A DNA stretch of 64,000 nt, from positions 439,300-503,299 of the forward strand of contig JACUTU010000001.1 of NCBI GenBank assembly GCA_014859685.1, read 5' to 3'. How positions within the stretch are numbered: position 1 is the first letter of the stretch; each line of letters opens with the position of its first letter. This DNA is from Sulfurospirillum sp. Its GTDB lineage: Bacteria; Campylobacterota; Campylobacteria; Campylobacterales; Sulfurospirillaceae. This document shows, piece by piece, positions 1 through 64,000 of the stretch. The notes under the pieces are model-generated. The model was not told where the DNA came from, ran no database searches, and saw nothing but the letters and a program-made list of their open reading frames with translations. Made by a program: the position numbers and the translations under genes.

Positions 1-36
1 CAGGAGCAAGAAAATTTGCTTCACAAAATCCTCTTA

Positions 37-810
37 TTATTGCCCAACAGAGTCTAAAACGCTCTGTTGTGCTTGCTCTTTTTTATCTCCATCAAGCGAG
101 AAGAAATGCAATTCCACGCGACGATTTCTCGCCCTACCCTCTGGTGTTGCATTTGAAGTCAGTGGCTCAAATTCAGCTCGTCCTGAAGCTCGAATTTTTT
201 TAGGTTCTATCTGATTTTTAATGAGTTCCTTTATAACACTCACCGCTCTTGCTGTTGAAAGATCCCAATTGTCTTTATACGGACTTGTTTGATCAGGCAT
301 GATATCATCTGTATGCCCTGTAGCGTTTACATGTAAATCTTCTGGGAGTTTATTGACTATCATAGAGATGCGTTTTAAAAACAAAAGTGCATCTTCATTC
401 TTGATCACTGCTGAGCCTGACTCAAACAGCAATCCATCAGGCAATCTGATGATAAATCCATCTTCTGCTTCTTCAAGCGTTATTTCAGGAGAACCTGAAG
501 TTTTGAGCATTTCGTTGATCTCAATGATTGATTTTGACATTGTTTTGACACGGTTTGCAGTTTCTTCTTTGGATTCTATGGGAGTTGCTTGCTGCTGGCG
601 TTCACGGCTGATCTCTGTTTTGGTTCCACCCTCAAGTACACTGAGTGCTCCCGCAAGTGAACCGATTGCTTCTTGTACTTTTTTGGCATCCATCGTGGAC
701 ATCGAAAGCAAGAGAACGAAGAAACATAAAAGCAATGACATCAAATCGCCAAAAGCAGCAAGCCAAGCTGGCAAACATTTTGGACAATCTGGACATTTTT
801 GTTTTGCCAT
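37..810 (-). CDS. motB: Flagellar stator protein MotB
   Basis: MotB anchors the flagellar stator to peptidoglycan and forms the proton channel with MotA in the inner membrane. The 257-aa protein has a short cytoplasmic tail with cysteines (KCPDCPKC), one membrane segment at about residues 15-38 with the conserved channel aspartate (AAFGDLMSLLLCFF), a linker, and a C-terminal OmpA-like peptidoglycan-binding domain (about 115-235) with a TGHTDD motif and an RARNRRVEL ending. Length is normal. It starts 8 bases after motA stops, so the two are surely one operon. Identification is by family motifs and by the partner gene. Confidence 0.97.
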   Translation of the reverse strand: MAKQKCPDCPKCLPAWLAAFGDLMSLLLCFFVLLLSMSTMDAKKVQEAIGSLAGALSVLEGGTKTEISRERQQQATPIESKEETANRVKTMSKSIIEINEMLKTSGSPEITLEEAEDGFIIRLPDGLLFESGSAVIKNEDALLFLKRISMIVNKLPEDLHVNATGHTDDIMPDQTSPYKDNWDLSTARAVSVIKELIKNQIEPKKIRASGRAEFEPLTSNATPEGRARNRRVELHFFSLDGDKKEQAQQSVLDSVGQ

Positions 811-818
811 ATCTTAGC

Positions 819-1583
819 CTAATTAAATTGGGATACACGCTCTTTAGGCGGTAAAAATGAGAGCAATTTACCTTCAAGCGTTCGTGGATTGTCTCCTGAT
901 TGAATTGCCATAATCCCCTCAAGTATGAGTGTTTTCGCGAGCAATTCATCTCCATCTCGGATTTGTAAGATATTTGCGATCGGCGCTCCAAAGATATTTC
1001 CGATCATCGCTCCATACATCGTTGTAAGCAACGCAACTGCCATAGATGGCCCGATCGCTGATGGGTCAGCCATATTTAAAAGCATTGCAACAAGCCCTAT
1101 GAGTGTTCCGATCATACCCATCGCACCGGAAAAACCACCCATCTGTTCAAAAATCATCGCATTACCGCGGTGTCTTGTGCTTGTTTGATCCATCTCGATT
1201 TGCAAAAGATCTCGAATTGTGTCTGGCTCATTGCCATCAACTGCCATCGAGAGTCCTTTTTTCAAAAAATCATTTGTTTCTGTATTGGCATCTGTTTCAA
1301 GTGCCAAGATACCATCGCGACGAGCTTTTGTGGAGTATTCAACCATTTTTGTTATAAGTGCTGGAAGATTTTCTTGTGTAGGTTTGATGGCGATCATAAA
1401 AAATTTGGAGATACTCTTCATTTGCTCCATCTTGAAACCAACAAGCAAAACACCTGTTGTACCACCAAAAACGATCAAAACTGAAGGGATATCGATATAA
1501 GGTCCGATACCAACGCCCATAGCCATAGCACCAAATAAAAGTGCCAAAGTTAAAACTAAACCAACGACGGTTCCTAAATCCAT
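819..1583 (-). CDS. motA: Flagellar stator protein MotA
   Basis: MotA surrounds MotB and transmits ion flow to the rotor protein FliG. The 254-aa protein begins MDLGTVVGLVLTLALLFGA, has four hydrophobic segments (two near the N-terminus, two at about 145-205), and a cytoplasmic loop with STKARRDGILALE, the region that in other MotA proteins carries the charged residues touching FliG. A GG-rich segment IPSVLIVFGGTTGVLLVGF follows the first helix, as is usual. A ribosome binding site AAAGGTAG precedes the ATG. It is first in the motA-motB operon and is transcribed away from glmU. Confidence 0.97.
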   Translation of the reverse strand: MDLGTVVGLVLTLALLFGAMAMGVGIGPYIDIPSVLIVFGGTTGVLLVGFKMEQMKSISKFFMIAIKPTQENLPALITKMVEYSTKARRDGILALETDANTETNDFLKKGLSMAVDGNEPDTIRDLLQIEMDQTSTRHRGNAMIFEQMGGFSGAMGMIGTLIGLVAMLLNMADPSAIGPSMAVALLTTMYGAMIGNIFGAPIANILQIRDGDELLAKTLILEGIMAIQSGDNPRTLEGKLLSFLPPKERVSQFN

Positions 1584-1604
1584 GCTATGCTACCTTTTTG
1601 CAAA

Positions 1605-1610
1605 ATTATA
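1605..1610 (-). promoter_or_regulatory. Possible -10 box for motAB
   Basis: On the minus strand a TATAAT hexamer lies about 22 bases before the motA ATG, in the 149-bp gap between divergent motA and glmU. Housekeeping promoters of this phylum often have only a recognisable -10. There is no clear -35. The short leader makes the call tentative. Confidence 0.35.
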
Positions 1611-1732
1611 AAATTTCACTATTTTAATTTCTTTTATGTTAAAAAGTGGTTAAAGGTTAGATTTTCGAAAGCTTTAAACATTTTTCTGTTAAAATATCGA
1701 CCTTTTACAATAAGAGTTAAGAAGGATTTTTT

Positions 1733-3034
1733 ATGAACATATCTATTGCAATTATGGCAGCTGGCTTTGGAACGCGTATGCGTTCAGCTACACCAAAAGT
1801 TTTGCACACAATTAGTGGCTATCCCATGCTCTATCACATCATCAAAGAAGCTAAAAAAATCAGCAATGATATCCATGTTATCCTTTATCACGAAGCGTCG
1901 CTCATACAAGAACAGATGAATCAATACTTTGAAGATTTACATTTTATATTGCAAGATCATAAAAAATTTCCCGGAACGGGTGGAGCGCTTATGGGCGTTA
2001 AACCAAAGTATGAAAAACTTCTTGTACTCAGTGGCGATATGCCTTTGGTGAGATCGCAAGATATGGAAATGTTTATAAATCCAGATGTAAAGATAGTTTT
2101 AAGCAGCTTTAAAAGCCAAAACCCCTTTGGCTATGGTAGAGTTATCTGTGATGATGGCGGTGATGTTTTAAAAATAGTTGAAGAAAAAGACGCAAACGAA
2201 AAAGAGAAAAAAGTACAGATATTAAACGGTGGCATCTACTGTTTTGACACACAATTTCTCATACAAAATCTTACAAAATTACAAAACAATAATGCCCAAA
2301 AAGAATACTATATAACCGATCTTATCGCTATCGCAAAAGCACAAAACTTCAAAGTCACAGCCTTAGAATTCACAGAAACTACCCTTTTAGGAGTGAACTC
2401 AAAAGTGCATTTAGCACAAGCCGAAGAGCATATGCAAAGGCGTATTAAAGAGCATTTTATGCACCAAGGCGTACTTATGCGATTGCCAGAAAGTATCTAC
2501 ATCGAAAGTGGCGTCGTTATAGAGGGTGAGTGTATCATAGAAAATGGCGTCTCCTTACTTAAAGACGCACGCATCATCAATTCACACATTAAAACAAATA
2601 GCGTTGTAGAAGCGAGTATCATAGAAAACTCTTCCGTTGGACCGATGGCTAGAATCCGTCCAAACTCACATCTTATAGACTCACATGTAGGCAATTTTGT
2701 AGAACTCAAAAATGCAAAATTGCGAGGGGTAAAAGCGGGACACTTAAGCTATCTTGGCGATTGTAGCATCGACGAGGGTACAAATATAGGCTGTGGCACT
2801 ATCACATGTAACTATGATGGCAAAAACAAATACCAAACCACAATCGGCAAAAATGTCTTCATCGGCAGTGATTCACAACTCATAGCACCTGTGACAATCG
2901 AAGACGATGTGATCATCGCTTCAGGTACAACGATCACGGAAAATATAAAAAAAGGCTCTCTTGCCATCAACCGTGCTCCGCTTAGAACCATCGAAAATTT
3001 CTTTTATCGTTTTTTTAACAAAGAGAGCAAATAA
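1733..3034 (+). CDS. glmU: Bifunctional UDP-GlcNAc pyrophosphorylase / GlcN-1-P acetyltransferase
   Basis: GlmU makes UDP-N-acetylglucosamine for peptidoglycan and lipid A. The N-terminal uridyltransferase half begins MNISIAIMAAGFGTRM, which carries the nucleotide-binding signature (usual form LAAGxGTRM), and has the LSGDMPL metal site near residue 100. From about residue 245 the sequence turns into a left-handed beta-helix of hexapeptide repeats (IESGVVIEGE, VGPMARIRPNSHL, LGDCSIDEGTNIGCGTITCN), the acetyltransferase half. Its 433 aa match the family. AGAAGGATT precedes the ATG. Its stop codon overlaps the coaBC start by one base (TAATG). Confidence 0.97.
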   Translation: MNISIAIMAAGFGTRMRSATPKVLHTISGYPMLYHIIKEAKKISNDIHVILYHEASLIQEQMNQYFEDLHFILQDHKKFPGTGGALMGVKPKYEKLLVLSGDMPLVRSQDMEMFINPDVKIVLSSFKSQNPFGYGRVICDDGGDVLKIVEEKDANEKEKKVQILNGGIYCFDTQFLIQNLTKLQNNNAQKEYYITDLIAIAKAQNFKVTALEFTETTLLGVNSKVHLAQAEEHMQRRIKEHFMHQGVLMRLPESIYIESGVVIEGECIIENGVSLLKDARIINSHIKTNSVVEASIIENSSVGPMARIRPNSHLIDSHVGNFVELKNAKLRGVKAGHLSYLGDCSIDEGTNIGCGTITCNYDGKNKYQTTIGKNVFIGSDSQLIAPVTIEDDVIIASGTTITENIKKGSLAINRAPLRTIENFFYRFFNKESK

Positions 3035-4227
3035 TGCTACAGGGCAAAAAAATACTTTTAGGCGTCACGGGAAGCATTGCTATTTACAAATCCCTTGAAC
3101 TTGTTAGATTGTTTGTCAAAGCAGGTGCGGCGGTGCGGGTTATCATGAGTGAAGATGCAAAAAAATTTATAACGCCTTTAAGTTTTGAAGCACTCAGCGC
3201 ACAAGAAGTTTTACATGTAAATACAGAAAGTTGGACAAACGACAATAATCATATTCATATAGGAAAATGGGCAGATCTTTTTATCATAGCACCCACTAGT
3301 GCCAATACTATAAATAAATTAGCATGTGGCATTGCTGATAATCTTCTCCTAAGTAGCGCACTTGCATTCAACAAAACAACCATCATAGCCCCATCAGCTA
3401 ACACAAATATGCTCCTCAATCCACGCACGCAAGAAAGTGTCCACAAATTAAAAAAACTAGGTTTTATCGTTGTTGATGCACAAGATAAATTGCTGGCGTG
3501 TAACGATAAAGGCATAGGTGCCATGAGTGAGCCACAGGAGATTTTTGATGTGGCAGCAAGGGTATTGTTGCAAGAAAGTTTTTGGAGCAACAAAGAAGTG
3601 ATTATCACAGGTGGCGGCACACAAGAAAAGATAGATGATGTGCGTTGTTTGAGCAATTTTTCGAGCGGAAAGATGGCAACAGCTTTGGCTTATGCTTTTT
3701 ATCTGCAAGGTGCGAATGTTTCGCTCATAACTTCTGCAAAAATGTTGCATATACCTCTTGGGGTACGCATGTATGATTTTGAGAGTTCCGCAGAACTTGA
3801 TGCAACACTAAATACTGTTTTGCAAGCCGCAAAAAGTAAAGCGTACCTTTTTATGGCAAGTGCTGTGAGTGATTTTGTTCCCTTACATGTAAGTAGTGGG
3901 AAACTCAAAAAAACCCTACTTGATGAGGAATTCACGCTTGTCTTGAAAAAAAATAAAGATATCCTTGCCTCTTTAGACAAATCCAATATTTTTGCGATTG
4001 GTTTTAAAGCAGAATGTGATGATAAAAATGCTTTGCAAAATGCACGAGATATGCTTAAAGAAAAAAAACTTGATGCGGTATGTTTGAATGTTTTGGGTGA
4101 AAAAAATAACTTTGGTAGCTCGCAAAATGAGATAACGCTCATCACCAAAGAGAGCGAAACCTCACTTGCACTTGCTAGTAAATTTGAGATAGCACAAAGT
4201 CTTGCAAAGCTTTTAAAAAGCCTATGA
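3034..4227 (+). CDS. coaBC: Phosphopantothenoylcysteine decarboxylase/synthase
   Basis: CoaBC performs two steps of coenzyme A synthesis: joining cysteine to 4'-phosphopantothenate and decarboxylating the product. The N-terminal flavoprotein domain (about 1-180) starts GKKILLGVTGSIAIYKSLEL and contains PSANTNML, the usual substrate-clamp region. The C-terminal CTP-dependent synthase (about 185-397) has ITGGGTQEKIDDVRCLSNFSSGKM and FAIGFKAE, as expected. 397 aa is normal. It is translationally coupled to glmU upstream and overlaps the next gene by 4 bases. Confidence 0.96.
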   Translation: MLQGKKILLGVTGSIAIYKSLELVRLFVKAGAAVRVIMSEDAKKFITPLSFEALSAQEVLHVNTESWTNDNNHIHIGKWADLFIIAPTSANTINKLACGIADNLLLSSALAFNKTTIIAPSANTNMLLNPRTQESVHKLKKLGFIVVDAQDKLLACNDKGIGAMSEPQEIFDVAARVLLQESFWSNKEVIITGGGTQEKIDDVRCLSNFSSGKMATALAYAFYLQGANVSLITSAKMLHIPLGVRMYDFESSAELDATLNTVLQAAKSKAYLFMASAVSDFVPLHVSSGKLKKTLLDEEFTLVLKKNKDILASLDKSNIFAIGFKAECDDKNALQNARDMLKEKKLDAVCLNVLGEKNNFGSSQNEITLITKESETSLALASKFEIAQSLAKLLKSL

Positions 4228-4958
4228 TTAGTACTCTGAGCAAGATAAATAAAACATTAAGCGCAAGCGACAAATCATCAAATATCCAATTTAATGCTGC
4301 CTTGCCTATAAGTATCACGGTACTTGAGCGTTTGGAGATGGATCGCTACACATTGCTTTTGGGCAATCGAAAATTTAAAACAAAATCACAAAAAAAACTA
4401 CGATCTGGTGCGAAGTATTGGGGAAATTTTGGCGAGAGCAAAGATGGCATTATCACAATCTCTGGGCTTTTAGAAAAACCCTCGCTCTTTCAAGATGGTG
4501 TGCATTTTTTACCTTTTGAATATCAAGAATTTATGCAAAAACTCATCAAGCAAACAGATGCAATGCGTGTATTTAAGGAGTGGCTCATCGACAATCTCGC
4601 TGATAAAAATACCGATAGAGCAAATTTTATGATTTTAAGCGATATGCTGCTCGCTTTGCAAAAAAATATTTTTCACCTGCCATTGATGGGCGATTCAAAA
4701 CCTTTTTTAATCCAATTTCAAGCGTATACAAATGAGTTAGAATTTTACTTAGCACATGAAAATTTAGGGCCGCTCAAGGGTTTTTTGATACAAACTAAAG
4801 AAACTTCCAGCTTACGGCTAGAGGTATTTTTTGAAAAAACACTCTATTTTTTACAACAAGAATTTGACAAGATAAACTTACAAGCAGATTTACAAATCAA
4901 GAAAAATATCTCACCACTTTATGATAAAAATATGCTCACACTGGATTTACAATGCTAA
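4224..4958 (+). CDS. Conserved hypothetical protein between coaBC and uppS
   Basis: I do not recognise this 244-aa protein. It has no signal peptide or membrane segment and reads as a soluble mixed alpha/beta protein. A segment near residues 35-70 (ERLEMDRYTLLLGNRKF, then a lysine-rich stretch, then GAKYWGNF) loosely recalls the C-terminal beta domain of FliK-type hook-length proteins, but this is only an impression. It overlaps coaBC by 4 bases and uppS by 7, so it is cotranslated with essential envelope genes. Confidence 0.8.
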   Translation: MISTLSKINKTLSASDKSSNIQFNAALPISITVLERLEMDRYTLLLGNRKFKTKSQKKLRSGAKYWGNFGESKDGIITISGLLEKPSLFQDGVHFLPFEYQEFMQKLIKQTDAMRVFKEWLIDNLADKNTDRANFMILSDMLLALQKNIFHLPLMGDSKPFLIQFQAYTNELEFYLAHENLGPLKGFLIQTKETSSLRLEVFFEKTLYFLQQEFDKINLQADLQIKKNISPLYDKNMLTLDLQC

Positions 4959-5635
4959 AAAATCAACTCTCACACCTCGCTATCATTATGGATGGAAACG
5001 GCAGATGGGCGCAACAACAAGGAAAAAATCGCTCTTTTGGGCATGAGATTGGGGCAAAAAATGTGAGAACCATTACAGAATATTGCGCCAAAAGAGGTAT
5101 CGATTATCTTACACTATATGCTTTTAGCACCGAAAATTGGAAACGCCCACAGGCTGAAATACAATTTTTGATGAAACTTTTGGAGAAATTTTTGAAAGAT
5201 GAACAAAACGCACTAATGCAAAATAATATCCGTTTTACCACCATTGGGGATCAAAGCAGATTTTCTGCTGCCTTGCAAAAACAGATCCAATCACTCCAAA
5301 CAGCAACGGCACAAAACAGTGGTTTAACACAAATTTTAGCGATAAATTATGGCTCAAAAGATGAAATCATACGCGCTATACACAAATTCAGAGAAAGTGG
5401 ACTTGCTCTCAATGAAACAAACTTTACACGGTGTTTGGACACAGTTGATTTTCCTGAAGTTGATCTACTTATCCGTACAGGTGGTGAGCAGAGACTCTCG
5501 AACTTTTTACTCTGGCAAGCTGCATATGCTGAACTTTATTTTACTAAAACTCTCTGGCCAGATTTTAGCATAAAAGAGCTTGCTAGTATGATTGATACTT
5601 ACAAAAAAATATCTAGAAAGTTTGGTACAGTATGA
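4952..5635 (+). CDS. uppS: Undecaprenyl diphosphate synthase
   Basis: UppS builds the C55 isoprenoid carrier lipid used for peptidoglycan and surface polysaccharides by cis-prenyl transfer onto farnesyl diphosphate. The signature HLAIIMDGNGRWAQQQGKNR with its catalytic aspartate is at the N-terminus, TLYAFSTENWKRP follows near residue 55, and IRTGGEQRLSNFLLWQAAYAE with TLWPDF closes the C-terminal half. 227 aa is slightly short for the family but complete. It overlaps its neighbours on both sides (ATGA with the next gene). Confidence 0.96.
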   Translation: MLKNQLSHLAIIMDGNGRWAQQQGKNRSFGHEIGAKNVRTITEYCAKRGIDYLTLYAFSTENWKRPQAEIQFLMKLLEKFLKDEQNALMQNNIRFTTIGDQSRFSAALQKQIQSLQTATAQNSGLTQILAINYGSKDEIIRAIHKFRESGLALNETNFTRCLDTVDFPEVDLLIRTGGEQRLSNFLLWQAAYAELYFTKTLWPDFSIKELASMIDTYKKISRKFGTV

Positions 5636-6363
5636 GTGAAATTATCTTTATTGCCCTTATCGGTTTGTGTGTTGGTTCTTTTCTTAATGTCGTCATTTTA
5701 CGCATTCCAAAAGGTGAAAATATAGCATTTCCAGCATCTCATTGTCCTACATGTAAGCATTCATTACGATGGTACCACAACATTCCACTTCTCTCATGGG
5801 TATTTTTACGAGGCAAATGTGCGTTCTGCCATACATCCATCTCGATACAATATCCACTCATTGAATTTGGAAGCACACTGCTGTTTATCCTTGCATTTTT
5901 ACAAAGCGATACTCTTTTGCAAGCTGCCATCAGCGCTACTTTATTTAGTTTACTTTTGGCTCTAAGTATCATTGATCTTCGCTACAAGGCAGTTCCTGAT
6001 AGTTTGAGTATCCCAGCATTTTTTATCGCTTTGTTTATGGATGATTTTCTTATATCTTTGCAAGCGGCACTCTTGTTAGCAGGTGCTTTTGCCATGCTTC
6101 GCATCATCATCTCATGGGTCATCAAAAAAGAAGCTATGGGAGAAGCAGATATTATCATAGCAGGTGTTATAGGTGGAGCTTTGGGCGTGCAACTTGGTTT
6201 ATGTGCCATCTATATAGCAGCACTCATTGCATTGCCTATTTTTGTATATGTTGCTAAAAAAGGATATGAACTGCCTTTTATCCCTTTTTTAAGCCTAGGC
6301 TTATTGATCTCTTGGCTTGCAAAAATACGGATTTTAGAATTTATAGGAACATGGTATGCGTAG
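5632..6363 (+). CDS. pilD: Prepilin leader peptidase / N-methyltransferase (A24 family)
   Basis: This inner-membrane aspartic protease cleaves and N-methylates type IV prepilins or type II secretion pseudopilins. The N-terminus has a membrane helix ending GSFLNVVILRIPKGE, then a cytoplasmic zinc-type domain with two CxxC pairs (CPTC, CAFC) and a QYPLIEF motif. The two catalytic aspartates are visible in SIIDLRYKAVPD and in MGEADIIIAG; the latter differs slightly from the usual GxGD. 243 aa with about seven hydrophobic segments. No pilin genes are in the window. Confidence 0.93.
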   Translation: MSEIIFIALIGLCVGSFLNVVILRIPKGENIAFPASHCPTCKHSLRWYHNIPLLSWVFLRGKCAFCHTSISIQYPLIEFGSTLLFILAFLQSDTLLQAAISATLFSLLLALSIIDLRYKAVPDSLSIPAFFIALFMDDFLISLQAALLLAGAFAMLRIIISWVIKKEAMGEADIIIAGVIGGALGVQLGLCAIYIAALIALPIFVYVAKKGYELPFIPFLSLGLLISWLAKIRILEFIGTWYA

Positions 6364-7381
6364 AGTCAATCACTATCTTTTGAAAAATTTTCTTTCCCTT
6401 TTTGGATCACTTTTTTTTATCCTTTTTTTTATAACTTCGGTTGTTTTTTTTATCAAAATTGCTACGCTTACTTCGATTATTAAGATAAACTTCCTCGAAC
6501 TTGGCGAAATGTATCTCTATCTTTTGCCTCGCATTTTTCTCTATACCTTGCCTATCACCTTTTTTATCGCTGTATGCGTTTCTATGTATAATCTATCGAA
6601 AGAAAATGAAACAATCGTGCTTTTTACGCTTGGCTATCCACCGAGTAAAATCGCCAAATTTTTTATCTCTTTGGCTTCGTTTTTATGTCTCTTGCTTATT
6701 TTTGATTTTTTTGTATTGGTTCCGCTTTCAAAGCAACTGAATCAAAATTTTATTGATTATAAAAAAGTTGAAGCAAAATTCAACATCAAAGCTACAGAAT
6801 TTGGACAAAACTTTTCAGATTGGCTCGTATACATCAACCATATAGATGAAAATGGTAGCTACAACGATGTTGTGATGTACCAACAAAAAACAACCAAAGA
6901 TGAGCAAAAACTCGTCACTGCAAAAAGTGCGCAGGTTGATAATAGTTCAGGATTGTTGCAGTTAAAACTCGATGATGGCAAGATTTTTGAGATAGGCTCT
7001 CAAAAAATTGATCAGACCAATTTTGAAAAAATGCTTATTAATTCGCTTTCACAAAATTTCATTACAGAAGTTTTAAGCATCAAAGAATATTGGAAAGAAG
7101 CATGGAATAATGAAAAACGGTCTGCTGATTTTTCATTTTTTCTACTGATCGCACTTTTTCCACTTGCAAGTATTCATTTTGCTCTCTCCATCTCAATCGT
7201 TACTTATAGGTATGAAAAAAGGAGTATTTATCTGCAAATGTTTCTCTTTATAGCAGCATATATTGCTTCAATCATAGTGCTTGTAAACATACTCTTTTTT
7301 TATACTGTGTTTGTAGTATTTTTTGGTGCATTTATCATTTCATGGCTATTTTATCGCAAGAAGATTTTCGCAAGATATTAA
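6356..7381 (+). CDS. LptF/LptG family lipopolysaccharide export permease
   Basis: One of the two permeases that, with LptB and LptC, extract LPS from the inner membrane. It has the family layout: three membrane helices within the first 110 residues, a large periplasmic beta domain (about 115-245), then three C-terminal helices. The start MRRVNHYLLKNFLSLF is typical of YjgP/YjgQ proteins. 341 aa is normal. I cannot tell LptF from LptG without a search. It overlaps the prepilin peptidase gene by 8 bases and ends just before truA. Confidence 0.88.
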   Translation: MRRVNHYLLKNFLSLFGSLFFILFFITSVVFFIKIATLTSIIKINFLELGEMYLYLLPRIFLYTLPITFFIAVCVSMYNLSKENETIVLFTLGYPPSKIAKFFISLASFLCLLLIFDFFVLVPLSKQLNQNFIDYKKVEAKFNIKATEFGQNFSDWLVYINHIDENGSYNDVVMYQQKTTKDEQKLVTAKSAQVDNSSGLLQLKLDDGKIFEIGSQKIDQTNFEKMLINSLSQNFITEVLSIKEYWKEAWNNEKRSADFSFFLLIALFPLASIHFALSISIVTYRYEKRSIYLQMFLFIAAYIASIIVLVNILFFYTVFVVFFGAFIISWLFYRKKIFARY

Positions 7382-7382
7382 G

Positions 7383-8117
7383 ATGCACAAAGTAAAGATA
7401 GTCTTTAGCTATGATGGAAGCAAATATTTTGGCTTACAAATTCAAAAACAACAAACCAAAATGCCCACAGTTATAGGGGCATTTGCAGAAGCGCTCAAAG
7501 TACTTAACATCCAAATGCCATTAGTAGCAAGTGGACGCACAGATAGGGGTGTACATGCCATCAGACAAGTCGCACATCTTGAAATTCCAGATTTTTGGAG
7601 CGATCTTAATAAGTTGCAAACTAAATTAAACGAGCTTTTAGATGCAAGTATTTATGTGCAAAGTATAATAAACTGTAAACAAAGTTTTCATGCCCGCTAT
7701 CACGCTACCAAAAGGCATTATCGCTATGTCTTGCACACTGGAAAAATTTCTCCTTTTTTAGCACCTTATGCCTTACATGTAGAAGAACTTGATGTCCAAA
7801 AACTTGATTTTGCACTTCAAAATTTTGTGGGCATTCATAATTTTGAATTTTTTCATAAAAAGGGAGATATTGCGCAAAACTACTTTCGACAAATCTACAA
7901 AGCGCGGGCGTATGCGTATAAAAATTACATCATCATTAGCTTTATCGGTAGTTCATTTTTACGCTCACAGGTGCGAATGATGAGTGATTTTGCCATCAAG
8001 ATAGCAAAAGGAGAATTGAATCAAGAACAATTACAAGAACAATTGTATTGCCAAAAAAAACACTCTTATATGCTCACGCCACCAAATGGACTCTATCTTA
8101 GTCGTGTTCACTACTAG
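7383..8117 (+). CDS. truA: tRNA pseudouridine(38-40) synthase
   Basis: TruA isomerises uridines 38-40 in the tRNA anticodon stem. The motif ASGRTDRGVHA with the catalytic aspartate is near residue 52, and KRHYRYVLHTG and GSSFLRSQVRMM are also typical. I chose the ATG at 7383 (MHKVKIVFSYDG) because homology begins there; the reading frame is open 20 codons further upstream inside lptF/G. 244 aa is normal. The 3' end overlaps the convergent dgkA by 4 bases, leaving no room for a terminator. Confidence 0.95.
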   Translation: MHKVKIVFSYDGSKYFGLQIQKQQTKMPTVIGAFAEALKVLNIQMPLVASGRTDRGVHAIRQVAHLEIPDFWSDLNKLQTKLNELLDASIYVQSIINCKQSFHARYHATKRHYRYVLHTGKISPFLAPYALHVEELDVQKLDFALQNFVGIHNFEFFHKKGDIAQNYFRQIYKARAYAYKNYIIISFIGSSFLRSQVRMMSDFAIKIAKGELNQEQLQEQLYCQKKHSYMLTPPNGLYLSRVHY

Positions 8118-8476
8118 AAAAAATTGCTATAAATCACAAAAAACCAAGTACTGCAAGCGATGGCAATACTCAAGAAAACGACACTACTGCCAACATCTTT
8201 TGCTCTGCCTGCCATTGGATGGTATTCTTTAGTCACCAAATCAACCACTCGCTCGATCGCACTATTGATACTCTCAGCCACCAACACTTGCATAAGCGTT
8301 ATAAAAAGAAGCAATTTTTCGATGATGGACAAGTCTATAAAAAAAAGTGCCGGCACCAATACAAGTGCAAATATGAGTTCAATCTTAAATGATTTTTCAT
8401 TCGATATGATATCTACTAAACCTTTTAGTGCGTAGCTTGTATTTTTAAAAAAATTATACTTTGGCTGATTTCTCAT
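8114..8476 (-). CDS. dgkA: Diacylglycerol kinase
   Basis: DgkA recycles diacylglycerol, produced for example by phosphoethanolamine transfer, into phosphatidic acid. The 120-aa protein has the trimeric DgkA pattern: an amphipathic N-terminus (NTSYALKGL), three membrane helices, and the active-site stretch VAESINSAIERVVDLVT. It overlaps the phosphoethanolamine transferase gene by 4 bases, which fits functionally because that enzyme releases diacylglycerol. The same gene pair stands side by side in Campylobacter jejuni. Confidence 0.95.
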   Translation of the reverse strand: MRNQPKYNFFKNTSYALKGLVDIISNEKSFKIELIFALVLVPALFFIDLSIIEKLLLFITLMQVLVAESINSAIERVVDLVTKEYHPMAGRAKDVGSSVVFLSIAIACSTWFFVIYSNFF

Positions 8477-10068
8477 CGAACATCCTTGTTAAAAATATCT
8501 TTTTTTGAATCATAAGAGACTGTACTGACGCCCATAATACCAAGTATTGAATGAAAAAGATTGTCATGCGAATACTCTTTGTGAGCGTTTTTTTGTAACT
8601 GTGCAAACCCGACTCTCTCTTTGATGCGTTCACTCCCTATCCACACCATACTAGCAACTCTTTTTTGTGCAATAGGTGCCATTATATAGGGCATACCATG
8701 CAAATAAATTCCATTTTCGCCCAAAGACTCACCGTGATCACTCATATAAATCATTGCCGTTTCAAACATACCTTGCTTGCTTTTAAGATACGCTATGACT
8801 TTGGAGAGAAAAAAGTCTGTATAAAGTGCTGTGTTGTCATAAGTATTGCTTATCTCCTCGATAGTGCAATTTTCGATCTGATTACTCTTACATGTAGGCG
8901 TAAATCTTTCAAATTCTTGCGGATAGCGTTTAAAATATGCTGGTCCATGGTTTCCCATTTGGTGTAAAACTATAAAAATATTGTCTTTATTTTGTTTTGC
9001 AATAAAATCATCAAGTCCCACAAGCATCCCGATATCACGACACTCGCCTTCGCATATGCTATTTGTTGCTGGTGTTCTAAAATCCTCATACACCACTCGT
9101 TGTGCCACACCTTTTGAATCTGAATTATTATCCCTCCATAGTACGCTCACTGCTTGCGTGTGTTGCAAAACATCAAGAACTGATGCAGTTGAGATACCTT
9201 TAAGATACGAATAATTGCTCCTATCATACACAGAAAACATACAAGGCACACTATGTGCTGTACTTGTACCACATGAAAAGAGATTTGAAAAGCTTATCAC
9301 ATCCTCTTTTTCTAACAATGGATTTGTTTTTTTCTCGTATCCATTGAGAGAAAGGCGATCGGCTCGAAGCGTTTCTCCTAAAACCATAATCATAAGTTTT
9401 TTATGCGGATCATGCATCTTTGCATCAAGCCCGATATCTTTAAAATCAGGCTTTTTAGCGTAAGTTTTAACGATATATTTTCCAAAAGAATAGAGCGTGT
9501 AGGTTGGATTTGTATAATAGCGAAGCGGTTTGTGTTCTCTAAAAAATGAAGTGTAGTATTTGCTAAAGCTAAGCAATACGATCATTATTATCAAGATACA
9601 TGTAAAAATATACACAATTTTGTACAAAATTTCACGAGGAAAGCTCGCATAGATGATTTTTGTTTTTACAATAAAATAGCTAGGAACTATTGCTAAGACA
9701 AAAAGATAGAGGAGCATTTTACTATTTACGAGATCTGCGGTTTCTTTCAAATCTGTTTGCATCGAATTGCGAATCATCTCATCATCAATCGCAATACTGT
9801 ATGTCATCATAAAATAATTAGTTATAGCACTCAAAAAAAGCATAAAGATCAAAGTAATTTTCAGCGTAAATCGAGTTGTTATGAGTACAAAAATAAGAAC
9901 GATAAGTGCCCATAAAAAAATTACTGTAGAGAGTAAAAAGCCACTATTTTGCCAAGTAAATGGAAATACTTTGAGTACATTTTGCATAAAATTTATATTG
10001 TCAAATACAACAATAAAAAACGCAGTAAATAAAATTACAACAATTGGAGAGACACCTTTTCTTCTCAT
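8473..10068 (-). CDS. eptA: Phosphoethanolamine transferase (EptA/EptC-like)
   Basis: A membrane-bound sulfatase-fold enzyme that moves phosphoethanolamine from phosphatidylethanolamine to lipid A; the Campylobacter homologue also modifies the flagellar rod protein FlgG. Five hydrophobic segments occupy the first 165 residues, then a periplasmic domain with VLGETLRADRLSLNGY, the nucleophile region FSCGTSTAHSVPCMFS, HQMGNHGPAYFKRYP and YMSDHGESLGENG, which supply the metal ligands. 531 aa is normal. It lies between dgkA and the dihydroorotase-like gene, overlapping each by 4 bases. Lipid A versus protein as target cannot be read from sequence. Confidence 0.92.
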   Translation of the reverse strand: MRRKGVSPIVVILFTAFFIVVFDNINFMQNVLKVFPFTWQNSGFLLSTVIFLWALIVLIFVLITTRFTLKITLIFMLFLSAITNYFMMTYSIAIDDEMIRNSMQTDLKETADLVNSKMLLYLFVLAIVPSYFIVKTKIIYASFPREILYKIVYIFTCILIIMIVLLSFSKYYTSFFREHKPLRYYTNPTYTLYSFGKYIVKTYAKKPDFKDIGLDAKMHDPHKKLMIMVLGETLRADRLSLNGYEKKTNPLLEKEDVISFSNLFSCGTSTAHSVPCMFSVYDRSNYSYLKGISTASVLDVLQHTQAVSVLWRDNNSDSKGVAQRVVYEDFRTPATNSICEGECRDIGMLVGLDDFIAKQNKDNIFIVLHQMGNHGPAYFKRYPQEFERFTPTCKSNQIENCTIEEISNTYDNTALYTDFFLSKVIAYLKSKQGMFETAMIYMSDHGESLGENGIYLHGMPYIMAPIAQKRVASMVWIGSERIKERVGFAQLQKNAHKEYSHDNLFHSILGIMGVSTVSYDSKKDIFNKDVR

Positions 10069-11297
10069 GACTTTACCATCTCTCCACCAACAAAAACTTT
10101 TGTGATAGCTCCATAAAGCGTTTCACCTGCGTATAAAGAACTTATCTCGCTCACTTTTTGCATAACTTTAGGGTCAAAAATCACCAAATCAGCATCAAAC
10201 CCTTCAGCAACAGTTCCTTTATTTTGCAAGCCTAAAATCTTTGCTGGGTTTTTACTCATCAGTTCCATCAAAGTAAACATATCAATATAACCTTTTTTCA
10301 CCAAAAAAGTATATGCCAAAGCAAGATACTCCTCGATAGCCCCCAATCCAAACGCTGCATCTTCAAAGGCAACATCTTTATACACGATCGATTTTGGTGC
10401 ATGTGCTGCTGTAAGCAAATCGATATCACCGTTACACAAAGCTTCTAAAAGCCCCAATCGCTCCTCTTCATCACGAAGTGGCGGCATAATCTTGGCATAA
10501 GTATTGAATCCATTGCAAGCGCTATCATTTTTGATGAGATGATGGATCGAAACTTCTTTATACATTTTTGAATCTTGCTTATCGCAAGCCTTAATTATAT
10601 CAAGTGATCTTTTGGTGGAAAGTTTTTGAAAAACAACAGACACTCCAAATGCACTTGCCATCTGGGTTATTTTAGCAACTTCTGTATTTTGTGAAAGTTT
10701 TGAAATACCAGATAGCCCGAGCTTAGCAGAGATTATCCCTTCGTGCATCACGCCGTTATCATCCAAAGAGGGATCATAGCAGCTACAAAAAAATGGCTTA
10801 TCTTTCATTAAAGCGTACTGCATACCTCTCTTGAGCAAGTTTGATGCACACGCAGAAGTGCTAAAAATAGCACAAGCTCCATTGTTGAGCAAAGTTGCGA
10901 TATTGTTCAATTTTTCTTGATTTTCTCCGCTTAAAGGCGCTGCCACAAGCAAATTTGCATCTTGCATATCGGCTTTGATTTTAAAGTGTTCAAGCTGGAT
11001 AGAACTATCTAAACTAGGGGTAAAATCAGGCATAATCACCGCAGTACTCACTCCGCCATTTAATGCTGAAGCACTCAATTTCTCAAGGCTTGACTCGTTT
11101 AGTTGTGAATTTGCCAAACGAACATTGAGATCAATTACTCCAGCAAGCAAAAAATTGCCCACAGCATCAATCACTTCACAACCGTTTTGTGCATCTATAC
11201 TTTGGGCTATCTTCTCAATTTTTCCATCTTTGATCAAAAGATCTCGCCGCACCTCTTGATTATTTTCAAATATGATTGCATTTTTTATAAGCTTCAT
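10065..11297 (-). CDS. Dihydroorotase homologue lacking catalytic residues (PyrX/PyrC'-like)
   Basis: The 410-aa protein has the amidohydrolase fold of class I dihydroorotases: DLLIKDGKIEKI, an inner motif IHHLIKND, KIMPPLRDEEER and GLGAIEEY. The metal site is broken, however. The usual DxHxH after the PG-(L/V)-IDL strand reads DLNVRL, and the catalytic aspartate of the DHAP motif is replaced (TAAHAP). In Pseudomonas, such inactive homologues (PyrC'/PyrX) hold aspartate transcarbamoylase together. I infer a structural role here; another, active pyrC should exist elsewhere. It overlaps both neighbours by 4 bases. Confidence 0.88.
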   Translation of the reverse strand: MKLIKNAIIFENNQEVRRDLLIKDGKIEKIAQSIDAQNGCEVIDAVGNFLLAGVIDLNVRLANSQLNESSLEKLSASALNGGVSTAVIMPDFTPSLDSSIQLEHFKIKADMQDANLLVAAPLSGENQEKLNNIATLLNNGACAIFSTSACASNLLKRGMQYALMKDKPFFCSCYDPSLDDNGVMHEGIISAKLGLSGISKLSQNTEVAKITQMASAFGVSVVFQKLSTKRSLDIIKACDKQDSKMYKEVSIHHLIKNDSACNGFNTYAKIMPPLRDEEERLGLLEALCNGDIDLLTAAHAPKSIVYKDVAFEDAAFGLGAIEEYLALAYTFLVKKGYIDMFTLMELMSKNPAKILGLQNKGTVAEGFDADLVIFDPKVMQKVSEISSLYAGETLYGAITKVFVGGEMVKS

Positions 11298-12220
11298 AAT
11301 CCCTCTTTTAATTTTTTAATTCTGTTATATGCCCTAGCAATCTGTTCTTCGCTCAAATCTCCCTCTTGTATCGCTTTATAGATAATTTCTCGCACGACTT
11401 TTGGAATGTTTGAATTGTTGTAAAAATAGGAGGAAAAAAAGAGTATATCTACTCCTGAATTTATTGCCTTGGTGATATTTTGTGCTAAAGTATGCCTCTC
11501 TTGCAAAGTTTTTGAAAGCATATCATCACTGATTATAACGCCATTATAACCCATGCGAATTCTTAAAATATCTCGTATGATCTTTTGTGAGTGCAATGCA
11601 ACAAGATCCTTATCGAGTGCCTCAAATACTGATTGACTTGGCATAATCATATCAATTTTATCGTGTTTTATAAGCGAATAATACGGTTTCATGGCTTCAA
11701 ATCGCCACAGATTTGGAACTCCTGGAAAATGTTTTGCAACACTAAAAATTTTTGCTTTGTGCAATGCATCTATAAAAACAGAGCCATAAGCTAGCACAAT
11801 CTCCTCATTTTCACCGTCCAAATCAAAACTAGGAGCAAATAAAAGATTGATGCCGGCATCTTTGAGTGTATTGGCAAGTTTTTCATAACGCAAAGAGGCG
11901 TTTGCAAGCGTTTCATTTAAAGCCAAATTATTTGTATCATTCATCGCCATAAAAAGAGGTAAAGAGGATTTGTTACTTTTTTTCAAAGAAGTTATGAGTG
12001 TTTTGAGTTGTGTTTGATTTTCGATATTTCGTTCAAGCACAACAACCCCGCTTATCCTTGAAAATTCTATATCATTTTTAATCTGTTCGATCCACTTATC
12101 GCCATCCACTTTTCCACTAAAGCCTGTGAGAATCATCTGTGAAATCATCAAATCAAGCTGTGGCACTTTTGAAGCATTCAAGAAAGTAAGTAAAAAAGCT
12201 ATGATAAAAAGCTGCTTCAT
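11294..12220 (-). CDS. GH3-family beta-N-acetylhexosaminidase-like protein (NagZ-related)
   Basis: NagZ-type enzymes remove GlcNAc from muropeptides during cell-wall recycling. This 308-aa protein starts with a probable signal peptide (MKQLFIIAFLLTFLNAS), which differs from cytoplasmic NagZ, and has the family strand SVAKHFPG and the nucleophile motif GVIISDDM near residue 245. After KHFPG the expected GHG...DSH loop, which holds the acid/base histidine-aspartate pair, is missing and reads VPNLWRFE. Activity may be altered or lost. It overlaps gpsA and the dihydroorotase-like gene by 4 bases. Confidence 0.85.
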   Translation of the reverse strand: MKQLFIIAFLLTFLNASKVPQLDLMISQMILTGFSGKVDGDKWIEQIKNDIEFSRISGVVVLERNIENQTQLKTLITSLKKSNKSSLPLFMAMNDTNNLALNETLANASLRYEKLANTLKDAGINLLFAPSFDLDGENEEIVLAYGSVFIDALHKAKIFSVAKHFPGVPNLWRFEAMKPYYSLIKHDKIDMIMPSQSVFEALDKDLVALHSQKIIRDILRIRMGYNGVIISDDMLSKTLQERHTLAQNITKAINSGVDILFFSSYFYNNSNIPKVVREIIYKAIQEGDLSEEQIARAYNRIKKLKEGL

Positions 12221-13107
12221 CGATCCGCCAACAAGTCATAAAGGCTCTGTTTTGGAGATTTTCCCTGCAATATCTCATGTACTTCATGTGCAATTGGTGT
12301 GTAAATTTTGTGTTTAAGTGAGAGTTGCTTGATGGCTTCACTCGTAAAAACACCCTCTGCCACTTCACCAAGCCTCTGTAAAATCTGTGACAATTCTTCG
12401 CCTTTTGCAAGTCCTAAGCCAACACGATAATTTCTTGAAAGCGTACTTGATGCGGTAAGAAAAAGATCTCCAGCTCCACTTAAACCCAAAAAAGTGTCCT
12501 CTTTAGCACCAAAAATCAGTCCAAAGCGTTGCATCTCAACAAGCCCTCGTGAAATCAAACTAGCTCTTGCATTATTTCCAAGTTCCAATCCATCACAAAT
12601 CCCACTCGCTATCGCTAAAACATTTTTATATGCACCACAAATCTCAGCGCCTATTACATCGGTGCTTGTATATGTTTTCATAAAATTTGGAAAAAAAGCA
12701 CTCAACTCTTTGCTGAGCGTTTCATTGTGCGAATTTATCACCACACAAGTTGGCAATGATTGCATCACCTCAGTAGCAAAAGAGGGTCCTGAGAGAAAAG
12801 CAAGATGTGAAGAGGGAACATACTGGCTGTATATTTCATTTAAAAATGCTCCGCTTCCTTGTTCGATACCCTTGGCAGCAACAAGAATTTTTTGTCCATC
12901 AAACACAAAGTTTTCAGCTAACCATTGCCTTATCATTTGGGCTGGGAGTGCAAATATAAGATACTTACATGTAAGTGCATCTTGGAGTGAAACAAAATGC
13001 TCAAGCTCTTTTTTGGTTCTTGAAGTTATCTTACATGTAAGCTTTTGTGAAATCGCAAAATGCAACGCTGTTCCCCATTTTCCAGCCCCAATAATCGCTA
13101 TACTCAT
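12217..13107 (-). CDS. gpsA: Glycerol-3-phosphate dehydrogenase [NAD(P)+]
   Basis: GpsA reduces dihydroxyacetone phosphate to sn-glycerol-3-phosphate, the backbone of phospholipids. The N-terminus carries the Rossmann motif IAIIGAGKWGTALH, followed by ILVAAKGIEQG and FLSGPSFATEV. The C-terminal helical domain has GAYKNVLAIASGICDGL with the catalytic lysine, and GLSGAGDLFLT. 296 aa is slightly shorter than in enterobacteria but normal for this phylum. It is flanked by overlapping genes in one long minus-strand operon. Confidence 0.96.
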   Translation of the reverse strand: MSIAIIGAGKWGTALHFAISQKLTCKITSRTKKELEHFVSLQDALTCKYLIFALPAQMIRQWLAENFVFDGQKILVAAKGIEQGSGAFLNEIYSQYVPSSHLAFLSGPSFATEVMQSLPTCVVINSHNETLSKELSAFFPNFMKTYTSTDVIGAEICGAYKNVLAIASGICDGLELGNNARASLISRGLVEMQRFGLIFGAKEDTFLGLSGAGDLFLTASSTLSRNYRVGLGLAKGEELSQILQRLGEVAEGVFTSEAIKQLSLKHKIYTPIAHEVHEILQGKSPKQSLYDLLADR

Positions 13108-13796
13108 GATGCACCTATCTTTTCTTTTAATTTTTTTATATTTTCTTTGCTACCCAAGACTACTACCACATCGCCACAATCTATTTTGTGATTGATTCCT
13201 TTTGTAAAAAAGATAAACTCATCACCCATTTCTCGATCCAAGATACCTAAAAACATTGTGTCAAACTCTTTAAAAATACTCACATCTTTAAAATACAGAC
13301 CGTCCAGAATTGAGCCTTTTGGAATTTCAATCTCTTGTATAGAAAGCTTATTGCTTTGTCTTGCAAAAAGATTGAGAATACTGGACACTTTTGGCTTATC
13401 GATAATCCTAAAAGCCTTTATAGCGCCTACACCATAGGGACTAATCGTTCTATTTGCTCCTGCTAAAATCATTCGTTTTTCATCTTTTTGATTTTGAATA
13501 AGCGTTAGAATTTTTAATTCTTTATCTAAGCTTCTCGCACTTAATGTTACAAAAAGATTGAGACTTTCGTCATTTGAAGCACAAAATAAAACGCTCACAT
13601 CAGCACCAATGCCCATATCTACTAAAAGTTTGTCATCACTAAATACTGAATGTTGTGCGAAAAAACCATCCTGATTTGCTTGTGCAACCCGCATAGGATT
13701 TTCATCAATGATGTAAAGATCGTATTCATTTTTAGGCAACAATTTTGCGATCTCTCGACCTGTTTTTGTGTACCCAAAGATAAGCACTTTCTTCAT
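13104..13796 (-). CDS. TrkA-type potassium transport regulator (RCK protein)
   Basis: A soluble two-domain protein: an N-terminal NAD-binding TrkA-N/RCK domain (about 1-130; FGYTKTGREIAKLL, YIIDENPMRVAQA, FCASNDESLNLFV) and a C-terminal TrkA-C domain (about 150-225; IEIPKGSILDGL, GDVVVVLGSKENI). Such proteins sense NAD(H) or nucleotides and gate potassium channels or transporters. It overlaps the potassium channel gene by 4 bases, so the two probably work together. The glycine motif (GYTKTGRE) is a variant of GxGxxG. Confidence 0.88.
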   Translation of the reverse strand: MKKVLIFGYTKTGREIAKLLPKNEYDLYIIDENPMRVAQANQDGFFAQHSVFSDDKLLVDMGIGADVSVLFCASNDESLNLFVTLSARSLDKELKILTLIQNQKDEKRMILAGANRTISPYGVGAIKAFRIIDKPKVSSILNLFARQSNKLSIQEIEIPKGSILDGLYFKDVSIFKEFDTMFLGILDREMGDEFIFFTKGINHKIDCGDVVVVLGSKENIKKLKEKIGAS

Positions 13797-15346
13797 GTTA
13801 GCTGCCTTGCTATATTCTTTTTGATCTGTAAAATATTTTTTTCTTCACCGATAACAACCAAAGAATCATTAAGTTCAATTTTATAGGTATCGGGGTCTGG
13901 ATTGAAAATAAAATTTTTAATTCCGCCCTCTTTTAAAACAGCTATGGTTTGAATACTCAATTTTTCTAGTCCAATTTGCGCAAGAGTTTTACCAACCATT
14001 TCAGTCGTATCGTGTATGTCTATCTCATCAAGCGTGATAGAACTTTTGTGCAACAAAATATTGTCTATAGCATCAAATTTTACTGCACTGCCTATATATT
14101 CAACTGCCATTTCTGCGACTGTCTCATAAGGAAATATTACAAAATCCGCTTTTGCTATCTTGAATTTTTTAATATTTTCATCACTATTGGCTCTTACAAT
14201 CACTTCAATTTTATTATTTTCTGCCTTGATAGTTAAGAGAATTGAGAGATTTAAAGCATCATTTTCCGTTGTTATCACAACTTTTGCAACATCATTTTTA
14301 AACACTATCTTTTCGATAACTTCATATTCACCGGCATCGGCTTTTACAAAAAGATAACCAAGTTCTTTTGCTCTAGAAATACTTTGCTCGTTTTTATCGA
14401 TAATGACAAAGCGTTTACGCTCCTTGCGCAAAGCTTGTGCTAAAGTCTGCCCCATCCTTCCAAAACCAAAGATTACAATGAGGTTTGAAAGTTTATTTGC
14501 TTGCGATAAAAGCTTGTTTTCTCTCACTATTTCCATTTTTTCAGAGAGTGCATTTGTGACAACAGAAGTCGCTAAAACGAGGATAAAAAAACCGCCAACA
14601 ACCAAAAAAAGAGTGACGATTTTTCCGTTCAATGTCACAGGCGTTATGTCACCATAACCCACGGTCGCCATCGTGATGATTGCCCAATATACAGTATCTA
14701 CATAGGAATTAATATTTGGATTATTGCCAATTCCCTCAAAAACATACATAGTAGTAGAAGACATAAATATAAAAAATATAGCAACAAGAAAGAGAAAATT
14801 AAACTCAAATTTTTTGTCATTTAAGATCTTAAAAAAAGAGTTCAAACTCTTTGTATAGCGAAAAATCTTGAGTAATCTAAAGATCAAAAATATACGCAAA
14901 ATTCGTAGTGGTCTATATGCTGGAAGTATTGCTAGCAAATCGATGATTGACATAGGAGAGAAAATAAATTTTAGTTTTTGTACTAAGATTATCATCAGGA
15001 TTTCTATAAAATTTGAATGTTTTTTTTCTTCTAATTTTTTTTCATGATAGCGTATAATCTCATGACGCAAATCAGCACTAATCCAAAATCTTCCCAACCA
15101 TTCAAAGATAAAAATACTCACAGCTATATCTTCAATAATTTCAACATAATCAGGTAATTCATGCGCAATGCTATAGATAAGTATAAAAACAGTGATAAAA
15201 ACCAAAAATATAATCAAACCATCAAAATATGGCTTTATTTTTGACTTTGGATTTTCTAGCAAATTATAAATAAATTGCTTTGTGTTTTTATATGCGGTAA
15301 AAGCATCTAAAAAATACGCTAAAGAGACAAAAAGCCTTGCTATCAT
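13793..15346 (-). CDS. Six-helix potassium channel with C-terminal RCK domain
   Basis: The 517-aa protein has several membrane helices up to about residue 265 and the potassium selectivity filter TVGYGDITPVT near residue 230. An arginine-every-third-residue helix (YRPLRILRIFLIFRLLKIF) precedes the pore, resembling a voltage-sensor S4. The cytosolic half contains a TrkA-N domain (IVIFGFGRMGQTLAQAL, FVIIDKNEQSISRA) and a TrkA-C domain. The family includes the Helicobacter pylori potassium channel and E. coli Kch. It is cotranscribed with a separate RCK protein directly downstream. Confidence 0.92.
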   Translation of the reverse strand: MIARLFVSLAYFLDAFTAYKNTKQFIYNLLENPKSKIKPYFDGLIIFLVFITVFILIYSIAHELPDYVEIIEDIAVSIFIFEWLGRFWISADLRHEIIRYHEKKLEEKKHSNFIEILMIILVQKLKFIFSPMSIIDLLAILPAYRPLRILRIFLIFRLLKIFRYTKSLNSFFKILNDKKFEFNFLFLVAIFFIFMSSTTMYVFEGIGNNPNINSYVDTVYWAIITMATVGYGDITPVTLNGKIVTLFLVVGGFFILVLATSVVTNALSEKMEIVRENKLLSQANKLSNLIVIFGFGRMGQTLAQALRKERKRFVIIDKNEQSISRAKELGYLFVKADAGEYEVIEKIVFKNDVAKVVITTENDALNLSILLTIKAENNKIEVIVRANSDENIKKFKIAKADFVIFPYETVAEMAVEYIGSAVKFDAIDNILLHKSSITLDEIDIHDTTEMVGKTLAQIGLEKLSIQTIAVLKEGGIKNFIFNPDPDTYKIELNDSLVVIGEEKNILQIKKNIARQLT

Positions 15347-15350
15347 AGCT

Positions 15351-16775
15351 CTAACCTAGTCTTTGTTTTAAAAGCTCATTGACCTTCGCTGGATTTGCGG
15401 TACCTTTGCTCTCTTTCATAGTTTGCCCTACAAAAAATCCAAAAAGTTTTTCTTTACCCGCTTTATATTCAGTGACTTTATTGCTATTTGCATTTATGAT
15501 TGCGTCAATAATTTCTAATATCGCACCATCATCACTGACTTGTTTTAATCCTAATTTTTCGATAGCATTATCAACACTTATAGCATCTTGCATTAAATGA
15601 TCAAGCACCTCTTTTGCGGCCTTACCGCTGATTGTACCATCACTTATTCGCATTACAAGCATGGCGAGTTTTTGTGCATCAACGGGACTGGTTGCAATGC
15701 TTAAACCATCTTTTAATCTCGCAAGCAATTCAACACTGAGCCAAGTCACGCTCATCTTGGCATCCGCACCCGCATCCAACATAGATTCAAAAAAATGAGC
15801 CATCTCAACACTGCTCGTAATCACACTTGCATCATAATTTTTGATACCAAATTCACTTACAAATCGGGCTTTTTTTGCATCAGGCAATTCTGGGATAATG
15901 CTTGCTTCTTCGAGCATCTCTTTAGCGATAACAACAGGCAATAAATCAGGATCTGGAAAATAGCGATACTCAGCACTGTCCTCTTTACTACGCATACTTC
16001 TTGTTTCATTTTTTTCTACATCATACAAACGCGTTTCTTGTACAACTTCTTGCGCATATACGCCATCTTCCCAAGCGTTTGTTTGTCTTGTAATTTCATA
16101 TTCTATGGCTTTTTGCACGAAACGAAAGGAATTTATATTTTTGATTTCTGCTCTGGTATAAAGTTTTGTATCGCCTTTTGGTCGGATTGATATATTGACA
16201 TCGCAACGAAAACTTCCCTCTTGCATATTGGCATCGCTGATATCTAGATAACGCAAAATTGCATGGAGTTTTTTTAGATACCGTACCGCTTCATCACCAC
16301 TTCGCATATCAGGTTCACTTACAATTTCAAGCAATGGTGTGCCAGCTCTGTTAAGATCGACTTGACTAAATGTGCCTTGATGTACATTTTTACCAGCATC
16401 TTCTTCAAGGTGAGCTCTTGTTACACCTATGCGTTTTGTGCTGCCATCTTCAAAGTCAAGAATAATTTCACCACCCTCAACGATAGGGATCTCAAACTGA
16501 CTTATCTGATAGCCTTTTGGCAAATCTGGATAAAAATAATTTTTACGATTAAAGATAGATTTTTCATGCACACACGCATTGATAGCCCTTCCAAAAGCAA
16601 TCGCTTTTTTTACAGCTTCTGCATTTAAAACAGGCAAAGCACCTGGTAATCCGAGGCAAACTGAACAAACATTTGTATTTGGTTCATCACCAAAACTCGT
16701 AGGACAGGAACAAAATATTTTCGTTTTTGTATTTAATTGTGCGTGGACTTCTAAACCTATAACAACTTCAAACAT
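15351..16775 (-). CDS. gatB: Aspartyl/glutamyl-tRNA amidotransferase subunit B
   Basis: GatB is the kinase subunit of GatCAB, which converts misacylated Glu-tRNA(Gln) and Asp-tRNA(Asn) to the correct aminoacyl-tRNAs. It begins [20 protein letters not shown], has the cysteine pairs FCSCPTSF and [13 protein letters not shown] that bind zinc, [18 protein letters not shown], and a C-terminal GatB/YqeY tail domain (about 330-474) ending [16 protein letters not shown]. 474 aa is normal. It overlaps the thiE-like gene by 8 bases and precedes the channel gene by 4. Confidence 0.97.
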
Positions 16776-17331
16776 TGCAAACCTTTTTTAAAAAATAACG
16801 AATAGAAGCAAAACCGTAAGAACCCGCCTCTTCGCAAGCTTGTATTTGCTCCTTGGTTATGATGCCACCGAGTGCAAAACATTTGATGGAGATTGTATCA
16901 TTTATTTCTTTTAACTTCTCTAAACCTTTTGGCAAACCCTTGTTTGGCGTTGCGTAAATAGGGCTAAAAGTGATCGCATCTGCTCCTTGTTTTTCAGCCA
17001 TCATCACCTCTTTCATGGTATGTGTTGCGATGACAACAAAAAGTCCTAATGACTTTGCTTTTTCTATAGCTGCAAAGCTCTTTGAATCCAAATGCACTCC
17101 ATAAAATCCAAGTTCTTTTGCTAGCGTAAAATCGCTATGCAAAAGACATTTTGCAGTTGTTTGAAAGCTTGTAAATGCATAGGCCAATTGTTTATAATCA
17201 CTCGTTTGCTTGTCTCGCAAACAGATAAAATCAGGCTTACATGTAGCGAGTACACTTGAGAGTTTTTGCGGGAATATTTGTGGATTTGAACTATAAAACG
17301 AGGGGTCAGTTATGAGGTAATGTTGTATCAT
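16768..17331 (-). CDS. thiE: Thiamine-phosphate synthase / TenI-like protein
   Basis: This TIM-barrel protein belongs to the ThiE/TenI family, which couples thiazole and pyrimidine phosphates to thiamine phosphate or tautomerises thiazole. Visible motifs are [37 protein letters not shown] and FALGGI. I chose the ATG at 17331 ([10 protein letters not shown]) because the upstream 18 codons overlap the previous gene and lack homology. The resulting 187 aa is short for ThiE (about 210), and the pyrophosphate-loop residues are less complete, so a TenI-like role is possible. Confidence 0.82.
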
Positions 17332-17596
17332 TTTGCAGTTTTTGTAAAATCGCTTCAAAAAGAGATGTGTGCTTTTTGAGTTCATTGAGTTTTTCGATCT
17401 GCAAGAGCGCTAACTCAGTTATAATTACACCAAATAAACCAAATAACGAACCAGCAAAAGCACTCAACAAAGCAATCAAAAAACCAAAATGAACAAATGT
17501 ACTGAAGGCATAAAAAGCACCAATAAACACAAGCGCCCATGAGGCTCCTTGCATAAAACTTAGCAATCGCTCAAAGGTGCTTTTATTGTGTAACAC
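17306..17596 (-). CDS. Small membrane protein of unknown function
   Basis: A 96-aa protein with two hydrophobic segments at about residues 15-38 and 42-65 (ASWALVFIGAFYAFSTFVHF, then a glycine-rich second helix) and a polar, possibly coiled C-terminus (LQIEKLNELKKHTSLFEAIL). I do not recognise the family. It lies 11 bases after atpB and overlaps the start of the thiE-like gene by 26 bases, so it is probably part of the same transcript. No function can be inferred beyond membrane location. Confidence 0.7.
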   Translation of the reverse strand: MLHNKSTFERLLSFMQGASWALVFIGAFYAFSTFVHFGFLIALLSAFAGSLFGLFGVIITELALLQIEKLNELKKHTSLFEAILQKLQNDTTLPHN

Positions 17597-17607
17597 TCTT
17601 AAAACTT

Positions 17608-18285
17608 CTAATGTTCTTCGCTAATCAAAACAGCGCTTGCAAGATATACATATGTTAAGATCATAAAGATAAAAGTTTGCAAAAATGCCATAAAAGTAAG
17701 TAGCGTAAATGGAACTAAAGGAACAAGCCATGGTGCGAGCATCAACATAACGCCTAAAAACATATCATCACCTTTGATATTTCCAAACAAACGAAAAGAC
17801 AAAGAAACAATGCGTGAAGTGTGGGAAATCACTTCAACAGGAAACATAATAGGAGCTAATACTTTCATAGGCCCCATAAAATGACCGAAATATTTTGCAA
17901 CACCATTGACACGAATGCCTTCAAAATTATAATAAACAAATACAATAAGTGCCAAAAGTAGCGTCATATTTATATTGCTTGATGGTGATTCAAAGCCTGG
18001 AATGATACCTATAACATTTGCAAAAAATACAATCAAACCTATAGTTGCCACAAGTGGAAGATACTTTCTTGCTAACTTTTCACCGATAACATCTTTGCCC
18101 ATAGCAACAACACCCTCAAGATATGCTTCCATTACATTTTGTACGCCATTTGGAACAAGTTGCATAGAACTCGTAGCAAGTTTTGCCAAAGCCAACACAA
18201 TGATGCCTACCAATACAATGTGTGATACAAAAATAAATCCATGGGAGTGGTTGATAAGACCTAAAAATGTAAAAACCTCATTCAT
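17608..18285 (-). CDS. atpB: ATP synthase F0 subunit a
   Basis: Subunit a provides the proton half-channels next to the c-ring. The 225-aa protein has five to six hydrophobic segments, an N-terminal NHSHGF stretch, the essential-arginine helix [22 protein letters not shown] near residue 160, and a C-terminal helix [20 protein letters not shown]. The lone position, away from other atp genes, is usual in Campylobacterota, where atpB stands apart from atpHAGDC. A 61-bp gap precedes it. Confidence 0.96.
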
Positions 18286-18346
18286 TACACTTTTCCTTAC
18301 TTGTAGAAATTTTTGAGATTATAGCTTTAACTGCTTTAATGCTTGA

Positions 18347-19135
18347 TTAAAAAACAATTTTTTCTTGTCCAATTTTGTAAAGCGCAAAGTCATATATCAA
18401 AGGATCTTCACTGTTGCTTTTTTTGAGATTTTCTGTAAGTTCTAAGACGGCTTTAAAATCATATGATTTTCTTTTGATAAGCCCCAATTTTTGCCCGATA
18501 TGAAAAGTATGCGTATCGAGTGGCATCAGCAAATCTTTTGTTTGCACTTTGCTCCACAAGCCCATATCTAAGCAATCTTTTCGCACCATCCAACGCAAAT
18601 ACATCATCCATCGCTTAAGTGTCGATTTGTTTGTACATGTAGGAGGTTTTGAGAGTAAAAATTCATATCCTTTAGAGCGATATGGATTTGTGTCATATAG
18701 TGCGCAAATGCTTACATGTAAGCCTTCAAGAATAGAATTTTTTTGAACATAACCTTGTAAAAACAGATCTTCAAGCTTCTCTTTTTTGCTTAAAATACTC
18801 AGCGTATGGAACAATGCTATAATATCTTTTGCACTTTGAAACCTATAGCGATGATTTTGTAAGCCTTGTTCAATCGCACTAAAATCCTGCTTCAAAAGTG
18901 AAAAATCAAGCGATCTTAAAAAATTTACGATTGAGCGTACATTCCCATATGAAAAAAGTGCGCAAATGAGTGCGATATACTCATCATTGTATTTTTTAGC
19001 AACTATAAGCGGGTCTAAATTTGTCTCACTAATGGCGTTTTGCGTATCTCGTTTTTGTACCTGTGCATCTAAAAAAGCAAATACTTTATCCAATTTGCAA
19101 GTCTTTTGAATTTGTTTTACTTTGCAAATAATCAC
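18347..19135 (-). CDS. TIGR02757/DUF2400 family protein
   Basis: A 262-aa soluble protein of a conserved bacterial family of unknown function. Family-like stretches are LICALFSYGNVRSIVNFL, NPYRSKGYEFLLSKPP, LKRWMMYLRWMVRKD and LMPLDTHTFHIGQKLGL, which resemble the helical layout of DNA glycosylase-type HhH proteins. The longest frame overlaps the ABC permease gene by 50 bases; a TTG at 19093 (LDKVFAFLDAQ) would shorten the overlap to 8 bases and may be the true start. Confidence 0.82.
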   Translation of the reverse strand: MIICKVKQIQKTCKLDKVFAFLDAQVQKRDTQNAISETNLDPLIVAKKYNDEYIALICALFSYGNVRSIVNFLRSLDFSLLKQDFSAIEQGLQNHRYRFQSAKDIIALFHTLSILSKKEKLEDLFLQGYVQKNSILEGLHVSICALYDTNPYRSKGYEFLLSKPPTCTNKSTLKRWMMYLRWMVRKDCLDMGLWSKVQTKDLLMPLDTHTFHIGQKLGLIKRKSYDFKAVLELTENLKKSNSEDPLIYDFALYKIGQEKIVF

Positions 19136-19892
19136 TTATATTGATGAGCGAGTAAGTCACGATAAAGATCATAAGTCCTGGAAAAAAACTCAACCACCAT
19201 GCTATATCAATCACCTCTTTTCCCTCACTAAGCATCGTTCCCCAACTAATTTGTGGTGGATTTATCCCTATGCCTAAAAAAGAAAGTCCACTCTCAGCAA
19301 GGATGGCACCACTAATTCCAAAAGTGAAACTGATAAAAAATATAGGAGCAAGCAAGGGGGCGAAATATTTGAAGATGATTTTTAATTTACTCACTCTTGC
19401 AAGAGTTAAAATCTTGATATAAGGAGCATTAGATATCGCAAAGCTCTCAGAACGAATGAGCCTCGCCATCCCCATCCAGCCCGTTATAGAGATCACAAAA
19501 ACCAATACCCACAAAGAAGCATTGATATAACTCACGAGTGCAAGTAGAAGAAAAAAAGTTGGAAAAGTGAGAAAAAGATCAATTAAAACAACGATAATTT
19601 TGTCTGTATTTTTTTGAAAAAAACCAGCACTCACACCGACACTTAAGCCTATAAAGCTAGTTATTATCGAACTTAAAAGTCCGATGCTCAAAGAGATTTG
19701 CCCTCCTTGTAAAACCCTTGCTAAGACATCTCTCCCAAGCCTATCTGTACCAAAAAGATGCTGCATGGATGGCGGCAATAAAACGGCTTGCGTATTGAGT
19801 TCATACGCATTAACGCTATAAAAATACGCACCAAAAAAGCAAGCAAAAACAATAAGAACTATGCAAAACAGACTAAAAAATGGAGGCTTCAC
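19086..19892 (-). CDS. ABC transporter permease (DppC/OppC family)
   Basis: Inner-membrane permease of the peptide/nickel importer type. The 268-aa protein has one N-terminal helix, the typical PPSMQHLFGTDRLGRDVLARVL periplasmic stretch read here as HLFGTDRLGRDVLARVLQGG, then five helices, and the EAA loop for ATPase contact at about 145-165 (ARLIRSESFAISNAPYI). It ends with the usual SGLSFLGIGINPPQISWGTM. It is unusual that no partner permease, ATPase or binding protein lies next to it; its start overlaps the flgK stop by one base. Confidence 0.88.
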   Translation of the reverse strand: MKPPFFSLFCIVLIVFACFFGAYFYSVNAYELNTQAVLLPPSMQHLFGTDRLGRDVLARVLQGGQISLSIGLLSSIITSFIGLSVGVSAGFFQKNTDKIIVVLIDLFLTFPTFFLLLALVSYINASLWVLVFVISITGWMGMARLIRSESFAISNAPYIKILTLARVSKLKIIFKYFAPLLAPIFFISFTFGISGAILAESGLSFLGIGINPPQISWGTMLSEGKEVIDIAWWLSFFPGLMIFIVTYSLINISDYLQSKTNSKDLQIG

Positions 19893-21760
19893 TACTGTTT
19901 GATGCCTAAAAGCGTATTGAGCATTTGATCGATTGTTGTGATAACTTTTGCATTGGCACCATAGGCAGTTTGAAACTTCATCAAATCAGCAAGTTCCTCA
20001 TCTATATTTACTCCGCTAATGGATTGAAACTCTGCATTGATAGTATTAAATAATGCCTCACTTGTTTGGAATCGTCTGCCTATACTCTCACCATCGGTTG
20101 AAATCTCTGTAGTAACAAAACGATAAAATCCTTCAATACTTTCAGTAATACTTGCACCATTTTTACGGTTAAATTCAAGCGTTTCGTATTGTAATTGCAC
20201 CATAGCATTGGCAACATCATTGTTTCCATCTATCGGTGCTGCATATGCGTTGAGCTTATCTGGATCGTCTTGATACGCTCTTGCAACTTGCATATTGCTC
20301 GCACTATCGCCTTGTAAAAATTGGCTGATACCAACAACGCCAGGAAAATTGGTGCCATTATCTTCAAATGCAATCTTATAGCCTTTGAGTGCATTTTGAT
20401 CTTTTGGCTGAATGCTTAAAGTGCCTGTTTTGCTATTTGGATCATACGAATAAATTGCTTTAAAATAATCATCGATATCATTTGTAGTATTATTGTCACC
20501 GTTATCATCACTGTTTGTGTTGAATTGTGCGATGATACTATTTGAATCTGAAGCTTTATCCATAGTAGTTGCAGGATTTATCGTGATCGTTTTTCGAGCC
20601 ACCTCTTTACCTGCATTGTCATACACGATTAGAGCAAAAGATCCATCATTGATATTTTGCGCATAATTGCTCAACACTGTATCTTCTTTAAGATCAACAA
20701 GCGGGATTGAACTCATCTGTGTTTGCGCACTTTGTGCATAAATATTGTTTGTTTGTTCGATAAAAGTTTTTGCAAAAGTATCAAGATCATCTATATATTT
20801 TTGCAGCGTTCCATCTGTTGGAAACCCTGAATTTACCTGTGGATCTATCCGTCTACCTCGCAAATCCAGCATCGCGCCAACTTTTCCGCCCCATAATTTT
20901 TCAGTTATCTCTATGCGTGATCCATCTTGTGATTCTGAATAAATCGAATAATAATTACTCTCATTAGTGCTATTTTCAATAACGATAGGATGAAATGTCA
21001 TGCCATCTACAAAAGAGTTTCCAGCGATATTCATATGGTAGCCAGTTCCTTGATCAGTGAGGTTTGCATCAACACTATTTTCACTCAGTAAATCGCCCTT
21101 AAAAACAGAGATATTTATAAGATCTGAGAGTGTGAGTTCAAGCTGATCTCTTTGATCTCGAAGATCATTGGCTCTACTTGTATCAAGTGCTTCCGCCCTT
21201 CCTATGGCTTTATTGAGATTTACTATCTCTTGACCTATGCGATTCATTTCATCAACATTTGTTTTTAACTGTTCATTTATAGAAGTTTGCAAGGCACGCA
21301 CATTGTCTCGTGAAAAAGAGAGATTGTTTGCTAGTGTTTGAGCGTTTTGTACAAGAGCAATCTTTTGCGCACCGTCATTTGCATTCGATGCGAGGTCATT
21401 CCATGAGGCAAAATAATTTTGTATATCCACGCCAATGCCTACATCTTGCAAATCTGGAAAATATTTTGAAATTTCTTCAAGTGATTTTTTTGTAAAAGTA
21501 TCATATGAGAGATTTGATGAGCTATCTTTGAGCCTTGAATATACAAATTCATCATGAATTCTCACGATAGTAGTCACGCTTACACCCGTCCCTATATCTC
21601 CAGGTGTACTATGAAATGGGGTACTCGCTTGTGTTACTAGTCTTTGTCTTGTGTAGTATTGGTTGTTTGCATTTGAGATATTGTGTCCAGAAGTTGCGAT
21701 ACCAATTTCTGATGCTTTTAAGCCAGAAGTGCCTGTATTGAGCGTACTAAAAAGACTCAT
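19892..21760 (-). CDS. flgK: Flagellar hook-associated protein 1
   Basis: FlgK forms the first junction layer between hook and filament. The N-terminus SLFSTLNTGTSGLKASEIGI followed by SGHNISNANNQYYTRQ is the conserved rod/hook signature, and the C-terminus repeats the pattern (LADLMKFQTAYGANAKVITTIDQMLNTLLGI). The variable middle contains calcium-type acidic stretches. 622 aa is in the family range. It is last in the minus-strand run flgI-flgJ-flgM-flgN-flgK, 1 base after the flgN-like gene. Confidence 0.96.
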   Translation of the reverse strand: MSLFSTLNTGTSGLKASEIGIATSGHNISNANNQYYTRQRLVTQASTPFHSTPGDIGTGVSVTTIVRIHDEFVYSRLKDSSSNLSYDTFTKKSLEEISKYFPDLQDVGIGVDIQNYFASWNDLASNANDGAQKIALVQNAQTLANNLSFSRDNVRALQTSINEQLKTNVDEMNRIGQEIVNLNKAIGRAEALDTSRANDLRDQRDQLELTLSDLINISVFKGDLLSENSVDANLTDQGTGYHMNIAGNSFVDGMTFHPIVIENSTNESNYYSIYSESQDGSRIEITEKLWGGKVGAMLDLRGRRIDPQVNSGFPTDGTLQKYIDDLDTFAKTFIEQTNNIYAQSAQTQMSSIPLVDLKEDTVLSNYAQNINDGSFALIVYDNAGKEVARKTITINPATTMDKASDSNSIIAQFNTNSDDNGDNNTTNDIDDYFKAIYSYDPNSKTGTLSIQPKDQNALKGYKIAFEDNGTNFPGVVGISQFLQGDSASNMQVARAYQDDPDKLNAYAAPIDGNNDVANAMVQLQYETLEFNRKNGASITESIEGFYRFVTTEISTDGESIGRRFQTSEALFNTINAEFQSISGVNIDEELADLMKFQTAYGANAKVITTIDQMLNTLLGIKQ

Positions 21761-21761
21761 A

Positions 21762-22193
21762 TTACGCCCTTATTTTCAATAAAGAAGCTGGTTTGTGATG
21801 TGACCTTTGATACCCTTCCATTTCTCGTGGAAAAACACTATCTAAAAGCGAATTATAAAACTCGCTGACACTCACCACAAATCGTGCATATTCTTTGTTT
21901 ACAGCTCGCAATGAGAGTAATTTTTCTTTGATGAGAGAAAGCATATCTTTTTGAGAAACATCTAAAATATCTTCCAAATCCCTATCTTTATTGGCATTTA
22001 CAAGTTTGAGAAGTTCATTATCAAGAAGTGATTTTTTATTTTCAAAAGAACGAACAAGATCATTTTTTATCCGAGTTCGATCAAATATGGCTTGGTGTTT
22101 TGCTTCTTTTATATCACAAATATCTTGCATTGTTAATGCTATAAGATTTTCTATGTCTTCTATAGAAGCTTGTAAATAGTGTGTTAACATCAT
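21762..22193 (-). CDS. flgN: FlgN-like flagellar export chaperone
   Basis: A 143-aa, fully helical protein with no membrane segment: YLQASIEDIENLIALTMQDI, a long coiled region with KNDLVRSFENKKSLLDNELL, and a C-terminal helix with EYARFVVSVSEFYNSLL. FlgN binds FlgK and FlgL before export, and this gene sits directly before flgK, which supports the call. Sequence conservation in this family is low, so identification rests on size, fold and position. The C-terminus is basic. Confidence 0.75.
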   Translation of the reverse strand: MMLTHYLQASIEDIENLIALTMQDICDIKEAKHQAIFDRTRIKNDLVRSFENKKSLLDNELLKLVNANKDRDLEDILDVSQKDMLSLIKEKLLSLRAVNKEYARFVVSVSEFYNSLLDSVFPREMEGYQRSHHKPASLLKIRA

Positions 22194-22208
22194 GTGTCCT
22201 TTTAAGGA

Positions 22209-22406
22209 CTACACCAAATCTCTTACGATAGCCTGTGCTGTTTTTAGCAAATCAAATTTGTACTCGCCACCTTTGATCTGTTCTTTTAGAGATTCGACTT
22301 TGTCCAATTCTTTTGGTTTTGCAACAGGTTTTGCATCTTTGTTTTCCACATGTGATGCGATCTGTTGCGTATATGCTGCACTGCTAGCGGCAACTTTTGA
22401 AATCAT
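22209..22406 (-). CDS. flgM: Anti-sigma-28 factor FlgM
   Basis: FlgM holds sigma-28 (FliA) until the hook is finished. The 65-aa protein is short compared with enterobacterial FlgM (about 97) but matches the size in Helicobacter and Campylobacter. The conserved C-terminal helices are present: KVESLKEQIKGGEYKFDLLK then AQAIVRDLV. The N-terminal part is disordered and polar. It has its own sigma-28-type promoter overlapping the stop of the upstream flgJ gene, which would create feedback control. Confidence 0.9.
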   Translation of the reverse strand: MISKVAASSAAYTQQIASHVENKDAKPVAKPKELDKVESLKEQIKGGEYKFDLLKTAQAIVRDLV

Positions 22407-22439
22407 TTTTAAGCCTTTTTATAAAGTATTTTCAACCCT

Positions 22440-22465
22440 ATATCGTCAAAAATGATAAAACTTTA
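22440..22465 (-). promoter_or_regulatory. Sigma-28 (FliA) promoter for flgM
   Basis: Reading the minus strand: TAAA, then 16 bases, then CGATAT, matching the Campylobacterota sigma-28 pattern. The -10 lies 34 bases before the flgM ATG. The -35 end overlaps the flgJ stop codon, so the promoter is internal to the flgI-flgJ-flgM run. The flaG promoter at 24841 has the same pattern with a 17-base spacer. Confidence 0.7.
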
Positions 22466-22756
22466 ACCTCTTTCTTTCAAATGATTAAACAATAATTCAC
22501 TGAATCCAAATGTTCCGCTCATACTCTCACTCAAAGCATCGTTATACATTGAGCGGTAGATTTTATCGCCTGCATCTTTTTCAAAAAGTGTGTCTTCTTT
22601 CTTGAGTGAAATATCTAAAATCTTTTTAATAAAAAATGCTTCAAATTTATCAGTTTGTTCTTTGAGTTTTGTATCATTTTCAGAATCTATCTTCACGCTT
22701 TCTTTGCGTGTATTTGCCTGCATAAGTGCGAGCGAATTATCTACTTGTAACATCAA
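22463..22756 (-). CDS. flgJ: Rod-binding protein (FlgJ N-terminal domain)
   Basis: A 97-aa protein equal to the rod-binding half of FlgJ only; the peptidoglycan-hydrolase half found in Salmonella is absent, as is usual in this phylum. Conserved features are KLKEQTDKFEAFFIKKILDI and the C-terminal YRSMYNDALSESMSGTFGFS. It helps cap the growing rod. The start overlaps the flgI stop by 4 bases, and the stop lies within the flgM promoter. Confidence 0.88.
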   Translation of the reverse strand: MMLQVDNSLALMQANTRKESVKIDSENDTKLKEQTDKFEAFFIKKILDISLKKEDTLFEKDAGDKIYRSMYNDALSESMSGTFGFSELLFNHLKERG

Positions 22757-23811
22757 ATGACCTCCAAAGTTGCTCGAATGGCACCAGCTCTTTTGATATT
22801 TTGCAAAATTGCTATGATATCTTTTGGTTTTGCACCAAGTTTATGTAAAGCCCTTGTGAGATTTGCTACCGTAATCTTTCCATTTTGTATATTGAGCATA
22901 TTTTCATTTGTACCTATGTCCATACCATCTTTCATATCAACACTGTCTTTACCGATTTGAGCATCTGCATTTTGTGGATTTATCTTGATAGTAATTTCAC
23001 CATGCGTGATAACAACTGGGTCAAGTGTTATATTGATGCCTGAAACTATAGTTGCCGTTCGCTCATCGATGATGATTTTTTCCTCTTTGTCATACTTTAC
23101 ATTTACTTCAAGTGCTTGGGCTAAAAACTCAACCATCGAGAGTGTTGTTGGTTTTTGAAGTTTTATCGTTCTTGCGTCTGTGGCGATTGCAACTTTATCT
23201 CCAAAAAAACCATTGAGTTCATCTTGGATGGAGATCGCTGTTTTAAAATTTGAACTTTTTAAACTAAGTTGTGCATAATCTTGGTGGTATAAATCATAAG
23301 GAATTTCTCGCTCGATTGTGGCTCCTGAAAAGATAACGCCAACCGTTGTATGATTTTTTGTTCCACCGCCTTTTTCATTCATACCGCCTATAGTTATAGC
23401 CCCTTGAGAAAGTGCGTAGATATTGCCATCAACTCCCTTGAGTGGTGTCAAGATAAGCGTTCCACCCTCAAGCGATTTTGCATCACCGATGGAAGATATC
23501 GATACATTTGTTTTATCACCTTGTCGTGAAAATGCTGGAAGTTTTGCTGTTACCATAACAGCAGCAACATTTTTTGATTTAATATCATTTGGTGATATTT
23601 TTACATTCACTGTTTGGAGCATATTTGATAAGGATTGGAGTGTAAATTTTGAAGAAGAGCCATCGCCTGTGCCATTAAGACCCACAACAAGCCCATAGCC
23701 TATGAGTTGGTTATCCCTCACACCTACTACATTGGCAACTTCGCTTACTTTTTCGCCAAAAGCAAAAGAGAGCAAAAAAACAAAAAGAAAAAATTTGATA
23801 AGTATTTGCAA
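22753..23811 (-). CDS. flgI: Flagellar P-ring protein
   Basis: FlgI forms the periplasmic P-ring bushing around the rod. It has a signal peptide (LIKFFLFVFLLSFAFG) and the strongly conserved opening NQLIGYGLVVGLNGTGDGSS, with FTLQSLSNML, KSKNVAAVMVTAKLP and TPLKGVDGNIYALSQGAI following. The C-terminus ends LGAKPKDIIAILQNIKRAGA. 352 aa is normal. It is first in the flg operon and has a perfect sigma-54 promoter 30 bases upstream of its start. Confidence 0.97.
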   Translation of the reverse strand: MQILIKFFLFVFLLSFAFGEKVSEVANVVGVRDNQLIGYGLVVGLNGTGDGSSSKFTLQSLSNMLQTVNVKISPNDIKSKNVAAVMVTAKLPAFSRQGDKTNVSISSIGDAKSLEGGTLILTPLKGVDGNIYALSQGAITIGGMNEKGGGTKNHTTVGVIFSGATIEREIPYDLYHQDYAQLSLKSSNFKTAISIQDELNGFFGDKVAIATDARTIKLQKPTTLSMVEFLAQALEVNVKYDKEEKIIIDERTATIVSGINITLDPVVITHGEITIKINPQNADAQIGKDSVDMKDGMDIGTNENMLNIQNGKITVANLTRALHKLGAKPKDIIAILQNIKRAGAIRATLEVI

Positions 23812-23840
23812 CGCATATCCTTTTTTGATTTGTCAATCAT

Positions 23841-23857
23841 AAGCAATATGCGTGCCA
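23841..23857 (-). promoter_or_regulatory. Sigma-54 (RpoN) promoter for the flgI operon
   Basis: On the minus strand the 17 bases TGGCACGCATATTGCTT match the RpoN consensus TGGCAC-N5-TTGCW exactly. It lies between the rsmD stop and the flgI ATG (23811), about 30 bases upstream, leaving a transcript start near 23830. RpoN with FlgRS-type regulators drives rod, ring and hook genes in Campylobacter and Helicobacter, which fits the downstream genes. Confidence 0.9.
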
Positions 23858-23859
23858 TC

Positions 23860-24435
23860 TTACATGTAGTAACTCAAAGAACTCTTGCCAAACTTTCTTG
23901 TTTTCTTACATGTAAATGAAGCAATCTGTTTGGGTACTTGAAAATCACTCATATGCTCAATGATGAACATATGAACTTTTTCTCTTGAAAACTTTGCGAT
24001 GAGTTGTGCGAGTTTTTCATACACATTTTCAAAATTTTCCCGAATACTAAAAGGCGGGTCAAGATAGATATATGCTGGGGCGTTAAGCTGCTGGAGTATT
24101 TGTGGCAAAAGAATAAAAGTATCTCCAAGCTTACATGTAGTCTCTTTTGGTGCTATTCTTATGCAATTTGCGCATAAAATATCGTATGCTTTTTTATCAA
24201 ATTCTATAAAATAAGCATGTTTTGCACCCCTAGAAACAGCTTCGAGTCCAACTGAACCACTTCCGCCAAATGCTTCTATAAAATTTTCGCCAACGATATC
24301 AAATTGAAGTGTATCAAAAAGTGAATCTTTCAGTATGGATTTAGTAGAGCGGGTGCTTTGTAAAGATGGAAGTTGCAGGGTTTTACCTTTGTATTTGCCT
24401 GCAACTATTCTCACATTCAAATCAGTTTTTTTCAT
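23860..24435 (-). CDS. rsmD: 16S rRNA (guanine966-N2)-methyltransferase
   Basis: RsmD methylates G966 in the small ribosomal subunit RNA. The 191-aa protein starts VRIVAGKYKGKTLQLPS, has the SAM-binding stretch IEAFGGSGSVGLEAVSRGA and the catalytic motif YIYLDPPFS. TRSTKSILKDSLFDTLQ near residue 40 is the family's RNA-side signature (usually RPTxxRVREALFN). It overlaps the upstream hypothetical gene by 14 bases. The TACATGTA palindrome occurs three times within or at the end of this gene. Confidence 0.93.
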   Translation of the reverse strand: MKKTDLNVRIVAGKYKGKTLQLPSLQSTRSTKSILKDSLFDTLQFDIVGENFIEAFGGSGSVGLEAVSRGAKHAYFIEFDKKAYDILCANCIRIAPKETTCKLGDTFILLPQILQQLNAPAYIYLDPPFSIRENFENVYEKLAQLIAKFSREKVHMFIIEHMSDFQVPKQIASFTCKKTRKFGKSSLSYYM

Positions 24436-24784
24436 AAAAATCTCGCAAAGTTTTTATAAGATTTTGCTGGAATTCTTTGACTTGTTCCTCAATTCGTGCC
24501 TCAAGAAGTGTAAAATCTACTTTTTGTAAAGCGATACTTTGAGGAGAATTCTGTGTGTTTAGCCTATTATAAAATTTTTCAACAGTGATATATAAAGTGC
24601 TTGTACTAAAAGGAATGCTGAGATTTCCACCCTCTTTTGCTATGTAGAAAAGTGGCTTATCAATTTGAATTTTTTGATCACTTATAACAAAATCGCACTG
24701 TTTGTAAGGTGCAATGAACTTTTTTAAAAAAATTTCTAATGATTTTTCTAAAAGCAATGAGCGACAAGCAAGTGCAATTTTCAT
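24422..24784 (-). CDS. Conserved hypothetical protein upstream of rsmD
   Basis: A 120-aa protein I do not recognise. It has no signal or membrane segment. The start MKIALACRSLLLEKSLEIFL resembles a small Rossmann-like strand-helix, and DFVISDQKIQIDKPLFYIAK and ALQKVDFTLLEARIEEQVKE follow; the C-terminus is helical. Its 14-base overlap with rsmD suggests translational coupling. Whether it takes part in rRNA modification is unknown. Confidence 0.7.
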   Translation of the reverse strand: MKIALACRSLLLEKSLEIFLKKFIAPYKQCDFVISDQKIQIDKPLFYIAKEGGNLSIPFSTSTLYITVEKFYNRLNTQNSPQSIALQKVDFTLLEARIEEQVKEFQQNLIKTLRDFYEKN

Positions 24785-24840
24785 TCACATATATCCTTAA
24801 AAAATTTTCTAATCATAGTATAAATCAAATAACAAAACTA

Positions 24841-24867
24841 TAAAGTTCTCAATTTTCTTGTCGATAT
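24841..24867 (+). promoter_or_regulatory. Sigma-28 (FliA) promoter for flaG-fliD-fliS
   Basis: TAAA at 24841, a 17-base spacer, then CGATAT at 24862-24867 match the sigma-28 pattern of Campylobacterota. It is 34 bases before the flaG ATG, which has a strong AAGGAGG ribosome binding site. In relatives flaG, fliD and fliS are FliA-dependent late genes. Confidence 0.65.
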
Positions 24868-24901
24868 ACCTTTAGAAAATTGTTATGTCAAGGAGGACAA
24901 G

Positions 24902-25273
24902 ATGGATATATTTAGTGTTGCAAATAAACAAGTTCAATCAACACAAGTAACACAAAGAAGTGAAGCGCCAATCCCAACAAGACCGGTTGAAAATACGCAC
25001 GAAACTGCAAAAACAGCCCGTGAGGCAAATATTCAAGACAAAGAAGAGATCACAAAGCAGCTTAATGACACGGTTGAAAAGCTCAACCAAAACATGGAAG
25101 CACTTGATACCAATATAAAATTTGGCTTCAACGACAAAATAAATGTTATGTTTGTCAATGTCATGGAGAGAAGTTCAGGAAAACTGATTCGCAAAATTCC
25201 ATCTGAAGAGGTTATGTCACTCGCAGAAAAAATGCAAGAGATCGTCGGGACTATCTTTGATAAGAAAGGATAA
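24902..25273 (+). CDS. flaG: Flagellar protein FlaG
   Basis: FlaG affects filament length in polar flagella. The 123-aa protein has a variable polar N-terminus, a coiled helix EEITKQLNDTVEKLNQNMEA, and the conserved beta C-terminal half: NIKFGFNDKINVMFVNVMER followed by GKLIRKIPSEEVMSLAEKMQ. A consensus ribosome binding site precedes it. The stop is 3 bases before fliD. Confidence 0.93.
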   Translation: MDIFSVANKQVQSTQVTQRSEAPIPTRPVENTHETAKTAREANIQDKEEITKQLNDTVEKLNQNMEALDTNIKFGFNDKINVMFVNVMERSSGKLIRKIPSEEVMSLAEKMQEIVGTIFDKKG

Positions 25274-25276
25274 ATC

Positions 25277-26956
25277 ATGGCATCTTCAATAAGTTCTTTA
25301 GGTATTGGTAGCGATGGGGTATTGAGTTTTGATGTTATAGATCAGCTCAGAAATGTTGATGAAAAAGCCCAAATAGCTCCTATCGATGACAAAATAGAAC
25401 AAAACACTACAAGGCAATCAGATCTATCTATTCTCACAACGCTCAGTGCGTCGCTCAAATCTGCGACGAGTGTTTTGGCTGATGAATTGACATATCTACA
25501 ACGAAGCAGCTCTACAAGCGATGATTCTGTAAGCATAAGTGCGCAAGCTGGCTCTAGCGTGCAAGATATAAATATTGTTGTAAATGCACTTGCTAAAAAT
25601 GACATCTATCAAAGTGATGTTTTTACTTCACAAAGCGCAACTTTTGCAACTGCGGCTGGTACACTCACATTTAATGTTGGTGGAGCAAAAACATACGATA
25701 TAGATATCACTACTGGTACAACGCTTAGTGAATTAAAAGATACAATTAATAACCAATTAGATGGGGTTGCAACAGCTTCGATTCTCAATGTTGGCAAAGA
25801 TGAGTATAGACTCATAATCAAAGCAGATGATACTGGCCTTGAAAATGCTATCACCATAAGTTCACTAGATACAAGCGCAAGTGATTTGGGATTTGATAAT
25901 GCAATAAATCACATCAACACTGCACAAGATGCCTCATTTAAATTTAACGGAGTTACAATTTCAAGAACTTCCAACACTATAGATGATCTTGTTGTGGGAT
26001 TGAGCTTGACGCTCAATAAAGTTCATAGCACTGATGAGAGCACTAACATAAAAATTACTCAAGACTGGAAAGATGCAAAAGATGCTATGAGTTCTCTTGT
26101 TGGAAAATACAACGAACTTATCAACAATCTTAATGAAACAACAAAATACAATAGCGATTTCAATATTGCTGGATCACTGCAAGGTGTGAGTGAAATCAAT
26201 TCACTCAAATCAAGTATAAACAGGCAATTGCTTACCTCAGATGAATTGGGTAGAAGCTTGGTAGATTATGGCATTAATCTCAACGAGGGTGGACTTTTAG
26301 AATTTAATTCAACTACTTTTGAAAGTAAAATCAGTGAAGATCCAAGGTCACTAGAGGATTTTCTCAGAGGGTCAACTACAGTTTTTCCAAATTCATATAG
26401 TGCGTTAAGCGTTTCAGCAACTGCATTCACTCTTTCTGGAAGTGATTTTAGTATCAATGGCACTCAAATTTCGCTCACTACAACTGGAAGTGATGCGCAA
26501 ACAAATGCTTTAACACTTTTACAAGCTATCAACAATGCAAACATTTCAGGCATAGAAGCTGTCATTAATCCAAATGGAACAAGTGTAAAAATTGTAAGTT
26601 CAGCAGGTTATGATATCAAAATTGAGGGAGATAGTGCAAAGCTTGAATTGATTGGAATGAGTGCTACAAATATAGCTGGAAAAAGCACCACAAGAGATGG
26701 TTTTTTTACTGATTTTAATGATCTTTTAAATTCTTATATCAATTCTAAAGATGGCATTCTCACTCTTTTAGATTCAAATTTTACTAACTTGAAAAATTCT
26801 TATATCAAAGAAAGAGCTTCGAGTATTCAAAGGTTAGATAGCAAATATGATACATTGGCACAAAGATTTGCATCGTATGATTCCATTATCAGCAAACTTA
26901 ATGGGCAGTTCCAATCTCTATCAATGATGATAGAACAGTCCTACTCAAAAAATTAA
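25277..26956 (+). CDS. fliD: Flagellar filament cap protein (hook-associated protein 2)
   Basis: FliD caps the filament tip and promotes flagellin folding. The 559-aa protein has the FliD N-terminal domain (IDQLRNVDEKAQIAPIDDKI; repeated TLS/ASL stretches), a central variable beta domain (about 100-400) and the C-terminal coiled domain (KNSYIKERASSIQRLDSKYD then LAQRFASYDSIISKLNGQ). Length is at the upper end of the family, as in relatives. It lies between flaG and fliS in the expected late operon. Confidence 0.95.
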   Translation: MASSISSLGIGSDGVLSFDVIDQLRNVDEKAQIAPIDDKIEQNTTRQSDLSILTTLSASLKSATSVLADELTYLQRSSSTSDDSVSISAQAGSSVQDINIVVNALAKNDIYQSDVFTSQSATFATAAGTLTFNVGGAKTYDIDITTGTTLSELKDTINNQLDGVATASILNVGKDEYRLIIKADDTGLENAITISSLDTSASDLGFDNAINHINTAQDASFKFNGVTISRTSNTIDDLVVGLSLTLNKVHSTDESTNIKITQDWKDAKDAMSSLVGKYNELINNLNETTKYNSDFNIAGSLQGVSEINSLKSSINRQLLTSDELGRSLVDYGINLNEGGLLEFNSTTFESKISEDPRSLEDFLRGSTTVFPNSYSALSVSATAFTLSGSDFSINGTQISLTTTGSDAQTNALTLLQAINNANISGIEAVINPNGTSVKIVSSAGYDIKIEGDSAKLELIGMSATNIAGKSTTRDGFFTDFNDLLNSYINSKDGILTLLDSNFTNLKNSYIKERASSIQRLDSKYDTLAQRFASYDSIISKLNGQFQSLSMMIEQSYSKN

Positions 26957-26973
26957 TAACACAAGGAAAAAAC

Positions 26974-27354
26974 ATGAGATCAAATTTAGCATACAATGCG
27001 TATTCACAAAATAATTTATCTATCGAGTCTTCTGAAAAATTGATCAAAATGCTTTATGAGGGTGTTTTACGGTTTACTTCTATGGGAAAACGCGCTATTG
27101 AGAGTGGAGATATCGAAAAGAGAGTATATTGGATCAATCGTAGCACAGCCATCTTTGCTGAGCTTATCAACTCACTGAATTATGATGGGGGCAATGTTGC
27201 ACATTATCTTAGCGGGCTTTATACACAACAACTCAAATTACTTGCCGAAGCAAATATCACAAACCAAACACAACCGCTTGATGAAGTCATACATGTAACA
27301 AGAGAACTTCTAAGTGTCTGGAATGAAGTAAACGCATATGATATGGTTGAATGA
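26974..27354 (+). CDS. fliS: Flagellin chaperone FliS
   Basis: FliS prevents cytoplasmic polymerisation of flagellin. The 126-aa helical protein begins SNLAYNAYSQNNLSIESSEK and has LIKMLYEGVLRFTSMGKRAI and IFAELINSLNYDGGNVAHYL, all typical. A ribosome binding site (AAGGAAAAA) lies just upstream. It overlaps the next small gene by 17 bases. Confidence 0.95.
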   Translation: MRSNLAYNAYSQNNLSIESSEKLIKMLYEGVLRFTSMGKRAIESGDIEKRVYWINRSTAIFAELINSLNYDGGNVAHYLSGLYTQQLKLLAEANITNQTQPLDEVIHVTRELLSVWNEVNAYDMVE

Positions 27355-27556
27355 ACTCAAGGTTGCGGTGATCAACAATGATATCATAAAGATAGAAGCA
27401 CTTATCCAAGAGATTCCACAAATTAACGATCTCCAAAAAGCACAAGAGGCTCTCTCCCTCATCCAACTAGCGATTGAGAAAGTTGGATCTGAGAGAGAGA
27501 AAACTCTTAAACTTATGCAAAATATTAAAAAAACAAAGACTTTTCTTCAAAGTTAG
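27338..27556 (+). CDS. Small helical flagellar protein, FliT-like by position
   Basis: A 72-aa helical protein (LKVAVINNDIIKIEALIQEI; EALSLIQLAIEKVGSEREKT) following fliS, where FliT, the FliD chaperone, often stands. Sequence similarity to FliT cannot be seen by eye; the call rests on size, helical content and context. The start overlaps fliS by 17 bases; a later in-frame start is not obvious. Confidence 0.6.
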   Translation: MIWLNELKVAVINNDIIKIEALIQEIPQINDLQKAQEALSLIQLAIEKVGSEREKTLKLMQNIKKTKTFLQS

Positions 27557-27609
27557 ATAGTAACTGACCTTGCGCACTTTTGTAAAAAAGTTCGTAAATA
27601 CCTCTCATT

Positions 27610-27699
27610 TTCTCGAAAAGTACCCTTTTCGTAGCTTTAGGGGGTTGTAGAGACATTTGTCCCTGCCACTAAAACGGACGATCGTTTTAGTGCGTAACA
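27610..27699 (-). repeat. Intergenic dispersed repeat, left copy
   Basis: Read on the minus strand this block begins TGTTACGCACTAAAACG, contains a perfect 10-bp inverted repeat (27667-27676 with 27683-27692, 6-base loop) and ends CTACGAAAAGGGTAC. A diverged copy in the opposite orientation lies at 35182-35265. The hairpin stands between the convergent flagellar operon and symporter gene and may also act as a transcription stop. Confidence 0.6.
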
Positions 27700-27713
27700 T
27701 CAGATATTAATTT

Positions 27714-29354
27714 CTAACTTTGAAAACATTTATACAAGTGTTGCTCGTCTGGCTTTTTACTCAACCATGAAACAAGTATAAAAGTCAAAATAGAGAGTGG
27801 TAAAGCGATCATTAGGGCATCCACAAAGATAATTTTGCCACTCAAAATCGAATCTTGACCAAAAAGTAATTTACAAAATCCAAGTTGTTTTGCTTCTGTA
27901 AAATGCACAAATAAAAGCCAAAAACTTGAAACAATAAATCCTACGATCATAGAAGCTATAGCTCCGATTTTGCTAGCACCCTTCCAAAAAAGTCCTCCGA
28001 TAAATGATGGTAAAAATATTGCCGCACATAGTGCAAAAAATATAGAAGTGCTTCGTGCGATGATAGCTGGTTGCTTTTCAAAAGCATACGCCAAACTCAC
28101 TGAAAAGATGATCATCACAACGATACCGACTCGTGTAATCACTGTTGAGTTGTATTTCTTGGTTGTTATTTGCTCAAAAAAATCTCGTCCAACTGCTGTT
28201 CCCATCGTGTGAAATTGACTTGAAAGCGTACTCATAGCAGCTGAAATAAGTGCAAATAAAAAGATAAATGAAAACCATTTTGGCATAGCCGTATTGATAA
28301 AATGTGGGATAACTTTTCCTATTGCTCCAGCACTTTGCAAGGCATTTTTTCCCTCATTGAATTCATAATACCACGCATTACTTAAGGCGCCCACGATAAA
28401 AATAACACCCGTCATAAAAAGTATAAAAACACCCCCAATCAAAACCGCACGATTGAGTTCTCGTTTGGAACTTACTGTCATAAATCGCACGATAAGTTGT
28501 GGTTGTGCTAAAACTCCGATACCAACACCAAAAGTAATAGTTGTAATGACAAATAACCAGCCTTGAGAAAAGAATTGCGGCATTTTATTCCATCCCTCAA
28601 ATCCCCACATCATAGAGAGTTTCATCATAAAATCTGGACTTCCTGGTTTGAGCTCTTTGAGGCTTACATGTAAGAGTGGATCGCTTACGGTGGCACTCCA
28701 AACTTTTTCAAGCTTCATAAAAGCTTCATTCACGCCCCCTAAAGCATTAAAAACAACTACTATTAAAACCCCCATAGCAAAAAACATAATAGTACCTTGC
28801 AGAGCATCTGTATACATAACTCCTTTCAATCCTCCAGCGATTACATACGCTGTGATGATAACTGAAAAAACCAAAAGTGCCACATGATAATCAACACTAT
28901 AATACAAAGCTATAAACTGCGTTCCTCCGATCAAAACACCTGTAGCATACAATGGCATAAAAAGCAAAATGATAAAAGCTCCAAAAAGTTGAATAAATTT
29001 TGAGTCATATCGTTTACCTAAAAACTCTGGAAAAGTATGTGCATTGAGCCTATAGCCCATTTTTCGTGTAGGATTTCCAAGCACCACAAATGCTATGAAA
29101 ATTCCGATAAAGATATTGAAAAAAGTTAGCCAGAGTAAAGAGTTACCAAGCCAAGCAGCAACGCCACCAAAACCCACAATTGCAGCCGTTGAGATAAAAG
29201 TTGCTCCATAAGAGAGTGCCATGACAAATGGATGCGTATCGCGTCCTGCGATAAGATAATCTGTTGCATTTTTTGTTTTTTTGTACCCTAAAAACCCCAG
29301 ATATCCAACAAGTGCAAGGTACAAAATGATGATGATATTTTCTAAAGCTCCCAT
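27714..29354 (-). CDS. Sodium:solute symporter (SSS family)
   Basis: A 546-aa membrane protein with about 13 hydrophobic segments. Family signatures include TDYLIAGRDTHPFVMALSYG, the sodium-site region GATFISTAAIVGFGG, GGLKGVMYTDALQGTIMFFA and a late helix with ISAAMSTLSSQFHTMGTAVG. The substrate is not readable; relatives carry acetate, proline or other organic acids. The neighbouring arylpyruvate and aryl-CoA genes make an aromatic acid plausible. A 56-aa accessory protein precedes it directly and its start is coupled (TAAATG). Confidence 0.9.
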   Translation of the reverse strand: MGALENIIIILYLALVGYLGFLGYKKTKNATDYLIAGRDTHPFVMALSYGATFISTAAIVGFGGVAAWLGNSLLWLTFFNIFIGIFIAFVVLGNPTRKMGYRLNAHTFPEFLGKRYDSKFIQLFGAFIILLFMPLYATGVLIGGTQFIALYYSVDYHVALLVFSVIITAYVIAGGLKGVMYTDALQGTIMFFAMGVLIVVVFNALGGVNEAFMKLEKVWSATVSDPLLHVSLKELKPGSPDFMMKLSMMWGFEGWNKMPQFFSQGWLFVITTITFGVGIGVLAQPQLIVRFMTVSSKRELNRAVLIGGVFILFMTGVIFIVGALSNAWYYEFNEGKNALQSAGAIGKVIPHFINTAMPKWFSFIFLFALISAAMSTLSSQFHTMGTAVGRDFFEQITTKKYNSTVITRVGIVVMIIFSVSLAYAFEKQPAIIARSTSIFFALCAAIFLPSFIGGLFWKGASKIGAIASMIVGFIVSSFWLLFVHFTEAKQLGFCKLLFGQDSILSGKIIFVDALMIALPLSILTFILVSWLSKKPDEQHLYKCFQS

Positions 29355-29525
29355 TTATAACTCCTCCTCGATAGCATCTTCCTCTTTTGCCCAATTTGCT
29401 ACACTGCCATCAATTTGTTTTTCGCCATCTTTATTCCAATTGAGCCAACCATACGCTACACACAAAACAGTGCTGAGTATCATTAGCCAAAATGCTAGAT
29501 TTACCCCAAAATCAAAAGACCCCAT
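29355..29525 (-). CDS. Symporter small accessory protein
   Basis: A 56-aa protein: MGSFDFGVNLAFWLMILST, one membrane helix (about residues 8-30, ending YGWLNWNK) and an acidic tail ending EEDAIEEEL. Such small partners are found beside SSS-family symporters in many bacteria. The ribosome binding site of the symporter (GAGGAGGAG) lies inside its last codons and its stop codon is immediately followed by the symporter ATG, so translation is coupled. AAGGAA precedes its own start. Confidence 0.85.
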   Translation of the reverse strand: MGSFDFGVNLAFWLMILSTVLCVAYGWLNWNKDGEKQIDGSVANWAKEEDAIEEEL

Positions 29526-29778
29526 TTCCTTATCCTTTTTTATTCATTTTTTTATTTGTAATGTTTTTTAACTTTAATAAAGCTTTTTAAAACTATTTTT
29601 TAAGTATTTTTTCTGCAAAAGATTTCAAAATGCTACATGTAAAGAGGATATTTTTACTCTCTTTACTCTGTTACATTTCGTTTACAGTATCAATAAAATC
29701 TTCTTTCTAGCCATTGAATAAGTGAATTATAAAGATAATTTTATTACGCTAGAGCGAAGCCATAAAGGAGAAAAGATA

Positions 29779-31593
29779 ATGAAAGAGATTTTAATGGGCA
29801 ATGACGCTATTGCTTTGGCCCTTATTCACTCTGGTGTCGATATGATTTCAGGTTATCCTGGAACACCTTCGAGTGAAATTATAGGAAATTTTCAAAAATA
29901 TGCCAAAAACTTTAAACTGCAAACCTATGCACAATGGGCAACAAATGAAAAAGTTGGTTTTGAAGTAGCATACGCAGGTGCCATTGCTGGTAAAAAAACT
30001 TGTGCAACTATGAAACAAGTAGGACTCAATGTCGCGAGTGACGCACTTATGAGCGCATCTTACATAGGACTCAAAGGTGCGATGTTGCTCATCAGTGCCG
30101 ACGATCCAGGCTTTCACTCTTCGCAAACCGAACAAGATAGTCGTGCTTTTGCAAAATTTGCCAAGATTCCTGTGCTTGATCCAGCAACACCACAAGAAGC
30201 TTATGATATGGTCAAATTAGGTATTGAGATTTCGCACAAATTTGAAACTGTTGTAATGCTTCGACCTGTTATGCGTGTAAGCCATGCTAGAGAGATTTGC
30301 GAAGTTGATGATGGGCTTGATTTTCAACCAAATATAGGAAATTTTGAGCGAAATATCGCACGATGGGCAGCCGTTCCACCAGCTGGTAGATTTCGCCAAG
30401 GTCTTGAACAACTTGAACGGCTTGAGGCGATCAAAGCATTTAACTGGAACTATTTTTTAGAACCACAAGTAGCAAACCTGAAGCATTCAAAAACGCTTAT
30501 TCTTGCTAGTGGCACAGGTTTTGGCTATGCAAAAGAAGCCTTGGGAGAACAAAATATACAAGCTGATGTACTCAAAATCGATATGCCCTACCCACTTCCA
30601 AAAGAGCAAATCGAAGCTTTATTTACCGATTATGAGCAAGTGATAGTTTTTGAAGAGAGCTATCCTTGTATCGAAGAACAATTGAGTTCTCCAAAACTCC
30701 ATGGCAAGCTCACACATGATGTACATAAAATCGATGAATTTTCCAAAGACAAAGTATTGGCAGCATTTTCAAATATCGGACTCATCAAAAAATCAACTTT
30801 TTACAAAGGTGCAAAATACACCAAAGAGTTGCCAAATCGCCCACCAAATCTCTGCCCTGGATGTCCGCATAGAGATGTATTTTTCTCAGTGATGAAAGTA
30901 TTTCGCAAAAAAAGTTCAATCTTTCCATCAGATATTGGTTGCTATACTCTAGGACTCAACCAAGGTGCGATCGACACTGTGCTTTGTATGGGAGGTTCTA
31001 TTTCAATGGCGAGTGGATTTAGTATAGCTGATCCTAACAAAACTATCGTTGCAAGCATTGGTGATAGTACATTTATGCACTCAGGTATCTCTCCTCTCAT
31101 CAATGCTGTGTATCAAAATCATAAATTTATCCTACTCATCATGGACAACTCAACAACTGCAATGACTGGCAGGCAAGCCACACCTGAACGAGCGAATCCT
31201 TCTAGCATCGATATTAAAAAGATTATCGAGGGTTGTGGTGTAGCGTGTTTTGAATATGTCTATGAGCCAAATATTGATCAAACTATAGCTTTTATGAAAA
31301 AACTTAAAGAAGCTTACAAAACTGCTACAGGTCCTGTTGTTGCGGTGATCCGTGAATTTTGCGTTCTCGATAAAGACAGAGCGCCACAGATGTTACCGCG
31401 TATTTTTGCACAAGTAGATCCAGATAAATGTGTCGCATGTGATATCTGTACAACCCAATACAAATGTCCGCCGATGCACTACAATGATGCACACAAGATA
31501 GAAGTAGATCCATTTTTATGTATCGGTTGTTCTGCGTGTATCGATGAACTCTGCCCAACAGGTGCATTTGAACGAATCGAGGAGGAGAAATGA
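29779..31593 (+). CDS. iorA: Indolepyruvate:ferredoxin oxidoreductase, alpha subunit
   Basis: With IorB this enzyme oxidatively decarboxylates arylpyruvates (from transamination of Trp, Phe, Tyr) to arylacetyl-CoA and reduces ferredoxin, in the cytosol. The 604-aa protein has the pyruvate-oxidoreductase N-terminal domain (SGYPGTPSSEII), the thiamine diphosphate domain (CPGCPHRDVF; ASIGDSTFMHSGISPL; IMDNSTTAMTG) and a C-terminal ferredoxin domain with two 4Fe4S motifs (CVACDIC and CIGCSACIDELCP). I chose the ATG at 29779 because AAAGGAG precedes it; the frame is open 19 codons further up. iorB overlaps by 4 bases. Confidence 0.95.
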   Translation: MKEILMGNDAIALALIHSGVDMISGYPGTPSSEIIGNFQKYAKNFKLQTYAQWATNEKVGFEVAYAGAIAGKKTCATMKQVGLNVASDALMSASYIGLKGAMLLISADDPGFHSSQTEQDSRAFAKFAKIPVLDPATPQEAYDMVKLGIEISHKFETVVMLRPVMRVSHAREICEVDDGLDFQPNIGNFERNIARWAAVPPAGRFRQGLEQLERLEAIKAFNWNYFLEPQVANLKHSKTLILASGTGFGYAKEALGEQNIQADVLKIDMPYPLPKEQIEALFTDYEQVIVFEESYPCIEEQLSSPKLHGKLTHDVHKIDEFSKDKVLAAFSNIGLIKKSTFYKGAKYTKELPNRPPNLCPGCPHRDVFFSVMKVFRKKSSIFPSDIGCYTLGLNQGAIDTVLCMGGSISMASGFSIADPNKTIVASIGDSTFMHSGISPLINAVYQNHKFILLIMDNSTTAMTGRQATPERANPSSIDIKKIIEGCGVACFEYVYEPNIDQTIAFMKKLKEAYKTATGPVVAVIREFCVLDKDRAPQMLPRIFAQVDPDKCVACDICTTQYKCPPMHYNDAHKIEVDPFLCIGCSACIDELCPTGAFERIEEEK

Positions 31594-32120
31594 AATATCA
31601 AGTTGTAATTGCGGGTATCGGTGGGCAAGGCGCTGTATTTTTAGTTAAAGTGCTTAGCATCGCATCTTCGCTTAAAAATGTCAAATGTTTAGGCACCGAA
31701 AATCACGGTATGAGTCAAAGAGGTGGGAGCGTTTCTTGTTTTGTAAAAGTAGGAGATTTTTTCTCACCAGCTATCGATGAAGCACAAGCAGATCTACTCA
31801 TCGCACTTGAGGGCAATGAAGCGCTGCGGAATATACAGTATCTCAAGAAAGATGGTGGCACGATAATCGTCAATGCAGATAGTAATTTTCCACTCACAGG
31901 TTATGAAACGATTTCTATCGACGCATTTGCAAAAGCTAAAAATAAAGAACTTCCTATCCAAGCACTCAATGTTTACATGTTAGGCATTACGCTTGCTCGC
32001 GATCCACATTTTCCATTTGCACAAGAGGAGATAGAAGAAGCGATTAGAGTGATGAATCCAAAAGTTGCCGCACAAAACATAGAAGTTTTACACCAAGCCA
32101 TGCAAGATGCGAGGAGATAG
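31590..32120 (+). CDS. iorB: Indolepyruvate:ferredoxin oxidoreductase, beta subunit
   Basis: The 176-aa gamma-type subunit of the 2-oxoacid:ferredoxin oxidoreductase. It starts YQVVIAGIGGQGAVFLVKVL, has GTENHGMSQRGGSVSCFVKV and a domain end MLGITLARDPHFPFAQEEIE, all typical. It is slightly shorter than archaeal IorB. GAGGAG upstream of the ATG lies inside iorA (4-base overlap), and paaK follows after 2 bases, so these genes form one operon. Confidence 0.94.
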   Translation: MKYQVVIAGIGGQGAVFLVKVLSIASSLKNVKCLGTENHGMSQRGGSVSCFVKVGDFFSPAIDEAQADLLIALEGNEALRNIQYLKKDGGTIIVNADSNFPLTGYETISIDAFAKAKNKELPIQALNVYMLGITLARDPHFPFAQEEIEEAIRVMNPKVAAQNIEVLHQAMQDARR

Positions 32121-32122
32121 CT

Positions 32123-33421
32123 ATGATTTGGTCAAAAGCAGAAACACTTGCAAGAGGCGAACTTGAAAAACTCCAAAACGCTCGGCTTTGCGAAACAGTA
32201 GCTCGCGTGTGGGGCAATGTGCCTTTTTATCAAAAAAAATTTCAAGAATTAGGCATCGTTCCTGAGGATATCAAAACTATCCACGATATCGTAAAATTGC
32301 CTTTTACAAAAAAACAGGATTTGCGAGATAACTATCCTTTTGGAATGTTTGCGGTTGCGCAAGATGCCGTTATCCGTATCCACAGTTCAAGCGGCACCAC
32401 AGGCAAGCCAACCGTAGTTGGTTACACCAGAGGCGATATGGATGTATGGAATGAAGTAATGGCACGCGTTTTTAGTATGAGCGGGGTCGATTCCAAAGAC
32501 ACAGTACACAATGCCTATGGTTACGGACTTTTTACCGGTGGTTTAGGAGTACATAATGGTGCTGAAACGGTGGGTGCAACTATCATTCCAAGCTCAGGCG
32601 GTTTTACCTCAAGGCAACTTTTATTGATGAAAGATTTTGGCGCAACCGTGCTGACTTCAACTCCATCTTTTGCCTTGCATATGGCTGAAACGGCTTTGGC
32701 AGAGGGATATGATTTACAAAAAGATTTCAAACTCAAATGTGGCATATTTGGAGCAGAGCCTACGAGTAAAGGGCTTAAAGAAGAAGTTGCACGGGTTTGG
32801 GGAATCAAGTATTATGAAATCTATGGACTCTCAGAAATCATAGGTCCAGGGGTTTCTAGTAGTTGTGATGAAAGTTGTGATTTGCACATCTTTGAGGATC
32901 ATTTTTATCCAGAGATTATTGATCCAAAAACCGGACAAGTGCTGCCTTATGGACAAAAAGGTGAACTTGTTATCACTTCGCTTACAAAACAAGCCTTGCC
33001 GATAATCCGTTATCGCACGGGCGATATCACGAGTTTAGATCAAACACCGTGTCGCTGTGGGCGAACACATGTACGCATGAAAAGTGTTATGGGAAGAGCT
33101 GATGATATGCTCATCGTTAATGGTGTCAATGTTTTTCCATCACAAGTGGAGCATGTGCTTGCAAATATCGATGGTATAACACTCAATTATCAAATTATTG
33201 CTGATAAAAAAGGGTATCTTGATTCGCTTGAAGTAATGGTTGAAGTCACCGAAGAGATGCCACTTGATAGTATCGGGGCTTTAGAAAAGCTACAAAAAGA
33301 TATCCAAACAACACTTTTAAACAATCTTTATATAAACGCTCGCATAAAACTCGTAGAGCCACGAAGTATCGAGCGAAGCATGGGAAAAGCTGTACGCGTC
33401 ATAGACAAAAGGAACTTATAA
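32123..33421 (+). CDS. paaK: Phenylacetate-CoA ligase, copy 1
   Basis: An AMP-forming ligase that interconverts phenylacetate (or another aryl acid), ATP and CoA with the aryl-CoA. Motifs are IRIHSSSGTTGKPTVVGYT (the AMP-binding P-loop), YGLSEIIGPGVSSSC, IIRYRTGDIT, and RADDMLIVNGVNVFPSQVEH at the C-terminal subdomain. 432 aa matches PaaK. Cotranscription with iorAB suggests it handles the arylacetyl-CoA made there, either releasing the acid or activating it. Its stop overlaps the ACT gene start by one base. Confidence 0.93.
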   Translation: MIWSKAETLARGELEKLQNARLCETVARVWGNVPFYQKKFQELGIVPEDIKTIHDIVKLPFTKKQDLRDNYPFGMFAVAQDAVIRIHSSSGTTGKPTVVGYTRGDMDVWNEVMARVFSMSGVDSKDTVHNAYGYGLFTGGLGVHNGAETVGATIIPSSGGFTSRQLLLMKDFGATVLTSTPSFALHMAETALAEGYDLQKDFKLKCGIFGAEPTSKGLKEEVARVWGIKYYEIYGLSEIIGPGVSSSCDESCDLHIFEDHFYPEIIDPKTGQVLPYGQKGELVITSLTKQALPIIRYRTGDITSLDQTPCRCGRTHVRMKSVMGRADDMLIVNGVNVFPSQVEHVLANIDGITLNYQIIADKKGYLDSLEVMVEVTEEMPLDSIGALEKLQKDIQTTLLNNLYINARIKLVEPRSIERSMGKAVRVIDKRNL

Positions 33422-33855
33422 TGAAATACGCTATCCAACAATTATCAGTATTTATAGAAAATAAATCGGGCGAACTCAGTGATTTTACAAAAGTTTTAAG
33501 CAAAAACGGTATCTCAATCAAATCCATCTTACTTGCAGATTCTACAGATTTTGGACTTGTGCGAACCATCGTCGATAATCCGCAAAGAGCTAAGGCCTTA
33601 CTCGAAGAAGAAGGTTTTAGCGTGCGTTTTACCAATGTTTTTGGCGTGAAGATAGAAGATATTGTAGGAAGTTTTGATAAAGTTGTCAGCACGCTTGCAA
33701 ACCAAAATATCAACATCCAATACACCTACAGTTTTTATGAATCCAACACGGGAATCTTTATCTTCAGTGTTGATAAAAATTATTTTGAAGCTGCTATCAA
33801 TTCGCTAGTAGCGGCGGATATTCAGATACTCAGCGCAAGTCATTTTTACAAGTAA
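33421..33855 (+). CDS. ACT-domain regulatory protein
   Basis: A 144-aa protein of two ACT domains in tandem (about 1-70: AIQQLSVFIENKSGELSDF; about 70-144: KIEDIVGSFDKVVSTLANQN), a fold that binds amino acids. Proteins of this type often stand next to paaK in anaerobes. A role as sensor of phenylalanine, tyrosine or tryptophan for the neighbouring enzymes is an inference. It lies exactly between two paaK copies, 5 bases before the second. Confidence 0.85.
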   Translation: MKYAIQQLSVFIENKSGELSDFTKVLSKNGISIKSILLADSTDFGLVRTIVDNPQRAKALLEEEGFSVRFTNVFGVKIEDIVGSFDKVVSTLANQNINIQYTYSFYESNTGIFIFSVDKNYFEAAINSLVAADIQILSASHFYK

Positions 33856-33860
33856 TTGCC

Positions 33861-35153
33861 ATGACATTTAGCAAAAACGAGAGTTTACCTCGAGAAAAAT
33901 TACGAAAATTACAACTAGAATATCTACAAGAAACAGTACTTCGTGTGTATCATCTTGTGCCATTTTATAAGAAAAAATTTGAGCAAATGGGCATAAAACC
34001 TAACGATATTACCTCCCTTGAAGATATAGCAAAATTACCTTTTACAAAAAAACAAGACTTACGAGAGAATTATCCTTTTGGATTATTTTCAGTCGATATG
34101 GATCAGATAGTTCGCATCCACAGTTCAAGCGGTACCACAGGCAAACCAACTGTTGTGGGCTATACTGAAAGCGATATGGATATCTGGGCAGAAGTTATGG
34201 GGCGTGTTTTTACGATGGGGGGACTTACAAGCAAAGATTTGTTACATAATGCCACAGGATATGGGCTTTTCACAGGTGGACTTGGTTTTCACTCTGCGGC
34301 TGAGCGGATGAAGATAGCTGTTATTCCAAGCTCAACTGGTTTTACTTCTCGCCAACTTTTATTGCTCCGTGATTTTGGAGCAACTGCCATCACTGGCACA
34401 CCTTCTTTCGCTTTGCATCTAGCTGAGAGGGCAAAAGCTGAGGGATATGACATACAAAAAGATTTCAAACTTCGTGTTGGCTTTTTTGGGGCAGAACCAG
34501 CGAGCGAGGGTTTGAAAAATGAGATAGCCAATGTTTGGGGCATAGATTATATCGAAGTATATGGACTCAGCGAGATAATAGGCCCAGGAGTTGCCTCAAG
34601 TTGCAAGCATTCACACCTGCTACATGTAAACGAAGATCACTTTTACCCAGAGATTATTGACCCACAAAGCGGTGAAGTACTAGAAGATGGTAAAAGAGGC
34701 GAACTTGTGATCACTACACTTACAAAACAAGGCTTGCCTATCATTCGCTACAAAACAGGTGACATAACCTCAATCACTCGCATTCCGTGTCGTTGTGGTA
34801 GAACGCTTTGTCGCATCGAAAGTATCGTTGGACGCAGCGATGATATGCTTGTGATTAATGGCGTCAATGTGTTTCCATCACAGATCGAGCATGTACTCTC
34901 AAAAATCTCCGACATCAGTATAAACTACCAGATCATTGCTGAGAAACAAGGGTATCTTGATAAACTCGAAATTGATGTAGAATTGAGTGAGGATTTTATG
35001 GGCGATGATGTGTGCGAATTGGAGCAACTCAAAAAGAAGATCCAGCATGAGTTGCTCAACGCTTTATACATCAATGTAAACTTAAGACTTGTTGCACCAA
35101 GGTCGATCAAACGCAGCGAGGGTAAAGCTTTGCGTGTTATCGATAAAAGATAA
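33861..35153 (+). CDS. paaK: Phenylacetate-CoA ligase, copy 2
   Basis: A second, diverged PaaK (430 aa) with the same layout: IRIHSSSGTTGKPTVVGYTE, YGLSEIIGPGVASSC, IIRYKTGDITS and SDDMLVINGVNVFPSQIEH. By eye about two thirds of positions agree with copy 1, more than needed for equal function but clearly different around residues 150-170 and the C-terminus. The two may prefer different aryl acids. A TTACATGTAA palindrome follows three bases after the stop codon. Confidence 0.92.
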   Translation: MTFSKNESLPREKLRKLQLEYLQETVLRVYHLVPFYKKKFEQMGIKPNDITSLEDIAKLPFTKKQDLRENYPFGLFSVDMDQIVRIHSSSGTTGKPTVVGYTESDMDIWAEVMGRVFTMGGLTSKDLLHNATGYGLFTGGLGFHSAAERMKIAVIPSSTGFTSRQLLLLRDFGATAITGTPSFALHLAERAKAEGYDIQKDFKLRVGFFGAEPASEGLKNEIANVWGIDYIEVYGLSEIIGPGVASSCKHSHLLHVNEDHFYPEIIDPQSGEVLEDGKRGELVITTLTKQGLPIIRYKTGDITSITRIPCRCGRTLCRIESIVGRSDDMLVINGVNVFPSQIEHVLSKISDISINYQIIAEKQGYLDKLEIDVELSEDFMGDDVCELEQLKKKIQHELLNALYINVNLRLVAPRSIKRSEGKALRVIDKR

Positions 35154-35181
35154 ACTTACATGTAAATGGTATATTTGCTAC

Positions 35182-35265
35182 TGTTACGCACCAAAACGAA
35201 TGCGTCCGTTTTTTAAAGAAACCTGCATTCTCTAAAACTACGAAAAGAGTATTTTTTGCAAAAGC
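35182..35265 (+). repeat. Intergenic dispersed repeat, right copy
   Basis: Begins TGTTACGCACCAAAACG and continues with CGTCCGTTTT and CTACGAAAAGAGTA, matching in order the repeat at 27610-27699, which is on the other strand. The internal inverted repeat is less perfect here. The two copies bracket the symporter-iorAB-paaK block. Confidence 0.55.
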
Positions 35266-35327
35266 GCTGAAGTTGGATATTTATTTTTTTTGAGTACAAT
35301 GTTTGCAGTTTATAAAAAGGTGTGATG

Positions 35328-36347
35328 ATGAAATTTCGGTATATTGGAAAAACTGGTTTACGCGTGAGTCCTATCTGTTTAGGAACAATGACTTTTGGCG
35401 CGCAAGCTGATAAAAAAGAATCTTTTGCGATTATGGATAAAGCTTATGAGCGAGGAATCAATTTTTTTGATACCGCTGAACTCTATCCGGTACCTCCATC
35501 GGCACATTATGCGGGCTTAACTGAAGAAATCGTGGGCGAATGGATGCAAACGAAACCACGAGATTCACTCATCATAGCTTCAAAAGTTGCTGGAGCGGCC
35601 AATGGCTGGTTTGTTCCGCCTATCCGACACGGGCTTACGGCTGTGGATCGTTTTCATATCACAAAAGCACTCGATGGCTCACTCAAAAGGCTCAAGAGTG
35701 ACTATCTTGATCTCTATCAGGTGCATTGGCCAGACATGAGCGTGCCTATAGAGGAGACTCTTGAAGTGCTTGATGGATTTGTTAAAGCTGGAAAGATTCG
35801 TTATATAGGAACTTCAAATGATTCTGCTTATGGACTTACTAAAGCAAATGAGGTGGCGAGATTTGCAAAACTTGCCCGCTTTGAATCAATTCAAAATAAC
35901 TTTTCTATGCTCAATCCTCGATTTTTAGATGAACTAGCAAATGTGTGTAAAAAAGAATCAATTTCACTCTTGCCCTATTCTCCTTTGGCTGGTGGCGTTC
36001 TTACTGGAAAATACAACCAAAAATTACTACCGCAAAATGCTCGTTTTGCAAAGTATATCAACTCCAAAGACCCACGCGTTCAAGCACAAGCAAAAAAATT
36101 TGTCAATGAAAAAACACTCGCAGCAACTACAAAATATTTACAGATAGCAAAAGATACGGGGACGAACCTCATCACGATAGCCACTGCTTGGAGTATGCAC
36201 TTTGATTTTATAGCTTCAACTATTATTGGCGCAACTACGCAAGCGCAACTTGATGATACACTTGCCGCACTTGATTTTAAACTAAACGACACTCTTTTCA
36301 AAGAGATAGAAAAAGTGCAACAAGATATTTTATATCCAATGGGTTAA
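35328..36347 (+). CDS. Aldo/keto reductase
   Basis: A 339-aa NADPH-dependent oxidoreductase of the AKR superfamily, similar in layout to Tas/aryl-alcohol dehydrogenase-like members. Features are LRVSPICLGTMTFGAQAD, the catalytic region NFFDTAELYP (Asp and Tyr), IIASKVAG (Lys), LDLYQVHWPD (His) and a C-terminal cofactor segment ASTIIGATTQAQLDD. I chose the ATG at 35328 because AAAAGG stands 7 bases before it; a GTG at 35322 is also open. It is a single gene; the substrate is unknown. Confidence 0.88.
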   Translation: MKFRYIGKTGLRVSPICLGTMTFGAQADKKESFAIMDKAYERGINFFDTAELYPVPPSAHYAGLTEEIVGEWMQTKPRDSLIIASKVAGAANGWFVPPIRHGLTAVDRFHITKALDGSLKRLKSDYLDLYQVHWPDMSVPIEETLEVLDGFVKAGKIRYIGTSNDSAYGLTKANEVARFAKLARFESIQNNFSMLNPRFLDELANVCKKESISLLPYSPLAGGVLTGKYNQKLLPQNARFAKYINSKDPRVQAQAKKFVNEKTLAATTKYLQIAKDTGTNLITIATAWSMHFDFIASTIIGATTQAQLDDTLAALDFKLNDTLFKEIEKVQQDILYPMG

Positions 36348-36353
36348 ATCCTG

Positions 36354-36692
36354 TCATAGCCTGATTTTCCAGTTTTCAAGTACAAACAAATCAGGCGTGG
36401 CACTTACTTTACTAAAACCCTTACATGTAAGATACACAAGCCTTCCTTGCGAGAGGCATACCACAAATCGCTCTTCAAAAACTGCATAGTTTTTTGCTCC
36501 AAGATAACTAAATAATGCTTCAAAGCTCTCTGGTGTTTCATAAGCTTCTTGTGTGATATTTGCGGCTATTGTATCTTTAAGCACTTCTAAAAAACTTTCA
36601 TTTTCTTTAAGCCATGAAGGAATTGACCAGCTTTGTTCACCATACATGTAAGATGCAAATAGTTCAGAATTTTTTAGTATGACTCGCTTCAT
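36354..36692 (-). CDS. Hypothetical protein
   Basis: A 112-aa soluble protein that I do not recognise. It begins MKRVILKNSELFASYMYGEQ and has W-rich segments (WSIPSWLKENES) and FEERFVVCLSQGRLVYLTCKG. GGAG stands 8 bases before the chosen ATG; the frame is open two codons further to a TTG. It is convergent with the aldo/keto reductase gene with a 6-base gap. Two TACATGTA palindromes fall inside it. Confidence 0.65.
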   Translation of the reverse strand: MKRVILKNSELFASYMYGEQSWSIPSWLKENESFLEVLKDTIAANITQEAYETPESFEALFSYLGAKNYAVFEERFVVCLSQGRLVYLTCKGFSKVSATPDLFVLENWKIRL

Positions 36693-36787
36693 CCACAAAT
36701 CTCCTTTTCATTTTAGCAAGGCTTTGCCTGTTGGCAAGAATCAAACCTCATTTTTATTTTCTCGTATCAACTTGTCAATACGAGGGT

Positions 36788-37366
36788 TCACCTATCTTGT
36801 ATCCAAGCATATAAAGCGTTCAAATTCATAGGTTTTGCAAACAGATATCCTTGCGCTTCTTCGCAATGATTGAGGCGTAAATAATCAGCCTGCTCTTGGG
36901 TTTCTATACCCTCTGCTAGCGTAATCATCCGCATATTGTCACTTAGATTGATTATCGAATTGGCGATTGAACACGCATCCTCTTCAAATGGAAGATCCTG
37001 CACAAATGAGATGTCAATCTTCAGCTTATCGACAGGCAATTTACGCAAATACGAAAGTGAAGAGTAGCCCGTACCAAAATCATCAATCGCTATATGAATG
37101 CCCATCGCTTTTATCTCTCCTAGCAACTTTATCCATCGTTGCGGGTCATACATAATCACAGATTCTGTGATCTCTATCTCAAGATTGTGCGGCTGTATGC
37201 CTGTTAGTTCGATAGTTTCACAAAGTTTTTTGAAAAAATCACTATGTTCTATTTGTATACCTGAGACATTGACACACATTTTTCCATCAAAACCAAATTC
37301 TTTTTTGAGTTTTACCATATCTTTGCAAGCTTGTTCAAGCACAAGCGCACCCACTGGAATAATCAT
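36788..37366 (-). pseudogene. 5'-truncated EAL-domain (c-di-GMP phosphodiesterase) gene
   Basis: The 192-residue frame is the C-terminal two thirds of an EAL domain: IPVGALVLEQACKDM, CVNVSGIQIEHSDF, ESVIMYDP, AIDDFGTGYSSLSYLRKL, KIDISFVQDL, AEGIETQEQADYL and QGYLFAKPM. The E-A-L motif itself and everything before it are missing. Homology continues a few codons upstream of the first ATG (FEDSK) and ends at a T-tract at about 37380, where phage-type DNA begins. I infer the gene was cut by the prophage; the missing half is not in this window. Confidence 0.8.
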
Positions 37367-37378
37367 CTTTGAATCTTC

Positions 37379-37404
37379 AAAAAAAGAGCTTTAGTTTAGC
37401 TCTT
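37379..37404 (-). terminator. Intrinsic terminator at the prophage edge
   Basis: On the minus strand a perfect 7-bp stem AAGAGCT/AGCTCTT with a 7-base loop is followed by a run of seven T. It contains the stop codon of the frameshifted gene at 37396-37658. The T-run abuts the first EAL homology, so it marks the boundary of the prophage or its flank. Confidence 0.75.
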
Positions 37405-37658
37405 CTTGTTAGGCAAAACCTCTGCTAAAATCTTATTCACACCATTTCTTTTATCATTTATGCGCTCTAACTGAATCACTCCGCCATTTGTAGGGCAATC
37501 CATATCATCAAAGAGCTTTTCTACTGCACATTCCATAATCTCTTGAGTAATATCTTTCTCACAACGAAAAAGCCCTCATCATAAGCTTGTAGAGAGATGA
37601 TGCCTGTCTCGTGGTTATAGACTATTTTGAGTTCTGAGGGTTCTTTATCTGAGTTCAT
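37396..37658 (-). pseudogene. Small unknown gene with a frameshift
   Basis: From the ATG at 37658 the frame reads MNSDKEPSELKIVYNHETGI and on to YDEGFF, then runs into VVRKILLKRLWNVQ and a stop at 37521. Moving frame near the T-run in GGCTTTTTCG gives a better continuation (EKDITQEIMECAVEKLFDDM, DCPTNGGVIQLERINDKRNG) that ends at 37396 just at a terminator. I infer one gene of roughly 88 codons with a frameshift, real or a sequencing error. Its start overlaps the stop of the upstream frame (ATGA). Function unknown. Confidence 0.6.
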
Positions 37659-38005
37659 AAATTCTCACTCCAAGGAAGCTCCATATATGACCACTGTTTA
37701 TACACTTTAGCTTCAGGATTTTCACAAAACTTACCGTGCGACCATCGTATTTCTATTTTTAATGGAATTTCAAACTGCTTATTTGTGATTTTATCTTTAA
37801 ACAAAAAATGTAATATAACTTCTGGTTGACCTGCATTTTTTGGACTTGCAACAATATCTAAAAAAGAATATTTTTTTATCCAATTTGTACTGTCTTCTAG
37901 CTGACTTGCGAATGGTTTATTTTTTTCAGTTCCAGCAATAATATATTTAATTCCATTTATAAAAAAGAGTTTAGAATGTCTAAGAGTTGTAAATAGATAA
38001 AAAGA
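37655..38005 (-). pseudogene. Start-less remnant of an unknown gene
   Basis: An open frame of 116 codons from a TAG at 38006-38008 to the TGA at 37655. The protein part (INGIKYIIAGTEKNKPFASQ; IVASPKNAGQPEVILHFLFK; IEIRWSHGKFCENPEAK; WSYMELPWSENL) looks coding, with a high share of tryptophan and tyrosine, but no ATG, GTG or TTG occurs before the last third. It is therefore probably the 3' part of a gene whose beginning was lost in the same event that cut the reverse transcriptase gene. Family unknown. Confidence 0.55.
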
Positions 38006-38059
38006 CTAAAAGAGCTTTATTATGGGCTTAGAGTAAGTTTTAGTGGACATTTTAAAACA

Positions 38060-38143
38060 TTAGACTTTTTTAGACTTTTTAAACGCCATAAACATATTTG
38101 CAGGCTCTATAACTTTTTCTAGCAGATTTGCGTTTCTCTTCAC
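38060..38143 (-). pseudogene. Remnant of a DGR reverse transcriptase gene (first 27 codons)
   Basis: A GTG at 38143 with AGGA 6 bases upstream opens a 27-codon frame with the residues KRNANLLEKVIEPANMFMAF then KKSKKV and a TAA. This is like the N-terminus of DGR reverse transcriptases (pattern NLxxKIxxxENLxxAFxKAxKGK), and it stands where the RT gene always stands, directly after avd and the template repeat. The remaining 300 or so codons, including the catalytic QxxxSQ and YxDD region, are absent. The identification is inferred from motif and position. Confidence 0.65.
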
Positions 38144-38279
38144 TTTTTTTCCTGTAAAATCTTGAGAGCTTCACCCGAGAGTTACCACAATCAAGATTTA
38201 AAAATATTTCGAGACAAGCCCAAGATACCGTATCCCTATAGTTCCACTTCACCCTTACAAGTCTTGAGGCTTTTATAGT

Positions 38280-38386
38280 CACGACCGCCCACATTGTTGT
38301 TCGAATTGCCACGGACATTGTTCAAATTGCGAGCACGAGAACCCGAAGCGGAAACATTGTTCCAATTCCCAAACACAATAGGGGAC
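38280..38386 (-). repeat. DGR template repeat (TR)
   Basis: A 107-bp copy of the 3' end of the tail fibre gene, offset by exactly 601 bases from the variable repeat at 38881-38987. Of 107 positions 95 agree; all 12 differences fall on adenines of the template as read on the minus strand (21 adenines in all) and none on the other 86 positions. On the minus strand the template holds runs of AAC/AAT triplets, the typical substrate of adenine mutagenesis. It lies between avd and the RT remnant. Confidence 0.95.
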
Positions 38387-38416
38387 ACACACATATCAAT
38401 ACGATACCTTATATAA

Positions 38417-38815
38417 CTACCATCTGTTTTCAGATTTTATTTTTTTGATCCATCCACCGATGAGCCGCCCAATCTCATCGCTCAAAAAGCTAAGATTTGC
38501 ATATCTTTTTTCAGCAATCGCCAAAGGATTATCCCCATCTGTCTTACCATCTTTAAAAGAAAAATACCCTAGATGATATGCCAATAACAACTTTGCTTTA
38601 AGTCTCTCATGTGTGATATCTAGCTCACTTAGAGTTGTTTTTTTATGATACTTTTTTTGCCCCTCTACCATAAGGTCAAACACTCTATACATATCATCCC
38701 GTATACTTTGGCAGAGCGCATATTTTTCACTTTTTGGAAAGTGATTGAGATAGAGATTTGTTTGTTTTGCTAAGGTTATAAACTTCCTTACAAAAAGCGT
38801 ACTTACATCATCCAT
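38417..38815 (-). CDS. avd: DGR accessory variability determinant (Avd-like four-helix protein)
   Basis: A 132-aa, positively charged, all-helical protein: SEKYALCQSIRDDMYRVFDL, THERLKAKLLLAYHLGYFSF, SDEIGRLIGGWIKKIKSENR. This matches the four-helix-bundle bAvd family, which forms a pentamer that binds the DGR reverse transcriptase and template RNA during mutagenic homing. The order fibre gene - avd - template repeat - RT is the classic one from the Bordetella phage BPP-1 element. It is 36 bases downstream of the fibre gene. Confidence 0.85.
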   Translation of the reverse strand: MDDVSTLFVRKFITLAKQTNLYLNHFPKSEKYALCQSIRDDMYRVFDLMVEGQKKYHKKTTLSELDITHERLKAKLLLAYHLGYFSFKDGKTDGDNPLAIAEKRYANLSFLSDEIGRLIGGWIKKIKSENRW

Positions 38816-38840
38816 CTAAATTCTCCAAAAAAAATTTCAA

Positions 38841-38862
38841 GTGCAGGGTTATCACCCTGCAC
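38841..38862 (-). repeat. Hairpin/cruciform downstream of the variable repeat
   Basis: A perfect 9-bp inverted repeat (GTGCAGGGT / ACCCTGCAC) with a 4-base loop, 18 bases past the end of the variable repeat. The fibre gene's TGA lies at the loop. BPP-1-type DGRs need a GC-rich hairpin with a 4-base loop just after the VR for target recognition, so this is the expected element. It could also stop transcription, but no T-run follows. Confidence 0.8.
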
Positions 38863-40273
38863 GACGAGGAACCAAGTAGGCACGACCGCCCACAACGGTG
38901 TTCGAACTGCCACGGACAGCGTTCAAAGAGCGAGCACGAGAACCCGAAGCGGAAACATGGACCCAATACCCAAACACAATAGGGGACATTTCATTTCTCT
39001 GATATCGCCAAAATCCATCATTGCCATATCTAGAAGCTCCTGCCGTACTCACGGCGGTGTCATCCTTTGGCAGACCTAGCGAGTCTATCTTGTAAGCATT
39101 TGTAGCTCTATCAGTGCTTCCATTGTAAAACTGATTTGTCCCGTTACCGAAAAGAACAGTAGTATTATTTAGCGTAAGAGGTATGCTAACCACATCATAG
39201 AGTGTCGTGTCATAGGCGTTTGCGCTAGTAAGCGTTGCTATATCAACCTCTTCTTTGAGCACCATATGCACCCCATTTATATCGGTGATATACCCACTTG
39301 CCACTTCCCACATCAAACCGTTGACATCTGCTATGCCGCTTTTTTGACCACAATGAGTAATCTTAGCAAACACACTATCACTCACACCACCGCTAAGACC
39401 ACAGGTGGCATACCCGCTTGCCGTGTAGACTACACTGCTATCATTTGCATCTCTAAGTGCGTTGTTGTTGCACCCTTTTGGTGCGTATGGAGCCGTGAAA
39501 GCCCATGCACACGCTGCAAAGTTATTGTTCCTATAGCACGCTTGATAGTGAGCATCGCCTAAGTCTGTTAGCATCGTTGCCAAAAAGATAGACATCTCTA
39601 CAAACTCATCCCCTCTACTTTTAACAGCGGCATACATCCCATCATATCTATTGAGTGGTGCTTGTCCATTAGCCGTACACTGCGAGATAGGGTTATGATC
39701 TACATGCGTTGAAGCAGGGTCAAGGTTTCTTTTGCTCACAAACACATTTCCCTCGAGTCCGCCTTTATACTTGTCCACAAACACGCCCGCAACTTCAAAG
39801 CCGTTGTTTACAAAAACTCTAGGAAGCTTGTAATCGCTTGCAAGCGTAGCACTCACATCTATTCTCTGCCCATAGTATGGAGCGTTTATATCATACGAGT
39901 ATTTTACATAGTGTTTCGGTACCCACACCATCACACTACCGCTAAGCGCATGCATATAGTTCCCGTATGTGTCACTCAGTGGATTGTTATAGTCCCCTAT
40001 CCCTATCATCCCATACTCACTAGCGATAGCATCAGGTGCTACCCCTTTACCAAAACCGAAACTCCCAGCTACGCCGATGCTATTTACGATTGGCGTGATG
40101 ATAGTTTGCAAGTGATTGACCACTTCGATTTTTTTGTTTTCTATAGTCGTTATTGCGCTATTTTTGCTTGATTCTATCTGCGTAAATCCCCCGTCAAATC
40201 TCTGTAAAAGCCCAGTTTGCTGTGTAAGCAACTCTCCTAGTTTTATGTTCAAACTCGCATCAATTGTTCCCAT
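38852..40273 (-). CDS. Phage tail fibre / receptor-binding protein, DGR target
   Basis: The 473-aa protein has a short N-terminal coiled region (LGELLTQQTGLLQRFDGGFT), a central domain and a C-terminal lectin-like fold of the formylglycine-enzyme type (GLMWEVASGYITDINGVH; GNDGFWRYQRNE; GGRAYLVPRRAG). The last 45 residues contain the variable repeat. In the template the variable residues would be mostly asparagine; here they are Y, V, H, S, A, S, T and others. It is the last structural gene of the tail block and should decide host-receptor choice. A cysteine-rich middle (QCTANG, CYRNNNFAACAW, KGCNN) is notable. Confidence 0.9.
   Translation of the reverse strand: MGTIDASLNIKLGELLTQQTGLLQRFDGGFTQIESSKNSAITTIENKKIEVVNHLQTIITPIVNSIGVAGSFGFGKGVAPDAIASEYGMIGIGDYNNPLSDTYGNYMHALSGSVMVWVPKHYVKYSYDINAPYYGQRIDVSATLASDYKLPRVFVNNGFEVAGVFVDKYKGGLEGNVFVSKRNLDPASTHVDHNPISQCTANGQAPLNRYDGMYAAVKSRGDEFVEMSIFLATMLTDLGDAHYQACYRNNNFAACAWAFTAPYAPKGCNNNALRDANDSSVVYTASGYATCGLSGGVSDSVFAKITHCGQKSGIADVNGLMWEVASGYITDINGVHMVLKEEVDIATLTSANAYDTTLYDVVSIPLTLNNTTVLFGNGTNQFYNGSTDRATNAYKIDSLGLPKDDTAVSTAGASRYGNDGFWRYQRNEMSPIVFGYWVHVSASGSRARSLNAVRGSSNTVVGGRAYLVPRRAG
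38881..38987 (-). repeat. DGR variable repeat (VR)
   Basis: The 107-bp 3' segment of the fibre gene that matches the template at 38280-38386. Mismatches are clustered in the codons for the ligand-binding loops (FGYWVHVSASG, RSLNAVRGSSNTVVGGR), with the conserved core GSRAR and flanks unchanged. The 3' end nearest the hairpin, GGGCGGTCGTG on the coding strand, is identical in both repeats and would be the initiation site for homing. Confidence 0.95.
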
Positions 40274-40275
40274 TT

Positions 40276-40713
40276 TTACATCTCCTCTTCTATTGTTTTA
40301 AACTCTTTAAGTGTTACTGCCTCATTGATTCTCATCTCAAAAGCGCTACAGATATCTCTGTGGTTGTTGATATATGCCCACATCTCATCTTTATCAACCT
40401 GCGTGTAGCCTTGCAAGTTGTTGATGTTGTTTTGTTTGTAGAGTGGATAAAGACCCTCTATATCTTTGTTTGTTTTGGTTCTTATGAAGTTTAAAAGTTT
40501 ATCTTTCATAAACACCATTTGAACGCTGGTTAAAAACTCCCCACCCTCGCACTCTACGGCTCTGTTTTCATTGGCTTCTAGCCATGTTGCTATCTTCTCA
40601 TCGGTTGCGGTGACCAAAAAGCCATCACTCCCATCCTCTAGTGTGTGAATATCACACTCCTCTTCATCTAGATTATAAAGTGAAACAGACTCACTACTTT
40701 TAAAAAATCTCAT
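40276..40713 (-). CDS. Phage hypothetical protein upstream of the tail fibre
   Basis: A 145-aa acidic soluble protein (RFFKSSESVSLYNLDEEECD; ATWLEANENRAVECEGGEFL; GYTQVDKDEMWAYINNHRDI). I do not recognise it. It ends 2 bases before the fibre gene and starts 18 bases after gpD, so it is part of the tail operon and may be a fibre chaperone or baseplate part. No domain is evident. Confidence 0.7.
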   Translation of the reverse strand: MRFFKSSESVSLYNLDEEECDIHTLEDGSDGFLVTATDEKIATWLEANENRAVECEGGEFLTSVQMVFMKDKLLNFIRTKTNKDIEGLYPLYKQNNINNLQGYTQVDKDEMWAYINNHRDICSAFEMRINEAVTLKEFKTIEEEM

Positions 40714-40731
40714 TCTTTTTTTTCCTTTTTT

Positions 40732-41649
40732 CTAATTTTCAAACTCTACAGTAGTAGTAAAACCACCGCCATCAAACCTATGAGAAACTCGCATAATCCC
40801 ATAGATACCATCATCATACGAACCACTTACATGTAAGGTTCCTCCAGCAAACATAACACGCCCCATCATCTCTAAAGAACCCGTTATAGTGCCTTTGTTT
40901 GCCCGTTCAAGCCTTGCTTTTGCTTTAAGCAGCGCTTCGTTTTCATCTTTGAAGCTTCCTTGTATCTCTAAAGTTGGATTTTCATCACCATAGCTTACCT
41001 CCTTATCGGTGTTGGATTTTGTGTCTCGCCAAGTAGCTTTCACACTGCCGTACTTCGTTTTGTTAGAGTGGGTGATATCAAGAGATATACAATCATCATA
41101 ATCCACGCCATAGCTTAGTTTTTCTTGCTTTTTGGCGCCAAAAAAGAGCGTATTGTTTTTGATAGAAAAGATTTGATTTACATCTTTTGCAAGCCTCATC
41201 AAAAAAGCCAAATCGCTCTCATCGTGCTGTGCAAAATAGCTAAAATCCGCATCAAAATCACACAGCACATCCAAAGAGTGTTCTCGTGCTATCTGCTCAC
41301 ACAGCGCTTTATAGCTCATATCTTTGAAGTCTCTTGTTTTTTTTCTCTTTAGCTCCCCACCAAAATCAACCGCCGTAGCTTTGATGCTCAAAACCTCTCT
41401 ATTTTTTCTACTTGTTGTTTGCACTTTGTAGGTTCCTAAAAACTCTAAGCCACTCTCTTCATACCCAAGCCAAAGTTTCAGCTCATCGCCATAGAGTGGT
41501 CGTGTATAGGCTCCTGCTACTTTGAGGGTGACTTCATCGCTTAACACTCCCTCTTCATCGCTTACCTCAAGGCTTATCATGTTTTTTTGCAAAACATCGG
41601 TAACATCGCTACTATTTACCTCTACTCTAAATATAGGCGTCAGCTCCAT
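40732..41649 (-). CDS. Phage tail hub protein (P2 gpD-like)
   Basis: A 305-aa protein of the late-control gpD / baseplate hub family. It begins with FRVEVNSSDVTDVLQKNMIS and LSDEVTLKVAGAYTRPLYGD, and has a middle stretch FSYFAQHDESDLAFLMRLAK that is typical of the family. The C-terminal beta domain contains GTITGSLEMMGRVMFAGGTL. It connects tail tube and spike. The stop of gpX overlaps its start by 10 bases, as in P2-like tails (X followed by D). Confidence 0.85.
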   Translation of the reverse strand: MELTPIFRVEVNSSDVTDVLQKNMISLEVSDEEGVLSDEVTLKVAGAYTRPLYGDELKLWLGYEESGLEFLGTYKVQTTSRKNREVLSIKATAVDFGGELKRKKTRDFKDMSYKALCEQIAREHSLDVLCDFDADFSYFAQHDESDLAFLMRLAKDVNQIFSIKNNTLFFGAKKQEKLSYGVDYDDCISLDITHSNKTKYGSVKATWRDTKSNTDKEVSYGDENPTLEIQGSFKDENEALLKAKARLERANKGTITGSLEMMGRVMFAGGTLHVSGSYDDGIYGIMRVSHRFDGGGFTTTVEFEN

Positions 41650-41840
41650 AAAGCTTTGGTCTCCTCTTTTGGTTTGGTTTCAAATATAGGAAGATAGACT
41701 ATATCCCCGCTATTTAAAGTGTCTTTGCCCAGTAAGTGCTGGTTTGCTTCAAGCACCGCAAAAAAATTGTCCAGACTCTCATACGCCCTAAACACTACCG
41801 CATCGATTCTATCGCCATCATGTGCCATATAACTATTCAT
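41640..41840 (-). CDS. Phage tail protein X (LysM-like)
   Basis: A 66-aa protein starting NSYMAHDGDRIDAVVFRAYE with LDNFFAVLEANQHLLGKDTL and GDIVYLPIF, which is the LysM-like fold of P2 gpX. It overlaps gpU by 8 bases and gpD by 10. Small size and position are exactly as in P2-type tails. Confidence 0.88.
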   Translation of the reverse strand: MNSYMAHDGDRIDAVVFRAYESLDNFFAVLEANQHLLGKDTLNSGDIVYLPIFETKPKEETKALWS

Positions 41841-42192
41841 AATAAACCTCTATGCTAAGTTTTAACTCCTGTTTAAGCGGGCTTCCATTTGCATCAAAAT
41901 AGCTCTTAACTATCTCACACTCGCTCACCAATACTCTATGCCCAACCCCATCGCCAAACACCATCCAAAGAGGCTTTTTGGCTTTGATTTTTGCTTCAAA
42001 ATATTTTAGATAGTCCCTTTTTTTATTATAATAAACCACTTCAAGAGTAAAGCTCTCATCGTATAGCCCTATGGCTTGATGGTGTACGCTTTTACCTAGT
42101 CTGGCATTTTTCGCAAAGGGGAGTGAGAGTTTTTTAGCGATACTCTCACTCTCTTTTATATCAAAGTAAAAATCATCAATCATACATATCAT
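41833..42192 (-). CDS. Phage tail protein U (tail terminator)
   Basis: A 119-aa protein similar to P2 gpU, which ends tail-tube growth. Typical parts are FTLEVVYYNKKRDYLKYFEA, KKPLWMVFGDGVGHRVLVSE and a final beta strand ELKLSIEVYYE. It overlaps the tape-measure gene by 4 bases. The call rests on pattern and on synteny T-U-X-D. Confidence 0.82.
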   Translation of the reverse strand: MICMIDDFYFDIKESESIAKKLSLPFAKNARLGKSVHHQAIGLYDESFTLEVVYYNKKRDYLKYFEAKIKAKKPLWMVFGDGVGHRVLVSECEIVKSYFDANGSPLKQELKLSIEVYYE

Positions 42193-44192
42193 GCAACATC
42201 TCCCAGTGTTCTGTTTTTCTCATTTGCTCGTATCTCTTTGAGTGCTATCTCTACTGCTTTTTGGATATCTATCTTCATAGCTTGTATCTCCTCTTTCGAA
42301 GTTACTTTTGGGTTATTGATATTGACAACTACACTTAATGTTGAATCTTTAGTCTTTGATTTTGAAGTATTTTCAAACTTTGGAGTCACAACCGCTTGAT
42401 TTACCTTTGGCGTTACAACCGCAGGAGTTGCCATCGCAAGTGTTCCTGCCGTTGCTATAGCAACCGTGCTATTTTTTAATACCGTTGCAACTTTGGAGGG
42501 TTTTTTCTCCTCCTTTTTTTTCTCTTTATCATCCCCGCCAAATCCAAAAAAACCACCGATGGATTTAGATATAGAGCTTATCTTTTCTATCCCGCTACTT
42601 ACAAAACTAAATTTTGCCCCAACCCAATCAAAAAACGATCCCCAAGCCTCTTTTATAGGATCCCAAAATGTATACAACAACAATCCCGCACCAACAACGG
42701 CACCTACGACCAAGCCTATGGGGTTTGCTAAGATTGCAGTATTTAGAAGCAAAGCCCCAACTCTTGCAACTAAAAAAGCATTTTTGAGAGCCAAAAATCC
42801 AGTGACTGCATACCCTGCTACAAACCCAACGCCACTTATAGCGATACTTGTAAGTGCTAATCCCGCAGCAAGCCCAAGAACTACTTTGATGCCATCTCCT
42901 AAAACAGGGATATTGATAAGCGAAGCAAAGCCACTACTTACGGTTCGTATCACACTTACTACGCCATTGAGGGCAGGAAGCAAAACCGAGCCAAAATTGA
43001 TAGCGATTTCACTTACGCCATTGCCTAATAGTTTCAGATTGTTAGCGGTTGTTGCACTTCTTGCTTCAAACTCTCTTTGCATTGAGTTTTGATATTTTGT
43101 GGCATCGCTTGTGAGGCTAAGAGCTTTTTCATAGTTTTCAAGCCCACCCACAAGTAATGCTATATCGTCGCTATATTCAGCCCCAAACAAATCAGACAAT
43201 ACGCCCATTTGTTCAGTTTTGTCCACCTTGCTTAGAGTTTGCAAGAAGTTATTTAATGCCCCTTGAGCATCTTCATCTACTGCTTTTTTCAGCTCTGTGG
43301 CATCAAGCCCAATGCCTTGAAGAGCATCTTGAAATTTGGCTCCTTGTTTGTCTGCTGTTTTTAGTTTGAGTAAAAGTGCATTGATGGATGTTGCCGCAAC
43401 TTCTGGTGGTTTGCCCAGCGCTATAAAAGCACTGCTTAATGCTCCAGCTTCAATGGATGTTAGCCCAAAAACTTTCGCCACACCGCCAATGCGACCAAGA
43501 GTGCTTACAACATCGGCAGCCTTTGCCGCACTGTTATCGCTTAGGTGGTTGATACTATCGCCTAGATTTTTAACCTCGCTCATCGATAAACCATACACAT
43601 TCATGAGCTTTGCTATACTATCTCCAGCATCTCCTGCGCTCATGTCAAACGCCGTACTCATCTTAGCGACGGTTGTTGTAAATTCCATTAGGTTATCTTT
43701 GGCAATTCCTAGTTGCCCACCACTTGCCGTAATCTGCGCCAACTCATTTGCACTTAAAGGAATTGTTTTAGAGAGCGATAAAAGAGAAGATTCAAACCCC
43801 TTAAACTCTACATCATTAGCAAAATCCACTACTTTTTTGACATCTGCCATCGAGCTTTCAAAATCTATAGCTACTTTTATAGGAGCCGCTATAGTCGCCC
43901 CAATAGCGAACTTTTCCATGATAGAGCTTTTAAATTTTTCTCTCCCCTCTATAACCGTATCTATTTTGATTTTGTTTTTATTGATTTTAGATATGGCACT
44001 GCTAAGGCTTGCTATCTGTTTTTCAGCCCTTTTGTACTCTTTAGTGTCTGCTTTGAGGTTTGCTTTTTTTGTGTTGAGTGCAGAGATAGAGAGGTTAAGT
44101 TTATTGAGGGCATAGTTGCTATTAGCCAATGCTTTAGCACCGCTAAAAACACTCCCTATGACGATACTAACTCCCATGGTTTTTAAACTCAT
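42189..44192 (-). CDS. Phage tail tape-measure protein
   Basis: A 667-aa protein that sets tail length and is extended through the tube. It has an N-terminal coiled region, the TP901-type core with LSANELAQITASGGQLGIAK, TAFDMSAGDAGDSIAKLMNV and AAKAADVVSTLGRIGGVAKV, hydrophobic helices at about 405-515, and a lysine-rich tail (GDDKEKKKEEKKPSK). The length is in the range of P2 gpT (about 815) but shorter, implying a shorter tail. The start overlaps nothing; a 180-base gap to the E' frame precedes it. Confidence 0.92.
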   Translation of the reverse strand: MSLKTMGVSIVIGSVFSGAKALANSNYALNKLNLSISALNTKKANLKADTKEYKRAEKQIASLSSAISKINKNKIKIDTVIEGREKFKSSIMEKFAIGATIAAPIKVAIDFESSMADVKKVVDFANDVEFKGFESSLLSLSKTIPLSANELAQITASGGQLGIAKDNLMEFTTTVAKMSTAFDMSAGDAGDSIAKLMNVYGLSMSEVKNLGDSINHLSDNSAAKAADVVSTLGRIGGVAKVFGLTSIEAGALSSAFIALGKPPEVAATSINALLLKLKTADKQGAKFQDALQGIGLDATELKKAVDEDAQGALNNFLQTLSKVDKTEQMGVLSDLFGAEYSDDIALLVGGLENYEKALSLTSDATKYQNSMQREFEARSATTANNLKLLGNGVSEIAINFGSVLLPALNGVVSVIRTVSSGFASLINIPVLGDGIKVVLGLAAGLALTSIAISGVGFVAGYAVTGFLALKNAFLVARVGALLLNTAILANPIGLVVGAVVGAGLLLYTFWDPIKEAWGSFFDWVGAKFSFVSSGIEKISSISKSIGGFFGFGGDDKEKKKEEKKPSKVATVLKNSTVAIATAGTLAMATPAVVTPKVNQAVVTPKFENTSKSKTKDSTLSVVVNINNPKVTSKEEIQAMKIDIQKAVEIALKEIRANEKNRTLGDVA

Positions 44193-44228
44193 ATCCTAAG
44201 CTCCTTTTTCTTTTGCTATAATTCAAGT

Positions 44229-44432
44229 ATGAAAAATGAAATCATCATACTTGTACTTTTTTTTAATGCTACGCTTATCTTTTTTTCCGTACCAAATGAC
44301 GGGTTTGGATATGCACTTATAGCTTCGTTTTGTATCTCTTTTATTCTCTTTCCCATCACTGCGCTAGAGTATCTACTCTTTGAGGTATTCATTGGCTTTT
44401 TTGACAAAAAAAACAAAATCACTCACTCTTAA
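44229..44432 (+). CDS. Possible small membrane protein on the opposite strand
   Basis: A 67-aa frame with two hydrophobic helices (IIILVLFFNATLIFFSV and YALIASFCISFILFPITAL) and a basic end (FFDKKNKITHS). It is antisense to the tail operon, in the gap before the tape-measure gene. TGCTATAAT, an extended -10, lies 7 bases before the ATG, which would give a nearly leaderless message. The last 60 bases overlap the E' frame on the other strand. It may be a moron gene or chance. Confidence 0.35.
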   Translation: MKNEIIILVLFFNATLIFFSVPNDGFGYALIASFCISFILFPITALEYLLFEVFIGFFDKKNKITHS

Positions 44433-44707
44433 ACGCAAGCAATCATGCAAACCAAAATGTAACACATATCCCAAATGAGCGATACCATCTCGGGCATCGC
44501 TCCAGCTTATGACAAAAAAGTCTGTAGTTTCTCTTGTACTTTTTTGTACTCTTTAAATGGAAGAGTTTTTATCTCTTCAACCGTGTAGCCTGTGAGATTG
44601 CTCACAAGCGTTACTTCTTTTAGCGTGTCACCTGTTACGCTATCCACCGCCATGATATCGCCCAAAGAGGGTTCTCTCATTTTTTCTATAAGTTCATTTG
44701 CTTTCAT
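44373..44707 (-). CDS. Tail assembly chaperone gpE-E' made by -1 frameshift
   Basis: The gpE frame (44507-44707) carries T TTT TTG at 44519-44513, a canonical X-XXY-YYZ slip site, two codons before its stop. A -1 shift continues for 46 codons (ISWSDARDGIAHLGYVLHFG; LRLRVSDFVFFVKKANEYLK) to a TAG at 44373, giving 111 residues. P2 and most long-tailed phages make such an extended chaperone at the same place, just before the tape measure. The slip site and the coding look of the extension are seen; the use of the site is inferred. Confidence 0.8.
44507..44707 (-). CDS. Tail assembly protein gpE
   Basis: The 66-aa product of the unshifted frame: MKANELIEKMREPSLGDIMA, then TGYTVEEIKTLPFKEYKKVQ. 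Tail assembly chaperones of this kind bind the tape-measure protein and recruit tube subunits. It lies 3 bases after the tail tube gene, as E follows FII in P2. Most product should be this short form; a minority would be the extended form. Confidence 0.85.
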   Translation of the reverse strand: MKANELIEKMREPSLGDIMAVDSVTGDTLKEVTLVSNLTGYTVEEIKTLPFKEYKKVQEKLQTFLS

Positions 44708-44710
44708 TTT

Positions 44711-45202
44711 TTATCCTACTAAAAAGTCTCTCTGGGCTGCCCAGATATCGTTACCGTTAATCTCACAAATCATATTTTCAACATCTATGAGATTTTCCAC
44801 ATAGCCATCAGTCTCTTTTTTGAAAAAGTCAACTGTTAGTTCAATGGTTTTCATGTTTTCTTTGCCAACCTCGATATCGCCGTGCGTCATCTTGACGATG
44901 CTTCCTTTGAGGGTTACGGTTACTTGCTTGTTATTGGCTGTATATTTCACATCAAAAGAGGCTCTCTCGAGCGTTCTTTTTGCCAGTGCTTCATAGTAAA
45001 CCTTGTTTTCTTCTATAAGCTCTAGCGTCGCTTTCATCTGTTTTAAGATGGTAGAGTATGAGGTGTTTTCAGCCACCCCGGACATATGCGTAAACTCCGC
45101 AAACTCAATTTCAGGCAACTTTGCTTTAGCACTATGTGCGATAAACCCAAGCCCCTGTACATACACGCTAGCACTGTTGATTATTTCTGCTTTTTTATTC
45201 AT
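44711..45202 (-). CDS. Phage major tail tube protein (FII)
   Basis: A 163-aa protein of the P2 FII family that forms the inner tube of a contractile tail. It begins with INSASVYVQGLGFIAHSAKA, contains PEIEFAEFTHMSGVAENTSY, and a late beta region VTVTLKGSIVKMTHGDIEVG. It follows the sheath gene after 15 bases. Length is typical. Confidence 0.9.
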   Translation of the reverse strand: MNKKAEIINSASVYVQGLGFIAHSAKAKLPEIEFAEFTHMSGVAENTSYSTILKQMKATLELIEENKVYYEALAKRTLERASFDVKYTANNKQVTVTLKGSIVKMTHGDIEVGKENMKTIELTVDFFKKETDGYVENLIDVENMICEINGNDIWAAQRDFLVG

Positions 45203-45217
45203 CTTTTTCCCTTTTTA

Positions 45218-46426
45218 CTATGAAATCATTTTGATAAGAACATCGCCATATCTATCCACATACGAAAAGTTCACCTCAAGTCGTTTAACGATCGGCATAT
45301 TTTGCATCTCTGCTACAAGATAGAATTTTCCAGCCGTGATATTTGCTTTAGTGTTTTTTTCAGGATCCCAATACACATTAAAACCAAGTAACACCCTAGA
45401 GCCTTTGAGAGCTAAAAGCATCTGTTCTACACTATCTTTGACCGATTTTAAGATATCCGCTCTTCTATCAATCGCCCAAAACAGTCCATCAAGTGCCGCT
45501 TCGCTGATTCTATCAAACACTCTTACCCTAGTGTGGTCTTGCCAGATAGGGTCTATATCCGTAGTCTCTCCACCCCACATTCTAAAACCGTTGTATCTGA
45601 TAACAGTACCAATCCCAGCGGTTCTAAGTCTATCCGCCTCACAATCTTGTCCTGCGTTAAACTCAACCGTTCTGCTTGTCCCACTGATACCGTTGATAAC
45701 TCTGTTTGAGTGAGAATCTGCAAAACCATACTCCCACTGCCCATCAGTCCAAGCGATGAGTCCTGCTCTTCTTGCGCTCACAGGTTGCATCACTTCCTTA
45801 TCTTGTAGCGTATCCCACACTTTTACATACGGGTCACAAAGAAGCACTCTGGAAGTTCCAAAAGATGAAACCATCAAAGCGGCCGCACTCTCATCTGCTG
45901 CATTCATATCTACTATAGCCATTGCTAAGAGTCTTTGTGCCACGCTTGTCATCTCAGTGCTTACATCCAAATCATGAGAAAATCTAGGCGCCACTATGAG
46001 GTTTGGTTTGTACCCGACTAATCCCGCTACACCTTTTAAACTGTTGATAGCCGCAATGATTTTTGATTTGAGTGTCAAATCATCATAAAAATTCTCTGCT
46101 ACTTTACCGCTATGGATAGATTCTAACTCCACGCATACCAAGATAAGCGGGCTGTTTACATTTTGATCGGCGATACCATCTACCGCCTCTCTCATCGTCC
46201 CCTCAAAATCTGCAAAAAACTCATTTGCCGTGTCGGCACTTCCAAAAAACAGAGGCTCATTTGCTTTGATTTTGTTGAAAATTGCCACATGCTCTTCACT
46301 CATCCCTGTAGTATCGGCTGGAAGCAGCACCGTGCCCACACACCCGATAGGTGTAGAGCTGTTGATTCGTATCGGTCGTGCAGCGTTTACGCTTGTAACC
46401 GTATTTACTCCGTATTGACTAGCCAT
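45218..46426 (-). CDS. Phage tail sheath protein (FI)
   Basis: The 402-aa contractile sheath subunit. Features are the N-terminal arm (GVNTVTSVNAARPIRINSST), a middle region NLIVAPRFSHDLDVSTEMTS, and the conserved C-terminal core with YNGFRMWGGETTDIDPIWQD, RRADILKSVKDSVEQMLLAL and VLLGFNVYWDPEKNTKANIT. Length matches P2 FI (396). It indicates a myovirus-type tail. The start overlaps the upstream fibre-like gene by 8 bases. Confidence 0.94.
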   Translation of the reverse strand: MASQYGVNTVTSVNAARPIRINSSTPIGCVGTVLLPADTTGMSEEHVAIFNKIKANEPLFFGSADTANEFFADFEGTMREAVDGIADQNVNSPLILVCVELESIHSGKVAENFYDDLTLKSKIIAAINSLKGVAGLVGYKPNLIVAPRFSHDLDVSTEMTSVAQRLLAMAIVDMNAADESAAALMVSSFGTSRVLLCDPYVKVWDTLQDKEVMQPVSARRAGLIAWTDGQWEYGFADSHSNRVINGISGTSRTVEFNAGQDCEADRLRTAGIGTVIRYNGFRMWGGETTDIDPIWQDHTRVRVFDRISEAALDGLFWAIDRRADILKSVKDSVEQMLLALKGSRVLLGFNVYWDPEKNTKANITAGKFYLVAEMQNMPIVKRLEVNFSYVDRYGDVLIKMIS

Positions 46427-46976
46427 TTGTTATTACTCCTCTTTCTATAAGTATATTTGTAAGTTCTGTAATCGCCTGTGCATTTGCCATGATGCTAAGA
46501 TTTTGAAAATCTATAGCATATTCAAGCTCACTGGTCGTTACATAATCATGGATCTTAAAGACCACCTCTCCAGCCTCTCCAAGTACTGCTACTTTGAAAC
46601 TGAAACTTCCTCCAACCCCTGCAACTTTTGCTACCTTAGGCGTTTTTGCAACACTCACTACCTTTTTGGTGTCTCCATCGAGATAAATTAGTGCGATGCC
46701 GTAGATATACTTGCCGTAATCCGTATCGTAAGGGAGTGCCAAGTGAAATGTTAAAACTCCATTTTCATCATACACCGCACTTTCGATATCAAGTTCCGCA
46801 AATATATAAGGCGTAAGCTGTGCGTACGAAGCATTAGTATCTGCTACAAGTGCGTCGATGGTGCTGTTTGTGAATGTGCTTGCGCCTATAAGAGCAAACC
46901 GACTCACGCCGTTTTTTAAATCCGTATTGAGGATATTGATGCCCTCAACCGTTGGCTGTGCTGTTATAGCCGCCAT
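46419..46976 (-). CDS. Phage tail fibre N-terminal-like protein
   Basis: A 185-aa protein in the place of P2 gene H. The segment LTFHLALPYDTDYGKYIYGI with ALIYLDGDTKKVVSVAKTPK resembles the baseplate-binding N-terminal domain of phage tail fibres (DUF3751 type). It lacks the long shaft and receptor domain, so it may be a short adaptor for the variable fibre at 38852-40273. The call is by resemblance and position. Confidence 0.65.
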   Translation of the reverse strand: MAAITAQPTVEGINILNTDLKNGVSRFALIGASTFTNSTIDALVADTNASYAQLTPYIFAELDIESAVYDENGVLTFHLALPYDTDYGKYIYGIALIYLDGDTKKVVSVAKTPKVAKVAGVGGSFSFKVAVLGEAGEVVFKIHDYVTTSELEYAIDFQNLSIMANAQAITELTNILIERGVITNG

Positions 46977-47023
46977 GTTAAACCTCCTTTTTGGTCTATC
47001 GTTGTTGCTATGAGTTCATCGAG

Positions 47024-47605
47024 TTAACTTTTGGTGTCAAAACAGACTCTATAATTCAACCCATAATTCAAGTGTGTTTCATCTCTCATATCATGCTCTA
47101 TCATCGTATCTGCATATACATCTAGCCCAAATACGCTAGCGCTGTGAATTTTAAAAACCGTCTCTTGATTTGCAAAGTTCAAGATGATGTTTTGTAAGTG
47201 GCTTCTTACATTTTTGTATCTGTTTACCAGTGATTTAATCTTCTCAATCTTGTCAAAACTCACATCGTTTTGAAGTTGCATACTCAAATCAAACTCAAAG
47301 TTGCCCACTCTATCATCTACAGTCACATCGCTAAAAAAGATACTTAGCACTTTTTTGAGAACGAACACGGTTCCTGCATACTTTCTTAGCTCATAAAAAA
47401 GATTGAGTATCTCTCTAGCTTCACTCTCACTTAATCCCACGATGTCAATATCATAGACTTTAGACAACACACTCAAGTACTTAGTATCAGTACTTAGTGG
47501 ATGGGCAGTGAGATTTAAAGCGAAAAACTCTTCAAACCGTGAAGAGACTATCTCATCAAGTTTGTGCAGCTCTACTGATTCGTTTTGTGGTAATATAGAA
47601 CTCAT
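47024..47605 (-). CDS. Phage baseplate/tail protein I
   Basis: A 193-aa protein of the P2 gpI family (tail protein I). Typical is the opening ILPQNESVELHKLDEIVSSR, then LSTDTKYLSVLSKVYDIDIV and EILNLFYELRKYAGTVFVLK. It is a wedge component of the baseplate. The start overlaps gpJ by 4 bases. Confidence 0.88.
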   Translation of the reverse strand: MSSILPQNESVELHKLDEIVSSRFEEFFALNLTAHPLSTDTKYLSVLSKVYDIDIVGLSESEAREILNLFYELRKYAGTVFVLKKVLSIFFSDVTVDDRVGNFEFDLSMQLQNDVSFDKIEKIKSLVNRYKNVRSHLQNIILNFANQETVFKIHSASVFGLDVYADTMIEHDMRDETHLNYGLNYRVCFDTKS

Positions 47606-48285
47606 GCTAACACCTCATAAGAAAATGATAGATTCAAATCTAACACTTGCGACGGCTCTATCTCTGTAGTGATAAAATCAGTTTGCACTCTATACACTCC
47701 CTCTTTAAAAGCGGTCGCTATTACTCTTGATGTAGTTAAGTTTTCCCCTATCTTAAAGACAATACTATCAAATGAAGCTCTTATTTTTTGCTCTAGTATA
47801 GAAGTATCAACCCCTTGTAAGACAGTTACATGTAGAGCTATATCTACAGTTATTACGCTAGCTTTTTGCACCGTGACTATGTCGCTAAGCGGACGCACTT
47901 CATCGAGGTCAAGATGGTTTTGAATCAATGCGGTTATATCGTTTGCGTGATGGTAGATAACTAGCACTTGCCCAGGTATAGGCGAGGTGATTTTTATATC
48001 CAAAATTCCCTCATCTACACTGTTTATAGCTCTTCTATAAGCCATCTCACTTCCTGCGGTGTTGTCGGTGTCGTCTGTGTTTATCATAGCAAAGGCATCA
48101 CGAAGCGTTTGGTTGAGTTTAGAGCGTAATTGTAACTCTCTAAATATCCACGCCTCAACTATCAACGAGAAACTATCACTTTCAATAAATGTTAAATCCT
48201 CGTTGAACTGCTCTTTAACATGCGTTACAATCTCATTTTTTAAAGTTTGATAGTCAAGCTCTTCTATTAGATTTTCTACTTCCAC
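47602..48285 (-). CDS. Phage baseplate assembly protein J
   Basis: A 227-aa baseplate J-like wedge protein: DYQTLKNEIVTHVKEQFNED, NTAGSEMAYRRAINSVDEGI, VTSPIPGQ-type strand DIKITSPIPGQVLVIYHHAN, and VRPLSDIVTVQKASVITVDI. Length is somewhat less than P2 gpJ (302). It overlaps gpW by 10 bases and gpI by 4. Confidence 0.9.
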   Translation of the reverse strand: MEVENLIEELDYQTLKNEIVTHVKEQFNEDLTFIESDSFSLIVEAWIFRELQLRSKLNQTLRDAFAMINTDDTDNTAGSEMAYRRAINSVDEGILDIKITSPIPGQVLVIYHHANDITALIQNHLDLDEVRPLSDIVTVQKASVITVDIALHVTVLQGVDTSILEQKIRASFDSIVFKIGENLTTSRVIATAFKEGVYRVQTDFITTEIEPSQVLDLNLSFSYEVLA

Positions 48286-48572
48286 AATATCTCCAATTTC
48301 ACTATCTCATTTTCATCAACTACTAGATACTCTAGCTCAATGCTTACCACTTCGCCCATCTGCTTTGCTTGTACTTTTTGCAGCCTAACTCGTCTCTCCC
48401 ACATCTCTACAGCTTCATACACATAGCGGGTAAAGAGCATTTGCCACTTTTTATCGGGCCGCTTATCTACAAGCTCATACAATCGGCTGCCAAACGTAGG
48501 CTCCAATACCCTTGAACCTAAAGGGGTTGTAAGTATTCGCTTGATGGATGTTTCAATATCGCATACATACAT
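48276..48572 (-). CDS. Phage baseplate protein W (gp25-like)
   Basis: A 98-aa protein of the gp25/gpW baseplate family, with a lysozyme-like fold that initiates the sheath. The conserved part is SIKRILTTPLGSRVLEPTFG then SRLYELVDKRPDKKW, and WERRVRLQKVQAKQMG. Its start and the gpV stop share one base. Confidence 0.9.
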   Translation of the reverse strand: MYVCDIETSIKRILTTPLGSRVLEPTFGSRLYELVDKRPDKKWQMLFTRYVYEAVEMWERRVRLQKVQAKQMGEVVSIELEYLVVDENEIVKLEILWK

Positions 48573-49099
48573 TATCTAGCACTCGCATCAGGGTGTGAGT
48601 GGCTTGTGAGGTCGCCTTTAGCGTCGCTGATAGTACCGCTCACGATAAGATTCCCATTGATTGACACATCGCCGTTGTGATTGGTGTTTGCCGTGATAGA
48701 TAGGTTGTCGCTTAAGATTGTTGCACTTTTACAGATTATGGTTATCTTGTCGCTCGCTTCAATCTTAAACTCTTTTGCTGCGCTATCATACGAGAAACGA
48801 GTACCGTCTTCATACTCAGTCACTTCACATGTAGCACTTGCACCTGTAGGCTCTTTGCAACTTGTGTTAAAAACTCCACGGATGATAAAACCGCCGTTCG
48901 CTTCTCCATGTGGGCATATAACCATCACTTGCTCATCTACTCTAAGCGGGTTGATGCTTCTTTTAAAACTGTTTGCAAAATGTAACACGGGGAGCATATC
49001 GCTAGTGCGGCCCATAATATTGACCTTTGCCAAAGCTCTTGCTGATGCATCAACCTCTACTATAGTCCCTATTTTTGCGATATTTTCCCATGCTTGCAT
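48572..49099 (-). CDS. Phage baseplate spike protein V
   Basis: A 175-aa central spike protein of the P2 gpV/Mu gp45 type. It starts with an OB-fold (AKIGTIVEVDASARALAKVN, LPVLHFANSFKRSINPLRVD, EQVMVICPHGEANGGFIIRG) and ends in a beta-helix with an SHSHPDA-like tip (DLTSHSHPDASAR), where histidines usually bind iron. It is the membrane-piercing tip. The start overlaps the upstream stop (TAATG). Confidence 0.92.
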   Translation of the reverse strand: MQAWENIAKIGTIVEVDASARALAKVNIMGRTSDMLPVLHFANSFKRSINPLRVDEQVMVICPHGEANGGFIIRGVFNTSCKEPTGASATCEVTEYEDGTRFSYDSAAKEFKIEASDKITIICKSATILSDNLSITANTNHNGDVSINGNLIVSGTISDAKGDLTSHSHPDASAR

Positions 49100-49272
49100 T
49101 ATTTTGCCTTAGTTGGTTTAGTTGTTTTCGTTTCAGTCTCAGGCTCTTGAACAGGCTCAACAAAACCTGCATCAATATACTTCTTTGCCACCTTGTCTGC
49201 TAACTCAATCTCTTGACCCATCTTTACAAATTTGCCTTCAATCGTTGCTATTTTTAAACTTTTTACTTTCAT
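49099..49272 (-). CDS. Small phage head-region protein (Mu gp38-like)
   Basis: A 57-aa protein MKVKSLKIATIEGKFVKMGQ with a C-terminal tail rich in threonine, lysine and proline. Small proteins of this kind stand in the same place in Mu-like phages (gp38 region), between head completion genes and the tail. It starts 6 bases after gp37-like and its stop overlaps the gpV start. Function unknown. Confidence 0.75.
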   Translation of the reverse strand: MKVKSLKIATIEGKFVKMGQEIELADKVAKKYIDAGFVEPVQEPETETKTTKPTKAK

Positions 49273-49278
49273 GATTTT

Positions 49279-49620
49279 TTAATCCTTTATATTTATTTGT
49301 ATAGTTAGCTCACACGCTACTAAGTACAGCGAACTATTTTCAAAGTTCACGCCACGACATCTTTTAAACTCTATGTCAAACGGACAATTTAAAGCTGTGA
49401 GTCTTATCTCATCCACCTTTGCCATCGCTCCGTTTTCGCCTATGTAGCTATTGGCTGCGACCACTACTGTGAAGCTTAGGGTATCTTGCACCGCATTGTT
49501 TGCTACAGACCCTTCAAAAAAAAGATAGACCCCGCTTTGGTTGATATCTTTACCATGAGCTAAAACGATAGCTTCTGTGTAAGTGCTCTCAACCGCACGA
49601 AATGCGTCTACATATCCCAT
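49279..49620 (-). CDS. Phage head-tail joining protein (Mu gp37/DUF1834-like)
   Basis: A 113-aa protein with a pattern of beta strands (DTLSFTVVVAANSYIGENGA, SSLYLVACELTIQINIKD). Mu gp37 (DUF1834) has the same size and position behind gp36. The similarity is by pattern and synteny, not by strong motifs. It overlaps the gp36-like gene by 13 bases. Confidence 0.65.
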   Translation of the reverse strand: MGYVDAFRAVESTYTEAIVLAHGKDINQSGVYLFFEGSVANNAVQDTLSFTVVVAANSYIGENGAMAKVDEIRLTALNCPFDIEFKRCRGVNFENSSLYLVACELTIQINIKD

Positions 49621-49931
49621 TGTGATTCTCTTTTTCCATACTCCACCGCATAATCAACACTCCCATCTACTTCATTTACAGATGGGGTGTTTTGCGCGGT
49701 TTTGATGATGTTTAAAAAACACTTTTGCTCATACTCGCTTAGCTCTATTTTGAGATTTTCTTTGAGCCGTAGCAGTGCTAGATCTAAAAGCAAAGTCTCT
49801 TTGATAGGCTTTGAGTCTGTAAGCTCCACCGCTTCGGCTAAAGAGAGTATCACTACATCCTCATCTATCTCTAGCGGATTGAGTAGGACTCTTTGTGCTT
49901 TTGCCTCTAGCTTAAGCTCCAACGGTGTCAT
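49608..49931 (-). CDS. Phage head completion protein (Mu gp36/DUF1320-like)
   Basis: A 107-aa, mostly helical protein (KLEAKAQRVLLNPLEIDEDV; LLDLALLRLKENLKIELSEY). Its size and its place directly after the major head gene match Mu gp36 (DUF1320), which adapts the connector. The N-terminal half is acidic. It lies 2 bases after the capsid gene. Confidence 0.65.
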   Translation of the reverse strand: MTPLELKLEAKAQRVLLNPLEIDEDVVILSLAEAVELTDSKPIKETLLLDLALLRLKENLKIELSEYEQKCFLNIIKTAQNTPSVNEVDGSVDYAVEYGKRESQWDM

Positions 49932-49933
49932 CT

Positions 49934-50794
49934 CTAAAGAGCCGTTCCGCTAAATCTATACGCTAGTTGCCATAGTCCATACCCAGCGTTCATAAATGAC
50001 TTCACACCAAAAAGAGCATGATCTTTCATAAACTTATCATCATTGGAAGCTTCAAAGATTCCATCTTTTGCCACTTGCGCGATGAAAGGCTTCAAAGGTT
50101 TTGAGATGTCTAACAAAAACCACTCACTACCCGTAATCTCAGGCAGTACCATATACTCCACCATTTTATAAGTCTCATTTGACTCTCCACCTGCTTTGAA
50201 CTCTTTTTCTAAAGTTTGGATTGCAGCTGATCTATTTGTAGGGCCGCACACGAGCATAGTCGGTTTTATTCTAAGAGTTTTTCCGTTTGCATTTTTGATG
50301 GACTCCATAAAATTCATCCCCGCCAATACATTTGCAGTATTAAGCTCCCCCGCACCCATGTTTGCATAAGTGTCAGTTCCTGTGATATGATCGGCAGCAA
50401 AAAACGCTTTACCGTCATAACATAGATTTGTATGCCCATTGATAAGAACATCTGCTACAAGTTCACTAGGAAATAGTTTCGCATTGAGTGCCATCTGCTC
50501 TATCGCAGGTTTATATAGTCCCACTTTGTCATACTCGATGTGAATGTTTGGAACAGTCACAGAAGCCTCGTAGAGTTTGTTCTCCAGCGTATATCCAAAG
50601 TCACTAAGTACTTTTACATCTCTGTCCCCTATCCACTCTTTCATGTTTGGGAAGTTTCCTAACCATGTGTACTTTTCACTCAAATCATTTGACTTGATTT
50701 CTGTGGCAAGGCGTTTGGCTTCGCTTGTCGTATCGTTGTATGTTTTTTGAAAGATGGATTTAAACCCGATGCTTGTCTCTTCAAAATGTGCCAT
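49934..50794 (-). CDS. Mu-like major head protein (gpT)
   Basis: A 286-aa capsid subunit of the Mu gpT family. Typical are the opening GFKSIFQKTYNDTTSEAKRL, LGNFPNMKEWIGDRDVKVLS, LYEASVTVPNIHIEYDKVGL, and the late stretch LKPFIAQVAKDGIFEASNDD. HK97-type fold is known for the family. It follows the protease/scaffold gene after 2 bases. Confidence 0.92.
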   Translation of the reverse strand: MAHFEETSIGFKSIFQKTYNDTTSEAKRLATEIKSNDLSEKYTWLGNFPNMKEWIGDRDVKVLSDFGYTLENKLYEASVTVPNIHIEYDKVGLYKPAIEQMALNAKLFPSELVADVLINGHTNLCYDGKAFFAADHITGTDTYANMGAGELNTANVLAGMNFMESIKNANGKTLRIKPTMLVCGPTNRSAAIQTLEKEFKAGGESNETYKMVEYMVLPEITGSEWFLLDISKPLKPFIAQVAKDGIFEASNDDKFMKDHALFGVKSFMNAGYGLWQLAYRFSGTAL

Positions 50795-50796
50795 GA

Positions 50797-51534
50797 TTAC
50801 GCCTCCTTACTTGCTAAGTACTCTTCAGGTGTAATCCCTAAAAGGTCAGCTACTTTTTTATCGTTTGCGCTAAGAATTTTTGTTTGGTTGTTTTGCTCTA
50901 AGTCTGTTTTACCACCGAGTAATCCAATCTTTTTGTTCATCTCTTTGATAGCAGCTCCAAGCACACTCAACTCATTCATGATAGCTTTTGAGTTCTCCTC
51001 TTTATCCTCAGGCTCTTTAGCCTCAGGCTCTTTTTTTAAACTCTCCACTTCTGTTTTTAGAGATGCAATCTCATTTTTTAATGCTTCTAACTCTTGCAAT
51101 TTTTTTTCCTTTTTTGTTTTTTCTTTTTCGTTTAGCTCACGGTTGAGCAAATTGGGTCTATTTACAAGACCAACACTATCAAGACCTACCACACGAGAGT
51201 TTTCACCCATAGAGTACACAGGAGATAGATACCTGTAGGACTTAGCTTCAAGAAGCTCTTTGCCTTTTTGGTTAAGTTCAAGAGAGCCATACATCCCATC
51301 TTCTCTTACCTCGAACGAGGATTTGTCAAACCATCCCACCGCTTCTGCGAAAGAGTGGTTGATATCCAGAGGGATATGTATATCGTTTGTTGCGATATCT
51401 CTTAAGAGTTGCTCCCCGTCTATCACAAATCCACGACCGTCATACCCTATCACATTGCCTATAGGACTTACTTTGACCTTCTCCCCTTCCTTAAAGTTGA
51501 GTTCTATTTTTTTTTGCAGTTTTAAACCATCCAA
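50797..51534 (-). CDS. Mu-like prohead protease/scaffold (gpI)
   Basis: A 245-aa protein of the Mu gpI family. The N-terminal protease domain has DINHSFAEAVGWFDKSSFEV and YRYLSPVYSMGENSRVVGLD, then GLVNRPNL. The C-terminal half is a coiled coil (LQELEALKNEIASLKTEVES; KEPEAKEPEDKEENSKA), the scaffold. It is first gene in the minus-strand head-tail operon, with GGAGGT before the ATG. Confidence 0.88.
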   Translation of the reverse strand: MDGLKLQKKIELNFKEGEKVKVSPIGNVIGYDGRGFVIDGEQLLRDIATNDIHIPLDINHSFAEAVGWFDKSSFEVREDGMYGSLELNQKGKELLEAKSYRYLSPVYSMGENSRVVGLDSVGLVNRPNLLNRELNEKEKTKKEKKLQELEALKNEIASLKTEVESLKKEPEAKEPEDKEENSKAIMNELSVLGAAIKEMNKKIGLLGGKTDLEQNNQTKILSANDKKVADLLGITPEEYLASKEA

Positions 51535-51667
51535 CTATTACCTCCAATATCAAGATGTGCCATTATGACACCGCTAATTGCTCGAAATATCTATATGTCC
51601 GTATATGGACGCTAAAGCAAAAAAACAGTGTTAAAGTGCGGCATTATTAAATTTTAAGGGAAGTTTT
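51535..51667. promoter_or_regulatory. Divergent control region between the two phage late operons
   Basis: 133 bases separate the minus-strand head-tail operon from the plus-strand packaging-lysis operon. An inverted repeat GTCC-GTATAT-GGAC is centred at 51597-51610, about 60 bases from each start. Strong ribosome binding sites lie on both sides (GGAGGT, AAGGGAAG). I see no consensus -35/-10 pair. A late activator may bind here. Confidence 0.45.
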
Positions 51668-52147
51668 ATGGCACGAGAAAAAAATGCACAGATAAAAAAA
51701 CTATACATTAACGGTAAAACTATCAATGAGATATGCACCACTACAGGTGTGAGCCGTGCTACTATTTACAACCATAAAAAAAGAGATTTAGAAAATGGGA
51801 TTGATTGGGATGATTTGGCATTCTCTAAAGCTATAGACCCAAGCGGGGTGCGACTCAATGAAAAAGAGTTTTTAACGACCCTTATAAAGTCGTTTGAAGA
51901 GGCTTTAAAAAAGCTTGATGATATAGATGACCCCGCTAAAAGATTGTCACTACTAAAAGAGTATGCAAGTAGCTACTACAAACTCAAAGCACCGCTCAAA
52001 AACGACTGTAAACAAGCCGTCCTAGAAACAGCCTCTAAAACAGTCTATGAGTTAAGCCAAATGGCACTAGAGCAGGAAAATCAACATATAGTAGAGTTTT
52101 TAAGCAGTAACGCCCAAATGATTATAGAGCGGGTAGTAAAAAGATGA
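51668..52147 (+). CDS. Phage terminase small subunit (HTH protein)
   Basis: A 159-aa protein starting with a helix-turn-helix (IKKLYINGKTINEICTTTGV then SRATIYNHKKRD), similar to Mu-like DUF1804 proteins that serve as the small terminase. The rest is helical (KSFEEALKKLDDIDDPAKRL). It overlaps the large subunit gene by 4 bases, which supports the call. Confidence 0.85.
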   Translation: MAREKNAQIKKLYINGKTINEICTTTGVSRATIYNHKKRDLENGIDWDDLAFSKAIDPSGVRLNEKEFLTTLIKSFEEALKKLDDIDDPAKRLSLLKEYASSYYKLKAPLKNDCKQAVLETASKTVYELSQMALEQENQHIVEFLSSNAQMIIERVVKR

Positions 52148-53661
52148 ACCCGAACGAACTAAGCTCTTATCTCAAATCACTCCCACATCTAGCGGACAAA
52201 GGTAAGAGTGCAAGAGTACAAAGAGCAAGGAGTGATTTTGCTTTTGCGGTTACTACCTACTTTAGCCACCACATCACGAAAGAGGAGACGAGCGAGTTTA
52301 GGAAGTACGCCTATAGCCATATAGATGAGATTTTAGCTTGTAAAAAAAACACAGTAGAAGCTTATAGGGGTGCTGCTAAAACTACTGTATTTGGAAGATT
52401 GCTTTACCTTTGGCTCAGTGCCGTAAAAGGGGAGAAGAGAAACACGGTAACTATAGGAGCTACTCTTCCACTAGCTAAAAAAACACTAGAGTTTATCAAA
52501 GATGAGTTAGAAGATAACGACCTGCTCATAGCAGACTTTGAGATAAAAAAAAGTGAGAAGTGGACTGAAGATGAGATAGTCTTTTTTGTAGGGGCAAATA
52601 AGTTTAGACTCAAAGCATACGGAGCTGGTACAAAGATAAGGGGTGAGAACTGGATAGGGTTTAGACCTGACCTTATCGTGTGCGATGACATAGAAAATGA
52701 TGAAAATGTCATAAGCAAAGCCCAAAGGGACAAGTTAGAGAGTTGGTTTAAAAAAGCGATTCTCAAACTGCCGCAAAGGGGCGGGGCGTATAACATCATC
52801 TTTATAGGGACAAAAATCCATCATGATAGTCTGCTTTCAAGGTTGCAGCAAAGTGATGATTTTAACTCTTTGCGATTTCCCCTGGTGTTACAGTTCCCGA
52901 GCAATCTTGATGAACTGAACCCAAAAACAGTGAGTTATGAAGAGTTAGAGGATTTTGTCCTTGATGATAGCTCTTTAGATAAAGCAGAGATTATAAGAGA
53001 GTATTTTGATGACAAAGATTCTTTTATGAGTGAGTACCAAAATGAGCCGCTCTCTAAAGATGGAACGACCTTTGGGGATTATGAAACTTACGAGATAGAG
53101 CCGCAAGTTCAGAGTATCACTATCGGGGTAGATCCTGCTTTAGGCAAGGCTAAAGGGGATTATTTTGCGATAACTATTTTGAAGTATGACGGTAAAAGAT
53201 TTTATGCCACAGTCAAGATGTACAAGATAAAAGCTACTTTGATGATAGATAAGATTATGCAACTCTATCTAACACTTATGAAGCATGGCGTGCCTATGAA
53301 GATAGCCATAGAAACCGTGCAGTTTCAAGAGTTTTTTAAAGATACTTTAGATGAGAAGTGTAAAGCTATAGGGCTTCATCTTCCTATAGTGCCACTCAAA
53401 AACACGGTAAACAAAGAACTGCGCATAGATAGCATAAGCCCACTGGTAAACAACCACACGATTTTGATTGATAAGAAAAGTTTGATTTTCATAGATGAGC
53501 TAGATACCTATCCAAAGTCCCCGCACGATGATGGGCTAGATAGTTTAGAGATGGCATATCGCATAGCTAAAAAGCCAGCATTTGACTATAAACAAGCGCT
53601 CAAACATCAAAATAGTGCAAATGTTAAAAATAAAGCCTTAGAGAGGCTTATGAGTGGTTAG
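52144..53661 (+). CDS. Phage terminase large subunit (Mu gp28-like)
   Basis: A 505-aa DNA packaging motor. The ATPase domain has a variant P-loop (AYRGAAKTTVFGRLLYLW), WIGFRPDLIVCDDIENDENV as Walker B, and FIGTKIHHDSLLSRL as coupling motif. The RNase-H-like nuclease domain begins at about residue 325 with ITIGVDPALGKAKGDYFAIT and ends with PKSPHDDGLDSLEMAY. 505 aa fits Mu gp28 (551). It is followed by a 167-base gap with a structured element. Confidence 0.93.
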   Translation: MNPNELSSYLKSLPHLADKGKSARVQRARSDFAFAVTTYFSHHITKEETSEFRKYAYSHIDEILACKKNTVEAYRGAAKTTVFGRLLYLWLSAVKGEKRNTVTIGATLPLAKKTLEFIKDELEDNDLLIADFEIKKSEKWTEDEIVFFVGANKFRLKAYGAGTKIRGENWIGFRPDLIVCDDIENDENVISKAQRDKLESWFKKAILKLPQRGGAYNIIFIGTKIHHDSLLSRLQQSDDFNSLRFPLVLQFPSNLDELNPKTVSYEELEDFVLDDSSLDKAEIIREYFDDKDSFMSEYQNEPLSKDGTTFGDYETYEIEPQVQSITIGVDPALGKAKGDYFAITILKYDGKRFYATVKMYKIKATLMIDKIMQLYLTLMKHGVPMKIAIETVQFQEFFKDTLDEKCKAIGLHLPIVPLKNTVNKELRIDSISPLVNNHTILIDKKSLIFIDELDTYPKSPHDDGLDSLEMAYRIAKKPAFDYKQALKHQNSANVKNKALERLMSG

Positions 53662-53769
53662 GTGTATATTGGTATGAAAAAAAAGAGTTAAAAGGTTTTA
53701 AACGCAAATTGAAGCGATTTAAACGCATATATAGATTGTTCTCTAGCGAAGCTTGTAGCTTTAGTGTTG

Positions 53770-53803
53770 GTTCTTAAGATGGCTTTGCCGTCTGCTAAAG
53801 AAC
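53770..53803 (+). promoter_or_regulatory. RNA hairpin before the portal gene
   Basis: An imperfect hairpin with three paired blocks (GTTCTT/AAGAAC, AGA/TCT, GGC/GCC) and a TTT loop, 26 bases before the portal ATG. No T-run follows, so it is not a plain terminator. It may be a processing site or mRNA stabiliser in the terminase-portal gap. The remaining gap (53662-53769) shows nothing I recognise. Confidence 0.4.
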
Positions 53804-53828
53804 ATAAATAATAAAAAGGATAAATGAA

Positions 53829-55130
53829 ATGGATAAAAAAACAATACGATCTCTTTTGAGTCCAAAAGGGAGTTACAACTCAAACGATATGGAACATTAC
53901 ACTCAGCTCGGTGCCGGAAAGATTGCAGCAGCTTTGAAGACAAAAGACCCAGTGCATTATATGCCGCTGTTTTATCTTATAGAAGACAAAGACACCAGCG
54001 TGGGGAGTGAAGTAGAAAAAAGGGTAAGTAGTGTAGAAAATAAGTTCTACACCCACGCACTAGATAAAAAGTACAACGATTCCGTGGAAGAGATCATCAA
54101 AGCAGCCATTCAAGCAAAGATATACGGCGTGGCTATCGTGGAGCTGTATATCAATAGCGATGGGGATTTTGCTTATGCGCTAGTGCCAAAAGAGTATTAC
54201 TACTTTGAGTTTAAAAAAATATTGCTTCAAAAAGGAAAGACAAAGTTTGAGCCAAAAGAGCCGAACTTTTTTATCATCAAATCTAAGCCCGTGTTGCTTA
54301 AAGTGTTATGGCTTGTCTATGCGAAACACTTTGTACTAAGCCACTATCTAAAGTTTGCAGAGTTTTTAGGAGTACCGCCGCTGATAGTCAATGCTCATAG
54401 CTCTGATAGCGATGTCATCGACGGCATCAGTGCGGCAGTCAAACAAATCAAGAGTGGTGACTTTGCAGTACTAGGAGCTGAAGATATCGTAAAAGTGCTA
54501 GAGGGTCGAGGAAATCAAAGTGACTTTATGGAATTTGTGCGATATGTGGACTCTGAGATAGCAAAAACACTCAACGGGGCAAGTTTGGGGAGTAACACTA
54601 GCACAACGGGTGGAAGCTACGCCCAAAGTAAATCCCACGAGGACAATAGAGCCGAGATAACCCGTAGTGATGTGCGGTTTGCAACTAAGATAGCAAACTT
54701 ATTTTTCAAACATATTGGTATGAGGTTGGAGTTAAACATCCAAGTAGAAAAAGATGTGGATCTCAAAGCAAGGGCTGAAACCTTGCAGATACTCAAAGGG
54801 ATGGGGTACGATATGACCCCTGAGCAAATAGCCTATGAGTTTGACTTGCCGGCTCCTTTTAAAAAAGAAGCAAACAAAAAAAGCCTTTCAACAAATAGTA
54901 AAGATTTGGCAGATGTGATTTTAGAGGATACGAGTTTCAATGATTCACTCCAAGAGGCGGAAGAGGAGATGTTTAAAACGATAGAGAAGCTATCTCGAGA
55001 AAGTGAGAGTTATGAAGAGCTGTATGAGAAACTCTCACTTCATTATAAAGATATGGAGTTCATAAAGCTTGATGAGCTGATGCTTCAAGCAATCACGGCA
55101 AACACCATCAAAGGGGCGCTAGATGAGTAG
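53829..55130 (+). CDS. Mu-like portal protein (gp29/DUF935)
   Basis: A 433-aa portal of the Mu gp29 family, which forms the ring at the capsid vertex. Typical are ALKTKDPVHYMPLFYLIEDK at the N-terminus, LKFAEFLGVPPLIVNAHSSD in the middle, TTGGSYAQSKSHEDNRAEIT and GMGYDMTPEQIAYEFDLP near the end. The acidic C-terminal extension (EAEEEMFKTIEKLSRESESY) is common. AAAAGGATAAATGAA precedes the ATG. Confidence 0.9.
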   Translation: MDKKTIRSLLSPKGSYNSNDMEHYTQLGAGKIAAALKTKDPVHYMPLFYLIEDKDTSVGSEVEKRVSSVENKFYTHALDKKYNDSVEEIIKAAIQAKIYGVAIVELYINSDGDFAYALVPKEYYYFEFKKILLQKGKTKFEPKEPNFFIIKSKPVLLKVLWLVYAKHFVLSHYLKFAEFLGVPPLIVNAHSSDSDVIDGISAAVKQIKSGDFAVLGAEDIVKVLEGRGNQSDFMEFVRYVDSEIAKTLNGASLGSNTSTTGGSYAQSKSHEDNRAEITRSDVRFATKIANLFFKHIGMRLELNIQVEKDVDLKARAETLQILKGMGYDMTPEQIAYEFDLPAPFKKEANKKSLSTNSKDLADVILEDTSFNDSLQEAEEEMFKTIEKLSRESESYEELYEKLSLHYKDMEFIKLDELMLQAITANTIKGALDE

Positions 55131-55623
55131 CAATTTCATAAAGGCGTTTGACAAGGTTATAGAGCTAGAGGGTGGATATACGCTCCATAAAAACCAAACC
55201 GAATCGGCGGTTACCTATGCAGGGATATACCGCAAAGCGCATCCAAAGTGGAGTGGATGGGAGTATGTTGACAAAGAGGAAACCCCGCCGACGCAACTAG
55301 TTAGAGAGTTTTACTATGAACGATACTATAAAGCATATGAAAATCTTGACCACAATATCGCCTATGTGATGTTTGAAAGCAGTGTCAATATGGGTGCAAC
55401 GGCAGTGAAATTAGCTCAAAGAGTACTTAACATAGCCGATGATGGAGTAGCAGGCGCTAAAACGCTAACAGCACTCAAAGGGGCAACTCCAAGAGAGTTT
55501 TTATACTCTTTTACGATAGCAAAAATCGCATACTATAACCATCTAGCTTCAAAAGAGCAGTATAAACCATATCTGCGAGGCTGGATCAACAGAAGCCTAA
55601 AAAGTTTAGAGGGGATAGTATGA
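55123..55623 (+). CDS. Phage endolysin (glycoside hydrolase family 108 type)
   Basis: A 166-aa N-acetylmuramidase that degrades peptidoglycan for release. The catalytic motif VIELEGGYTLHKN (EGGY with glutamate) is near residue 15, followed by TYAGIYRKAHPKWSGWEY and a C-terminal peptidoglycan-binding segment (VLNIADDGVAGAKTLTALKG). There is no signal peptide, so it depends on a holin. It overlaps the portal gene by 8 bases. Confidence 0.92.
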   Translation: MSSNFIKAFDKVIELEGGYTLHKNQTESAVTYAGIYRKAHPKWSGWEYVDKEETPPTQLVREFYYERYYKAYENLDHNIAYVMFESSVNMGATAVKLAQRVLNIADDGVAGAKTLTALKGATPREFLYSFTIAKIAYYNHLASKEQYKPYLRGWINRSLKSLEGIV

Positions 55624-55838
55624 TGGAAAACAGAGTCGTACGAATAGAAGTGAAGCTAGAGATCATGGAGCGGACGCTACAAAAAACAGTTAACATACTC
55701 GAGGAGTTGATAAAAAGTGAAGTGCAGCAAAAAGAATTAGAAAAAAGAATACAAAGTCTTGAGACAATCATCTCAAGGCTGAATTGGATGGTGGTTGCAG
55801 CAGTTGGCGGGGCTATACTGAACTTAGTTATAAAATAG
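55620..55838 (+). CDS. XhlA-like lysis accessory protein
   Basis: A 72-aa protein with a long coiled coil (RIEVKLEIMERTLQKTVNIL; KELEKRIQSLETIISRLNWM) and one C-terminal membrane helix (MVVAAVGGAILNLVI). This is the plan of hemolysin XhlA, which assists holins. It stands between endolysin (ATGA overlap) and a holin-like gene. Confidence 0.75.
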   Translation: MMENRVVRIEVKLEIMERTLQKTVNILEELIKSEVQQKELEKRIQSLETIISRLNWMVVAAVGGAILNLVIK

Positions 55839-55847
55839 GAGAGAGAA

Positions 55848-56261
55848 ATGAATATATTAGGAATAGGAAGCATCATAGAGAGCGTGGGTAAGGTGGCTGA
55901 CAATCTTTTTACCAGTGACAAAGAGAGGTTAGATGTAGAGATACAAAAAGAGAGTTTGAGACTTCAAGAGAAACAGATCGAAGCAGGAACGCTCAACCGT
56001 GTGCATGATACCAACATAGCAGAGGCACAACATAGAAGCGTGTTTGTCGCTGGTTGGCGTCCGTTCATAGGATGGGTCGGCGGTATGGCTTTAGTATACA
56101 GCTTCATCATCTACCCGCTTTTTTTATGGGGGAATGCTATCTGGTGGCAAGTAGCACCGCCTCCAAGTCTTGATAGTGACTTTTTATTTAACATCATCTT
56201 AGCGATGTTGGGAGTCGCAGGGATGAGAACATTTGAAAAAGCAAGGGGGCTTACAAAGTAA
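55848..56261 (+). CDS. Holin of the 3TM family
   Basis: A 137-aa protein with a helical N-terminus (DKERLDVEIQKESLRLQEKQ), the motif HRSVFVAGWRPFIGWVGGMA, then three hydrophobic segments up to about residue 125 and a short basic end. This is the 3TM holin pattern. It would open the membrane for the endolysin. The stop overlaps the MuF start by one base. Confidence 0.85.
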   Translation: MNILGIGSIIESVGKVADNLFTSDKERLDVEIQKESLRLQEKQIEAGTLNRVHDTNIAEAQHRSVFVAGWRPFIGWVGGMALVYSFIIYPLFLWGNAIWWQVAPPPSLDSDFLFNIILAMLGVAGMRTFEKARGLTK

Positions 56262-57403
56262 TGTTTTCTATAGCCTATGACTTCACTGCTCCGCCACTAG
56301 AGCAGATAAAGTATCTTAAAGCCAAAAAGCCCCAACTCCACTTTGACTATGATGAGATGATGCATGAGGCACATCATAAGACATTTACCGTAGCAAAGGT
56401 AACTAAGTTAGATTTGCTAAGCGACATACAAGAGAGCCTCATCAAAGCCAAAGAGGAGGGAAAACCCTACAAGCAGTGGCAAAAGGAACTTAAACCGATA
56501 CTGCAAGAAAAAGGGTGGTGGGGTGAAGTGGAAGCCATCAATCCCGCAACAGGTGAAGTGAAAAATATCTATGTGGGAAGTAGAAGACTCAAAAATATCT
56601 ACGATACAAATATGAGAGTAGCCTATGCAAAAGGTCGCTATGAAAGCCAAATGCAAAGTGATGGTGAGTACTTCTATTATAGTGCCATACTTGATGGAGA
56701 TACACGCCCAGCTCATAGCAAACTTCACGGCACAATCTTACTCAAAACAGACCCTTTTTGGGATACCAACTACCCGCCAAATGCATGGAGATGTAGATGT
56801 AAGGTAAGAGTCTATAGCAAAAAAGAGATTGAATCAAGAGGGATGAAACCAAACAAAGTCACTCCACCAAATATAGCCCATAAGGATTGGGCATATAACC
56901 CAGGGCGAAATGACAATCTTAAAAAAGTGTATGAGGATAAGCTTAAAAAGATAAACGCTAAATCTCCACTTGCAAAGGCTATGAAAGAGGAGTTTAAAGA
57001 GAGTTCAAATTATCTTAAACAAAACGATAAGCTCTACAAAGATATTCAAAAACTCTACACAACCAAAAAGCCAAAGACGGTAGAACTCTGTAAGAGTGAT
57101 ATTTTTGGGGATGAAAAAAGAGTGCTGCTAAGTAGTGATAGTGTACAAAGACATCTCGGGAGAGAAGAGATTACGGCATTTGATTATAGTCTTATACCAA
57201 ATATCATAGATGGTAAAGCTTACAAACAAAAAGAAAACACTTTTGTGCTGCTCAAAAAATATGGAAGATACTATAGAGCAGCTCTTAAAGATATAAAAGA
57301 TAAAGATGAAATATTTATAGTAAGTCTTATCGGTGCAAACAAAAAAGATGACTATGAAAGATGGATAAGAGAGCTTGACAAGTATGATGAAGTAAAAAAG
57401 TGA
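56261..57403 (+). CDS. MuF-type head morphogenesis protein with C-terminal effector-like domain
   Basis: A 380-aa Mu gpF (gp30) family protein packaged in the capsid. The MuF core (about 1-190) has VGSRRLKNIYDTNMRVAYAK, ILDGDTRPAHSKLHGTILLK and TNYPPNAWRCRCKVRVYSKK. After a helical linker (about 215-255) follows a distinct C-terminal domain of about 120 residues (VLLSSDSVQRHLGREEITAF; TFVLLKKYGRYYRAALKDIK) with the strand pattern of PBECR-type nuclease-like domains often fused to MuF. Unlike in Mu, the gene stands after the lysis genes. A second, displaced C-terminal module lies 0.5 kb downstream. Confidence 0.85.
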   Translation: MFSIAYDFTAPPLEQIKYLKAKKPQLHFDYDEMMHEAHHKTFTVAKVTKLDLLSDIQESLIKAKEEGKPYKQWQKELKPILQEKGWWGEVEAINPATGEVKNIYVGSRRLKNIYDTNMRVAYAKGRYESQMQSDGEYFYYSAILDGDTRPAHSKLHGTILLKTDPFWDTNYPPNAWRCRCKVRVYSKKEIESRGMKPNKVTPPNIAHKDWAYNPGRNDNLKKVYEDKLKKINAKSPLAKAMKEEFKESSNYLKQNDKLYKDIQKLYTTKKPKTVELCKSDIFGDEKRVLLSSDSVQRHLGREEITAFDYSLIPNIIDGKAYKQKENTFVLLKKYGRYYRAALKDIKDKDEIFIVSLIGANKKDDYERWIRELDKYDEVKK

Positions 57404-57487
57404 CAAGAGGTAGAGCTCCCAAACATCTACACACGATCCACTTTTAAAAGTGTCCTACGGCAGGGAGATTCACCGTGTTTCTCTTGT
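57403..57487 (-). other. Structured element E1 after the MuF gene
   Basis: An 85-base segment closed by a perfect 7-bp terminal stem (ACAAGAG with CTCTTGT), with an internal palindrome CACTTTTAAAAGTG and a 4-bp ACGG/CCGT stem. It begins at the MuF stop codon. A counterpart with the same closing logic (E2, 58324-58406) follows the second module. It has no complete tRNA pattern. Confidence 0.5.
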
Positions 57488-57520
57488 CTTGAATAAATTA
57501 TAACATAAAAGGATTGAAAA

Positions 57521-57631
57521 ATGATAGAACTTTCATTTGTAGCTATTTTTTTGATAGCAATTTCGATAGTAACGATTGGTTATTTTGTTGGGTATTTTGT
57601 AGCTGATGCTTTAGAAGACATGGCTCATTAG
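57521..57631 (+). CDS. Possible 36-aa membrane peptide
   Basis: The frame reads MIELSFVAIFLIAISIVTIG, then one more hydrophobic stretch and a polar end ADALEDMAH. AAGGATT stands before the ATG. The leader and first codons (57497-57558) recur almost unchanged at 58419-58480, which suggests the frame matters, but it overlaps a convincing gene on the other strand. It could be a small immunity or holin-like peptide, or just part of a repeated leader. Confidence 0.4.
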   Translation: MIELSFVAIFLIAISIVTIGYFVGYFVADALEDMAH

Positions 57632-57914
57632 TGTATGCACACATCATCCCATCGGCTCTAAAATGCCTGCACTCTACCCAGTATGGTTTTCCATCTTTAA
57701 GGGTAGCTTTGGCTTTTTTGAACCCTTGCAAAATAACAGGGTATCCGCTATATGTTTGTGACTCTACCCATTCATTGTGGACTATCTCACAGTCAAATTC
57801 TTTAATCTCTTGTATCGGCTCTTTTTGTTTTAGGCGGTATTTATACCCTATGGTAAAAGAAGCAGCGAACAAAGAAACCCCACCACTAATAAGCCACTCT
57901 ATTGAAATATCCAT
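57543..57914 (-). CDS. Phage hypothetical protein with N-terminal membrane helix
   Basis: A 123-aa protein with a membrane helix at about residues 8-25 (WLISGGVSLFAASFTIGYKY), then a soluble domain with FDCEIVHNEWVESQTYSGYP, AKATLKDGKPYWVECRHFRA and CAYTNEPCLLKHQ. Four cysteines may bind a metal. AAAGG lies before the ATG. I do not recognise the family. It lies between MuF and the displaced module, on the opposite strand. Confidence 0.65.
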   Translation of the reverse strand: MDISIEWLISGGVSLFAASFTIGYKYRLKQKEPIQEIKEFDCEIVHNEWVESQTYSGYPVILQGFKKAKATLKDGKPYWVECRHFRADGMMCAYTNEPCLLKHQLQNTQQNNQSLLSKLLSKK

Positions 57915-57918
57915 AAAA

Positions 57919-58332
57919 AACCTTTTTTACAAAATTATACACAAAGTAGGAGAGATAAGTAAGTCTTTAGCAGATAAAATCAAAAAACATCTTAAAACAG
58001 ATGTAGAAGATATGGGGATAATGCTAGAAAAAAACAGACTGCTACACTCACGACCACAAAGAAAAGAGAACTATAATCAAGCTCTTAGAGTAGAAGAGAT
58101 GAAGCAAGTAGCACATGTACTAGATGAGGCAAAAGATGTTTATATTGACACAGAAAAAGAGAATATTATTTTTGCTTTTGAAGATATACAAGACAACACA
58201 AAGATAAATAAGATAGTAGTTGAGCCAAATTATAAAGTAAAGAAGTTTGGGATAACTAATGCGATACTTACTTTTTCAAAGGTTTTAAAAGAGGGATTTA
58301 GTAAAGAAAATTACAAAGAAGTGACAAGGTAG
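57919..58332 (+). pseudogene. Displaced MuF-type C-terminal module without a start codon
   Basis: The frame encodes a domain ADKIKKHLKTDVEDMGIMLE, LLHSRPQRKENYNQALRVEE, MKQVAHVLDEAKDVYIDTEK, NKIVVEPNYKVKKFGITNAI, ending in KENYKEVTR. This is the layout of PBECR-type nuclease-like domains at the ends of MuF proteins, different in sequence from the one fused to the gene upstream. No ATG, GTG or TTG is suitably placed; AGGAGAG at its 5' end is not followed by a start. After its stop the DNA repeats the region after MuF. I infer a silent alternative C-terminal cassette. Confidence 0.6.
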
Positions 58333-58406
58333 AGGCGGGAGTTGAACCCACAATACAGCATATAAACATGCTCCAGACTACCAATTGCTGCCATCAGCTA
58401 CCTTGT
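58324..58406 (-). other. Structured, tRNA-like element E2
   Basis: 83 bases closed by a perfect 9-bp stem (ACAAGGTAG / CTACCTTGT). On the minus strand it has a near-perfect T-arm (58351-58335: GTGGG, loop TTCAACT, CCCGC), an AATTGGTAG D-loop-like part and a middle palindrome AGCAT-GTTTAT-ATGCT. The middle loop has 6 bases and the acceptor is irregular, so it is not a normal tRNA. It corresponds in place to E1 after MuF. Confidence 0.5.
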
Positions 58407-58442
58407 CCAACAAAAAGTATTATAACACAAAAGGATTGAAAA

Positions 58443-58505
58443 ATGATAGAACTCTCCGCTTTAGCTATTTTTTTGACCTCACTTTTTCTCTTACTATTTT
58501 CCTAG
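58443..58505 (+). pseudogene. Second copy of the 36-aa peptide gene, cut by transposon DNA
   Basis: Starts MIELSALAIFL like the frame at 57521, with the same leader and ribosome binding site, but after TTTTTTTGAC the DNA changes into an IS4-type transposase fragment, and the frame ends after 20 codons. It marks the junction of phage and insertion-sequence DNA at about 58478. Confidence 0.5.
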
Positions 58506-58591
58506 GTTACATCAACAAAGGAAAATCATTGTGCCGTTTTTTTATAGCTCTTGGCTCAATTCTTTCTCCTCTGTTTCCTATAATTTTTTTG
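58478..58591 (-). mobile_element. IS4-type transposase 3' fragment (degenerate)
   Basis: 114 bases that differ at only 4 positions from 63652-63765, same orientation. On the minus strand it encodes IEPRAIKKRHNDFPLLM, then a stop (TAA where the other copy has CAA), then PRKIVREKVR. It is a dead remnant of a transposase C-terminus. Confidence 0.8.
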
Positions 58592-58606
58592 TTATGATTC
58601 ATATTG

Positions 58607-58656
58607 CTGGCTTTATGGAGTATTTTGTTTGGTTACGATACTTCCTTTAAAGCCAG
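58607..58656. repeat. Imperfect inverted repeat in transposon debris
   Basis: CTGGCTTTA at 58607-58615 pairs with TAAAGCCAG at 58648-58656, and inner bases GGAGTAT pair roughly with ATACTTCC. It lies between the transposase fragment and the cassette border. It may be a leftover terminus of another element. Confidence 0.4.
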
Positions 58657-58685
58657 TTTTATTCCACTTTTTTAGTGTACTTTTT

Positions 58686-58747
58686 GCTTAAGTAAGTGCC
58701 ATTCGGGACAGGCTACTTTTTAATTTCATGAAAAGTAGCCTGTCCCC
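58686..58747 (+). repeat. Left inverted border repeat of the sulfate cassette
   Basis: Starts GCTTAAGTAAGTGCCATTCG and contains a 16-bp perfect hairpin GGGACAGGCTACTTTT / AAAAGTAGCCTGTCCC with a 10-base loop. The same 62 bases stand in inverted orientation at 63569-63630. The rest of the gap to cysA (58748-58783) shows nothing more. Confidence 0.85.
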
Positions 58748-58783
58748 ATTAATTCATATTTTTCAAGGTGAAGAGGCGAGGGA

Positions 58784-59803
58784 TTAAATTCCCGCCCCAT
58801 CTTTAAAAGTTCTTAATTGTCGAGGATTAATTCCTACTATATCACCAATATTCAAACTTTTTTGTTTAAATTCATGGTGAGAAAGTTCTACTAAAATAGT
58901 TTTACCGTTTTCTAAATCTTGCAAATCAATCTTTACTTGAGAACCAGCTAATTGAATATATTTGATTTGCGCTTTTGAAATAACATCACTACTGCTACTT
59001 AATACAATTTCAAGTTCATGCGGTCTTATGTGGTACTTTTGCTCACTATTTTCATCTCTTTCATGAAACAGATTTACATTTCCTAAAAAGTTTATTACAA
59101 ACTCATTTTTAGGATTGTGAAATACCTCTTCAGGAGTTCCTATTTGTTCTATTTTTCCTTTAGAAATCACCACGATTCTATCTGCAACTTCTAAAGCTTC
59201 TTCTTGATCGTGAGTTACTAAAATTGTTGTTATTCCTATTTCACTTTGAAGCTCTTTTAGCCATTTTCTTAAATCAGCTCTAACTTTTGCATCCAATGCT
59301 CCAAAAGGCTCATCTAGCAATAATACTTTTGGTTCAACCGCTAAGGCCCTTGCAAGTGCTACTCTTTGTCGTTGTCCTCCTGAGAGTTGCCAAGGAAAAC
59401 GATGTGCAAAACCATCAAGCTGTATGAGTTTTAAAAGTTTATTGACTTTTGTTTCTATTTCACTTTTTGAGGGGCGCTCTTTTTTAGGCTTTACGCTCAA
59501 TCCAAAAGCAATATTTTCAAAAACAGTCATATGCTTAAACAACGCATAGTGCTGAAATACAAACCCTATATCTCTATCTCCGATTGGTTTATCGGCTATA
59601 TTTTCATTATTGAAAAGTATCTCGCCAATATCATTATCATCTAAAACTTCAAGTCCTGCGATCATCCTTAAAAGGGTAGTTTTTCCACTCCCCGATGGCC
59701 CTAAAAGTGCCAATAGCTCCCCTGGAACTACATCAAGATTGATATTGTCTAAAGCAGTAAAGTTTCCAAAATATTTTGTTAAATTTTTTACTTTGATGTT
59801 CAT
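58784..59803 (-). CDS. cysA: Sulfate/thiosulfate ABC transporter ATP-binding protein
   Basis: The 339-aa ATPase of sulfate import. Walker A is [15 protein letters not shown], the Q-loop is [20 protein letters not shown], the signature [16 protein letters not shown], Walker [13 protein letters not shown], and the switch histidine [14 protein letters not shown]-terminal TOBE-like domain follows residue 240. I chose the ATG at 59803 ([15 protein letters not shown]), which overlaps the cysW stop by one base. CysA-specific features such as FGLSVKP agree with sulfate rather than other substrates. Confidence 0.94.
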
Positions 59804-60663
59804 TACTCTTCCTCTTTGAGTTTCTCTAATTGTTTTTTTGCTTTCCATTCTAAGCTGTATTTTAAAACCAATGTGAGCAGGGCTAATATAGCTAACAGTG
59901 TAGATACTGCAAATGCTGCCACGAAGTTATATTCGTTGTATAAAATCTCAACTTGCAGTGGCATAGTATTTGTAACTCCTTGAATATGTCCAGAAACCAC
60001 TGAAACTGCACCAAACTCTCCCATAGCTCTGGCATTACATAAAATCACCCCATAAAGTAATCCCCATTTTATATTGGGTATCGTCACTTTCATAAATGTT
60101 TGAAAACCACTAGCCCCCAGTAAAAGGGCTGCTTGTTCTTCATCGTTTCCTTGCTCTTGCATAAGTGGGATTAATTCTCTTGCCACAAAAGGAAATGTTA
60201 CAAATATGGTTGCCAATACAATTCCAGGAGCAGCAAATATAATTTGTACATCATTTTCAATTAACCAATGCCCAAACCAGCCTTGAGCCCCAAAAAGTAA
60301 AACATAGACAAACCCTGAAATAACAGGACTAACAGCAAAGGGTAAATCAATCAAAGTGATTAAAACACTTTTACCAAAAAATGAATATTTCGCTATCGCC
60401 CACGAAGCACAGACGCCGAAAACCAAATTTAATGGTACAGCTATAAGTGCAGTGATAACTGTTAGTTTAACAGCCTGCAAAACATATTGATCATTGAAAG
60501 CTAAAAAGTATGCTTCAATTCCTTTTCTAAAAGCTTCTATAAAAATAGTAATAAGAGGAACTAAAAGCATGATGGTTAAAAAACAAATTGCGGTAAAAAT
60601 CAACCCATACTTTACAAGAGTTGATTCACTTTGCGCTCCATTTGAATTATTAAATGTTTTCAT
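59803..60663 (-). CDS. cysW: Sulfate ABC transporter permease CysW
   Basis: A 286-aa permease with six hydrophobic segments. Typical are [40 protein letters not shown], the EAA loop [20 protein letters not shown] and [19 protein letters not shown]. The ATG at 60663 with GGAGG before it was chosen; the frame is open 11 codons more. It overlaps cysT by 4 bases and cysA by one. Confidence 0.94.
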
Positions 60664-61514
60664 ATTGCCTCCATTCCTCTTCTTTTTGAACTCCACCTTT
60701 GAAGTATATTAATGACTAACAACATCGCAAAAGAGATAAACAACATAACAACAGCAACGGCTGTTGCTCCTGCATAATCATACTGTTCTAATTTTGTAAT
60801 AATAAGCAATGTGCTAATCTCTGTTTTAAATGGCATATTTCCTGAAATAAAAACAACCGAACCATACTCCCCTAAAGCTCTTGCAAAGGAAAGGGCAAAT
60901 CCCGTCAATACTGCTGGAAAAATTGTAGGTAAAATCACTTTATAAAAAGTTTGCCATCTATTTGCCCCTAAACTAGAAGATGCTTCTTCTTGCTCAACTT
61001 CGAGTTCTTCAAGTGCAGGTTGCACGGTTCGCACTACAAAAGGAAGACCAATAAAGATTAAAGCTATAGTAATACCAATGGGGGTAAACACAATTTTTAA
61101 TCCTATTGGTTCTAGGTATTTTCCAAACCATCCTTGATGGGAGTAAAGTGTTGTTAATGCAATCCCTGAAACTGCTGTTGGCAGAGCAAATGGTAAATCC
61201 ACCATCGCATCAAAAACTCTTTTTCCAAAAAACTCATACCGCACCAAACACCAAGCCACAATTACTCCAAAAAAAGTATTTACAAGTGCTGCGATGGTTG
61301 CAGTGTAAAAAGTAAGCTTATAACTCTCAACCACTCTCGCATCCGTAGTAGCACTGAAAAACTTTTCCCAGCCCACACTAAAAGCTTCTGTAAAGAGTGC
61401 CAATAGCGGAATAAGCACAATAATACTTAAGTAAAATATTGTGTATCCCATCGTAAGACCAAACCCCGGAATAGAGGATTTTGGTCGTTTTAAAATATTA
61501 AAATTTAATCTCAT
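60660..61514 (-). CDS. cysT: Sulfate ABC transporter permease CysT
   Basis: A 284-aa permease, partner of CysW. Typical are [16 protein letters not shown] [40 protein letters not shown], the EAA loop [20 protein letters not shown] and [20 protein letters not shown]. Six helices are visible. It is first of the cysT-cysW-cysA overlap series and lies 284 bases after the binding-protein gene. Confidence 0.94.
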
Positions 61515-61548
61515 ACCTATCCTTTAAATAGTTTTACAGACCCTTGCG

Positions 61549-61568
61549 GTTCTTGTAATTGCAAGAAC
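61549..61568. repeat. Small hairpin before cysT
   Basis: GTTCTTG / CAAGAAC with a 6-base loop, 35 bases before the cysT start on the minus strand. It lies in the 284-base gap between the binding-protein gene and cysT, and could stabilise the processed downstream transcript. The rest of the gap is AT-rich without features I recognise. Confidence 0.45.
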
Positions 61569-61770
61569 TGAAACACATATACATATCATCGAAATTTAAT
61601 ATTGCTTCTTTTTATTTTAAAAAATTATTTAAACTGCTGATGATGAAATCGTTACAATTGATATTTTTAAAGCTAGTACTGTAATCAAATTTTTTTTCAT
61701 TGAAAGACCTAATAAATTTATTCATTATTTTTTTGCCTCAATTTATAGAAGAGTCTATAAAACTGTTTGC

Positions 61771-61796
61771 AGTATCTACTCATACGAGTAGATACT
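61771..61796. terminator. Strong hairpin after the sulfate-binding protein gene
   Basis: A perfect 10-bp stem AGTATCTACT / AGTAGATACT with loop CATACG, directly after the stop codon at 61799. In the direction of the genes it is not followed by a T-run (the T-run is on the plus strand), so it is likely a partial terminator or 3' stabiliser that makes the binding protein more abundant than the permeases. Confidence 0.6.
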
Positions 61797-61798
61797 TT

Positions 61799-62857
61799 TT
61801 AGCGACTATAAATTGAGTCAAATACTCCACCATCGTTAAAATGTGTTTCTTGAGCATTTTTCCAACTATCAAATACTCTATCAACTGTTACTAAATCTAA
61901 CTTAGGAAATCTTTCTAAGTCTTTTTTGTCTGCAAACTCTGGCTTATAAGGTCTATAATAATATTTAGCCACTAAATTTTGAGCTTTAGGTGAATACAAA
62001 TACTCTAAATAGGCTTTTGAAACTTCATATACGCCATCTTTTTTTGCTTGTTTATCAGCAACAGTTACAGGAGGTTCTGCTTTGATACTGATACTTGGAA
62101 CAACAATTTCTAAATCACTATGTCCTAATTCATTGATGGCTAAAAACGCTTCATTTTCCCATGCCAATAAAACATCCCCAATTCTTCTTTGAACAAAAGT
62201 ATTGGTAGAGCCTCTTGCGCCAGAATCTAGTACAGGCACATTTTTATATAACTTGCTTACAAACGCTTTTGCTTTGACATCAGCTCGTTTATATTTTTCC
62301 GATGTTTTGTTGATATTGTCTAAACTTCCTAGCTCTTTTTTCAAAGCATAAGCATATGCTGCTAGATAGTTCCATCTCGCACCACCTGATGTTTTGGGAT
62401 TTGGAGTAATCACTTCTACTCCTGATTTTGTTAAATCATCCCAATCTTTGATATCTTTTGGATTCCCTTTTCGAACTAAAAATACTATGGTAGAGGTATA
62501 TGGAGCAGAATTGTTCTCTAGTCTTTTTTGCCAATCTTTTGGAAATAATCCCGTTCTTTCACTGATTTTATCAATATCATAAGCAAGGGCTAAAGTAATG
62601 ACATCCGCTTTTAGCCCATCAATAATAGCTCGTGCTTGTTTTCCTGCACCTCCGTGAGATTGTTTGACAGTTACTTCTTGCCCTGTTTGTTCTTTCCAAT
62701 AGTTTGCAAATACTTTATTGTACTGTGCATAAAATTCTCTTGTGGGGTCATAGGATACATTCAAAATTTCAACTTTATCTTTTGCATAAAGATTGAAGCT
62801 TCCCGCCACTAAACTAACCAATAAAATCAACTTTGTTTTTTTAATTATATTTTTCAT
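61799..62857 (-). CDS. sbp: Sulfate/thiosulfate-binding periplasmic protein
   Basis: The 352-aa solute-binding protein of the sulfate importer. A signal peptide ([19 protein letters not shown]) is followed by the family start [72 protein letters not shown] and [20 protein letters not shown], the residues that form the sulfate pocket. I chose the ATG at 62857 (MKNIIKKTK) since AAAGAG precedes it. It has its own leader with motifs shared with the rrf2 region. Confidence 0.93.
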
Positions 62858-62880
62858 TTTTTCTCTTTTTAATTTATAAT

Positions 62881-62902
62881 ACACTAAATGTGTGAATATT
62901 TA
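62881..62902 (-). promoter_or_regulatory. Candidate Rrf2 operator 1, next to the sbp start
   Basis: ACACTAAATGTGTGAATATT on the plus strand, overlapping a probable -10 (TATAAA on the minus strand) about 16 bases before the sbp ATG. The motif recurs at 62993-63014. The dyad around AAAT and its place over a promoter suggest a repressor site. Confidence 0.5.
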
Positions 62903-62930
62903 AGATTTTAAAAAAATCTCACTGGTTGCT

Positions 62931-62969
62931 TTACTTTTTTAATTTATTATTGCACATATCGCACATCAT
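62931..62969 (-). CDS. Possible 12-residue leader peptide with two cysteines
   Basis: The frame reads MMCDMCNNKLKK and stops at 62931. AAGGA stands 6 bases before the first ATG, and a candidate operator lies just upstream. Two cysteines among the first six residues, in the leader of a sulfate-uptake gene, would suit a ribosome-stalling sensor of cysteine supply. It is too short to be sure that it is translated. Confidence 0.4.
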   Translation of the reverse strand: MMCDMCNNKLKK

Positions 62970-62992
62970 TTTTTATCCTTTTCATATAATTT

Positions 62993-63014
62993 ACACTAAA
63001 TAGGTGAATATTTA
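62993..63014 (-). promoter_or_regulatory. Candidate Rrf2 operator 2, start of the sbp leader
   Basis: ACACTAAATAGGTGAATATT, agreeing with operator 1 in 18 of the first 20 positions. It lies 20 bases after the rrf2 stop and before the leader peptide, with TTATAT as a possible -10 downstream on the minus strand. A related TACCAAATTGGTGAAAT stands at the rrf2 promoter. Confidence 0.5.
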
Positions 63015-63034
63015 TATTTGACAAACTCAATGGT

Positions 63035-63496
63035 TTAAATTCCTAAACCACCAACGAATTCTTCTTTATAAATATCATCATTTGTAATTGGAGCTTGATT
63101 TAAACAAACAGCAATACTCATTTTATCTAAGATTTGAGCTGTTAAATTTCTAATATTTAAAAATACTCTTCTAAAATAACACTTGCTTTCTTGAGAACAT
63201 GGTTCATAATTTGAAACACTTACACAAGATATCATGGCTAACATTCCCTCAAAGTGACGAATAACTTCACCTATGGTTATATCATCAGCATCTTTAGCCA
63301 AAACATACCCGCCATAACGACCAGAAATGCTTTTAACCCAACCCGCGTTGTTCATTTCAAGCATGATATTTTCTAAAAATCTTCTTGGAACATCAGTATA
63401 TTCAGAAAGATTTTTTGTTGAGATAGACTCACCTTTTAATTCTGCTATAGCAAATAATGCTCGTAAAGCATAATCTGTTTTTTTAGATACTTTCAT
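63035..63496 (-). CDS. Rrf2-family transcription regulator (CymR/IscR-like)
   Basis: A 153-aa regulator with an N-terminal winged helix: SKKTDYALRALFAIAELKGE, TKNLSEYTDVPRRFLENIML, WVKSISGRYGGYVLAKDADD. The C-terminal half has three cysteines (SCVSVSNYEPCSQESKCYF) spaced as in Fe-S cluster-binding Rrf2 members. CymR-type members control sulfur uptake with cysteine synthase. Its position directly upstream of the sulfate genes, with shared motifs, suggests that it regulates them and itself. Confidence 0.9.
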   Translation of the reverse strand: MKVSKKTDYALRALFAIAELKGESISTKNLSEYTDVPRRFLENIMLEMNNAGWVKSISGRYGGYVLAKDADDITIGEVIRHFEGMLAMISCVSVSNYEPCSQESKCYFRRVFLNIRNLTAQILDKMSIAVCLNQAPITNDDIYKEEFVGGLGI

Positions 63497-63504
63497 TTAA
63501 CACC

Positions 63505-63548
63505 TACCAAATTGGTGAAATTATAATAAACTTTTTATTATTTGTCAA
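63505..63548 (-). promoter_or_regulatory. Consensus promoter of the rrf2 gene with operator-like motif
   Basis: On the minus strand TTGACA (63548-63543), a 17-base spacer and TATAAT (63525-63520) form a perfect sigma-70 promoter. Immediately downstream is ATTTCACCAATTTGGTA (63521-63505), a near palindrome (ACCAAATTGGT) related to the two motifs before sbp. Self-repression is inferred. Confidence 0.75.
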
Positions 63549-63568
63549 GAGATATAGCCAAAAATAAT

Positions 63569-63630
63569 GGGGACAGGCTACTTTTTGATTTGATAAAAAG
63601 TAGCCTGTCCCGAATGGCACTTACTTAAGC
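63569..63630 (-). repeat. Right inverted border repeat of the sulfate cassette
   Basis: The inverse of 58686-58747: a 17-bp perfect hairpin (63570-63586 with 63595-63611, 8-base loop) followed by GAATGGCACTTACTTAAGC. The last bases contain the stop codon of the IS4-type transposase, so the repeat includes the transposon's end. Confidence 0.85.
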
Positions 63631-63947
63631 TTTTTAGGGTGACCATTTGCTCTCACTTTTTCTCTTGCTATTTTCCTAGGTTGCATCAACAAAGGAAAAT
63701 CATTGTGCCGTTTTTTTATAGCTCTTGGCTCAACTCTTTCTCCTCTGTTCCCTATAATTTTTTTGCCTATCAAAGATAAGAGTTTTTCATATAGTTGATT
63801 ATCTAATTGATCATTATTATTGTTAGATAGGGTATTAAGAAGTTGTAGTGTATGTTTAAAACTAAGTTGTCTTGGTAACAAAGCATTGTATAGTGCAGAT
63901 TCAAGCATAATATGGCGTATAATATTGTATACGGTATGCGAGTATGA
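63621..63947 (-). mobile_element. IS4-type transposase, C-terminal fragment
   Basis: The minus-strand frame encodes HTVYNIIRHIMLESALYNAL, LLPRQLSFKHTLQLLN, GERVEPRAIKKRHNDFPLLM, QPRKIAREKVRANGHPKKLK: the last 109 residues of an IS4-family DDE transposase (compare LPRQLSFKHT and RxEPRAxKRR...PLLxxPR). The DDE catalytic part is missing; the frame fuses at 63947 with a different transposase. An ATG at 63908 could give a 95-aa product, surely inactive. Confidence 0.85.
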
Positions 63948-64000
63948 CCATCAATGGCAAATATCAGAACATCTTGCACACCTCGTTTTTGAATGTCATT
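63947..64000 (-). mobile_element. IS256-type transposase fragment at the window edge
   Basis: The minus-strand bases translate as NDIQKRGVQDVLIFAIDG, the stretch around the second catalytic aspartate of IS256/mutator transposases (usual form IKNRGVxDVLIxCVDGLKG). Homology stops at DG, where the IS4-type fragment begins. The rest lies beyond the window. Confidence 0.7.

What the first reader, a model, noticed from the sequence alone, without database searches (positions are those of the whole stretch)
38280..38987. Diversity-generating retroelement in a Mu/P2-like prophage
Two 107-bp repeats, 601 bases apart, differ at 12 positions. All 12 lie at adenines of the template (21 adenines, 86 other positions, none of which changed). 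The variable copy is the 3' end of a tail fibre gene with a lectin-type fold; avd, the template and an RT start follow in classic order, and a 9-bp hairpin with a 4-base loop lies just behind the variable repeat. Seen directly: repeats, mismatch pattern, hairpin. Known: BPP-1-type DGR logic. Inferred: the fibre is or was diversified for receptor switching.
Basis: partly seen in the sequence, partly recalled or inferred. Interest (0 to 1): 0.92.

Follow-up and report, generated by a model that had tools for sequence, protein, structure and literature searches.

The report
Phage diversity cassette lacking its enzyme
A prophage in this bacterium carries a gene-diversifying cassette whose template, target, helper gene and target hairpin are present but whose reverse transcriptase is cut off after its first few codons and was found nowhere else in the assembly, so its tail-fibre-like protein is likely frozen in the last version the cassette wrote.

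Summary

The reverse transcriptase is missing. Only codons 1 to about 12-25 remain; they run into a block that two related phage contigs also carry, likely the phage's right end. RVT_1 and a DGR-RT profile find nothing in the assembly. Of 164 avd loci from public contigs, 148 have a full RT, 8 a partial or split one, 1 none, and 7 contigs end too early.

So this is an RT-deleted DGR, not a working one. In a second phage contig (L096) the RT breaks off within about a dozen codons of the same point, before the same block. Most likely the fibre was diversified until the RT was lost and is now frozen. RT in trans is not excluded: 22 of 22 TR differences between window and L096 are tracked by each VR.

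The parts
38852..40273 (-). target gene, 473 aa, tail-fibre-like protein with C-type-lectin (TaqVP/Mtd/FGE) fold and N-terminal helix 6-59
38877..38988 (-). variable repeat (VR), 3' end of the target gene; 9 codons differ from the template, 8 of them Asn codons in the TR
38841..38862 (.). hairpin behind the VR: 9-bp stem, GATA loop (fits the 5'-GRNA rule for phage DGRs)
   Evidence: rule from PMC3240598, passages read
38417..38815 (-). avd, 132 aa
   Evidence: PF22296 bAvd 62.4 bits, cut-off 40; phrog_3206 Avd of DGR; 99 homologues
38276..38387 (-). template repeat (TR)
38144..38275 (-). spacer (Sp) between TR and RT start; keeps 31 of 35 columns near-invariant in 15 RT+ relatives
   Evidence: consensus fold 22 pairs, 6 with changes on both sides, in 8 sequences
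38069..38143 (-). RT remnant: 25 codons at most (VKRNANLLEKVI sure; codons 13-25 overlap the phage-end block)
   Evidence: tblastn of a relative's RT, residues 1-25, E 0.003 against the window alone; boundary
37960..38099 (.). conserved block following the RT remnant, likely the phage's right end; shared with L096 and with DGR-less phage contig L235
   Evidence: local alignment scores 137 (L235) and 97 (L096), 0 of 1000 shuffles as good in each
40276..57403 (.). Mu/P2-like head-tail module (gpD, tape measure, tube, sheath, tail P2_I, baseplate, capsid, protease, terminase, Mu portal, lysozyme, holin, MuF); not every gene in it was scanned
36788..37390 (-). C-terminal 200 aa of a host EAL gene (orthologue 1108 aa in G001); N-terminal part not in the window

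Best explanation
This is a diversity-generating retroelement of a Mu/P2-like prophage in which TR, VR, avd and the target hairpin are present but the reverse transcriptase breaks off within its first 12-25 codons and was found nowhere else in the assembly, so the VR was likely written by past adenine-mutagenic homing and is now predicted to be frozen. Shown: the A-only mismatches, the gene order, the truncation, the absence of RT matches in the assembly, the lectin-type fold of the model. Inferred: a deletion between the RT 5' end and the phage's right end removed the enzyme. A similar truncation in a second phage suggests that this end of the cassette may be lost repeatedly. The fibre would keep the receptor-binding surface of its last homing event and change only by ordinary mutation, unless an RT enters the cell.
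For: RT homology stops at codons 12-25 and passes into a block shared with L096 and L235. 0 RVT_1 matches in the own genome, 100% complete by estimate, while 3 of 14 control genomes ring. 0 matches to a DGR-RT profile in the own genome while 9 of 17 genomes or records searched ring. In eight near relatives (L006, L007, L016-L018, L097-L099) the RT sits 258-270 nt behind avd and is 331 aa long. 0 of 88 non-A columns differ between TR and VR, as expected if the last homing was recent. Only 4 of 396 other genomes drawn from the phylum carry an avd match, so donors of this family are rare there. In L096 the first 12 RT codons are still 12 of 12 identical to an intact RT, P0224, so that loss looks recent.
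Against: Two diverged phages (avd dN 0.20, dS 2.6) lack the RT from nearly the same point, which one old loss would explain more simply than two. Since they split, TR and VR have kept in step in each (22 of 22 columns), and avd is under strong constraint; that would fit homing that went on after the RT was lost. Over the first 63 aligned nt of the RT frame window and L096 agree at 36, fewer than either with L016 (39 and 38), which would fit older decay, though this stretch includes the part that overlaps the end block.
Confidence: 0.7

Rival explanations
1. The cassette is still used: an RT supplied in trans by another phage or prophage rewrites the VR now and then, and this RT-less form is a stable lineage.
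For: Truncation in the same zone in window and L096; 22 of 22 non-A TR differences between them tracked by each VR; avd dN/dS about 0.08, dS near saturation; spacer keeps 31 of 35 (window) and 28 of 35 (L096) near-invariant columns, and 6 of 22 consensus pairs show changes on both sides.
Against: No RT match in the own genome. L096's first 12 RT codons equal those of intact P0224, so its loss looks recent and need not be shared. The window-L096 grouping in the avd tree is weak (81/77). The six nearest RT+ phages keep 35 of 35 or 35 of 36 of such spacer columns, more than the window does. Single-sequence folds of the spacer lie within 1.4 sd of their shuffles in 5 of 5.
Confidence: 0.2
2. Fully active BPP-1-type DGR, with its RT overlooked or missing only from the assembly.
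For: The other parts are present. The assembly has 23 contigs.
Against: TR, RT remnant and the sequence behind it lie inside one contig of about 0.5 Mb. A similar break occurs in a separately assembled phage contig. No RT in either search.
Confidence: 0.04
3. Assembly artefact: the RT was skipped between similar sequences.
For: TR and VR are long repeats, a known hazard; the junction was not checked with reads.
Against: The junction is not at the repeat; it reads into a block that L235 carries about 45 nt behind gpD and that L096 carries behind its own RT remnant.
Confidence: 0.05
4. The two repeats are an ordinary duplication, unrelated to a DGR.
For: None found.
Against: 13 of 13 mismatches at adenines, p about 4e-11; avd between them; closest fold is a DGR variable protein.
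Confidence: 0.01

Closest known systems
BPP-1 DGR of Bordetella phage (mtd-VR-hairpin-avd-TR-brt)
   Same: Order target-VR-hairpin-avd-TR, A-only changes, GRNA hairpin 14 nt behind the VR, lectin-fold target (order recalled; hairpin rule from PMC3240598, passages)
   Different: RT reduced to its first 12-25 codons and abutting a likely phage end
   Same: avd 67-69% identical; target 60-61% in the four compared, L016-L018 and L099; TR-RT spacing alike in the eight
   Different: RT full length; in L016-L018 and L099 the cassette lies between a tail gene and the sheath gene, and in L007, L097, L098 the sheath gene also follows the RT; L225 and L226 not checked for this
IMG/VR contig L096
   Same: Same gene order as the window, TR/VR with 13 A changes, RT broken at codon 12-13 before the same block
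   Different: 2 non-A TR/VR differences; remnant out of frame; contig ends 490 nt behind avd
Target-only DGR leftovers in Treponema denticola (PMC4891356, passages read)
   Same: VR with A-biased changes in strains without RT
   Different: There TR was not found either; here TR, avd, spacer and hairpin are kept
TaqVP, Thermus aquaticus DGR variable protein (5vf4)
   Different: 19% identity; different host and context
Campylobacter/Helicobacter Mu-like prophages (CAM-P21, BK070047)
   Same: Sheath 40% and 56% identical; similar structural genes in BK070047
   Different: No DGR annotated in BK070047; window lacks the early half that BK070047 has

Membership tests
Complete diversity-generating retroelement (BPP-1 type) | DGR-type reverse transcriptase gene beside the TR | tested here: not met
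   Codons 1 to about 12-25 only; 0 matches in own genome
Complete diversity-generating retroelement (BPP-1 type) | TR/VR pair differing at template adenines | tested here: met
   13 of 13 mismatches at A
Complete diversity-generating retroelement (BPP-1 type) | Avd accessory protein | tested here: met
   PF22296 and phrog_3206
Complete diversity-generating retroelement (BPP-1 type) | Hairpin with 7-10 bp stem and GRNA loop 4-34 bp behind the VR | tested here: met
   9 bp, GATA, 14 nt (rule)
Complete diversity-generating retroelement (BPP-1 type) | IMH / IMH* difference at the repeat ends | tested here: inconclusive
   G+C-rich 3' end seen; no test made of which bases act as IMH
Complete diversity-generating retroelement (BPP-1 type) | C-type-lectin or Ig fold target | tested here: met
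Complete diversity-generating retroelement (BPP-1 type) | Ongoing adenine mutagenesis of the VR | not testable with these tools
   No reads or isolates at hand
RT-deleted DGR (DGR remnant) | DGR parts present, RT truncated | tested here: met
Complete Mu-like prophage | MuA-type transposase in the element | tested here: not met
   One model only, Mu-transpos_C: its single match in the genome lies on another contig, beside genes that I read, without a family search, as Tn7-like

The most novel reading that the evidence does not exclude
These phages carry non-autonomous, 'satellite' DGRs: they have shed the reverse transcriptase but keep the minimal substrate set (target, hairpin, avd, TR and spacer up to the first RT codons) and have their tail fibres rewritten by RTs of co-resident phages, a class that RT-anchored surveys cannot see.
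Probability: 0.2. Interest if true: 0.85.

Novelty: new variant of a known kind. Interest (0 to 1): 0.5.

Why it matters
A large DGR survey starts from RT genes of 250-550 aa (PMC8144416, passages read), so a cassette that has lost only the RT would be missed by it. Finding two diverged phages that keep avd, TR, VR and hairpin but lose the RT near the same codon raises a testable question: does diversification end by RT deletion that fixes a good fibre, or do such cassettes live on enzymes from other phages?

Tried and rejected
RT elsewhere in the assembly: none by RVT_1 or by the DGR-RT profile A2. TR or VR copies elsewhere: none. MuA half of the phage elsewhere: the one Mu-transpos_C match sits among genes that look Tn7-like. 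EAL N-terminal part: not in the window or the C15 stretch; the whole genome was not searched for it. Source of 37391-37959: no Pfam in the three reading pieces scanned, nothing convincing in the loci at hand (best E 0.04), single copy; probably host DNA, not shown. Decay of the RT remnant as a clock: a first score over 25 codons put the remnant second lowest among 93 RT N-termini, but L235 later showed that codons 13-25 overlap the phage-end block, so I do not use that score. RT-to-end micro-homology as the cause of the deletion: the end blocks of L235 and L096 show no significant match in any of the 6 RT genes tried (36-189 of 200 shuffles as good); for the window's own block the best match lay at about codons 15-25 in 5 of 6, with 0, 15, 28, 44 and 154 of 200 shuffles as good; inconclusive, as no RT+ phage with this end was at hand. 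RT status of closer relatives from contig lengths in the protein searches: among the 120 listed of 5504 RT hits none had the contig lengths given for P0001, P0004 or P0005; too indirect to count. The tape-measure scan of viral contigs gave no confirmed relative, although L193, L211, L212 and L219 carry one. Rfam on 37900-38900: one sub-threshold miRNA match. Spacer fold: 5 of 5 single-sequence folds within 1.4 sd of shuffles. Paper searches for RT-less DGRs or RT in trans showed me no report of one; only the held open-access library was searched, and except for four papers of which I saw passages (PMC3240598, PMC4891356, PMC8144416, PMC12875486) the papers were seen as listings.

Full report
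Observation. On the minus strand the order is target gene (40273-38852), VR (38988-38877), hairpin (38862-38841), avd (38815-38417), TR (38387-38276), spacer, RT remnant. Nine codons differ, eight of them Asn codons in the template. A search of the 2.1-Mb, 23-contig assembly with the TR finds only these two places.

The missing enzyme. In eight near RT-bearing relatives the RT starts 258-270 nt behind avd and has 331 residues. In the window a relative's RT aligns for residues 1-25 only (38143-38069, E 0.003 for the window alone), and the frame stops two codons later. RVT_1 finds nothing in the whole genome (3 of 14 control genomes ring), and neither does a profile of six DGR RTs (9 of 17 genomes or records ring). 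Of 164 avd loci from public contigs (two of these scans kept only the best 80 of 97 and of 426; six contigs fetched twice were dropped, but other duplicates, such as L028 and L167, were not), 148 hold a full RT, 8 a partial or split one, some perhaps cut by contig ends, 1 none, and in 7, L096 among them, the contig ends within 1350 nt.

What lies behind the remnant. Contig L096 has the window's gene order and an RT that also breaks off, after codon 12-13. Contig L235, same phage kind but without a DGR behind gpD, carries about 45 nt behind its gpD gene the block that follows the RT remnant in window and L096; the three pairwise alignments beat 1000 of 1000 shuffles each. As the block lies at the end of L235 and near the end of L096, I read it as the phage's right end (inferred). 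Where RT ends and the block begins is unsure in the window (codons 12 to 25), because codons 15-25 resemble both. L193, a third phage with this order, has lost something else: avd from about codon 10 on, TR and most of the RT, keeping about 95 RT codons at the 3' side. In L016-L018 and L099 the cassette sits between a tail gene and the sheath gene, with RT intact.

Frozen or fed from outside. For a recent loss: 0 of 88 non-A columns differ between TR and VR in the window (2 of 89 in L096), and in L096 the first 12 RT codons equal those of the intact RT P0224. For an older loss or continued use: window and L096 differ at 22 non-A TR columns, and in 22 of 22 each VR follows its own TR, though avd shows dN 0.20 and dS 2.6; if the RT loss is older than that split, homing went on without an own RT. 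Over 63 aligned nt of the RT frame window and L096 agree at 36, against 39 and 38 with L016, which would fit decay. The avd tree groups window, P0001-P0003 and L096/P0005 only weakly (81/77). Of columns near-invariant in 15 RT+ phages, the spacer keeps 31 of 35 in the window and 28 of 35 in L096, and the RT start (to about codon 21) 16 and 14 of 21; left out in turn, the six nearest RT+ phages keep 35 of 35 or 35 of 36 and 21 of 21, the nine others 25 of 37 to 35 of 36 and 19 of 21 to 21 of 21, with 20 of 26 at the lowest ratio. The consensus fold of the spacer has 6 of 22 pairs changed on both sides, but single folds are within chance. Donors are rare: 5 of 397 phylum genomes, the own one included, carry an avd match; with P0006 as query 8 of 398 genomes of the order do, three of them at E 1.6e-5 to 3e-4. 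I therefore put 0.7 on frozen and 0.2 on RT in trans.

Relatives look active or were until lately: two proteins, P0107 and P0108, differ at 12 of 473 residues, 10 of them between 432 and 460, in the VR-coded end. This is protein level only; whether the changes lie at template adenines could not be seen.

Literature. The main survey seen selects RTs of 250-550 aa (PMC8144416, passages). T. denticola strains with targets but neither RT nor TR are reported as leftovers (PMC4891356, passages). [quoted passage not shown] coli states that the spacer recruits bRT-Avd and that inactivating bRT, Avd or TR abolishes most activity (PMC12875486, passages). My searches showed no report of a DGR that lost only its RT.

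Noticed in passing
36788-37390 and L183 1741-5064: Host EAL gene cut to its C-terminal 200 aa; the same-genus orthologue has 1108 aa. The N-terminal part was not found in the window or the stretch of C15.
   Followed up: partly
L193 8550-9110: Another phage of this order lost avd (after about 10 codons), TR and most of the RT; an apparent FGGY-kinase reading (recalled name, no search) follows within a few hundred bp, as if the phage end lay there.
   Followed up: partly
L191/L192 (G000 C15 about 157-162 kb): Tn7-like element (TnsA/B/C- and TniQ-like readings, named by recall) near an mnmG-like gene.
   Followed up: no
L050 (Lautropia MAG) and L027, L032, L037, L055, L086, L087, L091, L147: avd loci with no RT (L050) or a partial or split RT nearby; not examined one by one, and contig ends may explain some.
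   Followed up: no
P0220, and G443/G436/G246 RT frames of 423-425 aa: In intact relatives the RT reading frame stays open back through the TR, so TR may be read in frame with RT.
   Followed up: no
57543-57914: Weak, sub-threshold match to Tad3, a Thoeris inhibitor (16.8 bits, cut-off 27).
   Followed up: no
57390-58580: A short stretch with GGATTGAAAAATGATAGAAC occurs twice between the prophage module and the ABC transporter genes.
   Followed up: no
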